DNA from: Bacteroidia bacterium
GTDB lineage: Bacteria > Bacteroidota > Bacteroidia > Chitinophagales > Saprospiraceae
DNA: 64,000 nt
Assembly (NCBI GenBank): GCA_030430845.1
Contig: JAUIKE010000016.1
Coordinates: forward strand, 1-64,000
Direction of reading: 5' to 3'
Shown: positions 1 through 64,000 of the stretch, in pieces
How positions within the stretch are numbered: the first letter of the stretch is position 1
Layout: every line of letters begins with the position of its first letter
Translations under genes and position numbers: made by a program
Notes under the pieces: model-generated
Database searches by the model: none
The model's input: only the letters and a program-made list of their open reading frames with translations
Told to the model about the DNA's origin: nothing

Positions 1-40
1 GGAAATGATCTTCAAAACCTCGTATGATGGCAGTTCTCAT
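1..40 (-). CDS. Possible 5' end of a gene running off the left edge
   Basis: An ATG on the minus strand at 40-38 opens a frame that stays open to the window edge for 13 codons (MRTAIIRGFEDHF). It lies 18 bases after the pseI stop, in the same orientation, so it could be the next gene of the pseudaminic acid/surface glycan operon. The fragment is too short to assign a family. The frame could be open by chance. Confidence 0.3.
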   Translation of the reverse strand, partial: MRTAIIRGFEDHF

Positions 41-58
41 ATGTGCTTATTCAATTTT

Positions 59-1105
59 TTAAAAAAGTAGATCAAAGCTAAGCGGTGTTCCCACTTTCAG
101 ATCCCGGGTAGCTTTTTTTCCTAATACCATTTCAAAATACTTAGGTTCTAGTCCGTCACCAGGGCGAATTACCCGAAGATTATCTTCCGTAAAGGTTTCG
201 CCGGCCTTGATGTCTTTTGAAACGTAGATGGATCTTTTGAATAGTTTACTCTGCTGCTCCTTTTTTTGGATGTCGAATTGTGGCTGACCGAGAGCCAGAA
301 AAGCTCGTTCACTTTCCATCACCAGGGCTTTTAACTCCTGGGGTTCTAATGAGAAAGCGCTATCCACACCGCCGTCGGCACGGGCCAGGGTAAAGTGCTT
401 TTCAATGACTCTGGCTCCCAGGGCGGTGGCAGCCACTGCGGCGCCAATTCCCATCGTATGGTCGGATAGGCCGATGATGCAACCAGGGAATATATTTTTC
501 AAAACCGGGATGGTGAGCAAGTTGGTGTTCTCTGGAGTAGCCGGGTAAGTACTGGTACATTTCAGTAGCATTAATTCCTTGCATCCATTGTCCCTCAACA
601 CTTGTACGGACTCAAACACATCGGCAATAGTACTGACTCCTGTTGACATGATCACCGGCTTGCCGGTCTGTGCTACTTTCTTTAACAACGGATGGTCTGT
701 ATTTTCAAAAGAAGCGATTTTATACAGCGCTACATCGAGTTCTTCCAGGAAATCTACGGCCGTTGCATCGAAAGGTGAGCTGAAGGGAATCAGACCTAGC
801 TTTCGAGCATGCTCAAACAAGGGTTGATGCCATTCCCAGGGGGTATAGGCCAGCTTGTACAGATCGTGGAGTTCCTTTCCCTTCCACAGCGAGTTGTCGT
901 CCTCAATGGTATAGGCACCGCGGATGGTCATGGTATCGGCCGTGTAGGTCTGCAGTTTGATGGCATCGGCACCGGCGGCGGCGGCGGCATCAACAATGGC
1001 TTTGGCTCGCTCCAATGATTGATTGTGGTTACCCGACATCTCAGCGATGATGAAGGGCCTGTCCTTATCTGAAATGGCCTTATTCCCTATCTGGATCCTA
1101 TTCAT
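59..1105 (-). CDS. pseI: Pseudaminic acid synthase PseI (NeuB family)
   Basis: PseI condenses phosphoenolpyruvate with 2,4-diacetamido-2,4,6-trideoxy-L-altrose to make pseudaminic acid, in the cytoplasm. The 348-residue protein has the family's usual length and layout. A NeuB-type TIM barrel fills about residues 15-260 (IIAEMSGNHNQ near the start, then IKLQTY and GLSDHTMG). A C-terminal SAF/antifreeze-like domain covers about 285-345 (IKAGE, RPGDGLEP). It is the last complete gene of a pse operon and starts 53 bases after the pseG/H stop. Neighbouring PseB, C, F, G and H favour PseI over a sialic or legionaminic acid synthase. The name is secure; the final acceptor of the sugar is not visible. 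Confidence 0.93.
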   Translation of the reverse strand: MNRIQIGNKAISDKDRPFIIAEMSGNHNQSLERAKAIVDAAAAAGADAIKLQTYTADTMTIRGAYTIEDDNSLWKGKELHDLYKLAYTPWEWHQPLFEHARKLGLIPFSSPFDATAVDFLEELDVALYKIASFENTDHPLLKKVAQTGKPVIMSTGVSTIADVFESVQVLRDNGCKELMLLKCTSTYPATPENTNLLTIPVLKNIFPGCIIGLSDHTMGIGAAVAATALGARVIEKHFTLARADGGVDSAFSLEPQELKALVMESERAFLALGQPQFDIQKKEQQSKLFKRSIYVSKDIKAGETFTEDNLRVIRPGDGLEPKYFEMVLGKKATRDLKVGTPLSFDLLF

Positions 1106-1158
1106 ATGAAAAACGATTCTTTTTTATCTTTCTACTTTCCCTGACCGCCGAATCCGCT

Positions 1159-2673
1159 TCAGGTAGAGAAGGCGGTTAGCCCTTTCCCATACACCAAACA
1201 GGGCACTCCCTGTATTAGTTTTTCTTCTTTTACCTCAAAATGCAAACGCTCAAAAACTTTCTTTGAGGGGATGTTCTCTTTTTTTACTATTCCATAAAAC
1301 TCCTGAACTTTAAAATCCGGATCTTCCTGTAAAAGCTCCATAGCTCGTGACAACATTTTTTTCCCATATCCCTTACCTCTGGCTTCTGTAGCGAGCGAAT
1401 AATTAATGACTGCCCTTGCACCCTCCAACTCAAAACGGACCTGGCCAATCGGCTGCGAATCAGCAAAAAAGAGATAGAGGCGACTGCTATCACTCTCCAA
1501 TTTGCTGAGAAACCACTGCTGGTGGCTTTCTAAGGGAATAGAGGCTCGTGTCAACGATTGCTGTCGAACCCCCGGATCATTGGCCCAATCAAAGTACAGC
1601 ATGAGGTCTGCTGCTCTGGCCGGCCGATGACTCATCCGGTCTATTGATGAGCGGGTCAGTTGATGGAACATTTGCGAAAAATATCTTCCGGACTGACCAT
1701 ATATATAGGAACGCTGCTTTTGCAGCATTTTTTCAACAGGAAGGTCTTTTATTTGATCGAATACCTCCTGATAGCCTGCAAAGGTATTAAAATCACCGAC
1801 TCCCCGGATTAAATCCAGTTCTAAAAAGCCATGATATACCCCTATTTGGTTTTCAACATAATAGCCGCTAAGGACGATCATATTAACTGCAAGGACTTCA
1901 TACAAAATACTACTTGCCGGCACAATGGCTAAGTGGCTATCCTGCATGACCCGGACCATTTCCGGAGCCGATAAATTACGATGAATCTGTACCTCCGGCC
2001 GGTCCAAAGAATCAGAAAAGTTTAAAATGCTTTCCTGATTTTGGTTGGCTCCTCCCAATACAATATGTATCTTTTTGACCCAGGGTTGCTTAGTTAAGGC
2101 TTTCAGTACAGTAAGGGAAAGGTTGTTCATGTCGGAGCCGCCAAAGCATATGAAGGCCGTGTCCATCTTTTGGAAAGATCGATTGATTTGTGCTGCTTCC
2201 AGAAAAGCGGGGCGGAGCAGGCTGTAATTAAGCCCTAAATGTAATTGGGAATAAATTTCCAGCGAATACTGTTCGGACTTTAAGCCCGGCGCATGATTAA
2301 TGACGGCATCGGCTACGAAGTGATAGCTGTGAATGTCATCTATACAAACCACCTTAGCTCCGGTATCTTTTAGGATGATCTGATAGTCGGTCGAAAAATG
2401 ATATCCATCTAATACGATGATGTCAGCGGGCTGTAAATATTCTCTTAGCAAGTATTGGGCTTCATTCAGTAGCTCTTTTTCTTCGGGTAAAACGATGCAC
2501 TCTTGGCACACTTCCAGTATTTGCTTTTTCAAAACCGGAAGAGGGTTTTGTATGAAGAAAACGCATTCATATTCCTCCCGAAGCATACTGGCCAGGGCCA
2601 ACGATCGAATCACATGGCCCAGTCCCATCTTAGCATGTCCATCTGCCCGAAAATAGATCTTAGCTCGATTCAT
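1159..2673 (-). CDS. pseG/pseH: Fused PseG hydrolase / PseH-type N-acetyltransferase
   Basis: This 504-residue bifunctional protein would carry out two steps of pseudaminic acid synthesis. PseG removes UDP from UDP-2,4-diacetamido-2,4,6-trideoxy-altropyranose, and PseH acetylates the 4-amino group. Residues 1 to about 330 match PseG, with the N-terminal RADG and GLGHVIRS motifs; His20 is the likely catalytic base by analogy with the family. Residues from about 345 to the end are a GNAT domain (RAADLMLYFDWANDP, then EARGKGYGKKML as the acetyl-CoA loop). I chose the ATG at 2673 because the protein then begins at the conserved MNRAKIYFRADG. A longer frame to 2727 exists but lies inside pseF. The gene overlaps the end of pseF by 14 bases, suggesting translational coupling. 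In many species these are two separate genes; here they are one frame. Confidence 0.88.
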   Translation of the reverse strand: MNRAKIYFRADGHAKMGLGHVIRSLALASMLREEYECVFFIQNPLPVLKKQILEVCQECIVLPEEKELLNEAQYLLREYLQPADIIVLDGYHFSTDYQIILKDTGAKVVCIDDIHSYHFVADAVINHAPGLKSEQYSLEIYSQLHLGLNYSLLRPAFLEAAQINRSFQKMDTAFICFGGSDMNNLSLTVLKALTKQPWVKKIHIVLGGANQNQESILNFSDSLDRPEVQIHRNLSAPEMVRVMQDSHLAIVPASSILYEVLAVNMIVLSGYYVENQIGVYHGFLELDLIRGVGDFNTFAGYQEVFDQIKDLPVEKMLQKQRSYIYGQSGRYFSQMFHQLTRSSIDRMSHRPARAADLMLYFDWANDPGVRQQSLTRASIPLESHQQWFLSKLESDSSRLYLFFADSQPIGQVRFELEGARAVINYSLATEARGKGYGKKMLSRAMELLQEDPDFKVQEFYGIVKKENIPSKKVFERLHFEVKEEKLIQGVPCLVYGKGLTAFST

Positions 2674-3358
2674 GAAAGTTAATTCTGTATTTAAATTCGG
2701 CGATGGCCCAGTCTTCCTCATTGTCAATGTCGTGAGCTTCCATTTCCGACAGCGTGATAGCGCCGGTATGGGAAGTCCACAATTGCTTTTTTTTGCGCAG
2801 GGCAGCTACATTAAAAAAATAGAACTGACCGCTATCGTGAAAGGCCGGTTCCAGGTCCTGAGAGCGAGTATGGATGTGCTCCGGTTGAATCATTCGGATA
2901 CGTCTTTCCGAATCGAGGAACAAACCTCTTTGTATGGGGAATCCATAGCGAAGAACCGGAAACACGCAATCATAAGATTGCTGCTGCAACAATTCAAAGG
3001 CTTCTGTCAATTTTTTGGCCGTCACAAAAGGAGCGGTCGGGTAAATGCAGCAGCCGTATTCGAAGCTTTGCCCCCTCTGCTCGTATTGCTCCAACACCTC
3101 TAACAGGACGTCTACGGTAGTAGCATGATCATCTGCATTTTCCTGGCTTCTGGCAAAAGGATAGCCGGCTCCCAAAAGCTGTGCAACTTCAGCAATCTCA
3201 GCATCTTCCGTTGACACCATGACCGTCTCAAACAAACCAGAGTTTAGCGCAGCTTCAATGCCGTAAGCAATAATCGGTTTTCCCAGAAAGGCCTTAATAT
3301 TCTTTCTGGGAATGCGCTTGCTCCCTCCTCGGGCTGGTATGATGGCAATGCAACTCAT
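2660..3358 (-). CDS. pseF: Pseudaminate cytidylyltransferase PseF
   Basis: PseF activates pseudaminic acid with CTP to give CMP-pseudaminic acid, the donor for glycosyltransferases. The 232-residue protein starts with the CMP-sugar synthase nucleotide loop (IIPARGGSKRIPRKN) and keeps a downstream metal-site region (ENADDHATTVDVL) and the FHDSGQFYFF segment near residue 190. Length fits the family. Its start overlaps the pseC stop by four bases (ATGA type), and its 3' end overlaps pseG/H. It could be confused with NeuA, but the operon decides for PseF. Confidence 0.93.
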   Translation of the reverse strand: MSCIAIIPARGGSKRIPRKNIKAFLGKPIIAYGIEAALNSGLFETVMVSTEDAEIAEVAQLLGAGYPFARSQENADDHATTVDVLLEVLEQYEQRGQSFEYGCCIYPTAPFVTAKKLTEAFELLQQQSYDCVFPVLRYGFPIQRGLFLDSERRIRMIQPEHIHTRSQDLEPAFHDSGQFYFFNVAALRKKKQLWTSHTGAITLSEMEAHDIDNEEDWAIAEFKYRINFHESS

Positions 3359-4503
3359 CGGGCAAATTCGAGCACTTTTTCGATCACAAAATCTTGCTCT
3401 TCATCGGTCAGCGCCGGAAACATGGGGATGCTCAAACCACGGCTGTAGTATGCTTCTGCATGAGGTAGACTCCTGGCTGTCGTGGGTAACTTGCGGTAAT
3501 AAGGTAAGGTATGTACCGGTATGTAATGCACCTGGGCGTAGATTTGATGGGCTCTCAGGGCATCGTATAATTCTTTGCGGTTATTTACCTGTATGATATA
3601 CAAGTGATAGGCATGCCCAACTCCCGGAGGAGGCTGTATGGTTTTCACCGGGCTGCCCTTAAAAGCTTCATCATAACGCCGGGCAATGGCACGACGGCGG
3701 TCCAGACCCGCTTCTGCCTTTTTTAATTGCGACAAGCCCAGCGCACATTGTATATCCGTAAGCCGGTAATTGTAGCCCAATTCCTGCATCTCATAATACC
3801 AGCCGCCATGATTTTCCTGCAACAAGTCGGGGTTCTTGGTAATTCCGTGCGTTCGCAGGATGTTAAGGCGGTTGTACAATTTTGGATCGTTGGTGGTGAT
3901 CATGCCTCCTTCACCTGAAGCAATATGCTTGACCGGGTGAAAGGAGAAAATGGCCAGTTCTGCAAAGGCTCCATTACCTGATTGCTGCTGAGTATGAGCT
4001 GTATTGATAAAGGCACCGGGTGCATGGCAGGCATCTTCAATGATCCAGAGGTCATGCTCGTCAGCTAGTGCTCTGTAGGCTTCCAGATCAACCGGATACC
4101 CCGCAAAATCGACCGGTATGATGCCGTTAAAAAAACCTCGAGGTTTGGACTCGATCAGGGCTCTTACTTCCTCAATATCCAGTAGGATCGTTTCCGGATC
4201 GATATCCGCAAAATAGGCGTTCCCTCCACAATATCGAACGCAATTGGCGGAAGCTGCGAATGTAATCGGGCTGGTGATCACATTGGATTGATCATTTACA
4301 TCCAGGGCCATGGCACACAGATGTAAGGCAGCGGTGCCGTTGGCGACTGCTACCGCATATTTAGAGCCAATGTAATCAGCGAAGGCTTCTTCAAAAGCAG
4401 CTACTCTTGGCCCCTGAGTCAGGTAAGGATGCTTCAATGCTTCGACTACTGCGTCGATATCTTCCTGACTGATTTGCTGTCGTCCATACGGGATGGGATT
4501 CAT
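3355..4503 (-). CDS. pseC: PseC, UDP-4-amino-4,6-dideoxy-AltNAc transaminase
   Basis: PseC is a PLP-dependent aminotransferase (DegT/DnrJ/EryC1 family). It aminates the 4-keto sugar made by PseB, using glutamate. The 382-residue protein shows the family landmarks: NGTAALHL at 55-62, WIIEDACHAPGA around Asp157 (the pyridine-nitrogen partner), and SFHPVKHIASGEGG with the PLP lysine at Lys192. It overlaps pseB by four bases upstream and pseF by four bases downstream, so the operon is tightly coupled. The short N-terminus (MNPIPYGRQQIS) is typical of PseC. Confidence 0.94.
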   Translation of the reverse strand: MNPIPYGRQQISQEDIDAVVEALKHPYLTQGPRVAAFEEAFADYIGSKYAVAVANGTAALHLCAMALDVNDQSNVITSPITFAASANCVRYCGGNAYFADIDPETILLDIEEVRALIESKPRGFFNGIIPVDFAGYPVDLEAYRALADEHDLWIIEDACHAPGAFINTAHTQQQSGNGAFAELAIFSFHPVKHIASGEGGMITTNDPKLYNRLNILRTHGITKNPDLLQENHGGWYYEMQELGYNYRLTDIQCALGLSQLKKAEAGLDRRRAIARRYDEAFKGSPVKTIQPPPGVGHAYHLYIIQVNNRKELYDALRAHQIYAQVHYIPVHTLPYYRKLPTTARSLPHAEAYYSRGLSIPMFPALTDEEQDFVIEKVLEFAR

Positions 4504-5537
4504 ACACGCTGGTTTATGTTGGCTGAAAAATTAGGATCGACATGCTTTTTGATCAGGCTTCGAATCTCTTCGACACTTAGCCATTCATCATTGGTGCCAG
4601 AATTATATTTGAAACCTTGTGAGACCATCTCGGCATTAAAATGTTGAGTATACTCTTCCATGGACCAAACGGGGACCTGAGGCAAAATCGCGTAATGCTT
4701 ACCAAGGTCGACCGTTGTGTAGGAGTCCGCTTCTGTGATCATTTCCTCATGGATCTTCTCGCCAGGCCGGATACCAACGATCTTTTGCTCGCATCCGGGG
4801 CAGATAGCCGTAGCCACATCAGTGATGCGATAAGAAGGGATCTTTGGAACGAAGATCTCTCCTCCCCAGGCATTTAGAAGGGCAAATAGAACCATTTCAA
4901 CGCCTTCCTCGAGGGATATATTAAATCTTGTCATTCTGGGATCGGTAATAGGGAGTATTCCCTCCGATCTTTTTTTCATAAAAAAGGGGATGACAGAACC
5001 TCTTGAACCCATCACATTGCCGTATCGAACCACAGAAAAGGACAAGTTCCGCTTTCCCCGGAAGTTATTGGCGGCGATGAATAGCTTGTCGGAGCATAAT
5101 TTGGTGGCACCATACAGATTGATAGGAGCGGCCGCTTTATCCGTAGACAAAGCAACAACCTTTTGAACACCTCTGTCGAGGGCTGCTTCAATCACATTTT
5201 GGGCGCCTAGTATATTGGTTTTAATGCACTCAAAAGGATTGTATTCAGCGGTAGGCACCTGCTTGAGCGCAGCTGCATGGATAATGATGTCGATATTTTC
5301 ACAGGCCCGTTTGAAGCGGTCACCATCGCGGATGTCTCCGATAAAATAGCGCAAGAACTTATATTGTTTAGGAGAAAATTGCTGGGCCATTTCAAACTGC
5401 TTGAGTTCATCCCTCGAATAAATGACCAGTCGACCCAGATCCGGGTAACGTTTAATCAGTAGCTCCACAAATTTTTTACCAAAAGAGCCTGTCCCGCCAG
5501 TTACTAATATATTTTTTCCACTTAAACTATATGACAT
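4500..5537 (-). CDS. pseB: PseB, UDP-GlcNAc 4,6-dehydratase (inverting)
   Basis: PseB does the first step of the pseudaminic acid pathway, converting UDP-GlcNAc to the 4-keto-6-deoxy-L-arabino sugar with bound NADP. The 345-residue short-chain dehydrogenase has the Rossmann motif GGTGSFG at about residues 13-19, the family signature DRMT-like segment ITDPRMTRF, and the catalytic YxxxK in INLYGATKLCSDKL. I start it at the ATG at 5537, just before SLSGKNILVTGG. The open frame extends 40 codons further to 5657, but that part covers the intergenic inverted repeat and a promoter-like box, so it is unlikely to be coding. First gene of the operon. Confidence 0.94.
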   Translation of the reverse strand: MSYSLSGKNILVTGGTGSFGKKFVELLIKRYPDLGRLVIYSRDELKQFEMAQQFSPKQYKFLRYFIGDIRDGDRFKRACENIDIIIHAAALKQVPTAEYNPFECIKTNILGAQNVIEAALDRGVQKVVALSTDKAAAPINLYGATKLCSDKLFIAANNFRGKRNLSFSVVRYGNVMGSRGSVIPFFMKKRSEGILPITDPRMTRFNISLEEGVEMVLFALLNAWGGEIFVPKIPSYRITDVATAICPGCEQKIVGIRPGEKIHEEMITEADSYTTVDLGKHYAILPQVPVWSMEEYTQHFNAEMVSQGFKYNSGTNDEWLSVEEIRSLIKKHVDPNFSANINQRV

Positions 5538-5609
5538 AGGATTCTCAATTTTCGTCAAAGATAAAAAAATATACAAAGCCTGGATATCGAGCGAAAATAA
5601 GTAAGAATG

Positions 5610-5617
5610 CAAATTTA
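5610..5617 (-). promoter_or_regulatory. Candidate -7 promoter box for the pse operon
   Basis: On the minus strand this reads TAAATTTG, an exact match to the Bacteroidota sigma-A -7 consensus TAnnTTTG, and it lies 73 bases upstream of the pseB start. No clear TTG -33 element is seen at the usual spacing. The box sits at the outer edge of the left arm of the 24-bp inverted repeat. Role is inferred from consensus and position only. Confidence 0.45.
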
Positions 5618-5667
5618 AGTGTGGAGTATACACCACCGCCGCCGGTGTATACTGCACACTTAAATTT
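5611..5667. repeat. 24-bp inverted repeat in the pseB/GT2 divergent region
   Basis: Arms 5611-5634 and 5644-5667 are reverse complements with one mismatch, around a 9-base GC-rich loop (ACCGCCGCC). A further 7-bp outer match (TAAGTAA/TTACTTA) continues the stem with interruptions. It lies between two divergently transcribed genes, so it cannot be an ordinary terminator for either. Both arms carry an outward-reading TAAATTTG at their ends, so it may be a shared operator or a duplicated divergent promoter. Confidence 0.85.
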
Positions 5668-5703
5668 GTTCCTTTACTTATTAGGCTGCCTCCAAATAAT
5701 GCC

Positions 5704-5711
5704 TAAATTTG
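5704..5711 (+). promoter_or_regulatory. Candidate -7 promoter box for the GT2 gene
   Basis: TAAATTTG matches the Bacteroidota -7 consensus TAnnTTTG exactly and ends 21 bases before the GTG at 5733. A second copy of the same eight bases lies at 5661-5668 in the inverted-repeat arm. If this box is used, an upstream TTG start at 5709 would lie inside the promoter, which supports the GTG at 5733. No good -33 element is seen. Confidence 0.45.
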
Positions 5712-5732
5712 CACCACAAAAAAAGAACCATT

Positions 5733-6671
5733 GTGAGTAAAACCACCACCAAAATAACCGCCATCGTCTGTACCTACAACCGGGCTGACTTACTCGGGGA
5801 ATGCCTGAAGGCTCTGTTGTTTCAAACGGCTTCTCCTGAAGATTATGAAGTCCTGGTGGTAGATAACAACTCCACAGATTTTACAAAGAATGTGGTGGAG
5901 GAATTCAAAGAGCAATTTTCCAATCTTCGCTATCTCTTCGAACCGGTACAGGGGCTGAGTCAGGCCAGGAATACAGGCTGGAAAAATGCGCAGTCCGACT
6001 GGGTGATCTACGTAGACGACGATGCAAAGGCTCAACGAAATTTCATCGAGCGTGCTGTCTGGCTGATCGAGGAGCATGGGTTTGAAGTTTTTGGAGGCGT
6101 TTATCTTCCCTGGTACCATTACGGCCGACCTCGCTGGTACCGCGATCAATATGCATCCAACAAAAAAAAATATACGGATCTGACCCCTCTGAAGGGAGAC
6201 CATACCCTCGCCGGAGGGGTAATGGCGGTGAAAAGATCAGTTTTGGAAAATTACGGAGGATATTCAACCGAACTTGGTATGAAGGGCGATACGGTGGCTT
6301 ATGGAGAAGAAGTAGAATTGCAATTTCGTATGCGCCGCGACGGTATCCAAACGATCTATGATCCTGAATTGATCATTTACCATGTAGTAGCTCCCTACAA
6401 ATTGAATGTGGCCTGGTTCTTTAAATCAGCATTTGCCGGAGGCCGGGACCGGGTCATTTCAAAAAAAGTAAAAACTGATAGTTTTACGCTTTTTCTGGTA
6501 GCTTTGGTGGCCCTGGGTATGATGTTCGTAAACCTTGTTCGCTATACGCCGCGTTTGTTGGGAAAAAACTATTTCATCGAAAACTGGATGCTGGATGTTT
6601 TTAGGAAGGTAGCTAAACGTGTGGGAATACTGTATACAGCCTTGTTGGATAAATACGGCGAAAAAAACTGA
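5733..6671 (+). CDS. Glycosyltransferase family 2
   Basis: This 312-residue GT-A fold glycosyltransferase should transfer a sugar from a nucleotide donor at the inner face of the membrane. The N-terminus has the family pattern ITAIVCTYNRADLL followed by VLVVDNNSTD; the DxD metal motif is in VIYVDDDAKA; and a GEEVELQFRMRRDG segment fits the acceptor-side acidic motif. A hydrophobic stretch near the C-terminus (FTLFLVALVALGMMFVNLV) suggests membrane anchoring. I use the GTG at 5733; a TTG at 5709 is the in-frame alternative. One base separates its stop from the next glycosyltransferase, so the two are an operon. Divergence from the pse operon suggests a role in the same glycan, but the substrate is unknown. 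Confidence 0.84.
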   Translation: MSKTTTKITAIVCTYNRADLLGECLKALLFQTASPEDYEVLVVDNNSTDFTKNVVEEFKEQFSNLRYLFEPVQGLSQARNTGWKNAQSDWVIYVDDDAKAQRNFIERAVWLIEEHGFEVFGGVYLPWYHYGRPRWYRDQYASNKKKYTDLTPLKGDHTLAGGVMAVKRSVLENYGGYSTELGMKGDTVAYGEEVELQFRMRRDGIQTIYDPELIIYHVVAPYKLNVAWFFKSAFAGGRDRVISKKVKTDSFTLFLVALVALGMMFVNLVRYTPRLLGKNYFIENWMLDVFRKVAKRVGILYTALLDKYGEKN

Positions 6672-6672
6672 T

Positions 6673-7968
6673 ATGAAAAAATTCTTGCTCATTACTTATT
6701 ATTGGCCTCCGGCGGGAGGGGGAGGGGTTCAGCGCTGGCTGAAAATGACCAAATACTTTCGCGAATTCGGTTGGGAGCCCATCATTTATACTGCTGATGA
6801 AGGAGAACAGGCGGCTTACGACCCGAGCCTGGTCAGAGAGGTGCCGGAAGGAATAGAAGTGGTAAGAACTCCGATTTGGGAGCCGTATGATTTATATAAA
6901 AAATTTACGGGTAAGAAAAAAGGGGAAAAAGTGTACTCCGGTTTTATCAGCGAAGGGAAAAAATCTTCCTTGACACAGGAACTGTCGGTATTTATCAGAG
7001 GGAATTTTTTTATACCCGATGCCCGCCGTTTTTGGATCAAACCTTCCATTCGTTTTTTGAAAAAATACCTGGAAGAAAACCCCGTGGAGGCTATTGTATC
7101 CACAGGGCCCCCACACAGCATGCACATGATTGCCCTGGGGATTAAAAAGTATCATAACATACCCTGGGTGGCTGATTTCAGAGACCCCTGGACACAGCAG
7201 GATTTTTACGATCAGTTGAAACTCAGTTGGCTGGCTGACCGCACCCATAAGCGAATGGAACAGAAGGTTTTAAAAAATGCCGATCGCATTGTGACCGTGA
7301 GCTGGAGTTGGGCCAAGGACTTTTACTCTTTGAGCAAGGGTCGGGAGATTGATTTGATTACCAATGGCTTCGATCCAGCCGATTTTGAGTCCATCGTCAC
7401 ACAAAGAGATGAAGCCTTCACGATTTGTCACATTGGGTCGATGAACAAGGATCGCAATCCGCGCATTTTGTGGGAGGTTATCTCACAGGTAAAAAAGGAA
7501 AACACCGTTTTTGCCGAAAAACTAAAGATCAAATTGATCGGACAGGTGGATTTTGCAATCCTGGAAGCAATAGAACAGTATGGCTTATCGGATCATTTGG
7601 AGCGATTGGATTTTATGCCCCATGCGGATGTGGTGGAGCATATGAAAAGAGCCCAGTTGCTTTTGCTACCGATTAACAGTACGCCCAATGCAATGGGCAT
7701 TCTTCCCGGTAAATTATATGAATACCTGGGGGCAAAACGGCCCGTTCTGGCCATCGGTCCTTTGGAAAGTGATGCGGCTAAGGTCATCCATTTGACTAAG
7801 GCAGGCACGATCAACGATTATTCGGATGCGGAAGGCCTGCAAAAGAATATGTCAAACTATTTTAAGCGGTATCTGGAAGGGGAATTGGAAGTGGAGAGTT
7901 CGGGAATTGAGCAGTTTTCCAGGAAAGCCTTAGCAGGGAAGTATTCGGAGTTATTTAATAGTATATAG
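6673..7968 (+). CDS. Glycosyltransferase family 4-type
   Basis: This 431-residue GT-B fold glycosyltransferase begins with the glycine-rich acceptor loop typical of the family (YYWPPAGGGGVQRW). It has the C-terminal nucleotide-sugar region: FTICHIGSMNKDRNP opens the second Rossmann domain, and LPGKLYEYLGAKRPVLAIGP carries the E-x7-E-like donor site. No signal peptide is seen; it should act at the cytoplasmic membrane face. It starts one base after the GT2 stop. Donor and acceptor cannot be told. The stop codon lies within the palindrome shared with the convergent YfhO gene. Confidence 0.86.
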   Translation: MKKFLLITYYWPPAGGGGVQRWLKMTKYFREFGWEPIIYTADEGEQAAYDPSLVREVPEGIEVVRTPIWEPYDLYKKFTGKKKGEKVYSGFISEGKKSSLTQELSVFIRGNFFIPDARRFWIKPSIRFLKKYLEENPVEAIVSTGPPHSMHMIALGIKKYHNIPWVADFRDPWTQQDFYDQLKLSWLADRTHKRMEQKVLKNADRIVTVSWSWAKDFYSLSKGREIDLITNGFDPADFESIVTQRDEAFTICHIGSMNKDRNPRILWEVISQVKKENTVFAEKLKIKLIGQVDFAILEAIEQYGLSDHLERLDFMPHADVVEHMKRAQLLLLPINSTPNAMGILPGKLYEYLGAKRPVLAIGPLESDAAKVIHLTKAGTINDYSDAEGLQKNMSNYFKRYLEGELEVESSGIEQFSRKALAGKYSELFNSI

Positions 7969-8005
7969 AATAAGGAGGGCGGCCGCCCTCCTTATTCTAT
8001 ATACT
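7960..8005. terminator. Perfect 23-bp palindrome shared by two convergent genes
   Basis: The arms 7960-7982 and 7983-8005 are perfect reverse complements with no loop (centre GCGGCCGC). The structure covers the TAG of the GT4 gene and almost all of the TAG of the convergent yfhO-like gene. It would form a strong hairpin in both transcripts, so I call it a bidirectional terminator. It lacks a long T run, so function is inferred from position and stem. Confidence 0.75.
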
Positions 8006-10535
8006 ATTTCTTCTTTTTCTTTCTGTTACCACTCGTTGTTTTCCTTACCGGCTTCTTCGCAGGAGCTTTCTGAGCCGGCTTAGGCTCTGGCTGAGAAGTT
8101 GAAGCTTCCTTCCGTATTTTCATTACTCCTTTAAAGGTTGCAAAAGCCGCCGCCGCAAGTAACAAGATCGAAGAAGCGGCAGATACGGCCGTGCCGACGG
8201 CGTAAGCACGCGGCTCGAACTTGAATTCGATCGTATGTTGACCTGCTGGGATTTTCAGAGCTCTAAGAACATAATTGACCCGAATGTGATCAGCTGGATT
8301 ACCGTCGATATAAGCATTCCAGCCTTTGTTCGGACCGTACCAGATCTCTGAAAAGACAGCCAGCTGGTCGGAGGAACTGTTACTTGCATAGGTCAGGTCA
8401 TTCGGCTCGTAGTTGGTTAGCTGAATGCTTCCTTCTCCATTAGGGGACAGGCCTTGCACATAGCTCGAAAATTCCTGGTGGACAATCGCCTCTGAGGCTG
8501 GATTGAAATTAGCCAGGGCATCGATCTCCTCGTTGGCAGAGTTGACCATCCGAATATTACTTACAAACCAGGCATTTCCCAAGGCATTTTGGTTCAACTG
8601 AGCGGTAGCCTGGCCGCTTTGATCCGGTACGATGAAATATTTGGCGTTCAGCATATTTAGGATCTTCTGGTCGTTACGGGCCAGATACCTTTCAATGATG
8701 TCCTGATAGCGTTGAAGCTTAGCCGCATGATAGCCTCCGATGGTTTTATGGAAATAGGAAGCATCCGCACTGTTCCAAACGTCTCTGGTTAGGTCGTGTA
8801 CCCGGTAATAGGGATCGGGGTCTGCCATGATTTGCTGATCGGCAGGCCGGGCCTGGAATACATTCGTAGCTGCAGATTTATTGACAAAGTCATCCGTGGT
8901 GAGATATCTACGACCTACCTGCCAAAGGTCAAATACCGTAATAAGGGCCAACCCAATGATGAAAATGTTTTTGGTGAGATAATTTTTGATGAAGGCCCAG
9001 ATCAATCCACCCGTCAATACAATGAATATCAGCGACCGAATAGAATCCGAGGTCATAAGGGCCTTTCGGTCCTCAATTAATGCTCCAATATTTATTCCGA
9101 TCTGGGATTCATAGTAACCGTCATTCTGGCTGCTGAAGTCAAACATGGACGGTCCCATTAAAATGAAAAACAGACAGATCGCTCCCAAAATACCAGCAGA
9201 AATATACAAGGCTGACAGCACCTTCTTCTTATTGAGGTCATCCTTTAATAATTCATTGACTCCCAACACTCCTAGTATTGGAACGAGTAAAGCGGTTACA
9301 CTCAAAACCGAATTAGGCGTCCTAAACTTGTTAAATAATGGGAAATAATCGAATAAAAAGCCATTGAACCAAGGTAGGTATTTTCCCAGGGACAGCATCA
9401 CTGTCAAGAGCACACCAAGACCTAACCAGTATTTTACTGGGCCTTTAACGAGAAAAAGCCCCAGCAAAAACAGCAAAAAGACACCTGCCCCAAAATAATT
9501 CGGACCGGTTGCTCTCAGCGGTCCCCAATAAAGCGGGGCTGAAAAATTATCGGGCAGGCGTTGGCCTCTTTGTGCATAAAAGCTGCGCAAAGCCGAACCG
9601 GAGCCCAGAGATTCGCTGTATGAACCTCCCACTACTCCTGGAATGAGGGTAGAAAAGAGATCCAGTGAACTCATACTGTAATCCATGGCATAATCCCAGG
9701 TTAAGCCATCAATTTCACTATTACTTTGAGCCGCCTGAGCGGACTCTGCTTCTTTTAGGATAGGGGTTCCCCGGGTAGTCGATTTGGCATAATCATAAGT
9801 GATCCAAAGATTGGAAAAAGCGGTTCCTCCAGCCAGCAAGCCTCCAACAATCACCACCGCTGCTGCTTTTAGGAAATGCTGCATTTCTCCCTTCCGATAG
9901 CTATAAACGAGTTGTGCGATCCCGAAAATCAGAAAAGTCAGCAAGAGGTAATAAGTCATCTGAATGTGGTTAGCCAACAGATTCAGCCCCGTACCAATCC
10001 CAAAGGCCAATCCTCCCAGCAAGTATTTTCGTTTTCGGAAAGCCAACAAGACACCGGCCATCATCAGCGGCAGGTAGAAAAGACTACCGAGTTTTGACAT
10101 ATGCCCCGCCTCGAATAAAATGAAGTTATTGGTTGTGAAGCCCCAGGCGATACCTCCCAGAACACCGAGCCAGGGGTTAGCCCCTAGGCTGACCATTAGA
10201 ATATAAAAACAGAGCATGGCCGTAAAAAACAGCCCTATGGGACGACTGATCCACAACCTGATTGCTTTATCGATGATTTGGAGGTTGTTGCCACTCCTGA
10301 CACTACTGATTTGATAAGTGGGCATTCCACTGAACATGGAGTTGGTCCACAGAGTGGTTTTTCCCGTACGCTTTTTATAATCGGTCATCTCCTTCGACAT
10401 ACCGCGGTACTGGTTAATATCACCTGGCCTTATAGCCTTTCCCTGTAGTTGAGGAGAGAAGTATACTGCAGTTATGATTAGAAAAATAAGGATGGCCGCA
10501 AGGTGAGGCCACATACTTTTAATTGTGCTGTTCAT
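8004..10535 (-). CDS. YfhO-family multispanning membrane protein
   Basis: An 843-residue integral membrane protein of the YfhO family, which in characterised cases is linked to glycosylation of cell-envelope polymers (GT-C-like fold). It has an N-terminal membrane segment (LAAILIFLIITAVYFSP), an early loop with the family's PGDINQYRGM and TLWTNSMFSGMP motifs, about a dozen hydrophobic helices to residue 540, a soluble region of about 220 residues, and a final helix (VSAASSILLLAAAAFATFKG). The C-terminal 40 residues are very Lys/Pro-rich and probably cytoplasmic. Neighbouring glycosyltransferases support a glycan role. Exact reaction unknown. Confidence 0.84.
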   Translation of the reverse strand: MNSTIKSMWPHLAAILIFLIITAVYFSPQLQGKAIRPGDINQYRGMSKEMTDYKKRTGKTTLWTNSMFSGMPTYQISSVRSGNNLQIIDKAIRLWISRPIGLFFTAMLCFYILMVSLGANPWLGVLGGIAWGFTTNNFILFEAGHMSKLGSLFYLPLMMAGVLLAFRKRKYLLGGLAFGIGTGLNLLANHIQMTYYLLLTFLIFGIAQLVYSYRKGEMQHFLKAAAVVIVGGLLAGGTAFSNLWITYDYAKSTTRGTPILKEAESAQAAQSNSEIDGLTWDYAMDYSMSSLDLFSTLIPGVVGGSYSESLGSGSALRSFYAQRGQRLPDNFSAPLYWGPLRATGPNYFGAGVFLLFLLGLFLVKGPVKYWLGLGVLLTVMLSLGKYLPWFNGFLFDYFPLFNKFRTPNSVLSVTALLVPILGVLGVNELLKDDLNKKKVLSALYISAGILGAICLFFILMGPSMFDFSSQNDGYYESQIGINIGALIEDRKALMTSDSIRSLIFIVLTGGLIWAFIKNYLTKNIFIIGLALITVFDLWQVGRRYLTTDDFVNKSAATNVFQARPADQQIMADPDPYYRVHDLTRDVWNSADASYFHKTIGGYHAAKLQRYQDIIERYLARNDQKILNMLNAKYFIVPDQSGQATAQLNQNALGNAWFVSNIRMVNSANEEIDALANFNPASEAIVHQEFSSYVQGLSPNGEGSIQLTNYEPNDLTYASNSSSDQLAVFSEIWYGPNKGWNAYIDGNPADHIRVNYVLRALKIPAGQHTIEFKFEPRAYAVGTAVSAASSILLLAAAAFATFKGVMKIRKEASTSQPEPKPAQKAPAKKPVRKTTSGNRKKKKK

Positions 10536-10652
10536 TATTACCGTCTTTAATCATTCAGGCCTGAAAATAAGGAATTGATCCATTAAACAAATAAGGAAGC
10601 TGTTATTTTTATTTAACACAGTTCATTCCGAGTTTTTGAGGCAGCTTATAAA

Positions 10653-10797
10653 GCCTTGTTTTTCAATTATTTAGTCTTTGTTGCTCGTTGTTAGTTGTTC
10701 GTTTTCGGCGATTAAACGGACAACTAATTGAAAATCAAGGCTTAGTTAAATAAACGATTTTTCAAAGCCCTCTTTTAACAAATAGGGGAGGACTTAT
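10653..10797. repeat. Interspersed repeat family A, copy 1
   Basis: This block of about 145 bp matches 28216-28354 in order and sequence. Shared parts are TTGCTCGTTGTTAGTTG, then CGTTTTC-GCGAT, then ACGGACAACTA, then AAAATCAAGG-TTAGTT, and finally CCCTCTTTTAA-A-ATAGGGGA. Its outer parts 10653-10669 and 10725-10741 are an imperfect inverted repeat (17 bp, one mismatch). It sits directly 3' of gpsA; the other copy also sits directly 3' of a minus-strand gene. The rest of the gpsA/yfhO gap (10536-10652) shows nothing I can name. Confidence 0.8.
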
Positions 10798-10798
10798 G

Positions 10799-11857
10799 CT
10801 AATTGGGTTTTGTTTCCAAAAAATCAACATCTACCGCATAAGGATAGGTCATTAAAAAATTTAAGGCTTTGTCAATGTCATACTCTTCAAATACGACTTT
10901 ATAGAGTAGGTCTGTTATGGGGATTCTCAGGCGATACGTTCTGGCCAGCTTGTAAATTACCTTGAGCGTACGTACGCCCTCTGCCAGTTCAGGCATACTT
11001 TTTTGGATCTCAGCCATTTCTTCGCCCTGGCCAAGCCGGTATCCAAATGTAAAATTCCGGCTGCTTTTACTGGTACAGGTAGCTACCAGATCGCCGATTC
11101 CGGCCACCCCAAAGAAGGCACTGCTGTCGGCGCCCATGGATTTTCCGAAGTTGATCATCTCATGCCAGCCCCGGGTGATGAGCACCGCCTGGATATTTTT
11201 TCCCAGGTTCCGGCCCCTGAGGATTCCTGAACCAATGGCGATGATGTTTTTTAAGGCACCGGCCAGCTCCGCTCCCATTAGGTCGTGAGAGCCAAAAACA
11301 TAAAAATGTTCGCTGGCCAATACTTTTTTCCCCAACTCTATTACTTCTTCAAAGTGACTGCTGATAACCGTAGCAGTTGGCTGCCCCTCCATGATCTCAC
11401 TGGCCAGATTAGGCCCTGACAGGCACCCGACCCGCAAGACCACACTCTCTTGGCGAATGACTTCGCTCATCGAGTGGACATCTTTGCGCTGGATCTGCTC
11501 TTGTTGTTGAAGAAGGGTCTCAGAATAGTCAAATCCTTTTGTGCCGTGAATGAGGATGTGGTAAGGCTTTAAAAAAGGGCCTAATTCTTTCATCATCTGT
11601 CGGAAACTGCCGGATGGAACAATGGGGAAGATTAAGTCGCATTGCTCCGCAATCTTTTGCAAGTCATTGACCGCCAGGATTCTTTTAGATAGGTCCACCC
11701 CCAGGTTCTGATGCTGGGTATTTATTTGTTCTACCAGGTCATTATTTCGGCTGTACAGGCGTACATCTACATTATAAGCCAGTAAATTGGCAATGGACGT
11801 ACCAAAACTTCCCGCTCCGATAACTCCAACAGGCTTCCGATAGATGGTTTCTGACAT
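10799..11857 (-). CDS. gpsA: Glycerol-3-phosphate dehydrogenase GpsA
   Basis: GpsA reduces dihydroxyacetone phosphate to sn-glycerol 3-phosphate with NAD(P)H, supplying phospholipid backbones in the cytoplasm. The roughly 350-residue protein opens with the dinucleotide fold VGVIGAGSFGTSIANLL and keeps HGTKGFDYS, the SGPNLASEI signature, and the catalytic lysine region AGALKNIIAIGSGI. It also has the C-terminal GVAGIGDLVATCTS and ELAEGVRTLKVIYKLA segments. I place the start at 11857 (MSETIYRK); an in-frame ATG seven codons upstream at 11878 is equally possible. It appears to be transcribed alone. Confidence 0.93.
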   Translation of the reverse strand: MSETIYRKPVGVIGAGSFGTSIANLLAYNVDVRLYSRNNDLVEQINTQHQNLGVDLSKRILAVNDLQKIAEQCDLIFPIVPSGSFRQMMKELGPFLKPYHILIHGTKGFDYSETLLQQQEQIQRKDVHSMSEVIRQESVVLRVGCLSGPNLASEIMEGQPTATVISSHFEEVIELGKKVLASEHFYVFGSHDLMGAELAGALKNIIAIGSGILRGRNLGKNIQAVLITRGWHEMINFGKSMGADSSAFFGVAGIGDLVATCTSKSSRNFTFGYRLGQGEEMAEIQKSMPELAEGVRTLKVIYKLARTYRLRIPITDLLYKVVFEEYDIDKALNFLMTYPYAVDVDFLETKPN

Positions 11858-11906
11858 ATTGATTTGTCGATTTTCCAATTTGATGGTAAATGTAAGGAAA
11901 AAAGTT

Positions 11907-11985
11907 GTCTGGGGGTCTGGTAGCCTGGCGGTTTGTTTTTTTGAAAATTAATAAATCATCCCGCCAGACGACCAGACGACCAGAC
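11907..11985. repeat. Inverted repeat containing AGACGACC tandem copies
   Basis: The left arm 11907-11931 (GTCTGG-GGTCTGGTAGCCTGGCGG) pairs with the right arm 11961-11985 with several mismatches. The right side is a tandem run of the 8-mer AGACGACC (CCAGACGACCAGACGACC). It lies between gpsA and the caspase gene, upstream of both, so it is not a terminator. It is probably an interspersed or expanding repeat. Confidence 0.65.
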
Positions 11986-12020
11986 GACCAATAAATCTTT
12001 TTATTTTCACAGATCCCTCT

Positions 12021-12028
12021 TATATTTG
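12021..12028 (+). promoter_or_regulatory. Candidate promoter of the caspase/MoxR locus
   Basis: TATATTTG matches the Bacteroidota -7 consensus TAnnTTTG and ends 25 bases before the ATG at 12054. No convincing -33 TTG is found 17-23 bases upstream, so strength is uncertain. It would drive the caspase gene and perhaps the genes after it. Confidence 0.5.
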
Positions 12029-12053
12029 AAAAATACTATTTAATACGAAACCC

Positions 12054-13460
12054 ATGTCGGACGAAAACAACTACAGAGCGGGAAGAACCCCGGAAGATTC
12101 AACTGAAAGCAAGGAACAAAAAAGTGGTCATAATTATCTATTGGTAATCGGTATTGACCGATACAATGAATTTCCAAGGTTGTATAATGCTGTAAAAGAT
12201 GCTCAGGATTTCAAAGCGCTTATGCTCGATCGGTTTCAATTTGATAAGAGCCGGGTATTTGAGCTATTTGACGATCAAGCTACCTCTGGTAATATTTTCA
12301 GTATGTTGAAACAGCTTCGGCGCTTGTTGAAGCCGGAAGATAGCTTGTTGGTTTACTTTTCCGGTCACGGAGAGTATGATAAAGATATTGAGGAGGGCTT
12401 TTGGATTCCCTTCGATGCAGAAAACGGGGAAAGTCATACTTATCTTGACTTTGGAATGGTTAAAAAATTTATTCGGGCTATTAAATCTTTACATACTTTT
12501 ATTATTGCCGATTCTTGTTATTCCGGGACGCTTTTTTCGGAACGCAGTAAAGGCAAACAATATTTACCAAAGGATTTTTTCCTTCCATCGCGGTATGTGC
12601 TAACGGCCGGCCGCAATGAAGTAGTTTCCGACGGCCGTCCTGGAGATAACAGCCCTTTCGCAGAGAGTTTGATGTATCATCTGAAAAATGATCAGGGACC
12701 TTATATTAGTTTGACAGAATTATGTGAGAAGGTGAAAACGGATGTGAGTTCTAATGTCGACCAAATGCCTAGGTATGGGTCAATTCATGGGATTGGAGAC
12801 AGAGGCGGGATGTTCTATTTCTTTGAAAAAGGGTACATGCCGGAAAGACCTCCAAAAGAATCCCTTGTGTCCGGAGGAGAAAAACGAGAAGCACGTACGC
12901 CAAGCGAACCAGCTATTGAAACGCCGGCGCCCCCTGTCATCCGCAGCCTGGCGGATCTGGCTCAGGCACTCAAGAATAGTTTGCAGATCCGTGATTTTGA
13001 AGAAACCTTTGCCATCGTCCATAAGTACCTGAAAACAGATTCCGGCGCCTACAATGACTGGATCTTCCAGCAAGGTCGTTACAGCGGCATCGTCCGGCAG
13101 CAGAAAAAAGGCCTGATCGACAACGACTTCGCTCAGCGCACTTACAACCAAATCGCCGATGCCCTCGTATACCAGATTGATAAGTTAAAGGAATCGGATG
13201 TCAACATTCCCAAAACCTTAGAGCCTGAAATCAACGGCGATACAGAGATAGATAGCGGCCCATTTTGGGACAGGATCCACCAACTAGACCTGGAAAGCCT
13301 CAAACGACAGGCCACTTCCTGGAAGGAAAAAATTGCGTATTTTGAAGAAGAAGCCCCTTTGGTCACGGATATCGAACAGAAGTTTGTGCTTAAAAAAAAG
13401 CTGGAAGACGCCAAAAAGAAGTATAATGCTCTGATTAAAACAATCAATGAAAAGGAGTGA
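12054..13460 (+). CDS. Caspase-like (C14) protease with EAD11-like tail
   Basis: A 468-residue cysteine protease of the caspase/metacaspase clan. The peptidase domain covers about residues 25-260: strand LLVIGIDRYNEFPRL, the catalytic histidine in YFSGHGEYD (His105) and the catalytic cysteine in IIADSCYSGTLF (Cys155). No signal peptide is seen, so it is cytoplasmic. After a Pro/Glu-rich linker, residues about 300-382 match the pattern of effector-associated domain EAD11 (RDFEETFAIVHKYL, then GRYSGIVRQQKKGLI). Residues 405-468 are predicted coiled coil. EADs in known conflict systems couple effectors to other components by like-with-like contacts. It is followed by iSTAND-like and MoxR genes, so I infer a proteolytic effector of an immune or cell-death system. 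Substrate unknown. Confidence 0.85.
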   Translation: MSDENNYRAGRTPEDSTESKEQKSGHNYLLVIGIDRYNEFPRLYNAVKDAQDFKALMLDRFQFDKSRVFELFDDQATSGNIFSMLKQLRRLLKPEDSLLVYFSGHGEYDKDIEEGFWIPFDAENGESHTYLDFGMVKKFIRAIKSLHTFIIADSCYSGTLFSERSKGKQYLPKDFFLPSRYVLTAGRNEVVSDGRPGDNSPFAESLMYHLKNDQGPYISLTELCEKVKTDVSSNVDQMPRYGSIHGIGDRGGMFYFFEKGYMPERPPKESLVSGGEKREARTPSEPAIETPAPPVIRSLADLAQALKNSLQIRDFEETFAIVHKYLKTDSGAYNDWIFQQGRYSGIVRQQKKGLIDNDFAQRTYNQIADALVYQIDKLKESDVNIPKTLEPEINGDTEIDSGPFWDRIHQLDLESLKRQATSWKEKIAYFEEEAPLVTDIEQKFVLKKKLEDAKKKYNALIKTINEKE

Positions 13461-13555
13461 AAAAGTGAAAGGGTGAAAAAGTGTAACAGTTCATACGGTC
13501 AATATCTGCCAAATGCTGTTTCACCGTTACACTCTTAAACGGTTACACTTAAAAT
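13461..13555. repeat. GTGAAA/GTTACACT repeat spacer
   Basis: The 95 bases between the caspase gene and the next gene hold short direct repeats of GTGAAA-A-GTG on the left (13457-13485). On the right (13521-13552) are two copies of GTTACACT, which are the reverse complement of the left AGTGTAAC. The region can fold into a loose hairpin. No promoter box is seen, so the downstream gene may be co-transcribed with the caspase. Confidence 0.45.
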
Positions 13556-14650
13556 ATGCCTGATACTGAACTCAACAGCCTGGAAAACCGCCGGCAGGAT
13601 CTTAAGAATATCCTGGGAGGCCTGTACGAGGAACTGCCGACTACGACGGATCCCGAACAAAAGGCTGCGCTCCGTGTCAAAATCGGGCAGTACGAACGTT
13701 CCCTGGCTGAGATAGAGCGCCAGATCAAAAGAGCTTCAGGCCTGGATACTTTTGAAGAAGGTGGCGTCCTGTTTGATATGGCCAAATTGTTGAGCATCAG
13801 AAAGCGGCTGCCTGAGTTATATTTGGTCAATTGCGATCGTTCGGAGGTCGTGTTTGACTTTTGGGATTCTTTTGAAGATCATCGCGAGCGACACAATCCT
13901 TACCAATTTTATTTCCTGCTGGCCTGCCCCACTCAACAGCCGGATAGCTTTGGCGAACGAATGGTATACGAATTGAGGAAAGAAGAGCTTAAAGACCGGC
14001 CGGAGGCTGTATTGTTCAAACGGCGGTCCGACGGTAAGCGAGTAGCCTTTGATGAATTGCCCCTCGGCCGCAATCTGGTAAAAGCCCAAAATGCTTTTAA
14101 AACTTATTTTAGTGAACGCTTCGGTTTGCATCAGTCCAACACCTCTTTTGAGGAATACCTCAATACGGGTCTGCCTACCCTTGGTTTTGAATATGTGACA
14201 CTTACCTTCGAGATCCAGGCCGGCGACTGGAACCCCAGGATGATGAAGGATTACCTGCGTTGGTTGGTGGATACTTTCACAGATGCTCATGACCAGGTCC
14301 CTACCTTTTGGTTTATGTTTGTTATTTTCATCAAAAATGCACATAAAGAGAAATTATCCAGAAGGTATCAAAAGGTAATGGATGATGTAAAAGCGGTGGT
14401 AGAGGCCACTCCTGAAAAGTCGACCTTACTGACACCTCTCGAACCGGTGGAACAAGAATTTCTGGAGGAGTGGCTGCTGAAAGTTGATGAAGAAAACAGT
14501 GCCTCCAAAATCGAGGATTTGATCAAAACCTTCATCGATTGCCTGCCGGAAGATAAAAAACAAGACGCAAAAAATAATGAGTTCCTGGATATGACCGATA
14601 TTCAACGATTACAGCAGATCATCTATCAAATATCACACACCAAAGAATAA
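13556..14650 (+). CDS. Coiled-coil protein with iSTAND-like domain
   Basis: A 364-residue soluble protein. Residues 5-62 form a coiled coil (LENRRQDLKNIL; TDPEQKAALRVKIGQYE) that resembles the C-terminal tail of the caspase before it, which has TDIEQKFVLKKKLEDAK. Residues about 88-290 begin with LYLVNCDRSEVVFDFW and a strand FYFLLACPTQQ, then SFGERMVYELRKEEL. This resembles the inactive-STAND (iSTAND) domains of Aravind-type conflict systems, in which the P-loop is lost. No Walker A motif is present. The C-terminal 70 residues are acidic and helical. Its stop abuts the ATG of the MoxR gene, a tight pair. It may be the adaptor that links caspase to ATPase. The domain call is moderate; an unrelated fold is possible. 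Confidence 0.6.
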   Translation: MPDTELNSLENRRQDLKNILGGLYEELPTTTDPEQKAALRVKIGQYERSLAEIERQIKRASGLDTFEEGGVLFDMAKLLSIRKRLPELYLVNCDRSEVVFDFWDSFEDHRERHNPYQFYFLLACPTQQPDSFGERMVYELRKEELKDRPEAVLFKRRSDGKRVAFDELPLGRNLVKAQNAFKTYFSERFGLHQSNTSFEEYLNTGLPTLGFEYVTLTFEIQAGDWNPRMMKDYLRWLVDTFTDAHDQVPTFWFMFVIFIKNAHKEKLSRRYQKVMDDVKAVVEATPEKSTLLTPLEPVEQEFLEEWLLKVDEENSASKIEDLIKTFIDCLPEDKKQDAKNNEFLDMTDIQRLQQIIYQISHTKE

Positions 14651-15577
14651 ATGGAATATTTTGACCTTTTACAAAACAATGAGCAGATTTCCCTGCCTGA
14701 TTTTGAGGTAAATGAGCGGCTAAATGCCCCTAATCTTTACCTTCCCTCCCGCGGCCTGGCCGATGCAGTACAGGTAGCTGTTTCCTTGGGTTTGCCTTTG
14801 CTCCTGACCGGTGAGCCAGGTACGGGTAAAACACAATTGGCACATTATGTAGCCTGGAAGTTTGATTTAGGAAAACCCTTGGTTTTTAATGCCCAAACGA
14901 CTTCTACGGCCTCTGAGCTTTTTTACAAGTACGACGCCCTGGCTCATTTCCAATTTGCCCAGAACCGAAAGGAAGTATTGGATAAAAAAGAGATTGAGGA
15001 TAAGTTTATCAAATACCAGGCGCTTGGAAAAGCCATTCAATCCAAAAAGCGACAGCTTGTGCTCATAGACGAGATCGATAAGGCGCCAAGGGACTTGCCG
15101 AATGATATTTTAGCGGCTCTGGAAGATCTGGAATTCACCGTTCCGGAGGTAGACGAACATTACCAAACCACCCCGACCAAACGGCCGATCATCATCATGA
15201 CGTCCAATTCGGAGAAAAACCTGCCGGATCCTTTTTTGAGGCGGGTGATCTATTTTGATATTCCGTTTCCTAATGATGAAACCTTACTGAAAATAGTCAG
15301 TTCAAAAGTGGAAGGCTTCGAGGATGCCCAGCTGAAAACTATCATAGCGCATTTTGATAATATTCGAAAAGATCCTGCCTTGAGATTGAAGAAAAAACCG
15401 GCTACTTCGGAATTAATCTTCTGGACGATTCTTTTGAAAAAACTGGGTTTTAATCCGGATTGGCTGAAGAACCCAGGCAAAATGGATGATACGCAGAAAA
15501 GAAATTTGATGAGTTCGTACTCAGTACTGGCAAAGACTAAGGAAGACTTGAAAGCATTAAGGAGTAGATCGTTGTGA
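14651..15577 (+). CDS. MoxR-type AAA+ ATPase
   Basis: A 308-residue AAA+ ATPase. Walker A is GEPGTGKT (residues 54-61), Walker B is LVLIDEID (136-143), sensor-1 lies in IIMTSNSEKNLPD (Asn186), and arginine-finger candidates are in FLRRVIYF (Arg197/198). The MoxR-like layout (GLPLLLTGEPGTGKT followed by AHYVAWKF) is clear, though the C-terminal lid is short. MoxR ATPases work as chaperones with a vWA-domain partner. Such a domain is predicted in the next gene. The start directly follows the preceding stop (TAAATG), indicating coupling. A gap of 185 bases with a repeat hairpin separates it from the large membrane protein. Confidence 0.88.
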   Translation: MEYFDLLQNNEQISLPDFEVNERLNAPNLYLPSRGLADAVQVAVSLGLPLLLTGEPGTGKTQLAHYVAWKFDLGKPLVFNAQTTSTASELFYKYDALAHFQFAQNRKEVLDKKEIEDKFIKYQALGKAIQSKKRQLVLIDEIDKAPRDLPNDILAALEDLEFTVPEVDEHYQTTPTKRPIIIMTSNSEKNLPDPFLRRVIYFDIPFPNDETLLKIVSSKVEGFEDAQLKTIIAHFDNIRKDPALRLKKKPATSELIFWTILLKKLGFNPDWLKNPGKMDDTQKRNLMSSYSVLAKTKEDLKALRSRSL

Positions 15578-15623
15578 TTGAGGAAAATTTGAGATATTGT
15601 TTTTGATTGATGACTTTTATAAA

Positions 15624-15684
15624 GCACGCAGATGACGCAAATTACGCAAATGTTTTATCTGCGTGATTTGCGTCATCTGCGTGC
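15624..15684. repeat. GCAGATGACGCAAAT hairpin repeat, copy 1
   Basis: Arms 15624-15642 (GCACGCAGATGACGCAAAT) and 15666-15684 are perfect 19-bp reverse complements. The inner bases (TACGCAAAT / ATCTGCGT) extend pairing with mismatches. A diverged copy lies at 46203-46262. It falls between the MoxR gene and the large membrane protein and could act as an attenuator there. Confidence 0.8.
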
Positions 15685-15762
15685 CTGTAAAACGACATAA
15701 ATAAAAAGCAAGTTCAATAAATTAAGTATCATCATTCCTAGAATTATGAACCAATAACCATT

Positions 15763-18700
15763 ATGAAAAACCCTCTTCTCCATACCCTCATCGCCGACCT
15801 CCTCCGCAGCCTGGAGCAGGAAGGTATTGCCCTGGGGACCGGCCGGCACCTCAAGGTGCAGGAGCTATGGAGAAGACTACCCGAAGACATCGAACCAGAA
15901 CGCCTCAAAACCCTCCTCGTTCCACTTTTTGCCACCAACCCTCAGGAACAGGAACGCTTTTACGCCGTTTTTGACAAAAGCTGGAGACGAGTACAGGATC
16001 TGAATAGGGTAGAAGAGGCCAAGCCCAAAGAACCCATAAAGGAAGAAGTAGCCGAAAAAAACTGGCGCTGGTTATTGTATATGGCCGCTGTACTTTTTTT
16101 GGCCGCCCTGGCCTGGATATTATTCAGAACGAATACCGCTTTTAAGCCTGTCAACAATTTTCATGAAATCCCTTTGAATATTTACCGGGGAGATACGCTC
16201 GTCCAGGATCCTATTTTGAGGAGAGAAGAAACAGACACATTACGCCAGCTAGCCTTTTTGGATGGAGAACAATATGCCATTGACTCGATATGGGGGGAAT
16301 ACGAGATCGATAGTTTTAATCAAATAATTATTCGAGCGGGCGATACGGTAGGACAGCATATAGATACCCTAGTGGTTAGAGCCTTGTATAATACAGGTCT
16401 GGATTCCATGCACTTTGTATTGAATTTATTGGAAAAACGAAGCACTCCTTTACCTGAAAAGGAAGTACTGCCTGAAAAGAAAGCTCCACGCCTAAAGACT
16501 AAAGAAATTCCCTACAAGCACGATTTGCCCATTCCAAATCAGGCGGCTTTAGAAAAAGAAGCTTTCTGGAAAAAAAATCGCTGGTGGATCAAGACCAGCT
16601 TGATCCTTTTGCTGGCCTTATTGATCGTTACCTTAGCGGAATGGCTGGAGCGCCGCCGTAAAAAAGCCGTGGCTCACTTGCAAAGAGCCCACAACGGCCC
16701 GCCCTATGCCTGGACGGTCGATCTGGACGAGCCGGAAGAACTGGCTGTGGGACTGCAAGCCAAACAGCTGACCAACCGACTGCGCCGACGTCAACTAGAA
16801 GACTACCATCGGATCGATATCCCGGCTACCGTAAAGGCCACAGCCCGCTCTGCCGGGCAGGTTCATTTACAGTACCGCCAGCCTTCCAAGCCCTCTGAAT
16901 ACCTCCTGCTCATCGACCGTAATGCGATGCAGGATCATCGGGCTCTTTTGTATGATAATTTATACGAATCCTTCAAGCAGGAAGAGGTCCATATTGATCG
17001 CTTTTTCTATGACGGCAGTCCGCAAGTGGTTTTTAACGAAAAATACCCTGGTGGATTACCACTCAAAGAGCTGCAACATCGCTTCAGTGAAGCTCGGCTT
17101 TTGATTGTAGGAGATGGTCAACGTTTTTTCAACCCCATTGATGGAGAATGGGCCGGCTGGACGGAGGAATTGAACAACTGGAAGGCACGCGGCTTGCTGA
17201 CAACCAAACCTTTGGACAAATGGTCGTACGATGAAGACCTCCTCGCTCAACGTTTTTTTCTGCTGCCTGCTACCTTACAAGGTGTCGACCGGCTCATTGA
17301 GCAATTCGAGTTGGTGGATCCCAAACCCTGGGAGGAGGTCGTTAAACAAATAGATGATTCCACTAAGGAAAGCATTGTATTCAAGGATGATCTGCTGACG
17401 ACCTTACAACAACATTTTTCCAACCATATGCTACAATGGATCGCTGCCTGTGCGGTGTATCCGCAATTGCAATGGAAGATGACTCTGCACTTAGGTAAAG
17501 AGCTCTCTACGGGACAGGACAATTTATTGACCGTAGAGAACATACTGAATCTCGTTCGGCTGCCCTGGTTTGTAGAAGGGAAAATTCCCGATCCGGCCCG
17601 GGTGGTATTGATCGAGTATCTAAAAAGGGAAGGATTGGAAACCAAAGTGAGGGAGACCATCAAGATTTTACTCGATAAAGCCCCCAGGCCCTCGGAGGAC
17701 TCGGTAGCTTATGAAAAGTGGCGGGTCAATCAATTATTTAACGAAATACAGGTCTCAGCTCCTTCTCCGAAAAGAAGGCAACTAAAAAGAGAGTTGGAGA
17801 ATTACCTAGAAGCTGGTTTTCAGCCTGATCAGATAACGATCCAGAGCCTAGAGAGAGAAAATGTGCCAGGCATGGCAGCAGAACTGCCTGACCGGTGGAA
17901 GGAATTATTATTTCGGGAAGGAGAAGGGATATTTGGTTTTAAGACAAGGTTATGGGCCGTTCCGTCCTGGTTAATCTTAAGCGGCTTGATTTTGTGGTTC
18001 AACCCTAATTATCGGGCTTGTAAAGGATATTTAGTCATTTTTGAAGACCAGCAACTCTGTCTGGAAACGGAGGCCGACCAGATTATTTATAATGACTATT
18101 TGTCTAGGAAGACCATCCGGGATGCCAGTCGGTTGGGAGGTTACGCTAATGCAAAGGTTGTGGTATTTCCTTTTGAGTATATAGGCAGTGATGGAAATGC
18201 ACAGAACACCGAGGATTTGCCTCAATCAGAGCAGGCTGCGATTGACATGACCGACACTCTTTATCAGTATTTCATAACTGGCTTAAGGGAAAGCATAGGG
18301 CTGGATATAGAGTCCATCCCACCCAATTTACCCTACGATGATAGACAAGATAATGTTAATACAGTGCGAAGGCTTGGTGCGGATTTCATTCTCAGTGGCA
18401 CAGCCCGACAAATTAATGGAGAATTCCAACTGAATGTTCATATTACGGACGGCTTAAGTGGCCGACAACATACTTCTCGAATGATTTCTGGGGTGGGAGG
18501 TACATTTAGGAGTTTTATCGATGATTCTATCAGCACTAAAATGTATAGTTTTCCAAGTATTGATGTCAACTCTCTTATTTACGGGACTTCTTTCACGCCG
18601 GAATTTTTTAAGATATACGAAAATCTTTACGTCGACCGAGGGCTGGACGCATTCTTCCCATTTGAGGCCAACTCCATGGTCCTACTGGATAGCTTTTCCA

Positions 18701-21261
18701 TTTATGCGGCCTATCTTCCTTCCCGTTTGGATGACCCTAAGGAATTGAAAGATGTCATGATCAATCCGCTCCAGGATTCCCTGGAGGCTTATAATCAACG
18801 AGAAAATGATGATCGGGGGCGATTGTTGGGTGACCAGTATATAGAAAACCTCGCTACGGCCTTGTATAACAAAGGTGTTGCCTTATTCAATACCTATCTC
18901 GATCTAAAAGAGGGGATTCTTTCCGATACGTTGGACCTGGCTCCACGTTACTTGGACGAGAGTGCCTTTAGTTTGTTATTGGCCAAAGATCTCCGGACCT
19001 CTATGCCGGAGGTTTTTACGGCTTTGCTCCGAGTGTATGGAGAAAACGAAACCCTTATTTTTCCCAAAACGCTCACTGGGCAGGTGACAGCGGCTGGTCG
19101 AGCCCTTACCGACGTTCAGGTTAGTTTTGAGGGCGGATACGATGCACTAACGGATGCCAATGGACAGTACACTATTAATTTGCCGGAGGACTGGGACAAC
19201 AACATTTTGCAGCTCAATTTTTTCAAACCAGGTTATCGTGTACAAAAGATAACACACATTTTGATTGACGAAAACAGTGATCAGGTCCGAACGGTTGAGC
19301 TAGCGCCCATTCCGCAAGATCAGGAAGATCAATTAGTTATATTCTCGGGGCCAAATTCCCCTTTGAAAGGCGTTCGAACCCGGACTGGGGACATCATTAT
19401 TCCGGCCAATTATAGCAACATAGAGAAAGATTCTGAAACGGGCTATTACCGGGTAGAAACACCGGCGACGCGTATTGGCTCTTCCTTTGGATATTATGAC
19501 CAGCGGGGTCAGATTGTGGTGCCGGCCATTTATTCTTACCTGGACTTTTACTCTGAAGGTTTAGCGGTAGCCTGGGAAAAAGATGGCAAGTTTGGGTATT
19601 TAAACGTTCAGGGTAGCAAGGCTTTTCCTTTTAACTTTGAAAGGGCCGAAGCATTTTCTGATGGTGAAGCAGAGGTGAGCGTACAAAACCCATTTAGTGG
19701 TGAGGCCGTTCGGTTTACCATTGGAAAAGATGGAAAGTGTACGGAGGCCGCTGCCTGTCCGTATGGGACTATAGTAGAAAATTACATTTTGGCTATATGC
19801 AGACAAGATCCCGGTGTTTTTGAAAGTAGGGTGATCGGCAAGGAAAAAGCAGCCGACATTTTCATGATCCTAAACACCGATTTCATGAGGATATTCTTCC
19901 CTCAGAGAATTTTGGAGACTGCTAATAATTGTTTGCCCGATGTTGAATTATTTGTCAATGGTTATTTAATCAACCTATACATATATGCTACACTAGCCGA
20001 CCAGATCCCGGAAGCTGCTAAAGAGAAGGTACTAGAACTGTTAAACACCCTGGAAGACGATCCTGAAACCCGGTCCCGGATGATCAGCAAAAACCCGAAT
20101 GTGGAGCAATGGATTAGTACTTTAGAGAATGCATTAGGCTTGAATGAGCAGCAAACGTTCACCGATCCCAATCCAATCGCAAGCCTGGGGACCTTCCGTT
20201 CGGGAGATAAGATCCTGTCATATTATTTTGATGTCAACCAGCCATTTGGTAAAGTAGCCGGCTATGATGTAGAGCGTGCTTCTCAAAATTATCTCAATAA
20301 ACTTCGTGGCCAAAATGCCACGGCCTCAGAAGGCCTGCCCTTCCAGGTCGATCGCCTGAAAAGCCTGGCCGATCAATTGTATCGAGAGCTTGGTCAAAAC
20401 TATGGACACACCATTGAGTTGATTGCCTATGCCGATAGTGAAGAAGGTGCCAATCAGACTTTGCTTCAGGCCAGGGTAGATGTCATTCAGGATTATTTGA
20501 TCAACTACAATAATGGTGCGCTCCGTCCTTTTGTTTCCGGCTCCGGTGTGATAAACATTATCAAAAACACCAAAGAAGGCATTCCGCGGCCCCCTACTAA
20601 CCAGTCACAGTCCGAATCTTATTCTACTACCGCCTGTAATAACCGCCGGGTGGATGTTATTTTCCGCCGCCGGACCCAGCATCAGCAGATTCAGCGGCCG
20701 CGGCAGGGGAATTCGGGAGCCCCTCAGCAGGGGGATAATTCCACGGTACCTACAGACAATGCCGTTAACATCCGTGATCGTGACGGCAACAGCTATCCCA
20801 TCAAGGTCATGGCGGATGGCAGGCGATGGATGACGAAGAATTTGAATATTCAAGTGAATGATTCGTGGTGTTATGAAAATAAGGCGGAGAATTGCGCGGA
20901 GTATGGGAGGCTGTATACCTGGGAAGCTGCTAAGGAGGCTTGTCGGTTGTTGGGGGATGGGTGGAGATTGCCGACAGATGAGGAGTGGGGGAGTTTAAGA
21001 GATGCATATGGAGGTGAACAGGGAGCCTACAAGGCATTAATTGAGGGTGGAGACAGTAAGTTTACTGCTCAGCTAGGTGGCTGGCGCAATAACATTGGCA
21101 GTTTCCACGACTTGGATTCAAATGGTTACTACTGGTCCAGTACGCCAAACGGTGGTTCCGGCGCGTGGAACTACTACTTCGACCGCAACTACGGTGAGTT
21201 ATATCGCTACTACTTCAATCGTGGAGACGGCCATGCCGTTCGTTGTCTTCAGGATGATTGA
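15763..21261 (+). CDS. Giant membrane protein: vWA-like core, TolB_N/WG/OmpA-like/Fib_succ exported part
   Basis: An 1832-residue multidomain protein. Residues 1-100 are probably cytoplasmic, with a membrane helix at about 101-121, an extracytoplasmic segment at 122-273, and a second helix at 274-294. The cytoplasmic region 295-728 includes a Rossmann-like unit (about 379-515: YLLLIDRNAMQ, ARLLIVGDGQRFF) that I read as a vWA domain with a degenerate metal site (D-x-N instead of DxSxS). A possible third helix is at 729-747. Then come TolB_N-like (about 798-905; VFPFEYIGSD, LGADFILSGTARQ), a carboxypeptidase-regulatory unit (1104-1180; TLTGQVTAAG), WG repeats (1200-1320), an OmpA-like domain (1480-1636; NNRRVDVIF) and a Fib_succ_major/FGE-like domain (1667-1832). 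It follows the MoxR gene, so it is the likely vWA partner. Domain limits are estimates. Confidence 0.72.
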   Translation: MKNPLLHTLIADLLRSLEQEGIALGTGRHLKVQELWRRLPEDIEPERLKTLLVPLFATNPQEQERFYAVFDKSWRRVQDLNRVEEAKPKEPIKEEVAEKNWRWLLYMAAVLFLAALAWILFRTNTAFKPVNNFHEIPLNIYRGDTLVQDPILRREETDTLRQLAFLDGEQYAIDSIWGEYEIDSFNQIIIRAGDTVGQHIDTLVVRALYNTGLDSMHFVLNLLEKRSTPLPEKEVLPEKKAPRLKTKEIPYKHDLPIPNQAALEKEAFWKKNRWWIKTSLILLLALLIVTLAEWLERRRKKAVAHLQRAHNGPPYAWTVDLDEPEELAVGLQAKQLTNRLRRRQLEDYHRIDIPATVKATARSAGQVHLQYRQPSKPSEYLLLIDRNAMQDHRALLYDNLYESFKQEEVHIDRFFYDGSPQVVFNEKYPGGLPLKELQHRFSEARLLIVGDGQRFFNPIDGEWAGWTEELNNWKARGLLTTKPLDKWSYDEDLLAQRFFLLPATLQGVDRLIEQFELVDPKPWEEVVKQIDDSTKESIVFKDDLLTTLQQHFSNHMLQWIAACAVYPQLQWKMTLHLGKELSTGQDNLLTVENILNLVRLPWFVEGKIPDPARVVLIEYLKREGLETKVRETIKILLDKAPRPSEDSVAYEKWRVNQLFNEIQVSAPSPKRRQLKRELENYLEAGFQPDQITIQSLERENVPGMAAELPDRWKELLFREGEGIFGFKTRLWAVPSWLILSGLILWFNPNYRACKGYLVIFEDQQLCLETEADQIIYNDYLSRKTIRDASRLGGYANAKVVVFPFEYIGSDGNAQNTEDLPQSEQAAIDMTDTLYQYFITGLRESIGLDIESIPPNLPYDDRQDNVNTVRRLGADFILSGTARQINGEFQLNVHITDGLSGRQHTSRMISGVGGTFRSFIDDSISTKMYSFPSIDVNSLIYGTSFTPEFFKIYENLYVDRGLDAFFPFEANSMVLLDSFSIYAAYLPSRLDDPKELKDVMINPLQDSLEAYNQRENDDRGRLLGDQYIENLATALYNKGVALFNTYLDLKEGILSDTLDLAPRYLDESAFSLLLAKDLRTSMPEVFTALLRVYGENETLIFPKTLTGQVTAAGRALTDVQVSFEGGYDALTDANGQYTINLPEDWDNNILQLNFFKPGYRVQKITHILIDENSDQVRTVELAPIPQDQEDQLVIFSGPNSPLKGVRTRTGDIIIPANYSNIEKDSETGYYRVETPATRIGSSFGYYDQRGQIVVPAIYSYLDFYSEGLAVAWEKDGKFGYLNVQGSKAFPFNFERAEAFSDGEAEVSVQNPFSGEAVRFTIGKDGKCTEAAACPYGTIVENYILAICRQDPGVFESRVIGKEKAADIFMILNTDFMRIFFPQRILETANNCLPDVELFVNGYLINLYIYATLADQIPEAAKEKVLELLNTLEDDPETRSRMISKNPNVEQWISTLENALGLNEQQTFTDPNPIASLGTFRSGDKILSYYFDVNQPFGKVAGYDVERASQNYLNKLRGQNATASEGLPFQVDRLKSLADQLYRELGQNYGHTIELIAYADSEEGANQTLLQARVDVIQDYLINYNNGALRPFVSGSGVINIIKNTKEGIPRPPTNQSQSESYSTTACNNRRVDVIFRRRTQHQQIQRPRQGNSGAPQQGDNSTVPTDNAVNIRDRDGNSYPIKVMADGRRWMTKNLNIQVNDSWCYENKAENCAEYGRLYTWEAAKEACRLLGDGWRLPTDEEWGSLRDAYGGEQGAYKALIEGGDSKFTAQLGGWRNNIGSFHDLDSNGYYWSSTPNGGSGAWNYYFDRNYGELYRYYFNRGDGHAVRCLQDD
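21080..21255 (+). other. Candidate DGR variable region in the Fib_succ domain
   Basis: The last 58 codons of the giant gene are rich in Trp, Tyr, Asn and Gly. They include eight consecutive codons ending in C (21171-21194: AAC TAC TAC TTC GAC CGC AAC TAC) and a later CGC TAC TAC TTC. This is the pattern expected when AAC codons of a template are mutated at their two adenines by a diversity-generating retroelement. The invariant end GHAVRCL fits a C-type-lectin/FGE fold core strand. No reverse transcriptase or template repeat is in the window, so this is a candidate only; Fib_succ domains are naturally Tyr/Asn-rich. Confidence 0.35.
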
Positions 21262-21295
21262 ATATTTGATCATTTCTTATTTCGAGCTATCGGAG

Positions 21296-21337
21296 GGCAA
21301 GCTTCAGCTTGCCAGGACGGCAAACTTCAGTTTGTCG
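21296..21337. repeat. REP-like palindrome pair, 5' of the RAYT
   Basis: Two small palindromes lie in tandem: GGCAAGCTTCAGCTTGCC (21296-21313) and GGCAAACTTCAGTTTGTC (from 21319), separated by AGGAC. They are the same units found on both sides of the transposase gene and at 55.8 kb. They lie 35 bases after the giant gene's stop and could end its transcript. The stretch 21338-21519 shows nothing else recognisable. Confidence 0.85.
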
Positions 21338-21519
21338 TAACATAAACAAAAGACCACTACGCAATTTTACTTATCTATTTCTAATTGCTGCATTGCCTAA
21401 TTATACTAAGCAATAAAATTGGTTTGTACTCTAATATGATTAGTATGGGCTATCGTGATATTGTATAATGAATTGATTATTTGTGGTTTATGTTGAAAAG
21501 GCCTATCTTGTTTTTCTCC

Positions 21520-21625
21520 ACAAGCTAAAGCTTGCGGTCCTGGCAAGCTGAAGCTTGCTGTCCTGTATCCTACTGGACAGCAAACTTTAGTTTGCCAGGA
21601 GAGCGAACTTCAGTTTGCTCCTCTC
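21520..21625. repeat. REP/BIME cluster upstream of the RAYT gene
   Basis: This cluster holds CAAGCTAAAGCTTG, GGCAAGCTGAAGCTTGC, CAGCAAACTTTAGTTTGCC and GAGCGAACTTCAGTTTGCTC, each a near-perfect palindrome. The two middle units are joined by a short spacer (21560-21576, TCCTGTATCCTACTGGA). The same order recurs at 22337-22436 downstream of the gene. Such paired palindromes flanking a RAYT gene are the expected BIME arrangement. Confidence 0.85.
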
Positions 21626-21681
21626 CTCCAGTGACCTAAACTATTGAGCGCATTCCCAATCACAAACTCAATATTTAAGTC

Positions 21682-22344
21682 GTGAAAAAAGCATACAAAT
21701 ACACTAAGCGCCGCTTACCGAGGCATCTCAATGCCGGATCTATTTATTTTGTCACAGTAATGCTTAAAGGGGCTATACCTAAGTCAGCCATAGATAAACT
21801 GAAAGCAGAATATCAAGAAAAGGTCCGTTTATTAGAACTTACACAGCCAAAAGACTTCAAGCTTAGAATGGCCGTGCTGCAGCAGGAACACCTCAAGAAG
21901 TATGACCAATATCTGGATCAAGTGCTTTACGGGCCGACTTATCTAGCGAAAGCCGAAATTGCCGAGATTGTTAAAGAACAATTCCACCGCTTTGAGGGGG
22001 AATTTTATGATCTGCTTGCCTATACCATCATGCCCAATCATTTCCATTTCCTTATTGATACGAGTATTCAAGTGGTGACCCAAGAGGTAGATCCCGAATA
22101 CATCCAGGAAGACTATACAGATTTATCTGAAATCATGAGACGCATTAAAGGGGCTTCTGCCAGATATGCTAATCTGGCTTTGGATCGGAAAGGAAACTTC
22201 TGGCAACATGAGTTTTTTGACCGAATAATAAGAAGTGAGAAGGGGGAGCAGTTTTGTGTTAATTATATATTGAATAATCCAGTGAAGGCGGGATTGGTGG
22301 AGAAATGGGAGGATTTTCCTCATACTTTTATCAAAACAAGCTAA
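21682..22344 (+). mobile_element. REP-associated tyrosine transposase (RAYT, Y1 family)
   Basis: A 220-residue single-strand transposase of the IS200/Y1 superfamily. The HUH motif is in MPNHFHFLI. The region SARYANLALDRKGNFWQHEFFDRIIR, read in two halves, carries the probable nucleophilic tyrosine (SARY) and the FWQ-E-FDR signature. YILNNPVKAGLV is the typical RAYT C-terminal block. It starts with GTG at 21682. RAYTs are domesticated or non-autonomous-style transposases that act on REP palindromes and usually occur as single genes. Here the gene is framed by REP clusters at 21520-21625 and 22337-22436. It may have inserted between the giant gene and the following OmpA-domain gene. Confidence 0.9.
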
Positions 22345-22436
22345 AGCATGTTTTCCTGGCAAGCTGAAGCTTGCTGTCCGGTAGGATACAGGACAGCAAA
22401 CTTTAGTTTGCCAGGAGAGCGAACTTCAGTTTGCTC
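22337..22436. repeat. REP/BIME cluster downstream of the RAYT gene
   Basis: Starting in the last codons of the transposase, this repeats the order seen upstream: CAAGCTAAAGCATG, GGCAAGCTGAAGCTTGC, CAGCAAACTTTAGTTTGCC, GAGCGAACTTCAGTTTGCTC. The spacer between the two middle units (TCCGGTAGGATACAGGA) is nearly the reverse complement of the spacer in the upstream cluster, while the palindromes keep the same orientation. The first unit is decayed (GCATG for GCTTG). Confidence 0.85.
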
Positions 22437-22503
22437 AAAGACACACTACACTTCCCTATTTCCCCGTTACTAAATTATATCCATTCACAAAACCCACATA
22501 TCC

Positions 22504-24249
22504 ATGAGACCAATTCTAGTTGTCCTGCTGCTGGGCATCGGAGTCCACCTCTCCGCTCAGCAACACAAAACCTACACCCTGTACTTCGACTTCAACGAAC
22601 ACCAATTAAGCGCTCAGGCAGAGCAGGCCTTGCAAAGCCTGCTTACTCAAGTGCTGGACCTGGACGAGTATAGCATCCAGATCGAAGCACATACCGACGA
22701 TAAAGGCACCCAGTCCTACAACCGTCGCCTGGCCGAAAGAAGAGCGAAAACAGTACAAGTATTCCTGGAAAAGAAAGGCCTCTCTATCGAATCCAGCAAT
22801 GTTATGAACTTCGGTGAAGATCGCCCTGCCTACAACAATGAGGAGGAAATGGGCCGACAACTCAATCGCCGCGTCGATGTGATCGTGACGACTGTGCCGC
22901 TGGAAAGCCTTGACGACTTGATGGCCAAGCTGCGAGGCGATAGTCGACAGATCTTCACAATCAATCCGAATGAATCCACCGAACTAACTGCTGATAACGG
23001 TACCACGCTTTGGATTCCGGCTGCTGCCTTCCAACTCAAGGATGGAAGCCTGCCTGCTGGGCCGATCGATCTTATTATAGAAGAACACTATAATAAGTCG
23101 GGCATGGTAACCAATGAACTCTCTACCCATTCCGGTGATCAAATGCTTGAATCAGGTGGTATGATCTATATCGGAGCCGAGTCGAAAGGACAGCCGCTGG
23201 ACATGCGCGAAGGCGTTTCACTGACGCTAGGTATGCCAACCAATGCTCAGCAGGAAGGTATGCAATTGTTTGATGCTCAGACAGATGCCGGTGGCCGGCC
23301 AGTCGACTGGATTCCCACCGGACAGGGTTTTGCACGCACTGAAAAGGAAGCCCTGCTGATCCCGCCTCAACCCAAATATCCTGTTTACATCAAATGGCGG
23401 TCGCCGGTTCATCGTAATTGGAAAGAAATGCCTCGTAAACCTGCTCCTATTAGTGTAGCTACCTATCGAGCCCCCCAAAGACCTGTATTGGAAAATGTAC
23501 AGTACAACCCACCTTTCCTAAAACAAGTATTTATGGGGAAAAAGAAGATAGAGGAGAAAAAGAGAAAAATTTATGAGGCCCAGGTGGCTCGCTATCATAA
23601 GAATATGATGAATTATGAAAAGCGTTTGCTGGCTTATGAAAGAGCTAAGGTTGAGCAAGAAAAAAAGTTGACGGCCTATCAATGGGCTTACGGAACCTGG
23701 GAAGGAATGGCCGTAGGAGATAGCCTGGAATTCACTCAAATGCATAATAAGTTAGAGACTGATTTTCGGGACCGGGTTCAGGAAAAATACCGTATTCGTT
23801 TGGCCGATTGGCAAAATACTCGTGATAGTATTATGACTGCTTATTACGATGCGCAAATGGAAAGAGGTGAGTTAACGATGGATGGCTTGAGCTATTATTT
23901 TTATAAAGTAGAAAGTCCCGGCTGGATCAATTGCGATCGCTTTTACAATGTTCCTCAAGAGGACAAAATGGCCTTGGCGGTTCGAGATGCGGATTATGAG
24001 GAAGAAAAAGTGTTTGTCGTCTTTAAAGAAATTAACAGCATGATGCGCCTTTATTCCAAACAAGGTGACCGCTACGTACAGAATAACCTTCCAAAGGATG
24101 CGGAAGTGAAAATTATTGCCTTAAAAGTTGATAATGGGATGCCTAGTATGGCAGTGCTGGATACCAGAGTAGGGGAGGAGCCGGTCATTGATCTGAAGTA
24201 TGAGGCTTGTAAGATCAAGGATATTAAGGAAGTTTTAGCAAATATTTAG
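22504..24249 (+). CDS. OmpA-domain exported protein with central coiled coil
   Basis: A 581-residue protein with a signal peptide (RPILVVLLLGIGVHLSAQ). Residues about 25-135 form an OmpA-like domain (YFDFNEHQLS, IEAHTDDKGTQSYNRRLAERRA, NRRVDVIV), which normally binds peptidoglycan. The middle has a beta-rich segment common in Bacteroidota surface proteins (FTINPNESTELTADNGTTLWIP), followed by a long charged helix region (about 345-460, KKKIEEKKRKIYEAQ). The C-terminal 130 residues match nothing I know. It is probably periplasmic or outer-membrane associated. It may have been part of the preceding multigene locus before the RAYT came between them; it shares the OmpA-like module with the giant protein. 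That link is inference. Confidence 0.75.
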   Translation: MRPILVVLLLGIGVHLSAQQHKTYTLYFDFNEHQLSAQAEQALQSLLTQVLDLDEYSIQIEAHTDDKGTQSYNRRLAERRAKTVQVFLEKKGLSIESSNVMNFGEDRPAYNNEEEMGRQLNRRVDVIVTTVPLESLDDLMAKLRGDSRQIFTINPNESTELTADNGTTLWIPAAAFQLKDGSLPAGPIDLIIEEHYNKSGMVTNELSTHSGDQMLESGGMIYIGAESKGQPLDMREGVSLTLGMPTNAQQEGMQLFDAQTDAGGRPVDWIPTGQGFARTEKEALLIPPQPKYPVYIKWRSPVHRNWKEMPRKPAPISVATYRAPQRPVLENVQYNPPFLKQVFMGKKKIEEKKRKIYEAQVARYHKNMMNYEKRLLAYERAKVEQEKKLTAYQWAYGTWEGMAVGDSLEFTQMHNKLETDFRDRVQEKYRIRLADWQNTRDSIMTAYYDAQMERGELTMDGLSYYFYKVESPGWINCDRFYNVPQEDKMALAVRDADYEEEKVFVVFKEINSMMRLYSKQGDRYVQNNLPKDAEVKIIALKVDNGMPSMAVLDTRVGEEPVIDLKYEACKIKDIKEVLANI

Positions 24250-24264
24250 AATTTGCTACTCAAC

Positions 24265-24465
24265 TTGTGATGCTAGGCCCTCCTTCGTCGGGCCGATGCT
24301 GTGATGCTCTTGTGGCCTATAGCCACAAGATGCTGGACGTTTGTATTCTCTCAAATATAGAGCAAGTTTATATTCATTTAGCAATAAAAGACGTCAGTAT
24401 CCTCACGCCACAGGTGTAAAAAGCATCATAGCATCGGCCCGACGAAGGAGGGCCTAGCATCACAA
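24265..24465. repeat. Long inverted repeat with 36-bp perfect arms
   Basis: Arms 24265-24300 and 24430-24465 are exact reverse complements (containing GGCCCTCCTTCGTCGGGCC). A further TGATGCT/AGCATCA extension lies just inside. The 129-bp interior has its own hairpin, CTTGTGGC (24309-24316) with GCCACAAG (24322-24329). It sits between the convergent OmpA-domain gene and truB, so it could be a bidirectional terminator. The interior structure and perfect arms also fit a MITE-like element. Confidence 0.85.
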
Positions 24466-24508
24466 TAAGGATAGGGTATTCAAAAAAGAGAGGCGATCAC
24501 AAACTTAA

Positions 24509-25234
24509 TTACGCCACGACAGGAATTTCTTCGATATACTTTACCAACTCATCCAACTGCCAGGCATCCTCAATCTTGAAATCTCCCACACGAGTTCTTC
24601 TTAAAGCACTCAGATAAGCACCGGAGCGTAGAGATTTTCCAAAATCGTGTGCCAAAGACCGAATATAAGTCCCCTTACTACAGCTCACCCGAAAGTCAAT
24701 TTCGGGAAGTTCCACACGAGTTAGTTCGAATTCACTGATATGGACGTTTCTCGGTTCGATTTCGATCTTTTCACCCTTCCTGGCTTTTTTATAGAGTGGT
24801 TGCCCATCTACTTTAATGGCCGAAAACATAGGAGGGATCTGCTCGATATCGCCGATGAATTGCAAACGCGCTTTTTCCAACATTTCCTCATCTATATGAT
24901 CATATGGAAATCGCTCTTCCACTTCCGTTTCGGCATCATAGGAAGGGGTGCAGGCACCGAGTATCAACGTTCCGGTATAATCTTTGGAAAGGCCCTGAAG
25001 CTGAGCCAGTTTTTTGGTAAATCTACCGGTGCAAATAACAAGCAAGCCAGTAGCCATAGGATCAAGTGTGCCGGAGTGGCCCACTTTGATCTTTTTCACC
25101 TTTAATCTTTTCTTGAGTTTGTATCGAATCTTATTAACAACATCGAAAGACGTCCATCCCTGTGGCTTATCCACTAAAAGTGTCGACCCGGCCAGAAAAT
25201 CGTACCTCGGGACAGGGTTATCCTCTGAGTTCAT
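24509..25234 (-). CDS. truB: tRNA pseudouridine-55 synthase TruB
   Basis: TruB converts U55 in the T-loop of tRNAs to pseudouridine. The 241-residue protein has the family motif GHSGTLDPMATGLLVI with catalytic Asp58, the VDKPQGWTSFDVVNKI N-terminus, and the YTGTLILGACTPSYD and SCSKGTYIRSLAHDFG motifs. A C-terminal PUA domain is absent or very short, which is common in this family outside gamma-proteobacteria. It is the last gene of the ftsX-DUF3098-uppP-truB block typical of Bacteroidota, and is separated from uppP by a hairpin. Confidence 0.95.
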   Translation of the reverse strand: MNSEDNPVPRYDFLAGSTLLVDKPQGWTSFDVVNKIRYKLKKRLKVKKIKVGHSGTLDPMATGLLVICTGRFTKKLAQLQGLSKDYTGTLILGACTPSYDAETEVEERFPYDHIDEEMLEKARLQFIGDIEQIPPMFSAIKVDGQPLYKKARKGEKIEIEPRNVHISEFELTRVELPEIDFRVSCSKGTYIRSLAHDFGKSLRSGAYLSALRRTRVGDFKIEDAWQLDELVKYIEEIPVVA

Positions 25235-25275
25235 AAATTTTTTTTTCCTTCAACAAATTGGGCTTTATATGTGGT

Positions 25276-25309
25276 ATATGAATGGCCGCCTGATGGCGGC
25301 CATTCATAT
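25276..25309 (-). terminator. Hairpin between uppP and truB
   Basis: Arms 25276-25290 (ATATGAATGGCCGCC) and 25295-25309 are perfect 15-bp reverse complements around a TGAT loop. It lies 3' of uppP and 42 bases before truB in the direction of transcription. It may terminate or attenuate the uppP transcript, so truB may need read-through or its own promoter. Confidence 0.75.
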
Positions 25310-25333
25310 ATTTTATACGGTTGCCCTAAAACT

Positions 25334-26131
25334 TTATTTCAACAGTACACTTGCGATGGCTATGCCGCCGACAATAAAACAATATACAGAAAAATATGTC
25401 AACTTGCTATTCTTGACCAATTTTATCATCCATACACAAGCCAGCAATCCCGTGAAAAAAGCCACAGTGAAGCCCACTAATAATTCCATGCTGGAATTAC
25501 TGGTTTGAGTAATTTCCCCGCTTGCAATGTCTTTAGCCATTTTACCCAAAATCAAGGGGACGACCATCAAAAAGGAAAATTTAGCGGCCCTTTCTCTGTC
25601 AATGCCTAATAGTACGGAAGCTGAAATGGTTGCTCCTGAACGGGAAATACCGGGCATAATAGCAATAGCCTGCGCCACCCCAACGATTAGTGCGTGAGGG
25701 AAGCTCACTTTTTTACTGGTGTTTTTGGCTCGGTCTGCCAGAAAAAGCAGCCCTCCTGTAACTAATAACATAATCCCTACCAGCAAAACATCTGCTCTGA
25801 ATAAGGCTTCGATATTGTCCTCAAAAATGAGTCCCACCGCAGCAGCCGGGATCATGGACAAAATGATTTTTAAACTGTAGATCTTTTCTTCATTCCATTT
25901 AAAAGAAAAAAGACCTTTCAGGATCTCTAAAATGTCTTTCCAAAAAATGGCGATGGTACTAAAGGCTGTTGCGGCATGGAGCGTAACCGTCATCAACAAA
26001 CTGGATTCTCCAAGGTTTTGGCCCTCAAAAAGGGCATTCGCCAATTCGAGATGGCCACTGCTGCTGACCGGCAAAAACTCCGTCAAGCCCTGGATAAGAC
26101 CCAGAATGGCAGATTCAATCAATTCAGGCAT
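25334..26131 (-). CDS. uppP: Undecaprenyl-diphosphate phosphatase UppP (BacA)
   Basis: UppP dephosphorylates undecaprenyl pyrophosphate in the membrane, recycling the lipid carrier for peptidoglycan and surface glycans. The 265-residue protein is almost entirely hydrophobic, with about eight helices. It has both signature motifs: GLTEFLPVSSSGHLEL near residues 15-30, and MPGISRSGATISASVLLGIDRERAAKFSF in the second half. Start is unambiguous; it follows the DUF3098 gene by 11 bases. Confidence 0.95.
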   Translation of the reverse strand: MPELIESAILGLIQGLTEFLPVSSSGHLELANALFEGQNLGESSLLMTVTLHAATAFSTIAIFWKDILEILKGLFSFKWNEEKIYSLKIILSMIPAAAVGLIFEDNIEALFRADVLLVGIMLLVTGGLLFLADRAKNTSKKVSFPHALIVGVAQAIAIMPGISRSGATISASVLLGIDRERAAKFSFLMVVPLILGKMAKDIASGEITQTSNSSMELLVGFTVAFFTGLLACVWMIKLVKNSKLTYFSVYCFIVGGIAIASVLLK

Positions 26132-26142
26132 GTAGTAGGTAT

Positions 26143-26517
26143 CTATTTTCTAAAAATGGCATGGATCTCAACACCCAGGCCGGTCAGGATAAAAATGGGA
26201 GCCAGTACGGTTCTTCTAAAACCATAAATGCGACCTTCATCCCAAACATCCGGGCTCGGCATAGCACCGCCACTCATCAGTAACATTCCTATAACTATGA
26301 GCAGGATCCCTAAGCCCATAATCATGTAATTTTGGCGGTTAAAGATCAACTCTTGTGTCGGTTGAGAAGAAGGTTTGGATTTACTTCTGGAAGATACGGT
26401 TGGTTTAACTTTTTTGTTGCCTTTAGGACTAACCGTTTTTTTATGCGTAGTACTTTCCTTCTTTTTATTAGTAGTTGTTACAACCACTTTCTTTTTGGGC
26501 GGCTTATTCTTACTCAT
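26143..26517 (-). CDS. DUF3098 membrane protein
   Basis: A 124-residue protein with a Lys/Ser/Thr-rich cytoplasmic N-terminus (residues 1-70) and two membrane helices: YMIMGLGILLIVIGMLLMSGG and APIFILTGLGVEIHAIF. The C-terminal half has the DUF3098 pattern (SPDVWDEGRIYGFRRTVLAPI). I use the ATG at 26517 (MSKNKPPKK); the open frame runs on to 26646 but that part crosses the hairpin at 26608-26665. The family occurs between ftsX and uppP in Bacteroidota, suggesting a link to envelope synthesis or division. Its function is not known. Confidence 0.85.
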   Translation of the reverse strand: MSKNKPPKKKVVVTTTNKKKESTTHKKTVSPKGNKKVKPTVSSRSKSKPSSQPTQELIFNRQNYMIMGLGILLIVIGMLLMSGGAMPSPDVWDEGRIYGFRRTVLAPIFILTGLGVEIHAIFRK

Positions 26518-26607
26518 CTCGCTTATTCTATGGTTTTTAAAACTTGTGGCGAATATAGGGTATTTTAGACATTCCTGCCTGCTTAATGCCTTATTAAGTA
26601 GAGGAAC

Positions 26608-26665
26608 AAAAACATTTAAAGATAATTTGCCGCTGAATGGCGGCAAATTATCTTTAAATGTTTTT
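26608..26665 (-). terminator. 26-bp hairpin abutting the ftsX stop
   Basis: Arms 26608-26633 and 26640-26665 are perfect 26-bp reverse complements with a 6-base loop. In the minus direction the hairpin starts inside the ftsX stop codon and ends in a run of T (from the AAAAA at 26608-26612). It should terminate most ftsX transcripts, so DUF3098-uppP may have a separate promoter within 26518-26607, which I could not identify. Confidence 0.8.
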
Positions 26666-27543
26666 TAATATAGATCATCTATGCGCATTTTCAGATACTT
26701 ATGGACAACCAAATAGGTGCTTAAGGTATTGATCAATATACCTATGGCAATTAAAAAGATACTTAACGCAATGTATCCCGGGATATCTTTTAACTCGCGA
26801 ATCTCGGGAATGTCTTGCCAGACCCAGTACATGATCAACCCCAGTGCTACAATAGCGATCAGGCTGCTGACGATTCCCTGCACAATGGCCTTCAGTAAAT
26901 ACGGCCGACTAATGAATTCCCAACTGGCACCTACCAGTTCCATATTTTTAATCAAAAAACGGTTGGAATATAAGGCCAGCCTAATAGTGTTATGGATTAG
27001 GGTGACGGCTACAAAAATGAAGAATAAGGATATTCCTAATGCCAAAAAGCCAAGCCTCCTTATGTTCTTGCCAATATTGTCCGTCAGGCTTTCCTGATAA
27101 AAAATATCATTCACGGCTTCATAGGTCATCAGCTCTTCCCGGATGTTTTGCAGGCTGTCTTTTTCCAAATAGGCCGCTTTGACATTAAAGGTAATAACGT
27201 CAAAAAAAGGATTAGGCAGATCAAGCTTTAAGAAATCCTCTCCAAATTCTTCCTGCATCAGTTGAACCGCTTCTTCTTTGCTGATAAAGCTTACGGAGCC
27301 TTCTTTGACGAAATCATAGCTGTTAAGCGCTACCTGTAAGGTGTCAATATCACTCTGTAGGCTCGATTCTTTTAATTCTGCCAAAATATTCACCTTTTCT
27401 TTGAAAACGACCATCAGACGTTGCGCATGCAAGATAATCAGGCCAAAAAAGCCCAGCAGGAAGAGTACCAACGCCACACTTATGATAGAATAAATGTAAT
27501 TTGGTTTAGTTCTTTTCGTTGATTTATCAGAAAACTCAGACAT
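26665..27543 (-). CDS. ftsX: Cell division protein FtsX
   Basis: FtsX is the membrane subunit of the FtsEX complex, which controls peptidoglycan hydrolases at the septum. The 292-residue protein has a first helix at about 17-37 (YSIISVALVLFLLGFFGLIIL), an extracytoplasmic domain of about 120 residues (VNILAELKESS, FISKEEAVQLMQEEFGEDFL), and three C-terminal helices (LGFLALGISLFFIFVAVTLIHN; IVSSLIAIVALGLIMYWVW; ALSIFLIAIGILINTLSTYLV). This is the standard FtsX layout. No ftsE lies next to it. It is divergent from the small secreted protein gene 41 bases away. Confidence 0.92.
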   Translation of the reverse strand: MSEFSDKSTKRTKPNYIYSIISVALVLFLLGFFGLIILHAQRLMVVFKEKVNILAELKESSLQSDIDTLQVALNSYDFVKEGSVSFISKEEAVQLMQEEFGEDFLKLDLPNPFFDVITFNVKAAYLEKDSLQNIREELMTYEAVNDIFYQESLTDNIGKNIRRLGFLALGISLFFIFVAVTLIHNTIRLALYSNRFLIKNMELVGASWEFISRPYLLKAIVQGIVSSLIAIVALGLIMYWVWQDIPEIRELKDIPGYIALSIFLIAIGILINTLSTYLVVHKYLKMRIDDLY

Positions 27544-27584
27544 TCAGTGTATTTTCTTTTGAAAAGCTAAATTTAAAAAATTCC

Positions 27585-28178
27585 ATGCGAAAAATACTGA
27601 TACCCCTATTATCTGTCATTTTTGTTCCGTTTTGCCTGATTGGACAAATATATTTGAACAATGCTTCCTTCGAGGGGATGCCCATGGATGCTTCGGTGCC
27701 GGTAGGCTGGTTCCCTTGTAACGAACGAACGACGCCGGATATTCTGCCTGGACCCTGGGGGGTTATCCTGGAGGCTTCTGAAGGGGAGACCTTTGTCGGT
27801 TTGATCACTCGCGAGGATGGATCCTTTGAAACTATTGGGCAGCGCCTCAAAGAACCCGTTCTGGCTAATGAATGCTATACTTTTTCGCTGGATATCGGGC
27901 ATTCGAATACCTACGCGGGTAGTCGTTATGCCGGTCCTCTGAAGTTGCGCATATATATCGGGCCCACCAGAGGGTCGAAAGCCCAGCTCATTTATGAATC
28001 CGATTTTATTGAGGAGGAAGAATGGACAAAAGTAGCTGTAAAATTTAACCCTAAAAATACAGCTTACTTTATCAGGTTGGAAGCCTTTTATGAAGAGGGG
28101 CCCTTTTCTTATCGCGGAAACATCCTCATCGATAATATTTCTGCTATCCAGAAATGTATAAGAGCCTCTTTAGAGTAG
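27585..28178 (+). CDS. Secreted jelly-roll-like protein of unknown function
   Basis: A 197-residue protein with a signal peptide (RKILIPLLSVIFVPFCLIGQ). It then has a pattern seen in carbohydrate-binding-like jelly rolls of Bacteroidota: IYLNNASFEG at the start, VGWFPCNERTTPD, ECYTFSLDIGHSNTYAGS, and ILIDNISAI near the end. No catalytic motif and no T9SS sorting domain are seen. I chose the ATG at 27585 because it gives the signal peptide. It probably binds something at the surface or in the periplasm; the ligand is unknown. Confidence 0.75.
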   Translation: MRKILIPLLSVIFVPFCLIGQIYLNNASFEGMPMDASVPVGWFPCNERTTPDILPGPWGVILEASEGETFVGLITREDGSFETIGQRLKEPVLANECYTFSLDIGHSNTYAGSRYAGPLKLRIYIGPTRGSKAQLIYESDFIEEEEWTKVAVKFNPKNTAYFIRLEAFYEEGPFSYRGNILIDNISAIQKCIRASLE

Positions 28179-28215
28179 AGATAAAACATCCCGCTTTTTG
28201 GGAGGCAAAATATAA

Positions 28216-28354
28216 GGACTTGATTTTGAATTAGTTGCTCGTTGTTAGTTGCTCGTTTTCCGCGATCAACGATCAACGGACAACTAGTTCAAAATCAAGG
28301 TTTAGTTGAATAGCCTAGTTTATTAAACCCTCTTTTAAAAGATAGGGGATGACT
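28216..28354. repeat. Interspersed repeat family A, copy 2
   Basis: Copy of the element at 10653-10797. Inverted arms 28219-28237 (CTTGATTTTGAATTAGTTG) and 28281-28299 pair with one mismatch. The loop holds TTGCTCGTTGTTAGTTGCTC-like sequence plus a short duplication (GATCAAC twice) missing in copy 1. It lies immediately 3' of the minus-strand gene ending at 28360, the same position relative to a gene as copy 1. Confidence 0.8.
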
Positions 28355-28359
28355 CATGG

Positions 28360-28803
28360 TCACTCCTGTTTTTCAACTTTTTTCATCACTTCCTCCGTTT
28401 TTTTCAAAATTCGTTGCCATTCTTCAGAAATAGCTTCTTTTTCTTTGGCCGCTTCCGGCTCCTGGCTTTCCATATCTGTGGTAGCAATCCGATCTTTAAG
28501 TTTCTCCTGCTCGAATTCCAGGTCTCTGATTTCTTGAAGAGCTTCTTGGTTATTTTCTTTGCTCGCCTCTCCCTTTACCTTATCAAAGATATCATCAATT
28601 TTGCTGAGTGCTTCGTCGTATTTACCCTCATCAAATTTTTCCTTTTCCGATTTTAACAAATTCCAGGTAGCCTCCCCCAGGTCTTTAACTTCATTGAAAA
28701 TCCTTTTCGAACTTTCTTTTTCTTCCTGGGTACCCAGAAAGTAGTTATAGACCAGAACGCCCACTAACAGAAGAAGCCCTAAACGAATAATTGTTTTTAT
28801 CAT
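28360..28803 (-). CDS. Membrane-anchored coiled-coil protein, unknown
   Basis: A 147-residue protein with one N-terminal hydrophobic helix (IIRLGLLLLVGVLVYNYFLG, residues about 5-24). The remaining 120 residues are highly charged helix and predicted coiled coil (rich in K, E and D, for example EKEAISEEWQRILKKTEEV). I do not recognise a family. Topology would put the coiled coil in the periplasm if the helix is an uncleaved anchor. It stands alone on the minus strand between a repeat element and another unknown gene. Confidence 0.65.
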   Translation of the reverse strand: MIKTIIRLGLLLLVGVLVYNYFLGTQEEKESSKRIFNEVKDLGEATWNLLKSEKEKFDEGKYDEALSKIDDIFDKVKGEASKENNQEALQEIRDLEFEQEKLKDRIATTDMESQEPEAAKEKEAISEEWQRILKKTEEVMKKVEKQE

Positions 28804-28887
28804 GACAAGAATTTTTGTTGATTAACTTAAAGGTATTTTCGGTTTAATCCAAAAAATCAGGATTGCTGCCGCAGAAAATCAGATGAA

Positions 28888-29631
28888 TTACGAGCCTTTT
28901 TCCAAAATAGACAGCAATTTTTTTACATCTTCTTCTTTCGACAAATTCAATTTTTCTTTCCTACTGATACTTTTCAGGTCGTACTGTGACAGAACACTTT
29001 CCAGTTGCTTACTTTTTAGTCTGACTTTCTCAAATTTTTGCCCATCCAGGCTAATGAAATATCTCTCTTCATCTTTGTATTCATCATATCGAATATCGGC
29101 GCTGTAGGCTCCCTTGTAATCTGCTTCCTTGAAGGTTTTTCGGTATTGCTTGACCAATATGATATCTCCTTCGTGAATTACTTCATAGTAACCTAGTCCG
29201 CTATAGTTGGAACCTTCTATATCTTTGCGGAGCATAGGCTTGAACACCTTCTCAGTGCCTTCTTCCGTTTTAAAATGAACGCTCCCGACGAACTTAGAGG
29301 GAAGAGAACCAATTTTCCCATCGAAAAGTACCACATGCAATACATGCTCGAACATATCGATATTCATTTTAAAGGTCCGGGTTTCTTGCTCTTTTTTATC
29401 TTTAAACAGTACATACCCTTCCGTCCAGTCTTGGTATAAGAGGGGCGTGCCTCTGACACCCTCATAACGATTATCGAAAGTAGTCACCATCTGAATGTCT
29501 CCCATAGAAACATAGTTCTCCATAGTACCGGAATTAAGATTAGCGGAAGAAGCCTGACTAAATGCACTTGAAAGGAACGTTAGGGTTCCAAAAAACGTTG
29601 CAATAAAAATGAAAGCGGTATAGTTTTTCAT
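28888..29631 (-). CDS. Secreted protein of unknown function
   Basis: A 247-residue protein with a signal peptide (KNYTAFIFIATFFGTLTFLSSAFSQ, cleavage likely after SQA). The mature part is beta-rich and includes RGTPLLYQDWTEGYVLF, DMFEHVLHVVLFDGKIG and YDEYKDEERYFISLDGQKFE. A Lys/Glu-rich helix ends the protein (SKEEDVKKLLSILE). This resembles families of unknown function common in Bacteroidota, but I cannot name one. No close partner gene. Confidence 0.7.
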   Translation of the reverse strand: MKNYTAFIFIATFFGTLTFLSSAFSQASSANLNSGTMENYVSMGDIQMVTTFDNRYEGVRGTPLLYQDWTEGYVLFKDKKEQETRTFKMNIDMFEHVLHVVLFDGKIGSLPSKFVGSVHFKTEEGTEKVFKPMLRKDIEGSNYSGLGYYEVIHEGDIILVKQYRKTFKEADYKGAYSADIRYDEYKDEERYFISLDGQKFEKVRLKSKQLESVLSQYDLKSISRKEKLNLSKEEDVKKLLSILEKGS

Positions 29632-29870
29632 ATTTTTTTCTTTTGTGAAAAATAAAAGATAAAGTCTTTTTTATAGCCTGTTGCAAAACACAAGCAGGTT
29701 CTTAAAAACTAGAATTTTTTGGCTATTTTCGCAACTTAAATTAAGCATTACAGCACTAAAATACCATAAGCCGTAATATTTTTTAAATAATGAACTGGTT
29801 TAAACTTATTGGCTGTAGGTGAGGCCAGGCTAATAACTTCAAATCAGTTCAACAATTGACCACAAACACG

Positions 29871-32741
29871 ATGGACTACAAGCCTAGGGATTTTGAACCG
29901 AAATGGAAAAAATATTGGGAAGATCATCAGATCTATAAGGTAGACAATAAAAGTGAACGTCCAAAATACTATGTTTTGGATATGTTTCCTTATCCTTCAG
30001 GAGCCGGCCTGCACGTCGGGCACCCGCTTGGATACATCGCCTCGGATATTTTTGCCCGTTATAAGCGCATGAGGGGTTTTAATGTATTGCACCCTATGGG
30101 GTATGATGCCTTCGGCCTGCCTGCTGAGCAATATGCTTTGCAGATGGGAGTTCATCCGGCTATTTCTACTAATAAAAATATTGATCGCTACCGGGAACAA
30201 CTGGAAAACCTGGGCTTTAGCTTTGATTGGGACCGGGAAGTTCGCACCTGTGATCCCTCATTTTATAAGTGGACACAATGGATATTCTTACAGTTATTTG
30301 ATCATTACTACGATCTGACAAAGGATAAGGCTATGCCCTTGTCTTTCCTGAAAGAACAATTCGAGGAGGGTGGGAGCAGTAAGGTAGAGGCCGCCTGTAG
30401 CGAAAAAATTGACTTTACGGCTGCTGAGTGGAAGGCTATGTCTGCCAAGGAGCAAAGCGATGTTTTGATGAACTATCGCCTGGCTTACCGCAAGCAAACT
30501 TTTGTCAACTGGTGTGAGGCTCTGGGAACGGTATTAGCTAATGACGAGGTGAAAGACGGCGTGTCAGAAAGAGGCGGTTATCCGGTAGAACGTAAGCCAA
30601 TGTTGCAATGGTCTTTGCGAATTACAGCTTATGCAGAGCGCTTGCTGAATGATCTGGACGATTTGGAGTGGTCAGAAGCCATGAAAAAAATGCAGTCTAA
30701 CTGGATCGGCCGCTCTACGGGCGCCCAGATGTTTTTTGATATTGAGGGATCTGCTCGAAAGATAGAGATATACACAACTCGTCCGGATACGATCTTCGGA
30801 GCGACCTTTATGGTAATTGCCCCCGAGCATGAGTGGCTGCCCGAGATCACTACCGCAGAACAAAAAGAAGATATAGACAAGTACCTGGATTATGTAAAAT
30901 CTCGTTCGGAAAGGGAACGCATGTCTGAAACGAAAGAAGTGACCGGCGCTTTTACAGGCTCTTATGCGATCAATCCTTTCAATGGAGAAAAGATCCCTAT
31001 CTGGATCGGCGAGTATGTTTTGAAGGATTATGGTACGGGCTGTATCATGGCGGTACCGGCGGATGATGAACGAGACCGTCGGTTTGCCGAAAAATATGGC
31101 TTGCCAATTATCGAGATCATTGATAAATCTATGCACCCTGGGTCGGGCATCGAGGACAAAGTCGGTAAGATGATCAATTCTGACTTCCTGAACGGGATGG
31201 AAGTATTGGATGCGATCGAGGCTATCAACCAAAAACTAGTGGATATGGGCATCGGTCAGCCACAAGTGAATTACAAGCTGAGAGATGCCATCTATAGTCG
31301 CCAGCGATACTGGGGCGAACCATTCCCAATCGTCTATGATCAAGAGGGAATTGCCTATGCCTTAGATGAAAGCGAATTGCCTTTAGAATTACCTGAATCG
31401 GATGATTTTAAGCCTGCAGCTGGTATGAGTTCTCCCTTGGGGCGTTTGAAAGAGTGGGTCAACCTGGATAATGGCTACACTCGCGAGACGGATACCATGC
31501 CGGGCTTTGCCGGATCTTCCTGGTACTTCCTTCGGTATATGGACCCCAATAACGAGAATGCTTTTGCCAGTGAGGATGCGATCAACTATTGGAGAGATGT
31601 GGATCTGTACATCGGTGGTACCGAACATGCCGTCGGCCATTTGATGTATTCCCGCTTCTGGCATAAGTTTTTATTCGATAAAGATTTAGTACCTACCAAG
31701 GAGCCTTTTCGGAAGTTGATCAACCAGGGTATGATCCAGGGGGTTATTGAATATATATTCTTGCAAAAGGAAAAAGTAGACGGGCAGTATCGTCTGGTGG
31801 GAGCAGACATTCTGGAAGAAGAGCAAGCTTCCGGAAAAGAATTTATTTCAATTCCCGTTTTGATCGATTACGTGTCGGATTATGGTTCTGAAGACTCCTA
31901 TTTAAATGCAGAGGGTATTGAGCAGTTCATTAAGTGGCGTCCGGAATATGAAGGTGCGCGCTTTGAAAGTTCTGCAGGGGTTTATCAAAACGGAGCATTT
32001 ACTTCTAAAAACGGAGCGTCCGAAATGAAATTGCCCACCCAATCGGAGGTCGGCAAGATGTCCAAATCGAAGTACAATGTGATCAATCCGGATGATGTCA
32101 TTGAACAATACGGAGCCGATTGCTTCCGCTTGTATGAAATGTTCCTGGGCCCAATCGAACAGGCCAAGCCGTGGGATATACAGGGGATCGATGGGGTGAG
32201 TAAGTTTCTGAGAAAATTCTGGAACCTGTTTTTTGACCGGGACCGCAACTGGCTGGTCGAAGATAATGAACCTACAAAAGAGGAATTAAAGATCCTGCAT
32301 TCAGCCATTAAAAAAGTGACCGACGATGTCGAGCGATTTTCTTTTAATACCTGCGTCAGTGCTTTTATGGTAGCTACGAATGAGTTAAAGAGAGTGAACT
32401 GTAGTAACAAGACCATATTGTCGGATATGGTTCGCTTGGTTGCTCCTTTTGCCCCTCACCTGGCGGAGGAACTTTGGTACAATATGGAAGGACAGGGTAG
32501 TGTCCATCATGCCGATTATCCGGAACTGAATGAAGAGTATTTGAAAGAAGATAGCATAGAGTATCCCATCAGTATAAATGGTAAAAAGCGAACCACGGCC
32601 GAATTTCCGGCAGATGCCAGCAAGGAAGAACTGGAAAAAGAGGCCATCGCTAATGAGGATATCCAGAAATGGCTGGAGGGTAAAACCATCAGAAAGGTGA
32701 TCGTCGTACCGAAAAGAATGATCAATATTGTGGTTGGTTAG
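29871..32741 (+). CDS. leuS: Leucyl-tRNA synthetase
   Basis: LeuRS charges tRNA-Leu with leucine in the cytoplasm. The 956-residue protein has the class I HIGH motif as HVGH (residues 48-51 in YPSGAGLHVGHPLG), the editing (CP1) domain with TTRPDTIFGATFMVIAPEH and a GTGCIMAVPADDERD segment, and the KMSKS loop at 729-733 (GKMSKSKYNVINPDD). The C-terminal anticodon and tail domains follow. I use the ATG at 29871; an upstream TTG at 29856 is also in frame. A segment of about 100 residues before KMSKS (after INQGMIQG) is longer than in E. coli, a usual trait of Bacteroidota enzymes. Confidence 0.96.
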   Translation: MDYKPRDFEPKWKKYWEDHQIYKVDNKSERPKYYVLDMFPYPSGAGLHVGHPLGYIASDIFARYKRMRGFNVLHPMGYDAFGLPAEQYALQMGVHPAISTNKNIDRYREQLENLGFSFDWDREVRTCDPSFYKWTQWIFLQLFDHYYDLTKDKAMPLSFLKEQFEEGGSSKVEAACSEKIDFTAAEWKAMSAKEQSDVLMNYRLAYRKQTFVNWCEALGTVLANDEVKDGVSERGGYPVERKPMLQWSLRITAYAERLLNDLDDLEWSEAMKKMQSNWIGRSTGAQMFFDIEGSARKIEIYTTRPDTIFGATFMVIAPEHEWLPEITTAEQKEDIDKYLDYVKSRSERERMSETKEVTGAFTGSYAINPFNGEKIPIWIGEYVLKDYGTGCIMAVPADDERDRRFAEKYGLPIIEIIDKSMHPGSGIEDKVGKMINSDFLNGMEVLDAIEAINQKLVDMGIGQPQVNYKLRDAIYSRQRYWGEPFPIVYDQEGIAYALDESELPLELPESDDFKPAAGMSSPLGRLKEWVNLDNGYTRETDTMPGFAGSSWYFLRYMDPNNENAFASEDAINYWRDVDLYIGGTEHAVGHLMYSRFWHKFLFDKDLVPTKEPFRKLINQGMIQGVIEYIFLQKEKVDGQYRLVGADILEEEQASGKEFISIPVLIDYVSDYGSEDSYLNAEGIEQFIKWRPEYEGARFESSAGVYQNGAFTSKNGASEMKLPTQSEVGKMSKSKYNVINPDDVIEQYGADCFRLYEMFLGPIEQAKPWDIQGIDGVSKFLRKFWNLFFDRDRNWLVEDNEPTKEELKILHSAIKKVTDDVERFSFNTCVSAFMVATNELKRVNCSNKTILSDMVRLVAPFAPHLAEELWYNMEGQGSVHHADYPELNEEYLKEDSIEYPISINGKKRTTAEFPADASKEELEKEAIANEDIQKWLEGKTIRKVIVVPKRMINIVVG

Positions 32742-32746
32742 ATAAA

Positions 32747-32901
32747 AAGAGGCTGTCTGACCCTCCTGAGTCGGTTAAGACAGTTAATATTATTTCTTTG
32801 AGGTTGTGTAAAAAGTCCTTCGGACTTTTTACACAACCCCAACCTCAAAATGAAATTATAAGAGGCTGCTTATCCGCCTGAGTTAGATGAGCAGCCTCTT
32901 A
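32747..32901. repeat. Three consecutive hairpins after leuS
   Basis: Hairpin 1 pairs CTGTCTGACC (32753-32762) with 32773-32783. Hairpin 2 is a perfect 17-bp stem, GGTTGTGTAAAAAGTCC (32802-32818) with 32822-32838, around TTC. Hairpin 3 pairs 32859-32874 with 32886-32901 with one G-T change. Hairpins 1 and 3 share AAGAGGCTG and CCTGAGT in the same order. Hairpin 2 is the terminal unit of the composite element found at 54.2 and 56.8 kb. Together they should terminate leuS. The bases 32902-33075 show no clear promoter box. Confidence 0.85.
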
Positions 32902-33075
32902 AAATTTCGAAATGCACCCTATTGGCAAAAACCATTTATCTCTTTTTTTTTAAATTGTGATTATTACTATTACTTTACAGTAAATAAGTTTTTTACCCAA
33001 AAACCGGATTAAGTCTGAATGAAACTTGTGCTCTTGTTTACAAGGCTTAGCATCCGTTCATTTAAAAACGGAAAA

Positions 33076-36000
33076 ATGAGAATAAGGCTACACTCCCTGG
33101 TTCTGCTAATATGGACATTCAATTTGGCTTTTTGCACGCTTTCAGCACAAACATCTCCCTTGCCTAATCCCATTCCCTGTAATAGTGCATTGCCTATAAG
33201 AGATAACAATTGTCCGGAGGCCTTGCCTACCGGCGACCCGGATGAATTTGACGTCCTGGTAGAAGGAGCTCCTGGAAATGCATTAGGGACCGACGTTTAT
33301 TTAAAAGAGGTCCGACTTCTTGTTCGGCATACCTGGGTGGGCGATCTCGACATCACCCTGATTTCTCCTAGAGGGCGCAGTGTTGTTCTGATGTCGGATG
33401 TAGGAGGCGGAGATGATAATATAGGAGATTACAATGGTTTTGACTGTAGAGGATATGTCAGTTTTTCCATTACTTCCTGTATTCCTATAGAAGCCGATTT
33501 CCCTCCTTTTTTGAATGGACCTTATTTGCCGGAAGAGAGCCTCTTTGGTTTTAATGACGGGCAAACGGACCCTAACGGAGTTTGGACCTTACAGATTTGT
33601 GATGATGTGATCGAAGATGCCGGCACTTTAGAGTATTTTGAACTTGTATTTGAACCAATTGAGTGCCTTCCTTTACAAGAAGCGCGAATTGCTAAGGTAG
33701 ATACTACAACCGTTATTCTGGATTGGTTACCTACGGAAAACTGTGGTCCAATTGTACTGGAGTACGGTGCCCCCGGATTTCGGCCCGGCACTACCTTTGC
33801 CAGAGGCCAGGGAGAGGTCGTCCGAATAGATGGATGTGCGCCTTATGCATTAGAGCGCCTTCAGCCGGATACTTATTATGAAATTTACCTGAGAAACTAC
33901 TGTGAATCCTCCGGACAGTTCTCCGCCAACTCTTGTCCTTTATTGGTAAAAACCGGTTGTTTGCCGGCTCCTCCGAGTCTGAGTACCGATTTTGATGATC
34001 AGGAAGTTTGTGGTTTTATATGCGGAAACTCCTGCGATGTAGAAGGCGTGTGGCGAAATGATCAGGAACATGATGATTTTGATTGGCTCGTCGCTACCGG
34101 CAGCACCCCAACCAACGGCACCGGCCCCTTGGCGGACGTTAGCGGTGATGGAAGCTATGTTTATATAGAGGCTTCAGGTACCTTCCCCTGTGACGAGGGA
34201 GGGGAGGCCTACCTACTCTCTAATTGTATCCAGCTGAACAAAAAAGGGACGGATACCTGTCATCTGTCCTTTAATTATCACATGCAAGGCTTTCAGGTAG
34301 GACAGTTGAGGTTGGAAGTTTCTGAAGATGGAGGGTTTAACTGGCAATCTATTTGGCAAAGGAGTGGGCATCAGGGCGCTGATTGGAATAAGGTTTATCT
34401 CTCTTTGGCCGATTATGAGGAAGGCGCTAATCTGCAGTTCCGGTTTGTAGCCGTAAAAGGGAATGGATCCAAAGGTGATATGGCCATTGATGAGATCGTT
34501 TTTTATGGTTCGGAGGATCTAGGAAGCCCCGATCAGGCTTTTTATGTAGATGAGGATGGCGATGGCTATGGGGATGCTTCCGAATTCATAACAAGTTGTG
34601 CCTCGGTCATTCCTGCCGGATATGCTGATAATGCGGATGATTGCGATGATAGCAACCCTAATATTAATCCAGGGGCTCCGGAAATTCCCTGTGATGGGAT
34701 CGATAACAACTGCAACGGATTAACGGATGATGCAGATTTGCCTGTTCCCTTGGTACAGGGTGATACGATTTGTTCGGGAGAACAGGCAATGGTTTGCGCA
34801 ACCCCTTCTGATCCTGAAAACTTCATTTTGTGGTATGGTTCAAAGGACGGAGATGACATTGTCGGCCCTCTTGGAGCCTGCTTTTTCCCGGAATTACCGC
34901 TTAATAATACCCCTAGCCCACAGATTTATACCTTTTATGCCGAAGAAATAGGCCTGGGCTGTCAGTCTGAAGAAAGAGCGGAGGTGATGGTTGTCGTGTA
35001 CCCTAATCCTCAATTGAACCTTGACGAAGATCCGGCTGTTTGCCAAGGGCAATTGCTGGATGTGAATTCGGTACCCATTGAGGATGCTAATTTCACAGGA
35101 GGAACCCTGCGCTTTTCCGATACTTTTCCATTTACCGATCAACAGTTACTTGATACCAATTTAGTAGACCCAGTCTTGCATCCTGTTATTTATTTTAGAA
35201 TGGTAAGTCCGGAAGGATGTGTAGACCAGGACAGCTTTTCAATACAACAATCCGGTGGACCGGTCTTTTCCTTCTTACCGGCTGCTGAATTTGGTCTTTG
35301 TAATGAAGCCTCTCAGCTTGTAAGGGTAAATGTAGACCAGGGCACGGGGCCTTTTGAATTTCTCTGGTCGAATGGAGAGCAAACCGATTCCATTCGGCTT
35401 AAGGCTCCGGCCCAACAAGGCGAAACGGTTAAAGTCGGCTTGGCTGTCACAGATGCAGATGGCTGTATATCAACAGATACGGTAAGGGTATCCTCAAGCG
35501 ATGGCTTATTAGGGGTTCAACGTTCTGTGAAGACGGTTAGTGTTTGTGGAGGAAATGACGGGCAGATAAGCTTAACGCCTTTGAGTGGAGCTCCTCCTTA
35601 TCGCTTTATCTGGTCGGGAAGTAGTGGGCTCAGTGGAGATTCTTTGGTGAATAATAACTCCTTTGTTCTGGATAGTCTTAGCCAGGGGGCTTATGATATA
35701 ACGATTACGGATGGTTCCTCTTCTTCTTGTGAGTTTGTGGTTCGCTCCGTTCTTGTGAATGGACCCGATGCTATTTTAAATCCGCCGATCGTAAAAGAGG
35801 TGTCCTGTGCCGGGGCCTCAGATGGAGAAATTTGTATAGATGTAGAACTGGGAGTGAATCCGCAATTCTTGTGGAGCACCGGCGATACGACCAGTTGTAT
35901 TGATAGCCTTCCCGGGGGAATGTACAGCGTAACCGTCACAGAAGGAAATTGCCAGAATGTGATTGAAAATATTTTGATCGAAGAAGCAGAGCCCTTGAGA

Positions 36001-39000
36001 TTGGTGTTTGACGAGACTGCTCCGGCTTGTTTTGATAGCCAGGATGGAGCTATTGCCCTTTCTGTATTTGGAGGTAAGTCACCTATATCCTTTCGGTGGA
36101 GCAATGGCCAAACGGGCTCTGATCTGATGAATATTGGCGTAGGGCAGTATAAAGTGACTGTTACGGATGATAATGGATGCCAAAGTATCGATTCAGTTCT
36201 GTTACAGGCTCCGGATGCAATGCGGATCTTTCTGGACTCCAGATTGGACATTAGTTGTTTTGGCGATACCGATGGTTCTATCAGGATCTCCACGGTCGGA
36301 GGCCAGGGGCCTTATAAATATGAATGGTCCAATGGAGTGTTGTCACCCTTGATCCAACAGTTGGAAAGGGGCGATTACACCATTACGGTAACGGATTTTA
36401 ACGGCTGTTTTAAAACTGAGACTTACACCATCATAGAACCTGATTTGTTGGATGTTCAACTGGAAGAAATGGTGCAGCCTCTTTGTATAGGGGATACGAC
36501 CGGAAGTATTAAGGTGATGGTAAATGGCGGCACACGCCCATATACCTACCAATGGAATAATGGTGGCCAGGATAGTTTGTTGCAAAGCCTTGGAGTGGGT
36601 ATATATGAATTAGTGGTTACGGATGCTAGTGGATGCTTCACAGATACCTTGTCTATTGAATTGACGGCTACCTCGGTCTTAGACCTCAATGCGATCATAA
36701 ATGCGCCTGATTGTGTAGGTAAAGAAAACGGACGTATAGAGCTTCAGCCCAACGGAACGGCGCCCTTTATTTATAATTGGGAAAATGGGAGCGCCGGCAA
36801 TATCCGAAATAACTTAGGAGTCGGAAACTATCCACTGACCATTACTGATGGAGACGGATGTATTTATGATACGACCATAGCAGTAATTGCTCCTCAGGCG
36901 ATTGAATTGGAAGTGGACCTGCGTGCGCCCAAATGCGCCGAGGGTTCAGACGGATTGATATCTCTGAACGTAGACGGGATGTTAACCGCTCCGGTTAGTT
37001 ATCTATGGGACGACGGTAACACTCAGAAAAACCGCTCGGGATTGTCGGATGGAAACTATGTTTTGACCATTACGGACGGCAATTCCTGTCGCTTAATAAC
37101 GGATACCTTGGTGCTTAAAAGCCCGGAAGTTCTAACTGCTTCGGTATTGGAAGTAGGTCCTATCAAATGTAAAGGAGAAGCTACCGGCTTTATAGAACTC
37201 CAGACTTCCGGAGGGGTACAGCCTTACCAGTTTGATTGGGATGATCTGAATCGAAATACGGAGAGCGTTTTTGATATTCCTGCCGGCGACTATCGCGTTC
37301 AGGTCCAGGATGCCAATGATTGTTCAACCGAATTAACTGTGAGTTTGGAAGAACCTTCTTCTCTGGATGTTGCTATAGACTTGAATGTAGGAGATGTTTG
37401 CTCGGGAGATACTACGAATTTATTGCGAGCAGAGGTGGACGGAGGCACCCCTCCGTATAAGTATAAATGGAGCAACGGCCTGGATTTTGTAAGTATACAA
37501 AATGTAATTCCGGGAGATTACTCGGTTGAAGTAGCGGATGCAAATAATTGTGTAGAATCGGCTCCTACCATTAAGGTCAAAGATGCCAGTATTCAGCTCA
37601 AACTGGATTCCTTTTTTGTAAAAGATATTTCTTGCAACGGAGCCCAGGATGGAGAGTTAACGGCTATGGTTAGTGGCGGCAGAGCGCCTTACGCCTACCA
37701 TTTTAGTAATAATTACCGAATAACAACTCTTTCGGATAGTGTGACTTCGACTGGTTTACCTGTGGCCAGGAATTACAGAGTAACCATTACAGATCGCAAT
37801 GGTTGTGTGGTGATTTCTGAAAGTAAGCGAATCACTCAGCCGTCCATTTTGTCCGTTTCTTTGATGGATATACAGCCGGTGAGCTGCCCGAATGGCTCGG
37901 ATGGAGCCATTATGGTAAACCCTTCCGGGGGGACTGCTCCCTACACTTTTGTATGGTTGAATGAGGAGGGGGATACCATTTCCTTAGAGAAAGACCTGAT
38001 GAATGTGGGGGTCGGCAGCTATGATTTGTTGATAAAAGACCAAAATGATTGCTCGCAATCTTTACTGGGGCTTAGTGTAGGCTCTAGTGGAGAGGCCATA
38101 CGCTTAGTTGATTCCCTTACCCAAATCTTTTCCCCACTTTGCCGGGAAGGAGATGAAGGAGCGATTATTTTAACCATAAGAGGAGGTCGGCCTCCTTATG
38201 AATACAACTGGAGTAATGGTTCAAGTCAGGAAGACCTCAATAATTTGGCAGCGGGGACTTATTCATTGACCGTGACAGACGCTAATAATTGCACCGAAAG
38301 TTTTCCGGCATTTCAAATTACCGAGCCCGATGTACCTGTTTTAGACCCTAGCCTGAGAGTAATTGATATCAGCTGTTTTGGCGAGGATAACGGAAGTGCA
38401 TTTGCCTTGGTTTCCGGAGGGGTACCACCTTACAATTATTCCTGGGAACGGGAAGGAGCTTCCATTGGGGGAAATACAGATACACTGAGAAACTTAATTG
38501 CCGGCAACTACATCATGACGGTTACGGATCGCAATGAATGTCAGAAAGAACTTAGTTTTTCGCTTGTAGAACCTGAAGAATTAAGTGTTCAGATCAACAT
38601 CATACCACCTTTGGATACTATGGAATCAACAGCCTTACAGGCGGTTGTCATAGGAGGCACCCCTGCTTACAATTTTAATTGGAGTACCGGAGAAGACACA
38701 GAACGGATCATGGCTGCTGATGGTACAGGCTTTTCTGTTACCATTACGGATGGGAATGATTGTACAGCCCGGGATACGGTATTCCTGACGTCGGTGTTTG
38801 AGTCAGCGCTATTGACAGAAGTCAAGGTGTTTCCGAATCCTGCCGTTCAGCAGGCTTCCGTTCAGCTATCCTTATCGGCTGGTCAGGCAATTGAGTTAGC
38901 GTTGTTGGATGTATCCGGAAAACAAGTACTCCGGCGGACTTCTTCGAAGCAAGCATATCATGAATTTGCCCTGAATTTGGAAGGACTTAAGAGTGGTGAG

Positions 39001-39066
39001 TATATCCTCCGATTGAGGAGTGGGAAGGATCTGATCTATTCCGGGATGCTGTTGATAGTAAGATAA
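33076..39066 (+). CDS. Giant T9SS-secreted surface protein with SprB repeats
   Basis: A 1996-residue secreted protein. A signal peptide (RIRLHSLVLLIWTFNLAFCTLSAQ) is followed by a proprotein-convertase P-like domain (about 50-205; VRHTWVGDLDITLISPRG), an Fn3-like segment, a MAM-like domain (about 310-490) and a calcium-type MopE motif (DEDGDGYGD, DNADDCDDSNPNINPGAPE, CDGIDNNCNG). About 15 SprB-type repeats come next (pattern G-x-P-P-Y-x-F-x-W-S-N-G, then GxYxxTVTDxNGC). A T9SS type A sorting domain ends it (VKVFPNPAVQQ, SGEYILRLRSG). It should cross the outer membrane by T9SS and stay at the surface or be released. SprB-repeat proteins serve in gliding and adhesion. The ATG at 33076 gives the signal peptide; another at 33019 is in frame. 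Confidence 0.88.
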   Translation: MRIRLHSLVLLIWTFNLAFCTLSAQTSPLPNPIPCNSALPIRDNNCPEALPTGDPDEFDVLVEGAPGNALGTDVYLKEVRLLVRHTWVGDLDITLISPRGRSVVLMSDVGGGDDNIGDYNGFDCRGYVSFSITSCIPIEADFPPFLNGPYLPEESLFGFNDGQTDPNGVWTLQICDDVIEDAGTLEYFELVFEPIECLPLQEARIAKVDTTTVILDWLPTENCGPIVLEYGAPGFRPGTTFARGQGEVVRIDGCAPYALERLQPDTYYEIYLRNYCESSGQFSANSCPLLVKTGCLPAPPSLSTDFDDQEVCGFICGNSCDVEGVWRNDQEHDDFDWLVATGSTPTNGTGPLADVSGDGSYVYIEASGTFPCDEGGEAYLLSNCIQLNKKGTDTCHLSFNYHMQGFQVGQLRLEVSEDGGFNWQSIWQRSGHQGADWNKVYLSLADYEEGANLQFRFVAVKGNGSKGDMAIDEIVFYGSEDLGSPDQAFYVDEDGDGYGDASEFITSCASVIPAGYADNADDCDDSNPNINPGAPEIPCDGIDNNCNGLTDDADLPVPLVQGDTICSGEQAMVCATPSDPENFILWYGSKDGDDIVGPLGACFFPELPLNNTPSPQIYTFYAEEIGLGCQSEERAEVMVVVYPNPQLNLDEDPAVCQGQLLDVNSVPIEDANFTGGTLRFSDTFPFTDQQLLDTNLVDPVLHPVIYFRMVSPEGCVDQDSFSIQQSGGPVFSFLPAAEFGLCNEASQLVRVNVDQGTGPFEFLWSNGEQTDSIRLKAPAQQGETVKVGLAVTDADGCISTDTVRVSSSDGLLGVQRSVKTVSVCGGNDGQISLTPLSGAPPYRFIWSGSSGLSGDSLVNNNSFVLDSLSQGAYDITITDGSSSSCEFVVRSVLVNGPDAILNPPIVKEVSCAGASDGEICIDVELGVNPQFLWSTGDTTSCIDSLPGGMYSVTVTEGNCQNVIENILIEEAEPLRLVFDETAPACFDSQDGAIALSVFGGKSPISFRWSNGQTGSDLMNIGVGQYKVTVTDDNGCQSIDSVLLQAPDAMRIFLDSRLDISCFGDTDGSIRISTVGGQGPYKYEWSNGVLSPLIQQLERGDYTITVTDFNGCFKTETYTIIEPDLLDVQLEEMVQPLCIGDTTGSIKVMVNGGTRPYTYQWNNGGQDSLLQSLGVGIYELVVTDASGCFTDTLSIELTATSVLDLNAIINAPDCVGKENGRIELQPNGTAPFIYNWENGSAGNIRNNLGVGNYPLTITDGDGCIYDTTIAVIAPQAIELEVDLRAPKCAEGSDGLISLNVDGMLTAPVSYLWDDGNTQKNRSGLSDGNYVLTITDGNSCRLITDTLVLKSPEVLTASVLEVGPIKCKGEATGFIELQTSGGVQPYQFDWDDLNRNTESVFDIPAGDYRVQVQDANDCSTELTVSLEEPSSLDVAIDLNVGDVCSGDTTNLLRAEVDGGTPPYKYKWSNGLDFVSIQNVIPGDYSVEVADANNCVESAPTIKVKDASIQLKLDSFFVKDISCNGAQDGELTAMVSGGRAPYAYHFSNNYRITTLSDSVTSTGLPVARNYRVTITDRNGCVVISESKRITQPSILSVSLMDIQPVSCPNGSDGAIMVNPSGGTAPYTFVWLNEEGDTISLEKDLMNVGVGSYDLLIKDQNDCSQSLLGLSVGSSGEAIRLVDSLTQIFSPLCREGDEGAIILTIRGGRPPYEYNWSNGSSQEDLNNLAAGTYSLTVTDANNCTESFPAFQITEPDVPVLDPSLRVIDISCFGEDNGSAFALVSGGVPPYNYSWEREGASIGGNTDTLRNLIAGNYIMTVTDRNECQKELSFSLVEPEELSVQINIIPPLDTMESTALQAVVIGGTPAYNFNWSTGEDTERIMAADGTGFSVTITDGNDCTARDTVFLTSVFESALLTEVKVFPNPAVQQASVQLSLSAGQAIELALLDVSGKQVLRRTSSKQAYHEFALNLEGLKSGEYILRLRSGKDLIYSGMLLIVR

Positions 39067-39288
39067 ATAAAAGTAGAGCGTCATATAAACCAACATGATA
39101 GCCCGTATATGACGCTCCGCTGGAGCTTCGAATTAGTTCCACGGACTTTGTTACCGACCTGCCTCGCCGGCAGGCAGGTATTTCGCCTCCGAGGCTCTTG
39201 AGGATTAGAATTTAACAGCCCTGCCCGCAGGGGGGATAAATTTTTAAACTTCAATATTCGGACCTAAGGCCGCTCCACTTTTATTTAT
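39063..39288. repeat. Nested inverted repeats between convergent genes
   Basis: The outer arms 39063-39080 (ATAAATAAAAGTAGAGCG) and 39271-39288 pair over 18 bp with one mismatch and contain the stop codons of both flanking genes. Inside are GAGCGTCATATA with TATATGACGCTC (39076-39117) and a CCTGCC/GGCAGG hairpin near 39160-39180. The whole 226 bp therefore folds back on itself and probably ends both transcripts. No gene is seen inside. Confidence 0.75.
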
Positions 39289-41291
39289 TCGATAATTTTA
39301 AAAGTCGTTCTCCTATTCTCCTGATGCTGTTCTTCCGAACAACGGCTGCAAATACATTCAACCGCAGGGGCCCCCTCTCCGTATCCTTTTGCCAAAAGAC
39401 GGTTAGGGTCGATTCCGGCCTGAATGAGGTAGTCAACCGCAGACTGGGCTCTTCTTTGAGATAATTCCAGGTTATAATTATCGCGGCCTCGGCAGTCTGT
39501 ATGTGAACCGAGTTGGATTCGGATATCGGGATTCAGCTCCAGGTTTTTAGCCAGTTCATCCAGGGTAGGCTTGGCGTCATCCCGGATGAAGGATTCATCA
39601 AAATCGTAATAGATATTTTCCAACTCGATCTCTTTGTCGAAGAAAATCTTATCCAGGACTATCTCCACCTCAAACGTTTGGACTTTCATATCTGGATTTC
39701 GACCGATTCCTTTTGTAGTAAAAAACTCCTGATTGGTTAGATACTCCTCTTTAGAGGCAATGAACTGATAGTCCGATTCTTCATCTAATTCCATGGTGAA
39801 GAAACCATCTTCTCCCAACTGAATGGTATCCTGAGTTCCTCTGAAGGTAATGACGACCTGGCTGGCGGGAAGCGGTTTACGACCTAAGACCCGGCTATTG
39901 GGATCATTTTCGGATTCGTAAATTTTTTCGAGTACATATCCTTCTAATATGAGTTTGTACTGCTCTTCTACCGGAGGTATATTTTCAGCTACGGGTGGTG
40001 GTGGCGGTGGTGGAATCGATCTTTTTTCATATTTATAAATATCGTCTCCTCCCAGGCCTTCTAATCTTGTTGATGAGAAATAACCGCTGTGGATGACCTT
40101 AGGATCTTTTTTAGGAGCTGAATAGTCGATGGTGTAGCTGAAGTCATCTCCTCCAGAGTTGATCGGTGGTTTTAGGTTAAAAGCGGGTCCCCAACTGCCG
40201 TTATTGAGTTTGAAAGTCCGGAAGATATCCAGGCCTCCCATTCCGGGATGAAAGTCTGAGCTGAAGTACAGCGTATCTTTATCAATAAAGGGAAACTTTT
40301 CATCGCCGATGGTATTGATGGAGCGGCCCATTAGTTCCGGGACACTCCATTCTCCGGAAGGCAGACGCTTACAAACATAAATATCATAGCCTCCCCATCC
40401 ATCCGGATGATTACAGGAGAAATATAAGTATTGGCCATCCGAAGAAAGGCTGGGATGCCCATAATTGATGTCTCCTTCTTCAAATAAGTCCAGGGCTTGG
40501 GGAACGCCCCAGGCGCCACTGGAAAATTCCGACTTCATAATCTTGCAGTAGGAATCCTCTTTTTTTCCGCCATAGCAACGCGTAAAATACATCTCTTGGT
40601 AATCTGAACTAAAGGTAACCGTACCTTCATTGTCGGGGGTGTTTATCACCATGTCGAAGTTAGAAACAGATTCCGAGTTGAGGTCTACTACATAAAGATC
40701 GGAGAAATCATTTCCGGTCCATTTATATTCATCATCCCCGGTACTTCCGGTACGATCAGAAGTAAAAACAAGTTGGTTATTTTTAAAGAGGGTAGGGGCG
40801 TAGTCGGCCCTGTTGCTGTTAAAGTCAAGTGGGGTGACCTGATATTCTTGCTGTTGCTGGTTGATTTCCTTCCAGCCTAGGGCTATCTGGCATGCAGCCA
40901 TTTCTCTACGGTATTCGTAAGGACTGCCGATTTCGAGGCCCAGATCCTTGAAGGTCATCATGGCTTCTTTGTATTGCTCTGCTCGCTTCTGGGCATAAGC
41001 AAGTTCCTTCAGTGCATCGACTCCATAACCGTTATCGTAGGCAGTCTGGAACCATTGCATGGATTTGTCGCTTTCGTTAAGGGCCTGATAGGTTTTTCCC
41101 AGTAAAAATGCTTTTTGCCCCTTGGCTACCCGGCTTTTTTCTTTGTCATACTCTTTCTTAAGCAATTTCTCTGCGACTGAGTATTGCTTGCGATCAACAG
41201 CCATATCGCCATCTTTCACTTTTAGGGTATAAGTGCAGGAGGCCAGGGCGAACAAAATGAAAAGAAGAAATGATAATTGTTTATATCCCAT
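39285..41291 (-). CDS. PorE-like OmpA lipoprotein (TPR, PD40 propeller, CRD, OmpA)
   Basis: A 668-residue lipoprotein with lipobox LASC (Cys19). The domain order is TPR-like helices (about 30-145), a PD40/WD40-like beta-propeller (about 165-425; FTSDRTGSTGDDEY, YLYFSCNHPDGWGGYDIYV, FSSDFHPGMGGLDIF), a proline linker (PPPPPPP), a carboxypeptidase-regulatory-type domain (about 450-560) and a C-terminal OmpA domain (YYDFDESFIRDDAKPTLDELA, SHTDCRGRDNYNLELSQRRA, NRRTTFKII). This order is that of PorE, an outer-membrane lipoprotein of T9SS that binds peptidoglycan. It is convergent with a T9SS substrate gene, which agrees. Bacteroidota carry several paralogues of this layout, so PorE identity needs comparison. 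Confidence 0.82.
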   Translation of the reverse strand: MGYKQLSFLLFILFALASCTYTLKVKDGDMAVDRKQYSVAEKLLKKEYDKEKSRVAKGQKAFLLGKTYQALNESDKSMQWFQTAYDNGYGVDALKELAYAQKRAEQYKEAMMTFKDLGLEIGSPYEYRREMAACQIALGWKEINQQQQEYQVTPLDFNSNRADYAPTLFKNNQLVFTSDRTGSTGDDEYKWTGNDFSDLYVVDLNSESVSNFDMVINTPDNEGTVTFSSDYQEMYFTRCYGGKKEDSYCKIMKSEFSSGAWGVPQALDLFEEGDINYGHPSLSSDGQYLYFSCNHPDGWGGYDIYVCKRLPSGEWSVPELMGRSINTIGDEKFPFIDKDTLYFSSDFHPGMGGLDIFRTFKLNNGSWGPAFNLKPPINSGGDDFSYTIDYSAPKKDPKVIHSGYFSSTRLEGLGGDDIYKYEKRSIPPPPPPPVAENIPPVEEQYKLILEGYVLEKIYESENDPNSRVLGRKPLPASQVVITFRGTQDTIQLGEDGFFTMELDEESDYQFIASKEEYLTNQEFFTTKGIGRNPDMKVQTFEVEIVLDKIFFDKEIELENIYYDFDESFIRDDAKPTLDELAKNLELNPDIRIQLGSHTDCRGRDNYNLELSQRRAQSAVDYLIQAGIDPNRLLAKGYGEGAPAVECICSRCSEEQHQENRRTTFKIIE

Positions 41292-41324
41292 AGATGTAAT
41301 AATTCTTTATAGAAGGTAGAAAGT

Positions 41325-41390
41325 ATAAGGTAAATGGACTTTTCATTTTGAATGATGCTTTCAATGAAATAGAAAGTCCCGTTACCTTAT
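41325..41390. repeat. Inverted repeat upstream of the PorE-like gene
   Basis: Arms 41325-41342 (ATAAGGTAAATGGACTTT) and 41373-41390 pair over 18 bases with two mismatches, and pairing continues inward (TCATTTTG / CAATGA). It is 34 bases upstream of the PorE-like start, on the 5' side, so it may form a leader structure. Its role is unknown. Confidence 0.6.
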
Positions 41391-41482
41391 GCTCTTAACA
41401 ACATCAATATAAATAAAAAACAGTATAGTGGGAGGCTTTGTTTTCAGGGAAGTTAGCCATGTGGCCGACTAAAAAAAAATAA

Positions 41483-41517
41483 AAAAAACACCCTTGCCAA
41501 CAGCAAGGGTGTTTTTT
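41483..41517 (-). terminator. Intrinsic terminator of secDF
   Basis: Arms 41483-41497 (AAAAAACACCCTTGC) and 41503-41517 are perfect 15-bp reverse complements with a 5-base loop. On the minus strand the stem is followed by a long T-rich run (from the A-tracts at 41471-41488). It starts 35 bases after the secDF stop and has the classic form of a factor-independent terminator. Confidence 0.9.
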
Positions 41518-41551
41518 AAGTAATATAGGGCATGGTAGCCCTACCTATAAT

Positions 41552-44500
41552 TTATCTGGCCTTAGAAGCCATTCTTGACATACTGGTTTTTCCACTCTTA
41601 TCTTTTGTAGGCTTAGCTCTCAACTCAGCGCCCGAAAGATCCGACATGATAGGTGTAGCTACAAAGATAGAAGAATAAGTACCCACGATGATACCCACCA
41701 ACAAGGCAAAGGCAAATCCACTGATGCTGCTACCTCCGAAGAAGAACAGGATGGCTACCACCAGGAAGGTAGTCAAAGAAGTGATCACGGTACGGCTGAC
41801 CGTACTGTTGATCGCTTTATTGATGACTTCTTCCTTAGTATCTTTCAAGTAGGTATTGAGATATTCACGGATACGGTCAAATACAACCACGGTATCGTTG
41901 ATAGAGTAACCGATCACCGTCAGAATAGCCGCGATGAAGTTCTGGTCAATTTCCATAGAAAACGGAAGAATGCCGCGTCCTAAACTGAAAATACTCAATA
42001 CAATGAGAACATCGTGGAACAAGGCGGCCACCGCACCCATACTGTACTGCCATTTACTGAATCGAATAAAGATATACAGGAAGATCAGTAAGAGGGCGAA
42101 AATAGCAGCGTATAATGCACTTGTCTTAATATCATCCGCAATCGTAGGCCCAACCTTGGCCGAACTGGTTACGTGTGTGCCGGAGCCGTCCGCATTGCTA
42201 AAGTTGTCAAAGTTTAACGAACTTCCAATGGCTGCCTCGATTCCTTCATGAAGCTTGGCCATTACTTGCTTAGGCGCATCTTCATCGGTTTCGTCTACCA
42301 GGTAATCTGTTACTACATTGAAAGTATTTTCAGTATCTACTGCTTTTACAGTAGGCTCGCTACCAAATGCAGTAGTTAAGCTGGTTCTGAGGTCAGCAAC
42401 ATTGACATCTACGGATTGATCAAAGGTAACGTTATAGGAGTAACCACCTTTGAAATCAACACCCAGCTCAAATCCTCTTACGAAGAAGGAAACCAAGCCA
42501 GCCAAAATAATGGCACCGGAGATCATATAAGCCATCCGGCGTTTACCCAGCCAATCGATCTTGAGGTTAGCCAGTGCATTTTTAGAGAAACTGGTGCTGA
42601 ATGAAATCCCCCTTTTCTTCGTCCACCATTCGATGATCATACGACCTACCAATACAGCAGTGAATAAAGAGGACAGCACACCAATGATCAATACCACTGC
42701 AAATCCTTTGATCGGGCCGAGACCGAAGTAGGCCAGTACAAAAGCCGTCAGGATGGTGGTTACGTTTGCATCCACAATGGCTGAATAAGAGTTCAGGAAC
42801 CCATCCTGGATCGAAGCAAACAGGGTTTTCCCTTCTCTGATCTCCTCTCGTATCCGCTCAAAGATGATCACGTTGGCATCCACCGCCATACCGATCGTCA
42901 GTACGATACCGGCAATGCCAGGCAGCGTCAGTACCGTTCCGTAAGAAGCCAGCGCTCCAAAAATGAAGAACAGGTTCAGGAATAGGGCAATGATCGCTAC
43001 TAAACCACCTCCTGCATAGTACAGGATCATAAAAATCAATACCAGTGCAAAACCAGCCACGAGGGCAATGATACTCCGGTTGATGTTCTCTTGCCCGAGT
43101 GACGGACCTACCAGCGATTCCTGGATGATCTGTGTTTCGGCAGGTAGTCGACCGATCTGGAGGATGTTAGCCAAGTCCTTGGCTTCCTGTATGGAATAGT
43201 TGCCGGTAATTGAAGAATTACCATTGGTAATCGGGTTCTGTACACTCGGAGCGGATACGACTTCGTCATCCAGTACAATGGCAATCTCGCGATTGTTGTC
43301 CTGGGCAGCTTTGGTGGTCATTTGTCCCCAGATACGGGCACCCTCACCGTTCATAGCGAGAGAAACCTGAACTTTATTGGTTTGAGGATCCGGGTTGGCT
43401 CTGGCATCTGTTACTTTATCTCCGGTCAGAGGAGCTTCATCGGAAGCCCCCTCTCTTTTCAGAGCGTATAGTTCGTATAGATCTGTGGGCTCATTGGTCT
43501 CCAAATCGCGGATAGGGTCTTTGGACCATCTGAATATTACATCTCTTGGGAATAATCTTTTAATCTCAGGCTTAGCCAGCAGAGAGTCAATTGTATTTCT
43601 CTTGTTGCGCTCGGCGATACCCATGGTAGAAGGACCGTATGTTCCTCTGTTAATGGTCAACAGGTCGAACAAGGGGCCTTGATTGAAATTGAACTGATTG
43701 TAAATGGTATCAATCTTCGCAATCTGTGTGCTATCTGTATTTCCAAGGGAATCCACTACATAGCTGGTATCGATGCGCAGGATTTCCTGCTCCACTTCTG
43801 TTCCGCTAGTTTGGGCCAGTTTCTGGTTAGCGCTCTCAAAAGCGCCTGCAATACCGGCGTCGCTAATGCGATAAACATTCCAGAACTCGAGGTTGGCAGC
43901 AGCCTGTAAGAATGTACGGGCACGTTCCGGGTTATCAATACCTGGAAGTTCTACTACAATTAAGTCCCGGCTGGCATCCAAAGAAACATTAGGTTGGGTA
44001 ACTCCCAGTTTGTCGATACGTTCTTTCAATAACTTAAAGGTCAGATCTACTGTTTCGTTGGCTTTTTGGCGCAGGATACGCGTCATTTCACCGTCGGAAG
44101 TTTCAAAGTTGACTTGGTCAGACAAAGATTCGTTCAATGCGAAAATAGAGGCCATTCTGCGGCCGTCGGCTAACTGTCTCCAGGCATCGGCAAACAGGGT
44201 GATGTAGTCCGTTTGAGCATTTTTCTGTGCTTCTGTTGCTTTTTCTAACGCTTCTGTAAAAGTAGGATCTTTGGAATTATTAGCTAATGCTCTGATGAAA
44301 TCTCTTAAGTCAACCTGTAGTACGACACTCATACCTCCTTTGAGGTCCAGTCCTAATGCCAACTGCTGGCCTTTCAGCTCTTGATAAGTGAAAGCCTTGA
44401 TTAAAGGCACTTTCAGAATTTCTTCTGTTGACATAGAATCCAAATACGCGGTTCTCTTTTGTTTAAATACCGCATTCTGCTGTAGTTCGTCCTCGATGTT

Positions 44501-44632
44501 GGCGCTCGCAGTTCTGGCATATTGTTCTGCCTCCTTTTCCACTTTCCGAGTCGGGATGGTAAGAAAATACTGCCACAAGGTCACCAATGTCATCAGAATA
44601 AGGAAGAACCTTACTACTCCTTTACCTTGCAT
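41552..44632 (-). CDS. secDF: Fused protein-export membrane protein SecDF
   Basis: SecDF uses the proton gradient to pull proteins through the SecYEG channel on the periplasmic side. Here SecD and SecF are one 1026-residue chain, as is common in Bacteroidota. The SecD part (about 1-660) has the first helix (FFLILMTLVTLWQYFLTI), the LALGLDLKGGMSVVLQVD motif, a large periplasmic region and six helices with GMAVDANVIIFERIREE. The SecF part (about 700-1010) repeats this: ISGAIILAGLVSFFVRG, ELGVDFKGGYSY and GYSINDTVVVFDRIRE. The C-terminus is basic. It has a strong terminator at its 3' end and a candidate promoter 145 bases upstream. Confidence 0.96.
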   Translation of the reverse strand: MQGKGVVRFFLILMTLVTLWQYFLTIPTRKVEKEAEQYARTASANIEDELQQNAVFKQKRTAYLDSMSTEEILKVPLIKAFTYQELKGQQLALGLDLKGGMSVVLQVDLRDFIRALANNSKDPTFTEALEKATEAQKNAQTDYITLFADAWRQLADGRRMASIFALNESLSDQVNFETSDGEMTRILRQKANETVDLTFKLLKERIDKLGVTQPNVSLDASRDLIVVELPGIDNPERARTFLQAAANLEFWNVYRISDAGIAGAFESANQKLAQTSGTEVEQEILRIDTSYVVDSLGNTDSTQIAKIDTIYNQFNFNQGPLFDLLTINRGTYGPSTMGIAERNKRNTIDSLLAKPEIKRLFPRDVIFRWSKDPIRDLETNEPTDLYELYALKREGASDEAPLTGDKVTDARANPDPQTNKVQVSLAMNGEGARIWGQMTTKAAQDNNREIAIVLDDEVVSAPSVQNPITNGNSSITGNYSIQEAKDLANILQIGRLPAETQIIQESLVGPSLGQENINRSIIALVAGFALVLIFMILYYAGGGLVAIIALFLNLFFIFGALASYGTVLTLPGIAGIVLTIGMAVDANVIIFERIREEIREGKTLFASIQDGFLNSYSAIVDANVTTILTAFVLAYFGLGPIKGFAVVLIIGVLSSLFTAVLVGRMIIEWWTKKRGISFSTSFSKNALANLKIDWLGKRRMAYMISGAIILAGLVSFFVRGFELGVDFKGGYSYNVTFDQSVDVNVADLRTSLTTAFGSEPTVKAVDTENTFNVVTDYLVDETDEDAPKQVMAKLHEGIEAAIGSSLNFDNFSNADGSGTHVTSSAKVGPTIADDIKTSALYAAIFALLLIFLYIFIRFSKWQYSMGAVAALFHDVLIVLSIFSLGRGILPFSMEIDQNFIAAILTVIGYSINDTVVVFDRIREYLNTYLKDTKEEVINKAINSTVSRTVITSLTTFLVVAILFFFGGSSISGFAFALLVGIIVGTYSSIFVATPIMSDLSGAELRAKPTKDKSGKTSMSRMASKAR

Positions 44633-44777
44633 AACTCAAAATTTACTTTTTAGAAAATAAGCACCTGGTGATCCTTTTTCCAGATACTTATCTCAAGCGT
44701 TAGTTAAAAAATAATAATTCCAATTCCTATTTAACCCAAAAGCGACTGATTTACAAGTCCTTCTGGGAAAAACTCCG

Positions 44778-44785
44778 CAAATATA
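44778..44785 (-). promoter_or_regulatory. Candidate -7 promoter box for secDF
   Basis: The minus strand reads TATATTTG here, matching TAnnTTTG. It is 145 bases upstream of the secDF ATG, leaving a long leader. TTG trimers (rev of CAA at 44793 and 44799) lie somewhat too close to be a standard -33 element. Called by consensus and position. Confidence 0.45.
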
Positions 44786-44828
44786 AGTTTTTCAATAACA
44801 ATTTTAGAGAAATATGGTGTATATATTT

Positions 44829-44868
44829 AAATGTGTGGAGTTGAGCAGTCACCCAACTCCATACATTT
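44829..44868 (-). terminator. Hairpin at the 3' end of the hydroxyacid dehydrogenase gene
   Basis: Arms 44829-44843 (AAATGTGTGGAGTTG) and 44854-44868 pair over 15 bases with one G-T exchange. The structure begins in the stop codon of the minus-strand gene and is followed by an AT-rich stretch, so it is a likely terminator. Confidence 0.75.
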
Positions 44869-45841
44869 ATGTTACCTGATTCTGTGGTTGGCCGTGTAAG
44901 TAGGCGCAGATGTTCTCTACGGTGATGTCCAATAAGCGCTCGCGGGCTTCTTTGGCCGCCCAGGCCATGTGGGGAGTGATGAGGCAGTTGTCCAGCCCAA
45001 ATAGTGGATGGTCCTTGGGCGGTGGCTCCTTTGACAATACATCCAGGGCAGCTCCGAATAGAACCTTTTCTCTGAGGACTGCCGCCAGATCTGCTTCATT
45101 AATCAAGCCTCCGCGGCCGGTGTTGATCAATATGGCGGAGGATTTCATTTTCTGAAGAAGCTCTTTATTAACAATGCCTTTATTTTCATTACTCAAGGGA
45201 GCATGCAAGCTGATTACATCGCTTTTGGAAAACAACTCCGCTATTGGAACGAATTCTACACCGGGCCGCTTATCCCGCTCGGGGTGCTTGTGGGTAGCCA
45301 GTATCTTCATCCCAAAAGCCTGGGCAATGGTGGCGACCTGCTGCCCGATTTTACCGAAACCATAAATGCCGAATGTGCTGCCTGCTAATTCCGGAATGGT
45401 TTGCAAATAATAGGAAAAGTCGCGATGTTCCGACCATTTCCCTTCTTGCACACTCTCATTGTGGCGATACACCTGGTTGGTGAGTGTAAGTAATAAGGCA
45501 AAAACATGTTGGGCGACCGACGCACTGCCGTAACCTACTGCATTACATACCACAATACCCTGTTCTGTAGCGGTCTGCGTATCAATATTGTTGTAGCCGG
45601 TGGCTAATAAACAGATACACTTGAGATGCGGGAGCTTAGACAGGGTCGCCTTTTTCATAGGTACCTTGTTCACCAGGAGAATCTCTGCCTCTGCAGCCCT
45701 GTCAAGAATTTCTTCCTCCATCGTATGCTCATAAACGGTAGTAGGTCCGAGTGCCTTGATTTTATTCCAACTCAAATCGCCTGGATTGGTCGTGTAGCCA
45801 TCCAATACTACTATTTTGGGCCTTTTTAGTATGCTTCCCAT
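44867..45841 (-). CDS. D-2-hydroxyacid dehydrogenase, glycerate-dehydrogenase-like
   Basis: A 324-residue NAD-dependent D-isomer-specific 2-hydroxyacid dehydrogenase, cytoplasmic. The NAD fold is GIYGFGKIGQQVA (about residue 155). The catalytic triad is visible: Arg in NTGRGGLINEADL, Glu in LDVLSKEPPPKDHPL, and His in ITPHMAWAAKEARERL. The last motif is typical of the glycerate/hydroxypyruvate reductase group (HprA) and differs from phosphoglycerate dehydrogenase (SerA), which is usually longer. The exact substrate (glycerate, hydroxypyruvate or another 2-ketoacid) cannot be told. It is probably a single-gene unit. Confidence 0.88.
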   Translation of the reverse strand: MGSILKRPKIVVLDGYTTNPGDLSWNKIKALGPTTVYEHTMEEEILDRAAEAEILLVNKVPMKKATLSKLPHLKCICLLATGYNNIDTQTATEQGIVVCNAVGYGSASVAQHVFALLLTLTNQVYRHNESVQEGKWSEHRDFSYYLQTIPELAGSTFGIYGFGKIGQQVATIAQAFGMKILATHKHPERDKRPGVEFVPIAELFSKSDVISLHAPLSNENKGIVNKELLQKMKSSAILINTGRGGLINEADLAAVLREKVLFGAALDVLSKEPPPKDHPLFGLDNCLITPHMAWAAKEARERLLDITVENICAYLHGQPQNQVT

Positions 45842-45976
45842 GGGTTTTTTCTCTTTTGTGATACGAATTACGTAATTATCTGATTGGTAGCGGTAAATTT
45901 GGGGCAGTTTTTTTTAGATTAGGTTCCAAGGTTCCAAGGTTCTAGTGGACCGTTACACTGTTACACCAAAAGAAGT

Positions 45977-46189
45977 ATGAAGAGCATTCTAAATGATTGG
46001 AGATTGATTATTGTAGCCTGCCTGACCTTGGGCTTGGCGCCGTTTTTTCCGGAGCCGCATATATGGGGGAAGATCAAGTGGATAGTAGGCGGTGCGGTGG
46101 GCATGCAGCCGATGGATTGGTTTGATGTGGTGCTGCACGGATTTCCGTGGGTGTTGTTGATTCGGAAAATCGGTTTGGGAATAATTTGA
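45977..46189 (+). CDS. Small conserved membrane protein
   Basis: A 70-residue protein with two hydrophobic segments (LIIVACLTLGLAPFFPEP and FDVVLHGFPWVLLI) and a conserved-looking middle, HIWGKIKWIVGGAVGMQPMDW. I recall similar small proteins in many Bacteroidota, sometimes loosely labelled 'RND transporter', but it is far too short to be one. Function unknown. Upstream (45921-45943) is a short tandem AGGTTCCA repeat, and a TAAATTTG box lies at 45894-45901. Confidence 0.7.
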   Translation: MKSILNDWRLIIVACLTLGLAPFFPEPHIWGKIKWIVGGAVGMQPMDWFDVVLHGFPWVLLIRKIGLGII

Positions 46190-46202
46190 GATCTTATTCT
46201 AT

Positions 46203-46262
46203 CACGCAGATGCCGCCGATTACGCAGATGGTTTTATCCGCGAAATTTGCGAAATCTGCGTG
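46203..46262. repeat. GCAGATGACGCAAAT hairpin repeat, copy 2 (diverged)
   Basis: The outer arms CACGCAGAT (46203-46211) and ATCTGCGTG (46254-46262) are perfect. The inside keeps TTACGCAGATGGTTTTATC and TTTGCG, matching the copy at 15624-15684, but with mutated pairing (CCGCCGATT for ACGCAAATT). It lies between the small membrane protein and the sterol desaturase gene. Confidence 0.7.
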
Positions 46263-46335
46263 CCCAAATGAAAATCTCCAATAAACCGCACGATCACAAA
46301 ACTTGCAAGATTTCACTGACAACTGACAACAAAAT

Positions 46336-47355
46336 ATGCAAAACTACTGGGACATATTCATCAACGGCTACAAAGGCTATATCAACTACCTCTGGAAGGA
46401 GGTCACCAACCCCAACTGGCACAACTATTTCTACTGGTTGTTATTGGTATCCCTTTTCTTTTTTGTATTGGAGGTCGTCACCCCCTGGCGCAAAGAACAA
46501 CCCAAGTTCAGGAAAGACTTCTGGCTGGACTTTTTCTATATGTTTTTTAACTTCTTTCTTTTTTCCCTGATCATCTTCAATGCAGCCTCCATGGTGGTGG
46601 TCAATTTGCTGAATGACGGGATACTCGCTCTGACGGGCTTCAACCTGCAAGCGAATAACCCGATGCAGCATTTTCCCGCCTGGGCGATCCTGCTCATCGG
46701 TTTTGTAGTGAGAGATTTTGTTCAATGGTGGGTGCATCGACTGCTCCATTACAGTCCTCGTTTGTGGGAGTTCCACAAAGTGCATCACAGTGTCGAGCAA
46801 ATGGGCTTTGCGGCACATTTGAGATATCATTGGATGGAAAATGTGGTGTATCGCACCATAGAATATTTACCGCTGGCCTTGTTGGGTATCGGTTTATACG
46901 ACTTTTTTATCATTCACATCTTTACCCTGGCAGTAGGTCATTATAATCATTCCAATATTACGGTTTCGGGTAGAGTGACTGGAGGAATACTTGGTGGATT
47001 GATCGGGATAGTGATTGCCACTAGCGCTTTTGACGTCCATATCTTTCAGGAATTGAGTTTGTGGCAGGAGCTTTTGGTGATCGGCGGCGGTGTGGTGGCA
47101 GGAATTGTAGTTTTTGGGCCTTTTATGAAGATCATTTTCAATCATCCTGAAATGCATATCTGGCATCATGCCTATGAAATGCCGAAGGAGCATCCATATG
47201 GTATCAATTTCGGCCTGACGCTGGCTTGCTGGGACTATATCTTCAAAACGGCCCACATTCCGTATGAGGGGAGGGATATAAAACTGGGTTTTCCCGGAGT
47301 AGAAGAGTTCCCGGAGGGTTTTGTGGGACAGAATATTTACGGTTTTAAGAAATAA
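46336..47355 (+). CDS. Sterol desaturase / fatty acid hydroxylase family protein
   Basis: A 339-residue integral membrane di-iron enzyme. Four or more hydrophobic segments are present. The histidine clusters of the family are clear: HRLLHYSPRLWEFHKVHHS (H-x3-H and H-x2-HH), then YNHSN, then HIWHHAYEMPKEHPYG. Such enzymes hydroxylate or desaturate lipids with oxygen and an electron donor. The substrate may be a fatty acid, a carotenoid or a sulfonolipid precursor, which cannot be decided here. It ends in a hairpin shared with the convergent gene. Confidence 0.87.
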   Translation: MQNYWDIFINGYKGYINYLWKEVTNPNWHNYFYWLLLVSLFFFVLEVVTPWRKEQPKFRKDFWLDFFYMFFNFFLFSLIIFNAASMVVVNLLNDGILALTGFNLQANNPMQHFPAWAILLIGFVVRDFVQWWVHRLLHYSPRLWEFHKVHHSVEQMGFAAHLRYHWMENVVYRTIEYLPLALLGIGLYDFFIIHIFTLAVGHYNHSNITVSGRVTGGILGGLIGIVIATSAFDVHIFQELSLWQELLVIGGGVVAGIVVFGPFMKIIFNHPEMHIWHHAYEMPKEHPYGINFGLTLACWDYIFKTAHIPYEGRDIKLGFPGVEEFPEGFVGQNIYGFKK

Positions 47356-47399
47356 GAAAAAGGGATCGGCCAGAAGCCGATCCCTTTTTCTTATTTCTT
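47347..47399. terminator. 24-bp perfect hairpin over two stop codons
   Basis: Arms 47347-47370 and 47376-47399 are perfect reverse complements with the loop CAGAA (core GGGATCGGC/GCCGATCCC, flanked by A/T tracts). It includes the TAA of the desaturase gene (47353-47355) and of the convergent gene (47391-47393). Good bidirectional intrinsic terminator. Confidence 0.9.
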
Positions 47400-47993
47400 T
47401 TCTTTTAGTTTTGTAATCACATTAGCCGGAATGATCTGCTCGAACATTTGAGCCTGCATCGGGTTGGTTACATTGTACTCGATGAACTTCCAGTCTTGGG
47501 CTCCACCTTTGGTAGCCGCCACCATGGTTTTGGTTCCCTTCAGGGTAAAGGCATTATTTTCCTTATCATAAGTGACATTGTCTTCTCCGTACATTGTTTT
47601 GAACTGAGTTTGCATTTGCTGAATAACCGCCTCATTACTGAATTGTGGGCCATTCAATGTCAGCTTTTCGTGTGCATTATATTGTACGATGACAAAATCG
47701 GTACCCTCTTCCGTCATTTTATCCGACATATTCGCAATGGTATATTCCTTGACCTCCATTTTCAATCCCATGGTTCCCATTTGGCTAAATAACTGCTTCA
47801 TTTGTTCTTTAGGAACGGTTTCGAACAGTTTGTCATAAACCATGTCTAACACCTTGTCCCAATTTTCAGAATTGGTAGCTTCGATATATTCTCCCAAACG
47901 ACTCTTGATGGCAGCTTCCTGGGCGTTGAGGTGTTGAAAATTTGCCATAAAAAATAGCAAGAGAGTAGAAAATAGTAATACTGGTTTTTTCAT
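47391..47993 (-). CDS. Secreted protein of unknown function
   Basis: A 200-residue protein with a signal peptide (KKPVLLFSTLLLFFMANFQHLNAQ). The mature region starts with IKSRLGEYIEATNSENWDKVLDMVYDKLFE, read in two parts, which resembles the NTF2-like/DUF4878-type accumulation-associated families (helix followed by a curved sheet). It continues with VKEYTIANMSDKM and FVIVQYNAHEKL. No catalytic residues are evident. Weak fold guess only. Confidence 0.7.
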   Translation of the reverse strand: MKKPVLLFSTLLLFFMANFQHLNAQEAAIKSRLGEYIEATNSENWDKVLDMVYDKLFETVPKEQMKQLFSQMGTMGLKMEVKEYTIANMSDKMTEEGTDFVIVQYNAHEKLTLNGPQFSNEAVIQQMQTQFKTMYGEDNVTYDKENNAFTLKGTKTMVAATKGGAQDWKFIEYNVTNPMQAQMFEQIIPANVITKLKEKK

Positions 47994-48507
47994 TGTTATG
48001 ATGTTTAGTAAAATAAAACCGTGTTTTTTACGATTATTAGTAATTGATGAAAATAAGATTGGCAGTAGGTATAGCTGTAATAATTACTAAGGATGAAATG
48101 GGAAGATTTAGGTTGCTAAAAAACTCTAACGGCGACAAGGTACGGGATATTTTTTGATCGGCCTATCTAATTAGCCAAACTCCTCAGCTTCATCTACAAG
48201 AATGTTGCATTCAAATATAAAATTCTCGGTTTGGGCCATTTGCTTAATTTGAAAAGGCTTAAATTTTGTTAAAACAAAATATTTGTTAAAATATTGTCTG
48301 TTACTATTTCGATAAAATGGATTATTAATATTAAACACCGAGCTTATTTGGTGATCCAATTGGGTACCATAGAGCCCATAATATCACCAAACAAGTCTCT
48401 GCCCCGGTTGCAAAAACGGAATATTAAAATTCCATGTGCGGATCTTCCGCGGGCATTTGTTTGACATAATTATCAGTGTATTAACAGGGATCAAATTATA
48501 ATAAAAC
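47994..48507. other. 514-bp AT-rich intergenic region
   Basis: Between two divergent genes for secreted proteins. I see short inverted repeats such as TTTTGTTAAAACAAAA (about 48265-48281) and no exact TAnnTTTG box near either start. A 62-codon minus-strand frame at 48171-48359 has no recognisable features and is probably chance. The region presumably holds both promoters. Confidence 0.5.
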
Positions 48508-50448
48508 ATGAATCGCTTTAAGTTTTTCATCGGCATTTCATTACTTTTTTACATACAAACCGGGCTTTTAGGCCAGGCCATTACGGCTACTCCCGTGGAG
48601 GAATGGATTACAGAGGATTATCCGAATTCAGACTTTAACCTCAATTCTGCTTACGTATATCTCGTCAATGGACATCAGTTGGGGAATGTGTTTTCAGGGG
48701 AAGATCTGAACCGCTCACAGAGAAAGCTGGTGGATGTTAAAAAAGGAGATTTTCCGAAATACATGTACCTGGCAGTATCCATTCAGAACCCTATGAAACA
48801 AGGGGAGGACCTCACTATTCCGCTTATGATCCACGACGTCCGTGATCCGGCGAATGCTTCCAATGTGGTAGAATACGGCGGCCGTTTCCTGGAAAACATT
48901 CCCGACGAGGTGTTGAAGGATGGAGATATCATTGCCAAAGTCAAATTCGAAGCTATCAGAGGAAGCGGCACTTCCGAATTTTGGCAAAAAGCCACCCAAA
49001 TTTCTATTGATCTGGGTAAAACAGCTACCTCACTGGTAGCCGCTCCTTTAACCTTCCTGTCCATGACCAACCAGGTTTTACCGCAGGTATCCAAAGGATT
49101 GAATACCCTCGAAGAGGTTGGCGCCAAAGGGAAAATGACGAGCGAGTTTTATATTCGCCTGCTCAATAAAGAAATGAGCGCTCTCTTCCAGGAAAAAGTA
49201 GTATCGGCTACTTTGTACAAAATTCACTGGGATATTGACAAACCGAGGGATACCGATTTTTATCAGGAATTGAAAGTTGCAGAGCAAGTAGATGATCTGC
49301 GTCGTTCCATCACCTCCAGAAATAATTGTTACATCCTGGTTGTCCAGACCAAATCGGAGTATAATACCGACCACTCAGAACTGGCCTACAACCAGCAGTA
49401 CATTGCTCGCAAGTCAAAGGATTACCGCAATATCCGGAATCTGGAGAAAAAAGAGGTAGAAAAGGAATTCCTGGAAGTGCTCAAACTGGCCCTGGAATTG
49501 AATAAACAGATCGAGACCTTCAACAACAGCATGGCTACCAAATACCGAGACTGGCAGGCCTTTTCCAAGATGATCGACCTATATTATGACGTTCGGCTTT
49601 TAAAAGAAGAACAGGTGGCCAGACTGGTTAATGTAACCGATCCGCTCATCCAGGATAAATACAGCCGTTTGTATTCGAATGTGATCAATGACATTGACCT
49701 TTGGTTTACCACCGAATTGCTGACGCGCGCCCGTTCCATTGCTTCCTACCTGGTTGATTATCGGGGCTTTGTCGGGTATTCTACGATGGATTCTCGCACC
49801 TTGTACGAGCACATTGAGTTGTTGAACTTTTATCGCGACCGGGTTCGTCAAACGGAAATTCAGGGCAAGATCCCGAAGGAGATCGAATCACTGGAAACAT
49901 ACCTGATCACGAAAAAACAGCTGCAACTGATCGAGGCAGCCCTGTTTGACAAGGCTTTTCAAGTGCCGCAGGGAGTCGTCGCTTCTGCCAAGAAACACAT
50001 GTTGATCAATATGGCTTCCAACCAATATCCGCTATGTGAGCTGTGCGGTGAAAAAGTCCAGGAAAAGATTGCCGAGATCGACAATGCGACTTACCAGGAG
50101 AATGTTAACAAATATGTTCGCGTTTCTGCCGATTACTACAACAATCTGAGTTGCTACGATAATATTTATCAAAAACTGGATTCGTTTATTCGGGTGAACA
50201 CAGATTCCTTGCAGGTCTCTCCATTTATGCTGAAGGCTATGCAAAAAGATAAGGAGGAATTGACTGGTTTGTTTGATACTTATGGCAAGATCGTCAGCCA
50301 GGACTATCAGGCACTGAAGCCTAAGGAGCTATCTGATTTGCTCAGTGAGTACGAGCTAACCCGTGAGAAGCTGATCGTGTTGTTGCAAAGACTGGAGGGG
50401 GTCATTTATGATCAGAGTGATCTGCCGTGTTTTTATAATAGGCCTTAA
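48508..50448 (+). CDS. Large secreted protein of unknown function
   Basis: A 646-residue protein with a signal peptide (NRFKFFIGISLLFYIQTGLLGQ). The first 230 residues look beta-rich (AYVYLVNGHQLGNVFSGEDL, MYLAVSIQNPMKQGEDLTIPLMIHDV). Residues about 230-640 are mostly helical and charged, with heptad-like stretches. One pair of cysteines occurs as CELCGEK (about residue 515), a CxxC without a heme His. I do not recognise the family and no sorting domain is present. It could be periplasmic or outer-membrane attached. Confidence 0.7.
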   Translation: MNRFKFFIGISLLFYIQTGLLGQAITATPVEEWITEDYPNSDFNLNSAYVYLVNGHQLGNVFSGEDLNRSQRKLVDVKKGDFPKYMYLAVSIQNPMKQGEDLTIPLMIHDVRDPANASNVVEYGGRFLENIPDEVLKDGDIIAKVKFEAIRGSGTSEFWQKATQISIDLGKTATSLVAAPLTFLSMTNQVLPQVSKGLNTLEEVGAKGKMTSEFYIRLLNKEMSALFQEKVVSATLYKIHWDIDKPRDTDFYQELKVAEQVDDLRRSITSRNNCYILVVQTKSEYNTDHSELAYNQQYIARKSKDYRNIRNLEKKEVEKEFLEVLKLALELNKQIETFNNSMATKYRDWQAFSKMIDLYYDVRLLKEEQVARLVNVTDPLIQDKYSRLYSNVINDIDLWFTTELLTRARSIASYLVDYRGFVGYSTMDSRTLYEHIELLNFYRDRVRQTEIQGKIPKEIESLETYLITKKQLQLIEAALFDKAFQVPQGVVASAKKHMLINMASNQYPLCELCGEKVQEKIAEIDNATYQENVNKYVRVSADYYNNLSCYDNIYQKLDSFIRVNTDSLQVSPFMLKAMQKDKEELTGLFDTYGKIVSQDYQALKPKELSDLLSEYELTREKLIVLLQRLEGVIYDQSDLPCFYNRP

Positions 50449-50500
50449 AAAAGAATAATGAATGCTGCCGGCCGGCAGCATTCATTATTCTTTTTTAAGG
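50443..50500. terminator. Perfect 29-bp palindrome over two stop codons
   Basis: Arms 50443-50471 and 50472-50500 are perfect reverse complements with no loop (centre GCTGCCGGCCGGCAGC, ends CCTTAAAAAAG). The TAA of each convergent gene is inside, at symmetrical positions, so both genes end in the same CCT-TAA bases. Bidirectional terminator. Confidence 0.85.
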
Positions 50501-50989
50501 TAAGGCTAATTCCCAGAACCGGAAACGGGCCCTCTGAAAAATCAAAACCATTTGGTCTCCTAATCCTTCTTTTAGGAGTGGTTCAATTTCGAGTGCAGTC
50601 CCGTATAAATATATTTTATCATATTTATTTTCAGGAATAAGTCGGAGCACATCGGAAGTAGAAGAAACGGACATCACATCGAGGTCTTTTGCTTTGGTTT
50701 CAAGGAGAATAGTCAGAGCATTGGAAGCGTTTGCACCTACACTGAGGTCTGTAATGAAAAGTTTCTTCCCTTCATTTTCCAACAATCGCGCTGCTTCGAT
50801 ATTAGGTGAACAATCGCCGCGTATTCGCAGGCATCGTTCACCCTGCTGTAAGGCAATGGAAACAATGCACAGGGCCATGATACTAAGAAGGATGGGTACA
50901 AAAGCTACTTTTTTTAAGTTTATTTTATTGTAAAGTAGGTGAACCAGCGTCAGCAATACCCCCAGATTGAGAAAACAAACTTTTTCCAT
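50495..50989 (-). pseudogene. Truncated paralogue of the adjacent GT-C-type gene
   Basis: This 164-residue frame matches the last 165 residues or so of the next upstream gene product. VHLLYNKINLKKVAFV aligns with VHLLFTKISLKKAGFL, SIALQQGERCLRIRGDC with SLALQQGNRCLKTRGDC, and LIPENKYDKIYLYG with LIPASTYDHIYLFE. The N-terminal 380 residues with the active-site loop are missing. It retains one or two membrane helices and a soluble C-terminal domain. The reading frame is intact, so it may still be expressed. It is most simply a partial tandem duplication or the remnant of a second full gene. Confidence is for the homology; pseudogene status is inferred. Confidence 0.75.
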
Positions 50990-51086
50990 GGTTTATAGGT
51001 GTTTTCTGTCGTTATTAAGCTGCAATAAGGCTAGAGAAAAAATACTTGTACCTGATTGCATAGGTCTTAGACAAATAATTACAAGT

Positions 51087-52682
51087 CTACTCCAGCTTTA
51101 ATTCCCAAAGAATAGCTCTCGGCTTTTCCGATACCACACTCATTTGCTCTCCATACTTTTCTTTGAGTATGGCCTCTTTTTTCTCCCCGATTTCAAACAG
51201 GTAAATATGGTCATAGGTACTAGCAGGAATGAGTTGCTGAAGATCAGACTCATCTGAGATGGTCAGAATATCTAAGTTTTGAGCAATGGACTCATTTAAA
51301 ATTGCCACTACATTTTCTCCGGAATAATTGACAAACAGATTGGTGACCAATAGATGGCGGCCCGGCACTTCGAATAATCGGGCCATTTCGATATTTCCCT
51401 GACAATCTCCCCGTGTTTTGAGGCATCTGTTACCTTGTTGCAGGGCAAGGGAAATAATGCTGAAGCTTATAATAATACCAAAGATGATAAGAAAGCCGGC
51501 TTTTTTTAACGAAATTTTTGTGAATAACAGATGAACGATGGCCAGGAAAACGCCGAGAACCATAAAAATATGGTAATGGAATAAAACGGATAAAAAGGTT
51601 TTTCGGAAAATGTCTGACCAAAACAGAAAAAGAGAGCCAATTAGTATGTTGGGTAGAATTAGCCCCTTGGCACTTGTCCTTCCTTTTTGAACCAAATATA
51701 TGATACTCCAAATGGCTAAAAGAATAGCCCCTACGTTGGTAATTAGGAAAAATACATTAAGAGGAGTCAAGCTTTCTGGAATTAATGGGTTGAAGATTTG
51801 TACAGGTTGTAACTCTGTAAGTATCATAGCAAAACTCCTGAGTTGGTATGTGATCATGTCTGTCAAAGACAAGGATACCAGTTTGTGCCACTCCATGGCC
51901 TGGTACATTTCTTGGTAATTTTGCCATAATAACCACAGCCATGGAACATATCCAAGCGTGGCGATTGTTGAGCTAATACCATAGGGTTTCCAATGATCCT
52001 TTTTTTTCCATACAATAAAAAGGGTATGAGCCAACATGACGAAAATGGTGAAAAACGACACATAGAGTGACTGAATCAAGGCGAGGGCATATAATCCCCA
52101 CCACAATTTTTTATTAGTCTGAAGTGCATAAAGCAGACATAGGTGTACCACAATGCAGGAAAGCGTAAAAAGAATATAATACCTGGCGGGTAAAGCAATG
52201 AAGTGAAAATATGGAGAAACAGCTATCAAACTAACTGCTATCCAGGCGGCTGTTTTGGATTGAAACAGGGCTTTTGCCAGAAAGAAAAGGCTTACCAAAA
52301 CTAAAATAAAACAGAATAACGAAAACCAACGATAGGCCATCGGTGCATCTCCGGCAATTCGGTACCAAATAGCAAGATAGGGATAATGCAAGGGCGTGAA
52401 TTGGGGCTTGACGGCCATTCTACCCAACTGTCCTGCCAAATTCGTATTTGATCTTTCACCCAGTCGGATGAGATCGGTGTAATAGGTACTGGGGCGAATG
52501 GTCTCGTTGTTGTTTTTGTCAAAAAAATTGGTGGCATCCTGTCCATTGGTGTGAAAAATGGTGGCTATTTCATCTCCCCAGAAAAATCCCTGGTCTATCT
52601 GAGCTACTTTAAAGGCCAAGCCAACGGCAACAATAATAAGATACAGGTAAGGTTTTTCCAGAAAATTCCAGATTCGCTCCAT
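51087..52682 (-). CDS. GT-C-type (GT39/ArnT-like) membrane glycosyltransferase
   Basis: A 531-residue integral membrane protein with about 11-12 helices and a short soluble C-terminus. The first helix (YLYLIIVAVGLAFKVAQI) is followed by a loop with GFFWGDEIATIF. Asp37-Glu38 is the acidic pair typical of GT-C transferases that use polyprenyl-phosphate sugars. The loop around RLGRMAVKPQFTPLHYPYLAIWYRIAG fits family 39/83. It should act on the periplasmic side. I prefer the ATG at 52682; one 13 codons upstream (52721) is also possible. A truncated paralogue follows it. Sugar and acceptor are unknown. Confidence 0.75.
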   Translation of the reverse strand: MERIWNFLEKPYLYLIIVAVGLAFKVAQIDQGFFWGDEIATIFHTNGQDATNFFDKNNNETIRPSTYYTDLIRLGERSNTNLAGQLGRMAVKPQFTPLHYPYLAIWYRIAGDAPMAYRWFSLFCFILVLVSLFFLAKALFQSKTAAWIAVSLIAVSPYFHFIALPARYYILFTLSCIVVHLCLLYALQTNKKLWWGLYALALIQSLYVSFFTIFVMLAHTLFIVWKKKDHWKPYGISSTIATLGYVPWLWLLWQNYQEMYQAMEWHKLVSLSLTDMITYQLRSFAMILTELQPVQIFNPLIPESLTPLNVFFLITNVGAILLAIWSIIYLVQKGRTSAKGLILPNILIGSLFLFWSDIFRKTFLSVLFHYHIFMVLGVFLAIVHLLFTKISLKKAGFLIIFGIIISFSIISLALQQGNRCLKTRGDCQGNIEMARLFEVPGRHLLVTNLFVNYSGENVVAILNESIAQNLDILTISDESDLQQLIPASTYDHIYLFEIGEKKEAILKEKYGEQMSVVSEKPRAILWELKLE

Positions 52683-52760
52683 GGTTTTAGGTGTGAGTGG
52701 TGAGGTGAAAATTGAACTCAAAATAAATTTAGCGAAATAATTGAAATTTTCACTGACCCA

Positions 52761-54155
52761 TTATAATGTCTTCAAATACTCAATCACCTTTTTCCGTTCT
52801 TCCTCCGTCAATTTATCTCCAAAATAATGCCCGACATTGCTATAGCTGGGCAGAGTCGTGTCATAAGTCCATTTCCCTTTTTTATTCTTTTTGACCGTAT
52901 AGTTCCATCCGACTTTTTTGGCATCATAGTCTGAGGTACGACCGCTGCGCTCCCAGAATTTGGGGCGCTGCTTACTGTTGAGCAGGTCTTCAATGGTGGG
53001 CACAGAGCCATTATGCAGATAAGGGGCCGTTGCCCAGATGCCATCCAAAGGAGGTGCGATATAACCTGCCTCCGGCTCAAAGTAGGAGCGGGGCGAGCTT
53101 GTGGCGAACCAGCTTTTGTTGTACCATTCTACAATCGGGGCCTGTACGGCATAACTGGCATAATAGGGATCCGTCTTTACCACATCCAACGAAACTACCT
53201 TGTTAGGATAGGTCTCATTTTCTCCATAGGTGCCATGACAGCCACTGCAATGTTCTTCAAAAATGGTTTGGCCGGCTTCTGCCAACTCCTGATCAATAGG
53301 GTAGGGGTACTTTGGAGGTTCGATCTGTTTCATCCAGGCCACGACGTCCTTGAAGTTCTCCACGGCCTGGCGGGCGGCGGTGCTGTCTTCGATGCCCAGG
53401 TAGGAAGCCTGGAACAATAGTTTAGTGAAATCACCTCTGCCTACAGCGGTATAATACAAGGCATTCTTCTTTTTGACATTCCAAAGCGGCGGAACATCTG
53501 TAGCAATGGTGTATTTCGGCATCTCATAATAAGGTTCTTCGACATAGGTAAGGTCCTCTGGATTGCGGTGCCGGACGATGGCTTCAGCCAGTACGGCGGC
53601 GGGGTTGGCGCCGGGTTGATTGGTTTTGATGTGTTTGCCGGATGCTTTTAGGTAATGATTGAGGTCTTCAAAGGCTTCCCATTCCAGCGATTTTTTCCCA
53701 TACTTCAGGCTCATTCCGAAGCCGGCCAGTTGGGCGAACAGGCCGAAATTAGAGCGGAAGTCGGAAAAGCTGTTGCCCATGCCGAGCACAACTTGTCCGT
53801 TGAGTGGGCCGGCATGGCAGGTGAAGCAGTTGCCGTTAGCCACCATCAGCCCGTTTTTGGCCGGGAAAACGGTGGCCTGGTAGTTGATGCTGGCGTTAAT
53901 ACCTTCTCTGTTTAAAACATTTTTGGGGTTTTTCCCGAATTGTTTTTTAGCTATGCCGTAGGGCAGGCCTGAGCCTACATAATTTCCATACACCAGGTAT
54001 TCATAACCCGCCTCGGGGTTCCCTTCTTCCTGCTGAGGATGCGGCGGAATGATCTTGGTTTTCCAGCCATTATCGGTGGCTAGTGGGGGGAGGCCTTTAT
54101 AGGTTGAGCAGGCGTAAGCCAATATCAGTATGATAAAAACGAGTAATTTCTTCAT
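52761..54155 (-). CDS. Di-heme cytochrome c lipoprotein
   Basis: A 464-residue c-type cytochrome. The N-terminus is a lipoprotein signal (LLVFIILILAYACSTY, lipid Cys16), so it is anchored in a membrane facing the periplasm or surface. Two heme-binding motifs are present: CFTCH (110-114) and CSGCH (303-307). The second lies in a typical cytochrome c fold (AEAGQTIFEEHCSGCHG, then GDKLTEEERKKVIEYLKTL). A likely axial Met or His region is in IAPPLDGIWATAPYLHNGSVPT, read as two pieces, a motif also found in the di-heme cytochrome oxidase/peroxidase relatives. Probably an electron-transfer or oxidase subunit; the partner is not in the window. Confidence 0.82.
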   Translation of the reverse strand: MKKLLVFIILILAYACSTYKGLPPLATDNGWKTKIIPPHPQQEEGNPEAGYEYLVYGNYVGSGLPYGIAKKQFGKNPKNVLNREGINASINYQATVFPAKNGLMVANGNCFTCHAGPLNGQVVLGMGNSFSDFRSNFGLFAQLAGFGMSLKYGKKSLEWEAFEDLNHYLKASGKHIKTNQPGANPAAVLAEAIVRHRNPEDLTYVEEPYYEMPKYTIATDVPPLWNVKKKNALYYTAVGRGDFTKLLFQASYLGIEDSTAARQAVENFKDVVAWMKQIEPPKYPYPIDQELAEAGQTIFEEHCSGCHGTYGENETYPNKVVSLDVVKTDPYYASYAVQAPIVEWYNKSWFATSSPRSYFEPEAGYIAPPLDGIWATAPYLHNGSVPTIEDLLNSKQRPKFWERSGRTSDYDAKKVGWNYTVKKNKKGKWTYDTTLPSYSNVGHYFGDKLTEEERKKVIEYLKTL

Positions 54156-54193
54156 GGTCTATATAGAAAAAGTTGCATGGTAAATTATAGATA

Positions 54194-54351
54194 GGGGTTG
54201 TGTAAAAAGTCCTTCGGCCTTTTCACACAACCAATAATATTCTTTTGGGAGGTCGTTTTAAGAAAAAAACAAAGTTTTTTTCTTAAAACGACCTCCCAAA
54301 TAAAATTTAATGGGGTGGGTAAAAACGAGGAACGAGTTTTTACACAACCCC
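54194..54351. repeat. Three-hairpin composite element, copy 1
   Basis: The block starts GGGGTTGTGTAAAAA (54194-54208) and ends with its reverse complement (54337-54351). Inside are a first hairpin with AAAAAGTCCTTCGGCC, a central hairpin of two A/T-rich arms bounded by GGGAGGTCGTTTTAAG and CTTAAAACGACCTCCC (54249-54298), and a third unit with AAAAACGAGGAACGAG. The element is present in inverted orientation at 56796-56965. It sits 3' of the arginyltransferase-like gene and 5' of the cytochrome gene. Confidence 0.88.
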
Positions 54352-54432
54352 CATATAGGAAGTAACAATAGCATGCACAAGATGTTTAGGCTTTATACTT
54401 TTTAGGCTCCCAGGCGGCCACGTCTGTTGCGG

Positions 54433-55509
54433 CTAATAACCTCTTGAAGGTTGACTGGACAGTTGAAAAATTGCCCTGGCGATGGCATCTGGGCTGGCAG
54501 AATAATGGAAAAGCCGATCCACCACGATCAGTTCCAGGAAGAAGCGGGAGCGATCGAAGGAGTTGGTATAGGTTTCGTTAAAATAGAACTGAATATCCTC
54601 GAACGGCAGGCAGCCCAATAATTGGTAGTTGCCCTCTCGGATATCGAAGGCCACGATGGTATAATAATCTGGTTGCGTTCCGAGGTGACACAGTAGGAAA
54701 ATCGGAAAATCGAAGAAGTAGGTTGGCCAGAAGCCGAACAAGTTAGCCTCAAACAGAGGATAATATAATTTTTGACTAAAAATATTACCTGCCTTAAGGA
54801 TCTGTTGAAGCTTACCCAACTTTTGCCGCATATTATAGATGGGGATATCCAGCTTGTCCATTTGATTGTGAGGAAGCCATTTGCGGCTGGCCAGGTCATA
54901 ATACTCCACTTCACCTATGCGGAGTTTGTAGTCAAAGCGTTCGTAGCCCGGTACGACATAGCCAGGGTAATAAAATTTCAGCTTGTGGGCCTGGCAATAC
55001 TCGATCTCCATCAGCATAGTGAATATCCCCAGGCTGTAGGACCGATAATCAGGATCATAGATGCCAATGATACTGGCGGCACTGTCCTCCCCGAGATCAA
55101 AGTAGCTGAGCGCGATCATTTGGTCGCCGTCATACACCGCCAGTTCGTAGGTATTAAAAAGGTTAGATTCTTCTCCATCCAGCAAGGAATCTGTGAGATT
55201 AGGCGCCAGAATACCTTTAAAATGGTAGCGGTATTTTTGGTAAAGGGCCTCTCGATCCGCATCGATGACGGCCTTTTGGAAATGAGTAGTAAATCGCTTT
55301 TTTGCTTTGTTGGAAAGTTTGCGAAGGCTTTTTCTGAAAGTGTAAGTTTCCAGTGAGAGGCGTACCCAAACGGCGGAGTAAAATTCTTCGCCAAAGCACA
55401 GAAAATGAGTAGTGAAGATAGCCTGCCCCATACGATACCAGCCTTTCGCCAGGTAGGCATCCAGTTCTTCCGGCAGCATCATTTCTGGGTAGTGCTTTTC
55501 TGCAAACAT
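54433..55509 (-). CDS. Arginyltransferase-like GNAT-fold protein
   Basis: A 358-residue cytoplasmic protein. The segment LKFYYPGYVVPGYERFDYKLRIG (read in two parts) closely follows the ATE1/Bpt aminoacyl-tRNA-protein transferase C-terminal motif (YxGYxxPGxxxxxYKxxF). It is preceded by the GNAT-like strand ELAVYDGDQMIALSYFDLG and SYSLGIFTMLMEIEYCQ. The N-terminal zinc/cysteine motif of eukaryotic ATE1 is not obvious. The C-terminal 130 residues are not in classical transferases. It may transfer an amino acid to proteins or lipids; the substrate is unknown. It lies between two inverted copies of the three-hairpin element, together with thyA. Confidence 0.65.
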   Translation of the reverse strand: MFAEKHYPEMMLPEELDAYLAKGWYRMGQAIFTTHFLCFGEEFYSAVWVRLSLETYTFRKSLRKLSNKAKKRFTTHFQKAVIDADREALYQKYRYHFKGILAPNLTDSLLDGEESNLFNTYELAVYDGDQMIALSYFDLGEDSAASIIGIYDPDYRSYSLGIFTMLMEIEYCQAHKLKFYYPGYVVPGYERFDYKLRIGEVEYYDLASRKWLPHNQMDKLDIPIYNMRQKLGKLQQILKAGNIFSQKLYYPLFEANLFGFWPTYFFDFPIFLLCHLGTQPDYYTIVAFDIREGNYQLLGCLPFEDIQFYFNETYTNSFDRSRFFLELIVVDRLFHYSASPDAIARAIFQLSSQPSRGY

Positions 55510-55805
55510 TAATTCAGGCTATAATAAGATCGAAAAATAATAATTTGATCGGTTAAATGAAAAAAAAATTCACTAAGTATCATATTTTTTACTAGAATGT
55601 AACTGCAAATTCTTTTTAAAGTTGCTTGCTCGCTATAATTAATGATGCTTTTGGCTAATTTTTACCTTTTCTACTATTTGATTAAATGTGGAAATGTGGA
55701 AAAATTAGATTGTAGGCTTGGGCCTTTCTTTATATTTTTACTAGAATATAGAAAATTAGAAGAAGGCCTTGGATTTTTTGACGATAAGAAAATGCTTGCC
55801 GTACT

Positions 55806-55920
55806 GGACAGCAAGCTTCAGCTTGCCAGGACAGCGAACTTCAGTTTGCTTGCTAAGGAAATATATAGTTTTGGGCAAGCTAAAGCTTTCCCTCCTGGCA
55901 GGCTGAAGCTTGCTCTCCGG
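55806..55920. repeat. REP cluster distant from the RAYT gene
   Basis: In the 490-bp gap before thyA, two REP pairs occur. GCAAGCTTCAGCTTGC and GCGAACTTCAGTTTGC are in 55811-55850, and GGCAAGCTAAAGCTTT and GGCAGGCTGAAGCTTGC are in 55874-55915. Units and spacing match the clusters beside the transposase 34 kb away. This shows the family is mobile in trans. The rest of 55510-55999 is AT-rich without a recognisable gene; an open frame through the repeats is probably chance. Confidence 0.85.
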
Positions 55921-55999
55921 TGGCTTACCGAAAAATCATTAATAACTGATTGTCAAAAAACAAGACTCTGAGTAACTGATAACTGATAACACAACAACT

Positions 56000-56794
56000 A
56001 TGAAACAATACCTCAACTTACTCCAACACATCCTAGATACGGGCACTGAGAAAGGCGATCGTACCGGCACCGGCACCCAAAGCGTGTTCGGCTACCAAAT
56101 GCGCTTCGATCTGGCAGAAGGCTTTCCGCTCGTGACCACCAAAAAACTTCATCTGCGATCCATCATCCACGAATTATTATGGTTCCTAAAAGGAGATACA
56201 AACGTAAAGTACCTACAGGAAAATAAGGTGCGCATCTGGAACGAATGGGCCGATGAGAGCGGCGACCTGGGTCCGGTGTATGGCAAACAGTGGGTCTCCT
56301 GGCAAAGTATTGACGGACGAACTATTAACCAGATCGAGCGAGCAGTAAATATGCTGAAGACGAAACCTGACTCCCGCCGCATCATAGTGAGTGCCTGGAA
56401 TGTTGGAGAGCTGGAAGAGATGGCCCTGCTGCCTTGTCATGCTTTGTTTCAATTCTATGTGGCCGATGGCCGATTGTCCTGCCAGCTTTACCAACGCTCG
56501 GCGGATGTTTTCCTGGGCGTACCTTTTAATATAGCGTCCTATGCCCTGCTTACCATGATGATGGCTCAGGTGACCGGCCTGCAGCCGGGCGAATTTATAC
56601 ACACCTTTGGCGATGTACATATATATAGCAATCACATGGAACAGGTCCACCTACAACTTAGCCGGGATCCACGGCCCTTACCTATTATGAAAATAAATCC
56701 GGAGGTGAAAAATATTTTTGATTTTAAATATGAAGATTTTACGCTGGAGAATTATGATCCTCATCCGAGTATAAAAGCAAAGGTGGCAGTTTAA
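56000..56794 (+). CDS. thyA: Thymidylate synthase ThyA
   Basis: ThyA methylates dUMP to dTMP using methylene-tetrahydrofolate. The 264-residue protein has the standard bacterial length. It shows the phosphate-binding RTGTGT (21-26), the catalytic cysteine in [12 protein letters not shown] (Cys146), the [18 protein letters not shown] signature and the C-terminal KVAV. dfrA (folA), its usual partner, does not follow; the next DNA is the second composite repeat. Start ATG and stop are unambiguous. Confidence 0.97.
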
Positions 56795-56795
56795 G

Positions 56796-56965
56796 GAGGA
56801 AGGGGTTGTGTAAAAACTCGTTCCTCGTTTTCACACCCCCCTTAAAATTTTGTTTAGGAGGTCGTTTGAATAAAAAAACGAAGTTTTTTTATTCAAACGA
56901 CCTCCTAAAGGAATATTATTGGTTGTGTAAAAAGGCCGAAGGACTTTTTACACAACCCCTTCCTC
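56796..56965. repeat. Three-hairpin composite element, copy 2 (inverted)
   Basis: Perfect 21-bp terminal inverted repeats lie at 56796-56816 and 56945-56965 (core GGGGTTGTGTAAAAA). Read on the minus strand, this element follows copy 1 unit by unit, including AATAATATTC between units. The central hairpin arms differ from copy 1 by paired changes (GTCGTTTGAAT with ATTCAAACGAC here, GTCGTTTTAAG with CTTAAAACGAC there). It begins one base after the thyA stop, so it probably also ends that transcript. Confidence 0.88.
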
Positions 56966-57128
56966 TTAGGACAAATATTTTTCGCAAAACGAAAAAACCT
57001 TCTCGCATCTTTGCTATGAAAACATATTAATATGTCTATATTTGTGACGATTTTTTGACAAGCCTTAAAGAAATGTTAAAATAAGGCTTATTTAGAAGAG
57101 GTCTAAATAGTAGAGGCTTTTATCAAAA

Positions 57129-57162
57129 TTTTGTTAAAAAATTAGACGAGAAATTATATTTG
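57129..57162 (+). promoter_or_regulatory. Promoter of the alternative complex III operon
   Basis: TTTTG (57129-57133) and TATATTTG (57155-57162) match the Bacteroidota -33 and -7 elements with 21 bases between them, the expected range. The predicted transcript starts about 45 bases before the actA ATG. This is the best promoter match in the window. Confidence 0.75.
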
Positions 57163-57213
57163 CGTCGAAGTCAAGATGACTTAAGTTTTAAGCCTGATAA
57201 ACTAATAAGCAAC

Positions 57214-58632
57214 ATGATTAATACATTTTGGTTGAAAAGACTAACCATTGCTTTGTCTTTATTTCTGTTTTCAGCAAATCTTATTGCGCAAGAAGAAGCA
57301 GCAGCCACATTGGATTTGGACGCGGGGAAGAGCCTTTTCAGGGCTCAGTGCGGGGTATGTCACTCCACAGATATGAAAACCGACGCTACGGGTCCGGCCC
57401 TTGGAGGCGTACAGGAGCGCTGGGCCGATTATCCGGAAGCTGATCTGTACCGCTGGATTCGCAACTCACAGGCCATGATCGCCGAAGGGCATCCAAAAGC
57501 TACTGAGCTGTGGGACCAATGGCAGCCTACCGTGATGACTCCTTTTCTCAATTTGACCGATCAGGAAATTGCCAACATTCTTGGATATGTTCAGGGCGTT
57601 TATGATGGCTCTTATGGACCTAAGCCTGTTGTTACAGGCGATGGAGGTGTTGCTGTAGAAGAAAAACCAGACAATACCCTGTTATTCATTGTTTTGGCAT
57701 TAGTATTGGGGATTTTGGCTATCATCCTGACAAAGATTATTTCCAATCTGAACTATTTATTAAAGGTTAAAGACGGAGAAGACCCCGGCCATCGCAAGAC
57801 TTTGGTAGAGATCCTGACCAGCAAAGGAGTGATTGCCTTTGTCATCTTTGCCTTGGTAGTTTTGGGCGGATATACAACTGTGAATAATGCGATCAGCCTG
57901 GGCCGTCAGCAAGGTTATCAGCCGGAACAGCCTATCAAGTTTTCACATGCTACACATGCAGGCTTACATAAGATTGACTGTCAGTATTGTCACGACGGCG
58001 CCCGCAGAAGTAAGCACTCTGTTATTCCTTCTACGAATACCTGTATGAACTGTCACCGTGCCATTAAGGTGGGTAGCACTTACGGAACAGCGGAGATCAC
58101 CAAGATCTATGCATCCATCGGATATAACCCCAGCACCGATAGTTATATTGATAACTACGAGAATATGTCACAGGATTCCGTAGCCACAGTGTATAAGAAG
58201 TGGATTGCTGATACTTATGTATCGCAAAATCAGTCCTCTCCTGCTCCCGGCTATGTAGACGGACAGTGGAATGACATCGTTTCTTCCCTTACTAACGATA
58301 ACAAACGTAAAGTTCAGGGGCCGATCGAATGGTTGCGCATCCATAACTTGCCTGATCATGCTTATTTCAACCACTCACAGCACGTTTCGGTAGGGCAGGT
58401 AGAGTGCCAGACTTGCCACGGGCCGGTTGAAGAGATGGAAGTCGTACAACAATACGCTCCACTTTCAATGGGATGGTGTATCAACTGTCACAGACAGACT
58501 GAAGTTCAATTCGAAGGTAATGAATACTATAAGGCATACTCTAAGTATCACGAAGAGATCGCTACCGGACAGAGATCGAAAGTAACAGTAGAAGAGATTG
58601 GAGGTCTGGAGTGCCAGAAATGCCACTATTAA
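57214..58632 (+). CDS. actA: Alternative complex III subunit ActA (multiheme cytochrome c)
   Basis: ActA carries electrons in alternative complex III, a quinol:acceptor oxidoreductase that replaces the bc1 complex. The 472-residue protein has a signal peptide (TIALSLFLFSANLIAQ) and a monoheme domain with CGVCH (46-50). A membrane helix follows (LLFIVLALVLGILAIILTKII), then a second (GVIAFVIFALVVLGGYTTV), then a domain with five heme motifs (CQYCH, CMNCH, CQTCH, CINCH, CQKCH). Standard ActA is the pentaheme part; the N-terminal monoheme domain is an addition seen in Bacteroidota. I start at ATG 57214; an upstream TTG at 57160 lies in the promoter. First gene of actABCD. Confidence 0.92.
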   Translation: MINTFWLKRLTIALSLFLFSANLIAQEEAAATLDLDAGKSLFRAQCGVCHSTDMKTDATGPALGGVQERWADYPEADLYRWIRNSQAMIAEGHPKATELWDQWQPTVMTPFLNLTDQEIANILGYVQGVYDGSYGPKPVVTGDGGVAVEEKPDNTLLFIVLALVLGILAIILTKIISNLNYLLKVKDGEDPGHRKTLVEILTSKGVIAFVIFALVVLGGYTTVNNAISLGRQQGYQPEQPIKFSHATHAGLHKIDCQYCHDGARRSKHSVIPSTNTCMNCHRAIKVGSTYGTAEITKIYASIGYNPSTDSYIDNYENMSQDSVATVYKKWIADTYVSQNQSSPAPGYVDGQWNDIVSSLTNDNKRKVQGPIEWLRIHNLPDHAYFNHSQHVSVGQVECQTCHGPVEEMEVVQQYAPLSMGWCINCHRQTEVQFEGNEYYKAYSKYHEEIATGQRSKVTVEEIGGLECQKCHY

Positions 58633-58706
58633 TCCATTTATTTATTTACGAACCTAATTTAGGCCGCTTCTTCGGGACGGCTTTAAACTAAACATAGCGC
58701 TGTTAA

Positions 58707-61700
58707 ATGAAAAACCAGAAAAAAGTTTGGCTCGGGGTGGAGCAGATCCAAAACCATCCGGAATACCAAAAAGCGAATGATCAAGAATTCGTAGAACTTC
58801 CTGTTGTAGACCAACTTTCAGATGATAAAGCGCTTGAATCACAAGCCAGCCGCCGTGATTTCTTAAAATACATGGGCTTCGGCCTCGGTGCGGCCACCTT
58901 GGCTGCAGGTTGCGATATTCCTGTTAAGCGTGCCATTCCTTATGTGAGCAAGCCGGATACTATTGTTCCTGGTGTAGCTACTTATTATGCTTCTTCCTTT
59001 GTTCAGGGGGGCGATTATACGCCTGTTTTGGTAAAAACCAGAGAGGGCCGTCCCATCAAAGTAGAAGGTAATAGCTTGTCAAGCATCACCCAAGGTGGTA
59101 CCAGTGCACGAGCGCAGGCGAGTGTATTGAGCCTGTATGACACCAGCCGTATTCCAGGCCCTGTCCGCATCGTGGACGGTCAGTTGGATTTACCTAAGAA
59201 AAGAGGGGCTCAGGGAACTACCTGGGCGGAGATCGACGCAGAGATCATGGGTAAATTGAGCGCCAATGCACAGATTCGCATTGTGACCCACACCTTATTA
59301 AGCCCAACAACGAAAAAAGCCATCGCTGATTTTACAGCGAAATATCCTAATACACAGGTGGTTACTTACGATCCTGTTTCCAGTTCTGCCATGCTTCAGG
59401 CCAACGAAGAATCTTTCGGCATGAAGATGGTGCCGGACTATCACTTCGACAAAGCAGACGTGATCGTGAGCTTCGAAGCTGATTTCCTCGGTACCTGGAT
59501 CTCTCCGACAGAGTTTGCCAGACAATATGCCGAGAATCGCAAGATCGAAGATACCCACAATCCTAGTATGTCTTACCACGTACAGGTGGAAAGCCACATG
59601 AGCCTGACCGGCTCGAATGCCGACAACCGAATCCTGGTGAAGCCTTCTGAGCAAGGTGCGGCCATCGTTGCACTTTACAACGAAGTAGCAGCCCTGACCG
59701 GAGGAAGTCGTGTAAGCGGCCCCTCACTGGAAGGAGACAAAGCGGCTAAATTCAAGAAGATAGCTCAAAGACTGGCCGACAACCGCGGAAAATCGCTGGT
59801 TGTTTCCGGTTCTAATAATAAAGGCGAGCAGATCCTGATCAATGCGATCAACTCTATGCTCGGCAACTACGGCAGCACACTGGATTTTGCGCATGCTTCT
59901 TTGCAACGCCAGGGAGATGATGCAAGCCTTCAGGCACTCGTTCGCGAGATGAATGCCGGTAGCGTAAGCGTTCTGATGGTAATGGACGGCGCTAACCCTG
60001 CCTGGGATACACCCGCAGCGGCTAACTTTGCGGCTGGTATGGCTAAGGTAGGAACCAAGATCTCCTTCTCCGGAGTACCCAACGAAACTACCTTGCTTTG
60101 CGATTATGCTACCCCAACTCACCATTACCTGGAAAGCTGGGGCGATGCAAGCCCAAAAGTTGGGCATTACAGCCTGATCCAGCCTACGATCTCTCCTTTG
60201 TTCAAGACTCGTGAAGCGGGAGAGAGTATGTTGCGCTGGGCACAAAGCGAGGAACTGGATGCAAGTGCAGAGCAGCCTTACTTTGAATATTTGAAAAAAC
60301 ACTGGGAAACAGTTCTATTCCCACAACAAAATAAATTTGCTTCCTTCCAAAGATTTTGGGATAGCTCTCTGCACGACGGTGTATTGGAGATCGCCCAGGA
60401 AGGAGGTCAGGTATACGACTTCGCAGCTGACGTAAATGCAGCCGCTTCCAAAGTACGCAAGCCTTCCGGCGCCGAGATGGAAATCTCTTTCTTTGAAACG
60501 GTTAACATGGCCGGGGGGCAATATGCCGGCAACCCATGGTTGCAGGAAATGCCGGACCCGATTACTCGTACAACCTGGGGCAATTATCTGGCTATCCCCG
60601 TTAGCTGGGACGGCGGACGTCGCTTCCAGTCTCTGAACAACCTGAATAATCGCGAGATTTACGGAGAGGCAGACATCGTTAATTTGGACGTAGCGGGGCA
60701 AAGTAACGAAATTACCGTTGTCCGTCAATTCGGACAAATGATGGGAACGGTTTCTCTGGCTATTGGATATGGTCGCGACCTAACCGGCCAGATGGGTAAA
60801 GCGCTCGGAAATAAAGTCGGTATCAACGCATACCCGATGATGAGCGTCGACGCTGACGGAAATACTCAGTACTATGCTACAGAGGTGGCGGTTTCTGATG
60901 CGGTGAAAAAAGAAGATCAATTCGCTTGTGTTCAGTACCATCACTCAATGGGACTGAAAGGAACCGATCCGAATTCCGGTGAAGAGATCAATGTAGATGA
61001 AAAAGCCAGTATGACACTTGGTGAAGGTTACCAGGGCGGTATCACAAATCGTACGATCATTTACCAGGCTAATTTGAAAGAGGTAGAGGAACTGGCTCAC
61101 CATATAGAGGAAAGAAGAGAAGAAGCACAGCACCTGAACGATGCAACGCTTTATCCTTACGAAAAATATAAGGAAGAGTTTTATACGCAAGGCCATCATT
61201 GGGCGCTACATGTCGATCTGAATGCATGTATCGGTTGTGGAGCTTGTCAGGTAGCCTGTATTGCGGAAAACAATGTTCCGGTTGTTGGTAAAACGGAGGT
61301 AGCACGCCACCACGAAATGACCTGGCTGCGTATCGACCGTTACTTCTACGGCGACTACGAAAATCCAAATGTTGTATATCAGCCGCTGATGTGCCAGCAC
61401 TGCGACAATGCTCCTTGTGAGAACGTTTGTCCGGTAGCAGCCACGAACCACAGTTCTGAAGGTTTGAACCAGATGACCTACAACAGATGTATCGGTACGC
61501 GTTACTGTGCCAACAACTGTCCGTTTAAGGTACGTCGTTTCAACTGGCTAGATTACACCACGGCGGATCTCTTCGGAGCCAACGAATATGCCGTCAACGG
61601 TGAAGAATTGCCATTCGGAGCCGACAACCTGACTCGTATGGTATTAAACCCTGATGTGACGGTTCGTTCTCGCGGGGTGATCGAAAAGTGTAGCTTCTGT

Positions 61701-61958
61701 GTACAGCGCATCCAGGAAGGAAAACTGACGGCGAAGCGCGAGCAGAGAAAACTGAGAGATCAGGATGTTAAAACAGCTTGTCAGACCGCTTGTCCTACCG
61801 GTGCTATTGTATTTGGTGATCGCAACGACAAGGAGAGCATGGTCAGCAAGCGCCTGGATAATGACTTGAACTATCTGTTGCTGGAAGAGATCAACGTGAA
61901 AACTTCTGTTTTCTACAGCGCGAAGATCAACAACAGAGACGAAGAGTTAGACGCTTAA
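58707..61958 (+). CDS. actB: Alternative complex III subunit ActB (molybdopterin-like/FeS)
   Basis: A 1083-residue periplasmic-side iron-sulfur subunit. A Tat-like motif SRRDFLK lies at 48-54 with a hydrophobic segment after it (GFGLGAATLAAG). The N-terminal 750 residues form a molybdopterin-oxidoreductase-like domain that in ActB has no cofactor. From about residue 835, ferredoxin cysteines appear: CIGCGACQVAC, CQHCDNAPCENVC, CIGTRYCANNC, CSFCVQ and CQTACPTGA, enough for three or four clusters. It follows actA by 74 bases. Family identity is firm. Confidence 0.94.
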   Translation: MKNQKKVWLGVEQIQNHPEYQKANDQEFVELPVVDQLSDDKALESQASRRDFLKYMGFGLGAATLAAGCDIPVKRAIPYVSKPDTIVPGVATYYASSFVQGGDYTPVLVKTREGRPIKVEGNSLSSITQGGTSARAQASVLSLYDTSRIPGPVRIVDGQLDLPKKRGAQGTTWAEIDAEIMGKLSANAQIRIVTHTLLSPTTKKAIADFTAKYPNTQVVTYDPVSSSAMLQANEESFGMKMVPDYHFDKADVIVSFEADFLGTWISPTEFARQYAENRKIEDTHNPSMSYHVQVESHMSLTGSNADNRILVKPSEQGAAIVALYNEVAALTGGSRVSGPSLEGDKAAKFKKIAQRLADNRGKSLVVSGSNNKGEQILINAINSMLGNYGSTLDFAHASLQRQGDDASLQALVREMNAGSVSVLMVMDGANPAWDTPAAANFAAGMAKVGTKISFSGVPNETTLLCDYATPTHHYLESWGDASPKVGHYSLIQPTISPLFKTREAGESMLRWAQSEELDASAEQPYFEYLKKHWETVLFPQQNKFASFQRFWDSSLHDGVLEIAQEGGQVYDFAADVNAAASKVRKPSGAEMEISFFETVNMAGGQYAGNPWLQEMPDPITRTTWGNYLAIPVSWDGGRRFQSLNNLNNREIYGEADIVNLDVAGQSNEITVVRQFGQMMGTVSLAIGYGRDLTGQMGKALGNKVGINAYPMMSVDADGNTQYYATEVAVSDAVKKEDQFACVQYHHSMGLKGTDPNSGEEINVDEKASMTLGEGYQGGITNRTIIYQANLKEVEELAHHIEERREEAQHLNDATLYPYEKYKEEFYTQGHHWALHVDLNACIGCGACQVACIAENNVPVVGKTEVARHHEMTWLRIDRYFYGDYENPNVVYQPLMCQHCDNAPCENVCPVAATNHSSEGLNQMTYNRCIGTRYCANNCPFKVRRFNWLDYTTADLFGANEYAVNGEELPFGADNLTRMVLNPDVTVRSRGVIEKCSFCVQRIQEGKLTAKREQRKLRDQDVKTACQTACPTGAIVFGDRNDKESMVSKRLDNDLNYLLLEEINVKTSVFYSAKINNRDEELDA

Positions 61959-61967
61959 TGTTGAGCG

Positions 61968-61996
61968 TTTTTTGGCGGACGGGGTCCGCCAAAAAA
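61968..61996 (+). terminator. Hairpin between actB and actC
   Basis: Arms 61968-61980 (TTTTTTGGCGGAC) and 61984-61996 are perfect 13-bp reverse complements with loop GGG. It begins 10 bases after the actB stop. The T-run is on the 5' side, so on the plus strand it is a poor intrinsic terminator; it may stabilise or process the actAB message relative to actCD. Confidence 0.65.
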
Positions 61997-62062
61997 TATA
62001 TTTAAAGAACTTTGATTTTATTACTACCACATTAGAAGTGGATTCTATAAAATAGAAAATTT

Positions 62063-63472
<1,410 letters not shown>

Positions 63473-63507
63473 TTAATCAAGGCAATAATCTTACAACTAA
63501 TATAAAG

Positions 63508-64000
63508 ATGGAAAATTCAAATAAAGAGGTCCTTTTTGGTTTGTACGATGATGAGGAGATCCTGCTGAAGGCGGTCAGTCAGGCTAAGGCAGATCACTTG
63601 AACATTATGGATGTATTCTCTCCATTTCCGGTACACGGCCTGGATCCTATCCTGGGTTTATCTCACAGTAGGCTACCGACTGCCGGTTTCATCTACGGCG
63701 CGATCGGTGCATTGACCGGGTTCTTGTTTATGACCTGGGTGTTCACGGCAGATTGGCCGATCATTTTTGGAGGTAAGCCATACTTCTCGGCGCCTGCTTT
63801 CATTCCGATCACTTTTGAGTTGACCGTGTTGTTCGCTTCTGTGGGAATGGTCTTTACGTTCTTTATCATTTGCGGTATGGGTCCCGGGGCCGTGAATCCG
63901 ATACTCGATCTTCGGATAACGGATGATAAGTTTTGTATAGCGTTTGATGCAAGTCATGCCTCTGACGAGGAGGTCAGTAAATATAAATCATTCTTCTCGG
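63508..64000 (+). CDS. actD: Alternative complex III subunit ActD (DUF3341), 3' truncated by window
   Basis: The ATG at 63508 opens a frame that stays open for 164 codons to the window end. The sequence starts EVLFGLYDDEEILLKAVSQA, continues with the DUF3341 core (FSPFPVHGLDPILGL), and has two helices (TAGFIYGAIGALTGFLFMTW and LTVLFASVGMVFTFFIICG). This is ActD, a small membrane subunit always found after ActC. The remainder, and probably actE/actF and an oxidase, lie beyond the window. Confidence 0.92.
   Translation, partial: MENSNKEVLFGLYDDEEILLKAVSQAKADHLNIMDVFSPFPVHGLDPILGLSHSRLPTAGFIYGAIGALTGFLFMTWVFTADWPIIFGGKPYFSAPAFIPITFELTVLFASVGMVFTFFIICGMGPGAVNPILDLRITDDKFCIAFDASHASDEEVSKYKSFFS

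What the first reader, a model, noticed from the sequence alone, without database searches (positions are those of the whole stretch)
21080..21255. C-terminus of the giant protein looks like a DGR variable region
Eight consecutive NNC codons (AAC TAC TAC TTC GAC CGC AAC TAC) and a later CGC TAC TAC TTC are what adenine-specific mutagenesis of an AAC-rich template yields. The domain is of the FGE/C-type-lectin-like kind used by DGR targets, and DGR-diversified effectors are known in MoxR-vWA systems. No reverse transcriptase or template is in the window, so it would have to act in trans.
Basis: inference. Interest (0 to 1): 0.7.

Follow-up and report, generated by a model that had tools for sequence, protein, structure and literature searches.

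The report
Orphan variable-region-like lectin domain
The tail of a giant protein in a bacterial immune-type gene cluster looks like the hypervariable end that certain retroelements rewrite in its relatives, but neither the reverse transcriptase nor the template is present in this genome, so it is more likely a retired (or never active) target than one being diversified now.

Summary
The codon observation is real: eight NNC codons at 21169-21192 and CGC TAC TAC TTC at 21205-21216. They lie in a Fib_succ_major (FISUMP) domain, not FGE, predicted with high confidence to have a C-type-lectin fold. The giant protein is the putative vWA component of a caspase-EAD11 / iSTAND / MoxR / vWA ternary conflict system.

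A DGR link is plausible. Two homologues of this protein in the same order (G052, G100) are genuine cis-DGR targets with RT, template and adenine-only mismatches. Three viral contigs carry DGRs whose targets are Fib_succ_major domains. The window's last ~61 codons switch abruptly to NNC-rich codons and share third bases with diverged homologues while amino acids differ; one such homologue pair shows a strong mutagenic-homing footprint.

However, the window's genome (94.9% complete) has no detectable reverse transcriptase, no DNA copy and no adenine-tolerant template; the window has no cis template. The sister species carries an FGE domain with ordinary codons at the same place.

Best reading: a CLec tip whose DNA carries an old variable-region footprint, now orphaned (about 0.45). 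Rivals: ordinary codon bias (0.35) and trans-diversification by an unassembled DGR (0.17).

The parts
12054..13460 (+). caspase (Peptidase_C14) with effector-associated domain EAD11
   Evidence: Pfam 8.4e-16 and 6.3e-11
13556..14650 (+). iSTAND component of the ternary system (by orthology)
   Evidence: no Pfam hit itself; 81% identical to the sister-species protein that matches PF19995 iSTAND, 2e-5
14651..15577 (+). MoxR-like AAA ATPase
   Evidence: PF07728 AAA_5 1.9e-12
15763..21261 (+). giant protein, 1832 aa, putative membrane-anchored vWA component of the ternary system
   Evidence: ORF; homologous over ~640 aa to the cis-DGR target L230 (6e-55) and partly to L229 (1e-24); vWA assignment weak by Pfam (VWA_CoxE E 0.17) and otherwise inferred
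20776..21255 (+). C-terminal Fib_succ_major / FISUMP domain, predicted C-type-lectin fold
   Evidence: TIGR02145 2e-30 residues 1672-1831; AlphaFold2 mean pLDDT 95.7; VIA-align Z 10.8 Legionella Lcl, Z 9.5 DGR variable protein TaqVP
21073..21258 (+). variable-region-like segment: third-base C 46% versus 13% upstream in the same domain
   Evidence: boundary equals the VR start motif in the true DGR target L215
21169..21192 (+). run of eight NNC codons (NYYFDRNY)
21205..21216 (+). CGC TAC TAC TTC
   Evidence: near-repeat of 21171-21185 at 21207-21221

Best explanation
The 3' end encodes a C-type-lectin-fold (Fib_succ_major) binding tip on the putative vWA component of an iSTAND-MoxR-vWA ternary conflict system with a caspase effector. 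The tip probably senses a ligand (inferred), the MoxR ATPase and iSTAND/EAD parts relay the signal, and the caspase-EAD11 protein executes (inferred from published models of such systems). Its last ~61 codons descend from a DGR variable region: an ancestor was rewritten by mutagenic homing, leaving NNC-rich codons whose third bases are conserved while first and second bases vary. The DGR has been lost or left behind in this lineage, so the segment is now an orphan, vertically inherited variable region. Shown: domain, predicted fold, gene neighbourhood, codon switch, third-base sharing, absence of RT and template in the assembly. Inferred: DGR ancestry, loss, sensor role.
For: Codon switch at LGGWR (13% to 46% third-base C, p = 1.1e-5), rank 17 of 176 Fib_succ_major domains, above two of the phage DGR targets with a template (ranks 31 and 48). 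At codons with different amino acids the window shares the third base with a G046 homologue (another genus) 25/37 times in the tail (0.31 expected from composition) but 7/46 upstream; two other G046 copies 18/32 and 17/33. That G046 family bears a homing footprint: tandem copies 1 and 2 differ at 27 first/second and 35 third positions upstream, but 30 and 2 in the tail (p = 1.2e-6). Homologues of the giant protein are true cis-DGR targets in G052 and G100. True Fib_succ_major DGR targets with cis template in viral contigs L215, L218, L225. No RT, copy or template in this genome.
Against: No template is known, so adenine specificity cannot be tested for the window; differences from homologues are not enriched for A beyond background (0.56-0.74 in the tail versus 0.57-0.85 upstream and in non-VR-like pairs). 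All cis DGRs found in chromosomes of this order target FGE-type tails, not Fib_succ_major. The strongest VR-like Fib_succ_major domain of the family, in G021 (99% complete and with a DGR RT), also lacks a template. A 9-codon NNC run occurs elsewhere in the same ORF. In the comparison with 176 domains the median jump is +0.08, sd 0.13, so +0.28 is not extreme.
Confidence: 0.45

Rival explanations
1. Never a DGR target: an ordinary Fib_succ_major domain whose beta strands demand Tyr/Phe/Asn/Asp and whose local codon choice happens to favour C. The W-x-Y-x-F and GELxR pattern is a family motif.
For: The motif W(x)Y(x)F and G-E/K-L-x-R recurs in a paralogue in the same genome, C384:25942 (WYYSFRRNDGELWRNTF), with mixed codons. 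NNC runs also occur elsewhere in the ORF. No RT or template in the genome. The sister-species domain at the same place has ordinary codons.
Against: The abrupt codon switch at the VR boundary and third-base sharing with diverged homologues at codons of different amino acid, 25/37, are not expected; synonymous shuffles reach the C count in 0.4%.
Confidence: 0.35
2. Active now in trans: a DGR (RT and template) in the unassembled ~5% of the genome, on a plasmid or on a phage rewrites this tail.
For: The genome is a 396-contig assembly, 94.9% complete. Trans targets are documented in Thiohalocapsa (PMC10907252). Recent homing footprint in G046, whose template is also not in its assembly. Viral DGRs with Fib_succ_major targets exist.
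Against: All chromosomal DGRs of the order with a recognised TR-VR pair carry both in cis; no RT even of another kind in this genome; no template in the 64-kb window.
Confidence: 0.17

Closest known systems
cis-DGR targets among homologues of the same protein, G052:C113 (L229) and G100:C131 (L230), found here
   Same: homologous giant protein, C-terminal CLec-type domain, iSTAND partner next to it (with EAD11 and a MoxR-like ATPase in G052, with TIR in G100), NNC-rich A3-poor tail
   Different: tip is FGE-sulfatase, with a DGR RT (IGNLTSQ motif) and template nearby; the window has neither
DGR-diversified VMAP (MoxR-vWA) ternary systems of Thiohalocapsa, cyanobacteria and gammaproteobacteria (PMC7159879, PMC10907252)
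   Same: MoxR plus vWA plus C-terminal CLec tip; trans targets reported
   Different: third component is VMAP, tip is FGS/FGE, RT and template present
iSTAND ternary systems of Kaur et al. 2020 (PMC7159879)
   Same: iSTAND, MoxR, membrane-anchored vWA protein with swappable C-terminal domain, caspase/EAD partners, frequent in Bacteroidetes
   Different: the commonest tip there is FGS (about 22%); the sections read do not mention Fib_succ_major or DGRs for this class
Fib_succ_major DGR targets of human-gut DGRs and Bacteroides uniformis phages (PMC4159848, PMC8143477) and viral contigs L215, L218, L225
   Same: same domain family; in the viral contigs the VR starts at the same GG(Y/W) motif and ends near the VRC motif
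   Different: template about 1.1 kb downstream of the VR; no link to a conflict system was examined

Membership tests
Diversity-generating retroelement (DGR) target | DGR-type reverse transcriptase in the genome | tested here: not met
   no RVT_1 match and no match to the DGR RT of G002 in G000; assembly 94.9% complete
Diversity-generating retroelement (DGR) target | template repeat near-identical to the VR | tested here: not met
   blastn finds only self; A-tolerant 51-mer with up to 3 mismatches finds only self; none in the window
Diversity-generating retroelement (DGR) target | VR/TR mismatches confined to template adenines | not testable with these tools
   no template found
Diversity-generating retroelement (DGR) target | VR at the C-terminus of a CLec-fold protein | tested here: met
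   Fib_succ_major at the C-terminus, C-type-lectin fold, Z 9.5 with DGR variable protein TaqVP
Diversity-generating retroelement (DGR) target | codon footprint: third bases conserved, first and second variable | tested here: inconclusive
   third-base sharing 25/37 with one G046 copy, weaker with others; C-rich switch; no strain comparison possible
Diversity-generating retroelement (DGR) target | sequence variation between strains or in reads limited to the VR | not testable with these tools
   one genome per species; no reads; the sister species has a different domain at this place
iSTAND MoxR-vWA ternary conflict system | iSTAND protein | tested here: met
   window protein has no own Pfam hit but is 81% identical to a PF19995-positive sister protein
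iSTAND MoxR-vWA ternary conflict system | MoxR ATPase adjacent | tested here: met
   14651-15577, AAA_5
iSTAND MoxR-vWA ternary conflict system | vWA domain in the giant protein | tested here: inconclusive
   Pfam VWA_CoxE only at E 0.17; homology to other giant proteins next to iSTAND genes
iSTAND MoxR-vWA ternary conflict system | variable, exchangeable C-terminal domain | tested here: met
   Fib_succ_major here, FGE-sulfatase in the sister species, on a body 55% identical

The most novel reading that the evidence does not exclude
Fib_succ_major tips of caspase and iSTAND ternary systems in Saprospiraceae are (or were recently) rewritten by a mobile, trans-acting DGR, or by another third-base-sparing homing process, whose RT and template are not resident in the host assemblies (no template was found for the VR-like tails tested in the window genome, G046 and G021).
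Probability: 0.12. Interest if true: 0.85.

Novelty: new variant of a known kind. Interest (0 to 1): 0.45.

Why it matters
DGR-diversified sensors are known for VMAP-type ternary systems. The evidence gathered here adds cis-DGRs on FGE-tipped iSTAND ternary systems in the same order, and a Fib_succ_major-tipped, VR-like but RT-less member in the window. That gives a set of DGR-active, DGR-orphan and DGR-free versions of one immune-type protein, with which the gain, loss or trans use of targeted hypermutation can be studied.

Tried and rejected
A first template pattern was miscoded (T not widened to W) and replaced. Adenine enrichment among differences between the window and its homologues does not discriminate from background. 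Template for the G046 pair: none in 101 genomes. Template for the strongest VR-like domain of G021: none in G021. Cross-search of all Fib_succ_major tails against all loci held found only the viral-contig templates. The RT remnant in the sister species G001 has a group-II-type PQGSLVSP motif and is not a DGR relic. The G046 RT has QGALLSP, not the DGR motif. Viral contigs gave no close relative with the single sequence, phage records only 26% identity, plasmids at best 33% over the full length.

Full report
What is there. The window lies on contig C190 of a 9.1-Mb, 396-contig genome, 94.9% complete. Relatives used here come from the same family and order; named records for the same loci identify the family as Saprospiraceae (G046 loci are Saprospiraceae bacterium IP29b_bin.78, G021 Phaeodactylibacter sp.). 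The finding is the 3' end of an 1832-aa ORF, 15763-21261. Its last 160 residues are a Fib_succ_major/FISUMP domain (TIGR02145 2e-30, PF09603 1.6e-19), predicted at mean pLDDT 95.7. Its best solved-structure matches are C-type-lectin folds, among them Legionella Lcl (Z 10.8) and the DGR variable protein TaqVP (Z 9.5); plain Foldseek gave no E-value below 0.001. It is not an FGE domain, though both belong to the same fold class.

Neighbourhood. Upstream are a caspase-EAD11 protein, a 364-aa protein and a MoxR-like ATPase. The 364-aa protein is 81% identical to a sister-species protein that matches the iSTAND model. This is the layout of the iSTAND MoxR-vWA ternary systems of Kaur et al. (PMC7159879). 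The vWA domain itself is only weakly detected and its assignment rests on homology to other giant proteins in such clusters. In the sister species the same cluster exists, the giant protein is 55% identical over residues 1-1661, but its C-terminal domain is FGE-sulfatase: the tip is exchanged between sister species.

The codon observation. The eight NNC codons and the later four are as stated. Third-base C jumps from 13/97 to 28/61 at the LGGWR motif, 21073 (p = 1.1e-5). Keeping protein and codon usage, synonymous shuffles reach this in 0.4% of trials, and place an 8-run there in 0.02%. A 9-run at codons 8-16 of the same ORF shows that a run by itself proves little. Among 176 Fib_succ_major domains the window ranks 17th in this jump; two DGR targets with a template rank 31 and 48, and the median jump is +0.08.

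Is the DGR idea reasonable? Yes, from relatives. A search for segment pairs whose mismatches lie at adenines in one copy recovers TR and VR at eight of the nine DGR-RT loci first examined in the order, all with FGE-type tails. Two homologues of the giant protein itself are cis-DGR targets: L229 (G052; VR 7796-7924, RT 8515-9510, TR 9527-9655, with EAD11-iSTAND and a MoxR-like ATPase upstream) and L230 (G100; with TIR-iSTAND). Fib_succ_major is a published DGR target domain (PMC4159848, PMC8143477), and three viral contigs found here carry such targets with the template about 1.1 kb downstream of the VR, the VR beginning at the motif where the window's codons switch.

Footprint in homologues. 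In G046 (another genus) three tandem genes, at least two of them caspase-Fib_succ_major fusions, end in VR-like tails. Copies 1 and 2 differ at 27 first/second and 35 third positions upstream but 30 and 2 in the tail (p = 1.2e-6): silent sites homogenised, replacement sites diversified, as mutagenic homing would do. The window's tail shares third bases with copy 3 at 25 of 37 codons that differ in amino acid (0.31 expected), against 7 of 46 upstream; with copies 2 and 1, 18/32 and 17/33. Several other homologues show no such sharing. Adenine involvement in the differences is not above background for the window.

What is missing. The window genome has no RVT_1 match and no match to a DGR RT, no second copy of the tail, no template allowing A at any position with up to 3 further mismatches, and nothing in cis. 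The same absence of a template holds for the G046 pair in 101 genomes and for the strongest VR-like domain of G021, a 99% complete genome that has a DGR RT for another target. A codon panel of the giant-protein family shows three states: cis-DGR (L229, L230), VR-like without a DGR found (window, L234, L051), and ordinary codons (sister species L048, L232, L241, L049).

Verdict. The tail is probably an orphaned variable region of a CLec tip in an iSTAND ternary system (0.45); it may be ordinary codon bias on a Tyr/Phe/Asn-rich lectin strand (0.35); ongoing trans-diversification by an unassembled DGR is possible (0.17). No strain or read data were available to decide. In the two ternary-system papers consulted, DGRs are described for VMAP systems; I found no mention of DGRs on iSTAND systems in the parts read or in the Saprospiraceae search, so the cis-DGR iSTAND loci in G052 and G100 look unreported within that library.

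Noticed in passing
L229 (G052:C113) 1363-9655 and L230 (G100:C131) 6652-13775: iSTAND ternary systems whose FGE-tipped giant protein is a genuine cis-DGR target with RT and template.
   Followed up: partly
L054 (G046:C500) 3-3739: Three tandem Fib_succ_major genes, two fused to caspase domains, with a strong third-base-sparing diversification footprint between copies 1 and 2 but no template in the assembly.
   Followed up: partly
L099 (G015:C45), L100 (G002:C40) and L103 (G034:C134): DGRs with several FGE targets each: three around one template in G015, two in G002 and two in G034.
   Followed up: no
L215, L218, L225: Viral contigs with DGR-type template/variable pairs in Fib_succ_major targets, the template about 1.1 kb downstream of the VR.
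   Followed up: partly
L170, L174, L176, L206, L163: Chitinispirillales/Chitinispirillia and Fibrobacter Fib_succ_major tails show some of the strongest NNC switches (third-base C about 8-17% to 56-67%), with no convincing TR-VR pair within the loci held; candidates for further DGR targets.
   Followed up: no
window 21287-21617 and 21682-22344: REP-like palindromes (GCAAGCTTCAGCTTGC, GCAAACTTTAGTTTGC) directly downstream of the giant gene next to an IS200/Y1-type transposase gene, which resembles a REP-associated transposase.
   Followed up: no
window 15784-15810 (codons 8-16 of the giant ORF): A second, longer run of nine NNC codons (TLIADLLRS) at the N-terminus.
   Followed up: partly
L048 (G001:C8) 5657-11443: Sister-species orthologue with an FGE-sulfatase domain where the window has Fib_succ_major: a C-terminal domain swap within one genus.
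   Followed up: yes

What the first reader, a model, noticed from the sequence alone, without database searches (positions are those of the whole stretch)
21520..22436. RAYT gene between direct BIME copies with a flipped spacer
The clusters on each side list the same four REP palindromes in the same order. The short spacer joining the two middle palindromes is, however, in opposite orientation (TCCTGTATCCTACTGGA versus TCCGGTAGGATACAGGA). RAYTs act on REPs as single strands, and this flip may record how the BIME was copied or inverted.
Basis: partly seen in the sequence, partly recalled or inferred. Interest (0 to 1): 0.6.

Follow-up and report, generated by a model that had tools for sequence, protein, structure and literature searches.

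The report
Flipped hairpin loop beside RAYT gene
Two copies of a repeated DNA hairpin flank a bacterial transposase-like gene, and the 11-base loop of one is the reverse complement of the other; the likeliest cause is an ordinary copying slip at a hairpin, not the work of the enzyme.

Summary
A RAYT gene (21682-22344) lies between two direct, nearly identical four-palindrome REP clusters (21520-21620 and 22336-22436). The 11-bp linker between the middle palindromes is TGTATCCTACT on the left and GGTAGGATACA on the right: 10 of 11 identical when inverted, 6 of 11 direct. Outside the linker the clusters differ at 4 of 90 positions and the inner palindromes are not exchanged, so only the linker is flipped.

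The linker sits at the tip of a long imperfect hairpin (9 perfect arm pairs, then three mismatches out to 26). Short inversions at such hairpins are a known product of template switching or break repair. Flipping is not a habit of RAYT loci: the detector fired in 1 of 67 loci (this one; 37 of the 67 had comparable repeats), and 0 of 9 related long-spacer elements are flipped. The genome has five head-to-head elements of this kind; their linkers share only a GGTAG-N-CTACC-like core.

Verdict: an isolated minute inversion in a REP element of a known kind. The link to RAYT copying is not supported. One consequence could be tested: the flip moves the only GTAG, guide motif of studied RAYTs, to the other strand.

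The parts
21682..22344 (+). RAYT / TnpA_REP gene, GTG start, 220 aa; NHFH at residue 119, WQ at 174, YILNNP at 195
   Evidence: NCBIfam NF047646 87.8 bits against a cut-off of 80; Pfam PF01797 33.9 bits against 23; motifs
21520..21620 (+). Left BIME: two 23-bp-spaced palindromes, linker, two palindromes in inverted orientation
   Evidence: palindromes at 21521-21534, 21544-21557, 21581-21594 and 21604-21617
22336..22436 (+). Right BIME, direct copy of the left; its first, decayed palindrome (22337-22350) holds the RAYT stop codon (22342-22344)
   Evidence: 91% over 101 bp; stop codon
21564..21574 (-). Left linker TGTATCCTACT; GTAG on the minus strand
   Evidence: coordinates
22380..22390 (+). 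Right linker GGTAGGATACA; GTAG on the plus strand; inverted relative to the left
   Evidence: 10/11 inverted, 6/11 direct; coordinates
21298..21334 (-). Further two-palindrome unit of the same REP family upstream

Best explanation
The two BIMEs are sister copies of one head-to-head REP element. The centre of each folds as a long imperfect hairpin whose tip is the 11-bp linker. In one copy the linker was inverted in place by a minute inversion confined to the 9-bp perfect inverted repeat TTGCTGTCC/GGACAGCAA: a double template switch between the arms during replication, or break repair by microhomology. Shown here: the inversion, the arms, the hairpin potential, and the absence of flips elsewhere. 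Inferred: the replication or repair step, and which copy is ancestral. RAYT chemistry (cut and rejoin of one strand in the same polarity; established knowledge of Y1 enzymes) is not needed and does not by itself invert a segment in place. Side effect: the single GTAG of the linker moves to the other strand.
For: The linker is 10/11 identical inverted, while 86 of the 90 surrounding positions are identical directly. The inner palindromes are not exchanged. Arms are perfect for 9 bp, with mismatches only at positions 10, 14 and 17 out to 26. The DNA fold puts the linker at the hairpin tip, -33.4 and -31.7 kcal/mol, z -8.55 and -8.33 for the plus strands. No flip candidate was found at the other 66 RAYT loci scanned, and 0 of 9 long-spacer BIMEs with the shared spacer are flipped, so it is a sporadic event. 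[quoted passage not shown] loop inversions in chloroplast DNA (PMC2903610, passages); microinversions always flanked by inverted repeats between human and chimpanzee (PMC8755829, passages).
Against: One event only. At 11 bp it is below the 15 nt that PMC8755829 asks for in a definite microinversion. The perfect arm is 9 bp, while the yeast cases had arms longer than 9 bp. Template switching tends to make arms identical, yet arm mismatches 10, 14 and 17 survive in both copies. With the symmetric GTA/TAC core held fixed the chance probability is 0.016. No second strain was available to show both states at one site.
Confidence: 0.7

Rival explanations
1. Independent decay of a symmetric linker. 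Two head-to-head dimers once each ended in GGTAG, giving GGTAG-N-CTACC; the left copy lost its left GTAG and the right copy its right one, by point mutations that happen to mirror each other.
For: The five head-to-head linkers resemble a GGTAG-N-CTACC core with one degenerate half. Outside the BIMEs, GTAG lies at the same offset after the dimer end in 8 of 76 dimers (11 of 86 with the BIME dimers), so a symmetric origin is likely.
Against: The same changes would have to arise in mirror image: simulated frequency 3.6e-4 or less. The surrounding 90 bp have only 4 differences.
Confidence: 0.14
2. RAYT-driven copying: the enzyme cuts BIME single strands at or near GTAG and rejoins pieces copied from the other strand, so that a linker ends up inverted.
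For: The element flanks a RAYT. E. coli TnpA_REP cleaves and rejoins single-stranded REPs and needs GTAG (PMC8266576, passages). Nunvar et al. propose a BIME-formation model with RAYT cleavage on both strands (PMC2817692, passage).
Against: Arms unmoved; no flips at 66 other RAYT loci nor in 9 long-spacer BIMEs; three of the five head-to-head BIMEs are not next to a RAYT.
Confidence: 0.1
3. Gene conversion by an inverted BIME copy, with a short patch covering only the linker.
For: BIMEs are near-symmetric, so an inverted copy can pair; single dimers occur on both strands.
Against: No other BIME in the genome has this linker, and the patch would have to end within 9 bp on each side.
Confidence: 0.03
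4. Assembly error at an inverted repeat.
For: Draft genome of 396 contigs; two 101-bp repeats 0.8 kb apart.
Against: At k = 21 the left copy shares no word with its own reverse complement, and the right copy shares none with the reverse complement of the left, so usual word lengths separate the orientations.
Confidence: 0.03

Closest known systems
RAYT / TnpA_REP with its REPtron, TnpA_Y1 subclass 2.4 (PMC6006769: section 13 and passages read)
   Same: Y1/HUH protein with NH[IFV]H, WQ and YIxNNP; Bacteroidetes among the listed hosts; gene flanked by its REP family, with scattered copies in the genome
   Different: In the flanking BIMEs GTAG lies in the linker, not at the foot of a hairpin; [quoted passage not shown]
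BIME / REPIN (PMC2817692 section 5 and passages; PMC3116915 and PMC3733652 passages)
   Same: Inverted REPs around a short linker, able to fold as one long hairpin; head-to-head and tail-to-tail forms
   Different: Each half is a tandem of 23-bp units; the linker is only 11 bp
Minute inversions at hairpins / template-switch spacer inversion (PMC2903610, PMC8755829, PMC8604942: passages)
   Same: A short loop replaced by its reverse complement between inverted repeats
   Different: Here seen between two copies in one bacterial genome, at a REP element; shorter than the chloroplast and primate cases

Membership tests
RAYT (REP-associated tyrosine transposase) | Passes the curated family model | tested here: met
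   87.8 bits against 80 for the whole protein. The six-frame genome search gave the same gene 75.2 bits, below the cut-off.
RAYT (REP-associated tyrosine transposase) | HUH motif and single catalytic tyrosine | tested here: met
   NHFH at 119, YILNNP at 195
RAYT (REP-associated tyrosine transposase) | Gene flanked by REPs that are repeated in the genome | tested here: met
   96 pattern sites genome-wide against 3 for the reversed control
TnpA_Y1 subclass 2.4 | NH[IFV]H / WQ / YIxNNP signature | tested here: met
   no tree was built
TnpA_Y1 subclass 2.4 | Long or double-foot REPs with GT[AG]G at the hairpin foot | tested here: inconclusive
   GTAG lies two bases upstream of the palindrome on 13 of 382 palindrome sides (CTAC 0, GATG 2, GGAT 4); not so in the BIMEs that flank the gene
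BIME | Inverted REPs joined by a linker, several copies | tested here: met
   5 head-to-head and 12 tail-to-tail elements found in the stretches held
Hairpin-associated minute inversion | Segment replaced by its reverse complement between inverted repeats | tested here: met
Hairpin-associated minute inversion | Length above 15 nt for a definite call (PMC8755829) | tested here: not met
   11 bp; this lowers the certainty of the call
Hairpin-associated minute inversion | Both orientations at one site in related strains | not testable with these tools
   one genome per species; no match to the BIME in the 59 relatives searched

The most novel reading that the evidence does not exclude
The linker inversion works as a strand switch: by carrying the single GTAG from one strand to the other it decides which strand of the BIME, and which of its two REP dimers, the RAYT can use. 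The present state (GTAG on the minus strand left of the gene and on the plus strand right of it) would give the RAYT an inverted pair of usable ends although the arms are direct copies.
Probability: 0.06. Interest if true: 0.5.

Novelty: new member of a known kind. Interest (0 to 1): 0.25.

Why it matters
It gives a clear natural example of a loop inversion within a bacterial REP element, and warns against reading linker orientation as a record of RAYT copying. If GTAG guides this RAYT as it guides the E. coli enzyme, such inversions would change the substrate strand in one step, which can be tested with oligonucleotides.

Tried and rejected
Whole-BIME inversion: rejected, because the arms keep their order. 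Programmed inversion: considered and set aside, because the segment is 11 bp with 9-bp perfect arms; no search for an invertase was made. A general habit of RAYT loci: rejected by the scan within its limits (flipped segments of 8-49 nt, arm matches of at least 11 of 12, ungapped, same locus, same strand). Ancestral state from relatives: none of the 59 relatives searched matched the BIME, so it stays open. Empty-site comparison: the right-hand neighbour gene was found in 7 of the 36 other genomes searched in its family, best 38-39% identical, too distant for a flank comparison; the genus mate was not in that set. An orientation rule of GTAG heads around RAYT genes was looked at by eye in L138 and L119 and gave no clear pattern. 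In one search the raw list of 22 flip candidates contains 20 comparisons of a cluster with its own reverse complement, which are trivial; the other two are the two strands of the one real pair. In one search the one candidate at L119 (upstream flank against the reversed downstream flank) is likewise trivial, since direct repeats with palindromic arms were compared in reverse. In one search the output was cut, so some loci were not seen there; they were rescanned.

Searches for prior reports of linker inversion in REP elements. None of the listed titles or abstract openings reports it; of these papers only passages or single sections were read.

Full report
What is there. The window is the first 64,000 bases of a 75-kb contig in a 9.1-Mb draft genome of 396 contigs. 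The gene at 21682-22344 codes for a 220-aa Y1 transposase-like protein. It passes NCBIfam's REP-associated tyrosine transposase model and Pfam's Y1_Tnp, and carries NHFH, WQ and YILNNP. That is the signature listed for TnpA_Y1 subclass 2.4, which is reported as abundant in Cyanobacteria and Bacteroidetes (PMC6006769, section 13 and passages). No tree was built. Of the nine family hits in the genome, this was the only one whose fetched flanks held palindromes of this family.

The two clusters. Left (21520-21620) and right (22336-22436) are direct copies, 91% identical over 101 bp. Each has two palindromes 23 bp apart, an 11-bp linker, and two palindromes in inverted orientation. The first palindrome of the right cluster has decayed and contains the stop codon of the gene.

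The flip. The left linker is TGTATCCTACT and the right one GGTAGGATACA: 6 of 11 identical directly, 10 of 11 inverted. Differences number 5 of 11 inside the linker and 4 of 90 outside. The inner palindromes differ from each other and are not exchanged, so neither the whole element nor its arms were inverted. Linker and arms form one hairpin in either strand. The perfect arm is 9 bp, and only three mismatches occur in the first 26.

How sure. Unrelated 11-mers would match this well inverted with probability 8e-6. Independent decay of a symmetric ancestor reached the pattern in at most 3.6e-4 of simulations. Substitution alone at the observed divergence gave it in 0 of 400,000. The weakest case holds the six symmetric positions fixed and lets five drift, and gives 0.016. 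At 11 bp the event is below the 15-nt limit that primate workers use for definite microinversions (PMC8755829, passages).

The genome-wide picture. The pattern CAARCTNNAGYTTG has 96 sites against 3 for its reversed control. A search for the linker frame found five head-to-head elements: the two here, one on contig 182 and two on contig 394, the last three with no RAYT hit nearby. Their linkers (TGTATCCTACT, GGTAGGATACA, GGTAGCCTATC, TGTAGGCTATC, AGCGCCTACC) all resemble GGTAG-N-CTACC with one half degenerate. Among 86 dimers read out of the loci held, 11 have GTAG at the same offset after the dimer end (usually CTGTCC); leaving out the 10 BIME dimers, 8 of 76, where about 0.3 would be expected at one in 256 (the expectation is my arithmetic). 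So the linker is probably the junction of two dimers that each ended in GGTAG.

Controls. Twelve tail-to-tail elements were found. Nine share a recognisable spacer, and in all nine the spacer has the same orientation relative to its unlike arms. Across 49 distinct REP clusters of this genome the only flipped pair was the one reported (1,099 oriented pairs had an unflipped middle, both strands counted and self-pairs not removed). Relatives of the RAYT were collected from 60 genomes of relatives, 398 of the family and 395 of the phylum, the own genome counted in each. In the 67 RAYT loci scanned, the window's included, one flip was found, the window's own; 37 of the 67 held comparable repeat pairs. 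The loci scanned are those for which the tools laid DNA; weak hits L123-L135 and L140-L141 and the many rows without a locus were not scanned. None of the 59 relatives matched the BIME itself.

Mechanism. A flip confined to the loop of a hairpin is a known kind of mutation. [quoted passage not shown] A RAYT cuts and rejoins one strand; inverting a segment in place needs sequence from the opposite strand. That, the unmoved arms and the absence of flips at other RAYT loci make a replication or repair slip the best explanation (0.7). The step itself is inferred.

Consequence. E. coli TnpA_REP uses single-stranded REP but not its complement, and GTAG is essential for it; in other systems the motif matters less (PMC8266576, passages). 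The flip carries the only GTAG from one strand to the other. Whether this RAYT reads that GTAG is not known: in the rest of this REP family GTAG lies two bases 5' of the palindrome on 13 of 382 sides, a different place from the linker GTAG. Hence the low probability given to the strand-switch reading.

Noticed in passing
L057:1388-1568, L024:1423-1624 and other loci of G000: A longer repeat carries the REP dimer between two small hairpins, GATTGGCG-TTTAATTTTTAAC-CGCCGAAT on the left and GATTAGGCG-CTTATTTTTTTAA-CGCCAATC on the right (15 and 13 copies by pattern). The hairpin arms mirror each other, but the loops are T-rich on the same strand in both halves; whether this is another loop inversion is unclear in such simple sequence.
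   Followed up: partly
L011:1463-1621, L039:1486-1732, L017:1213-1420: Tandem arrays of several 23-bp REP units (palindrome plus TTTCCTGG-type spacer), suggesting that unit number changes by slippage.
   Followed up: no
22337-22350: The stop codon of the RAYT gene lies inside the first palindrome of the right BIME, so the REP supplies the end of the reading frame.
   Followed up: partly
L136 (G000:C165:27006-27662): A second RAYT, 58% identical, is flanked by palindromes of quite different sequence (ACATCCTTCAGGATGT type), consistent with one REP family per RAYT.
   Followed up: no
L114 (G002:C69): A related RAYT is preceded by seven near-identical 31-bp units of one palindrome and then four units of another, with different repeats downstream.
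   Followed up: no
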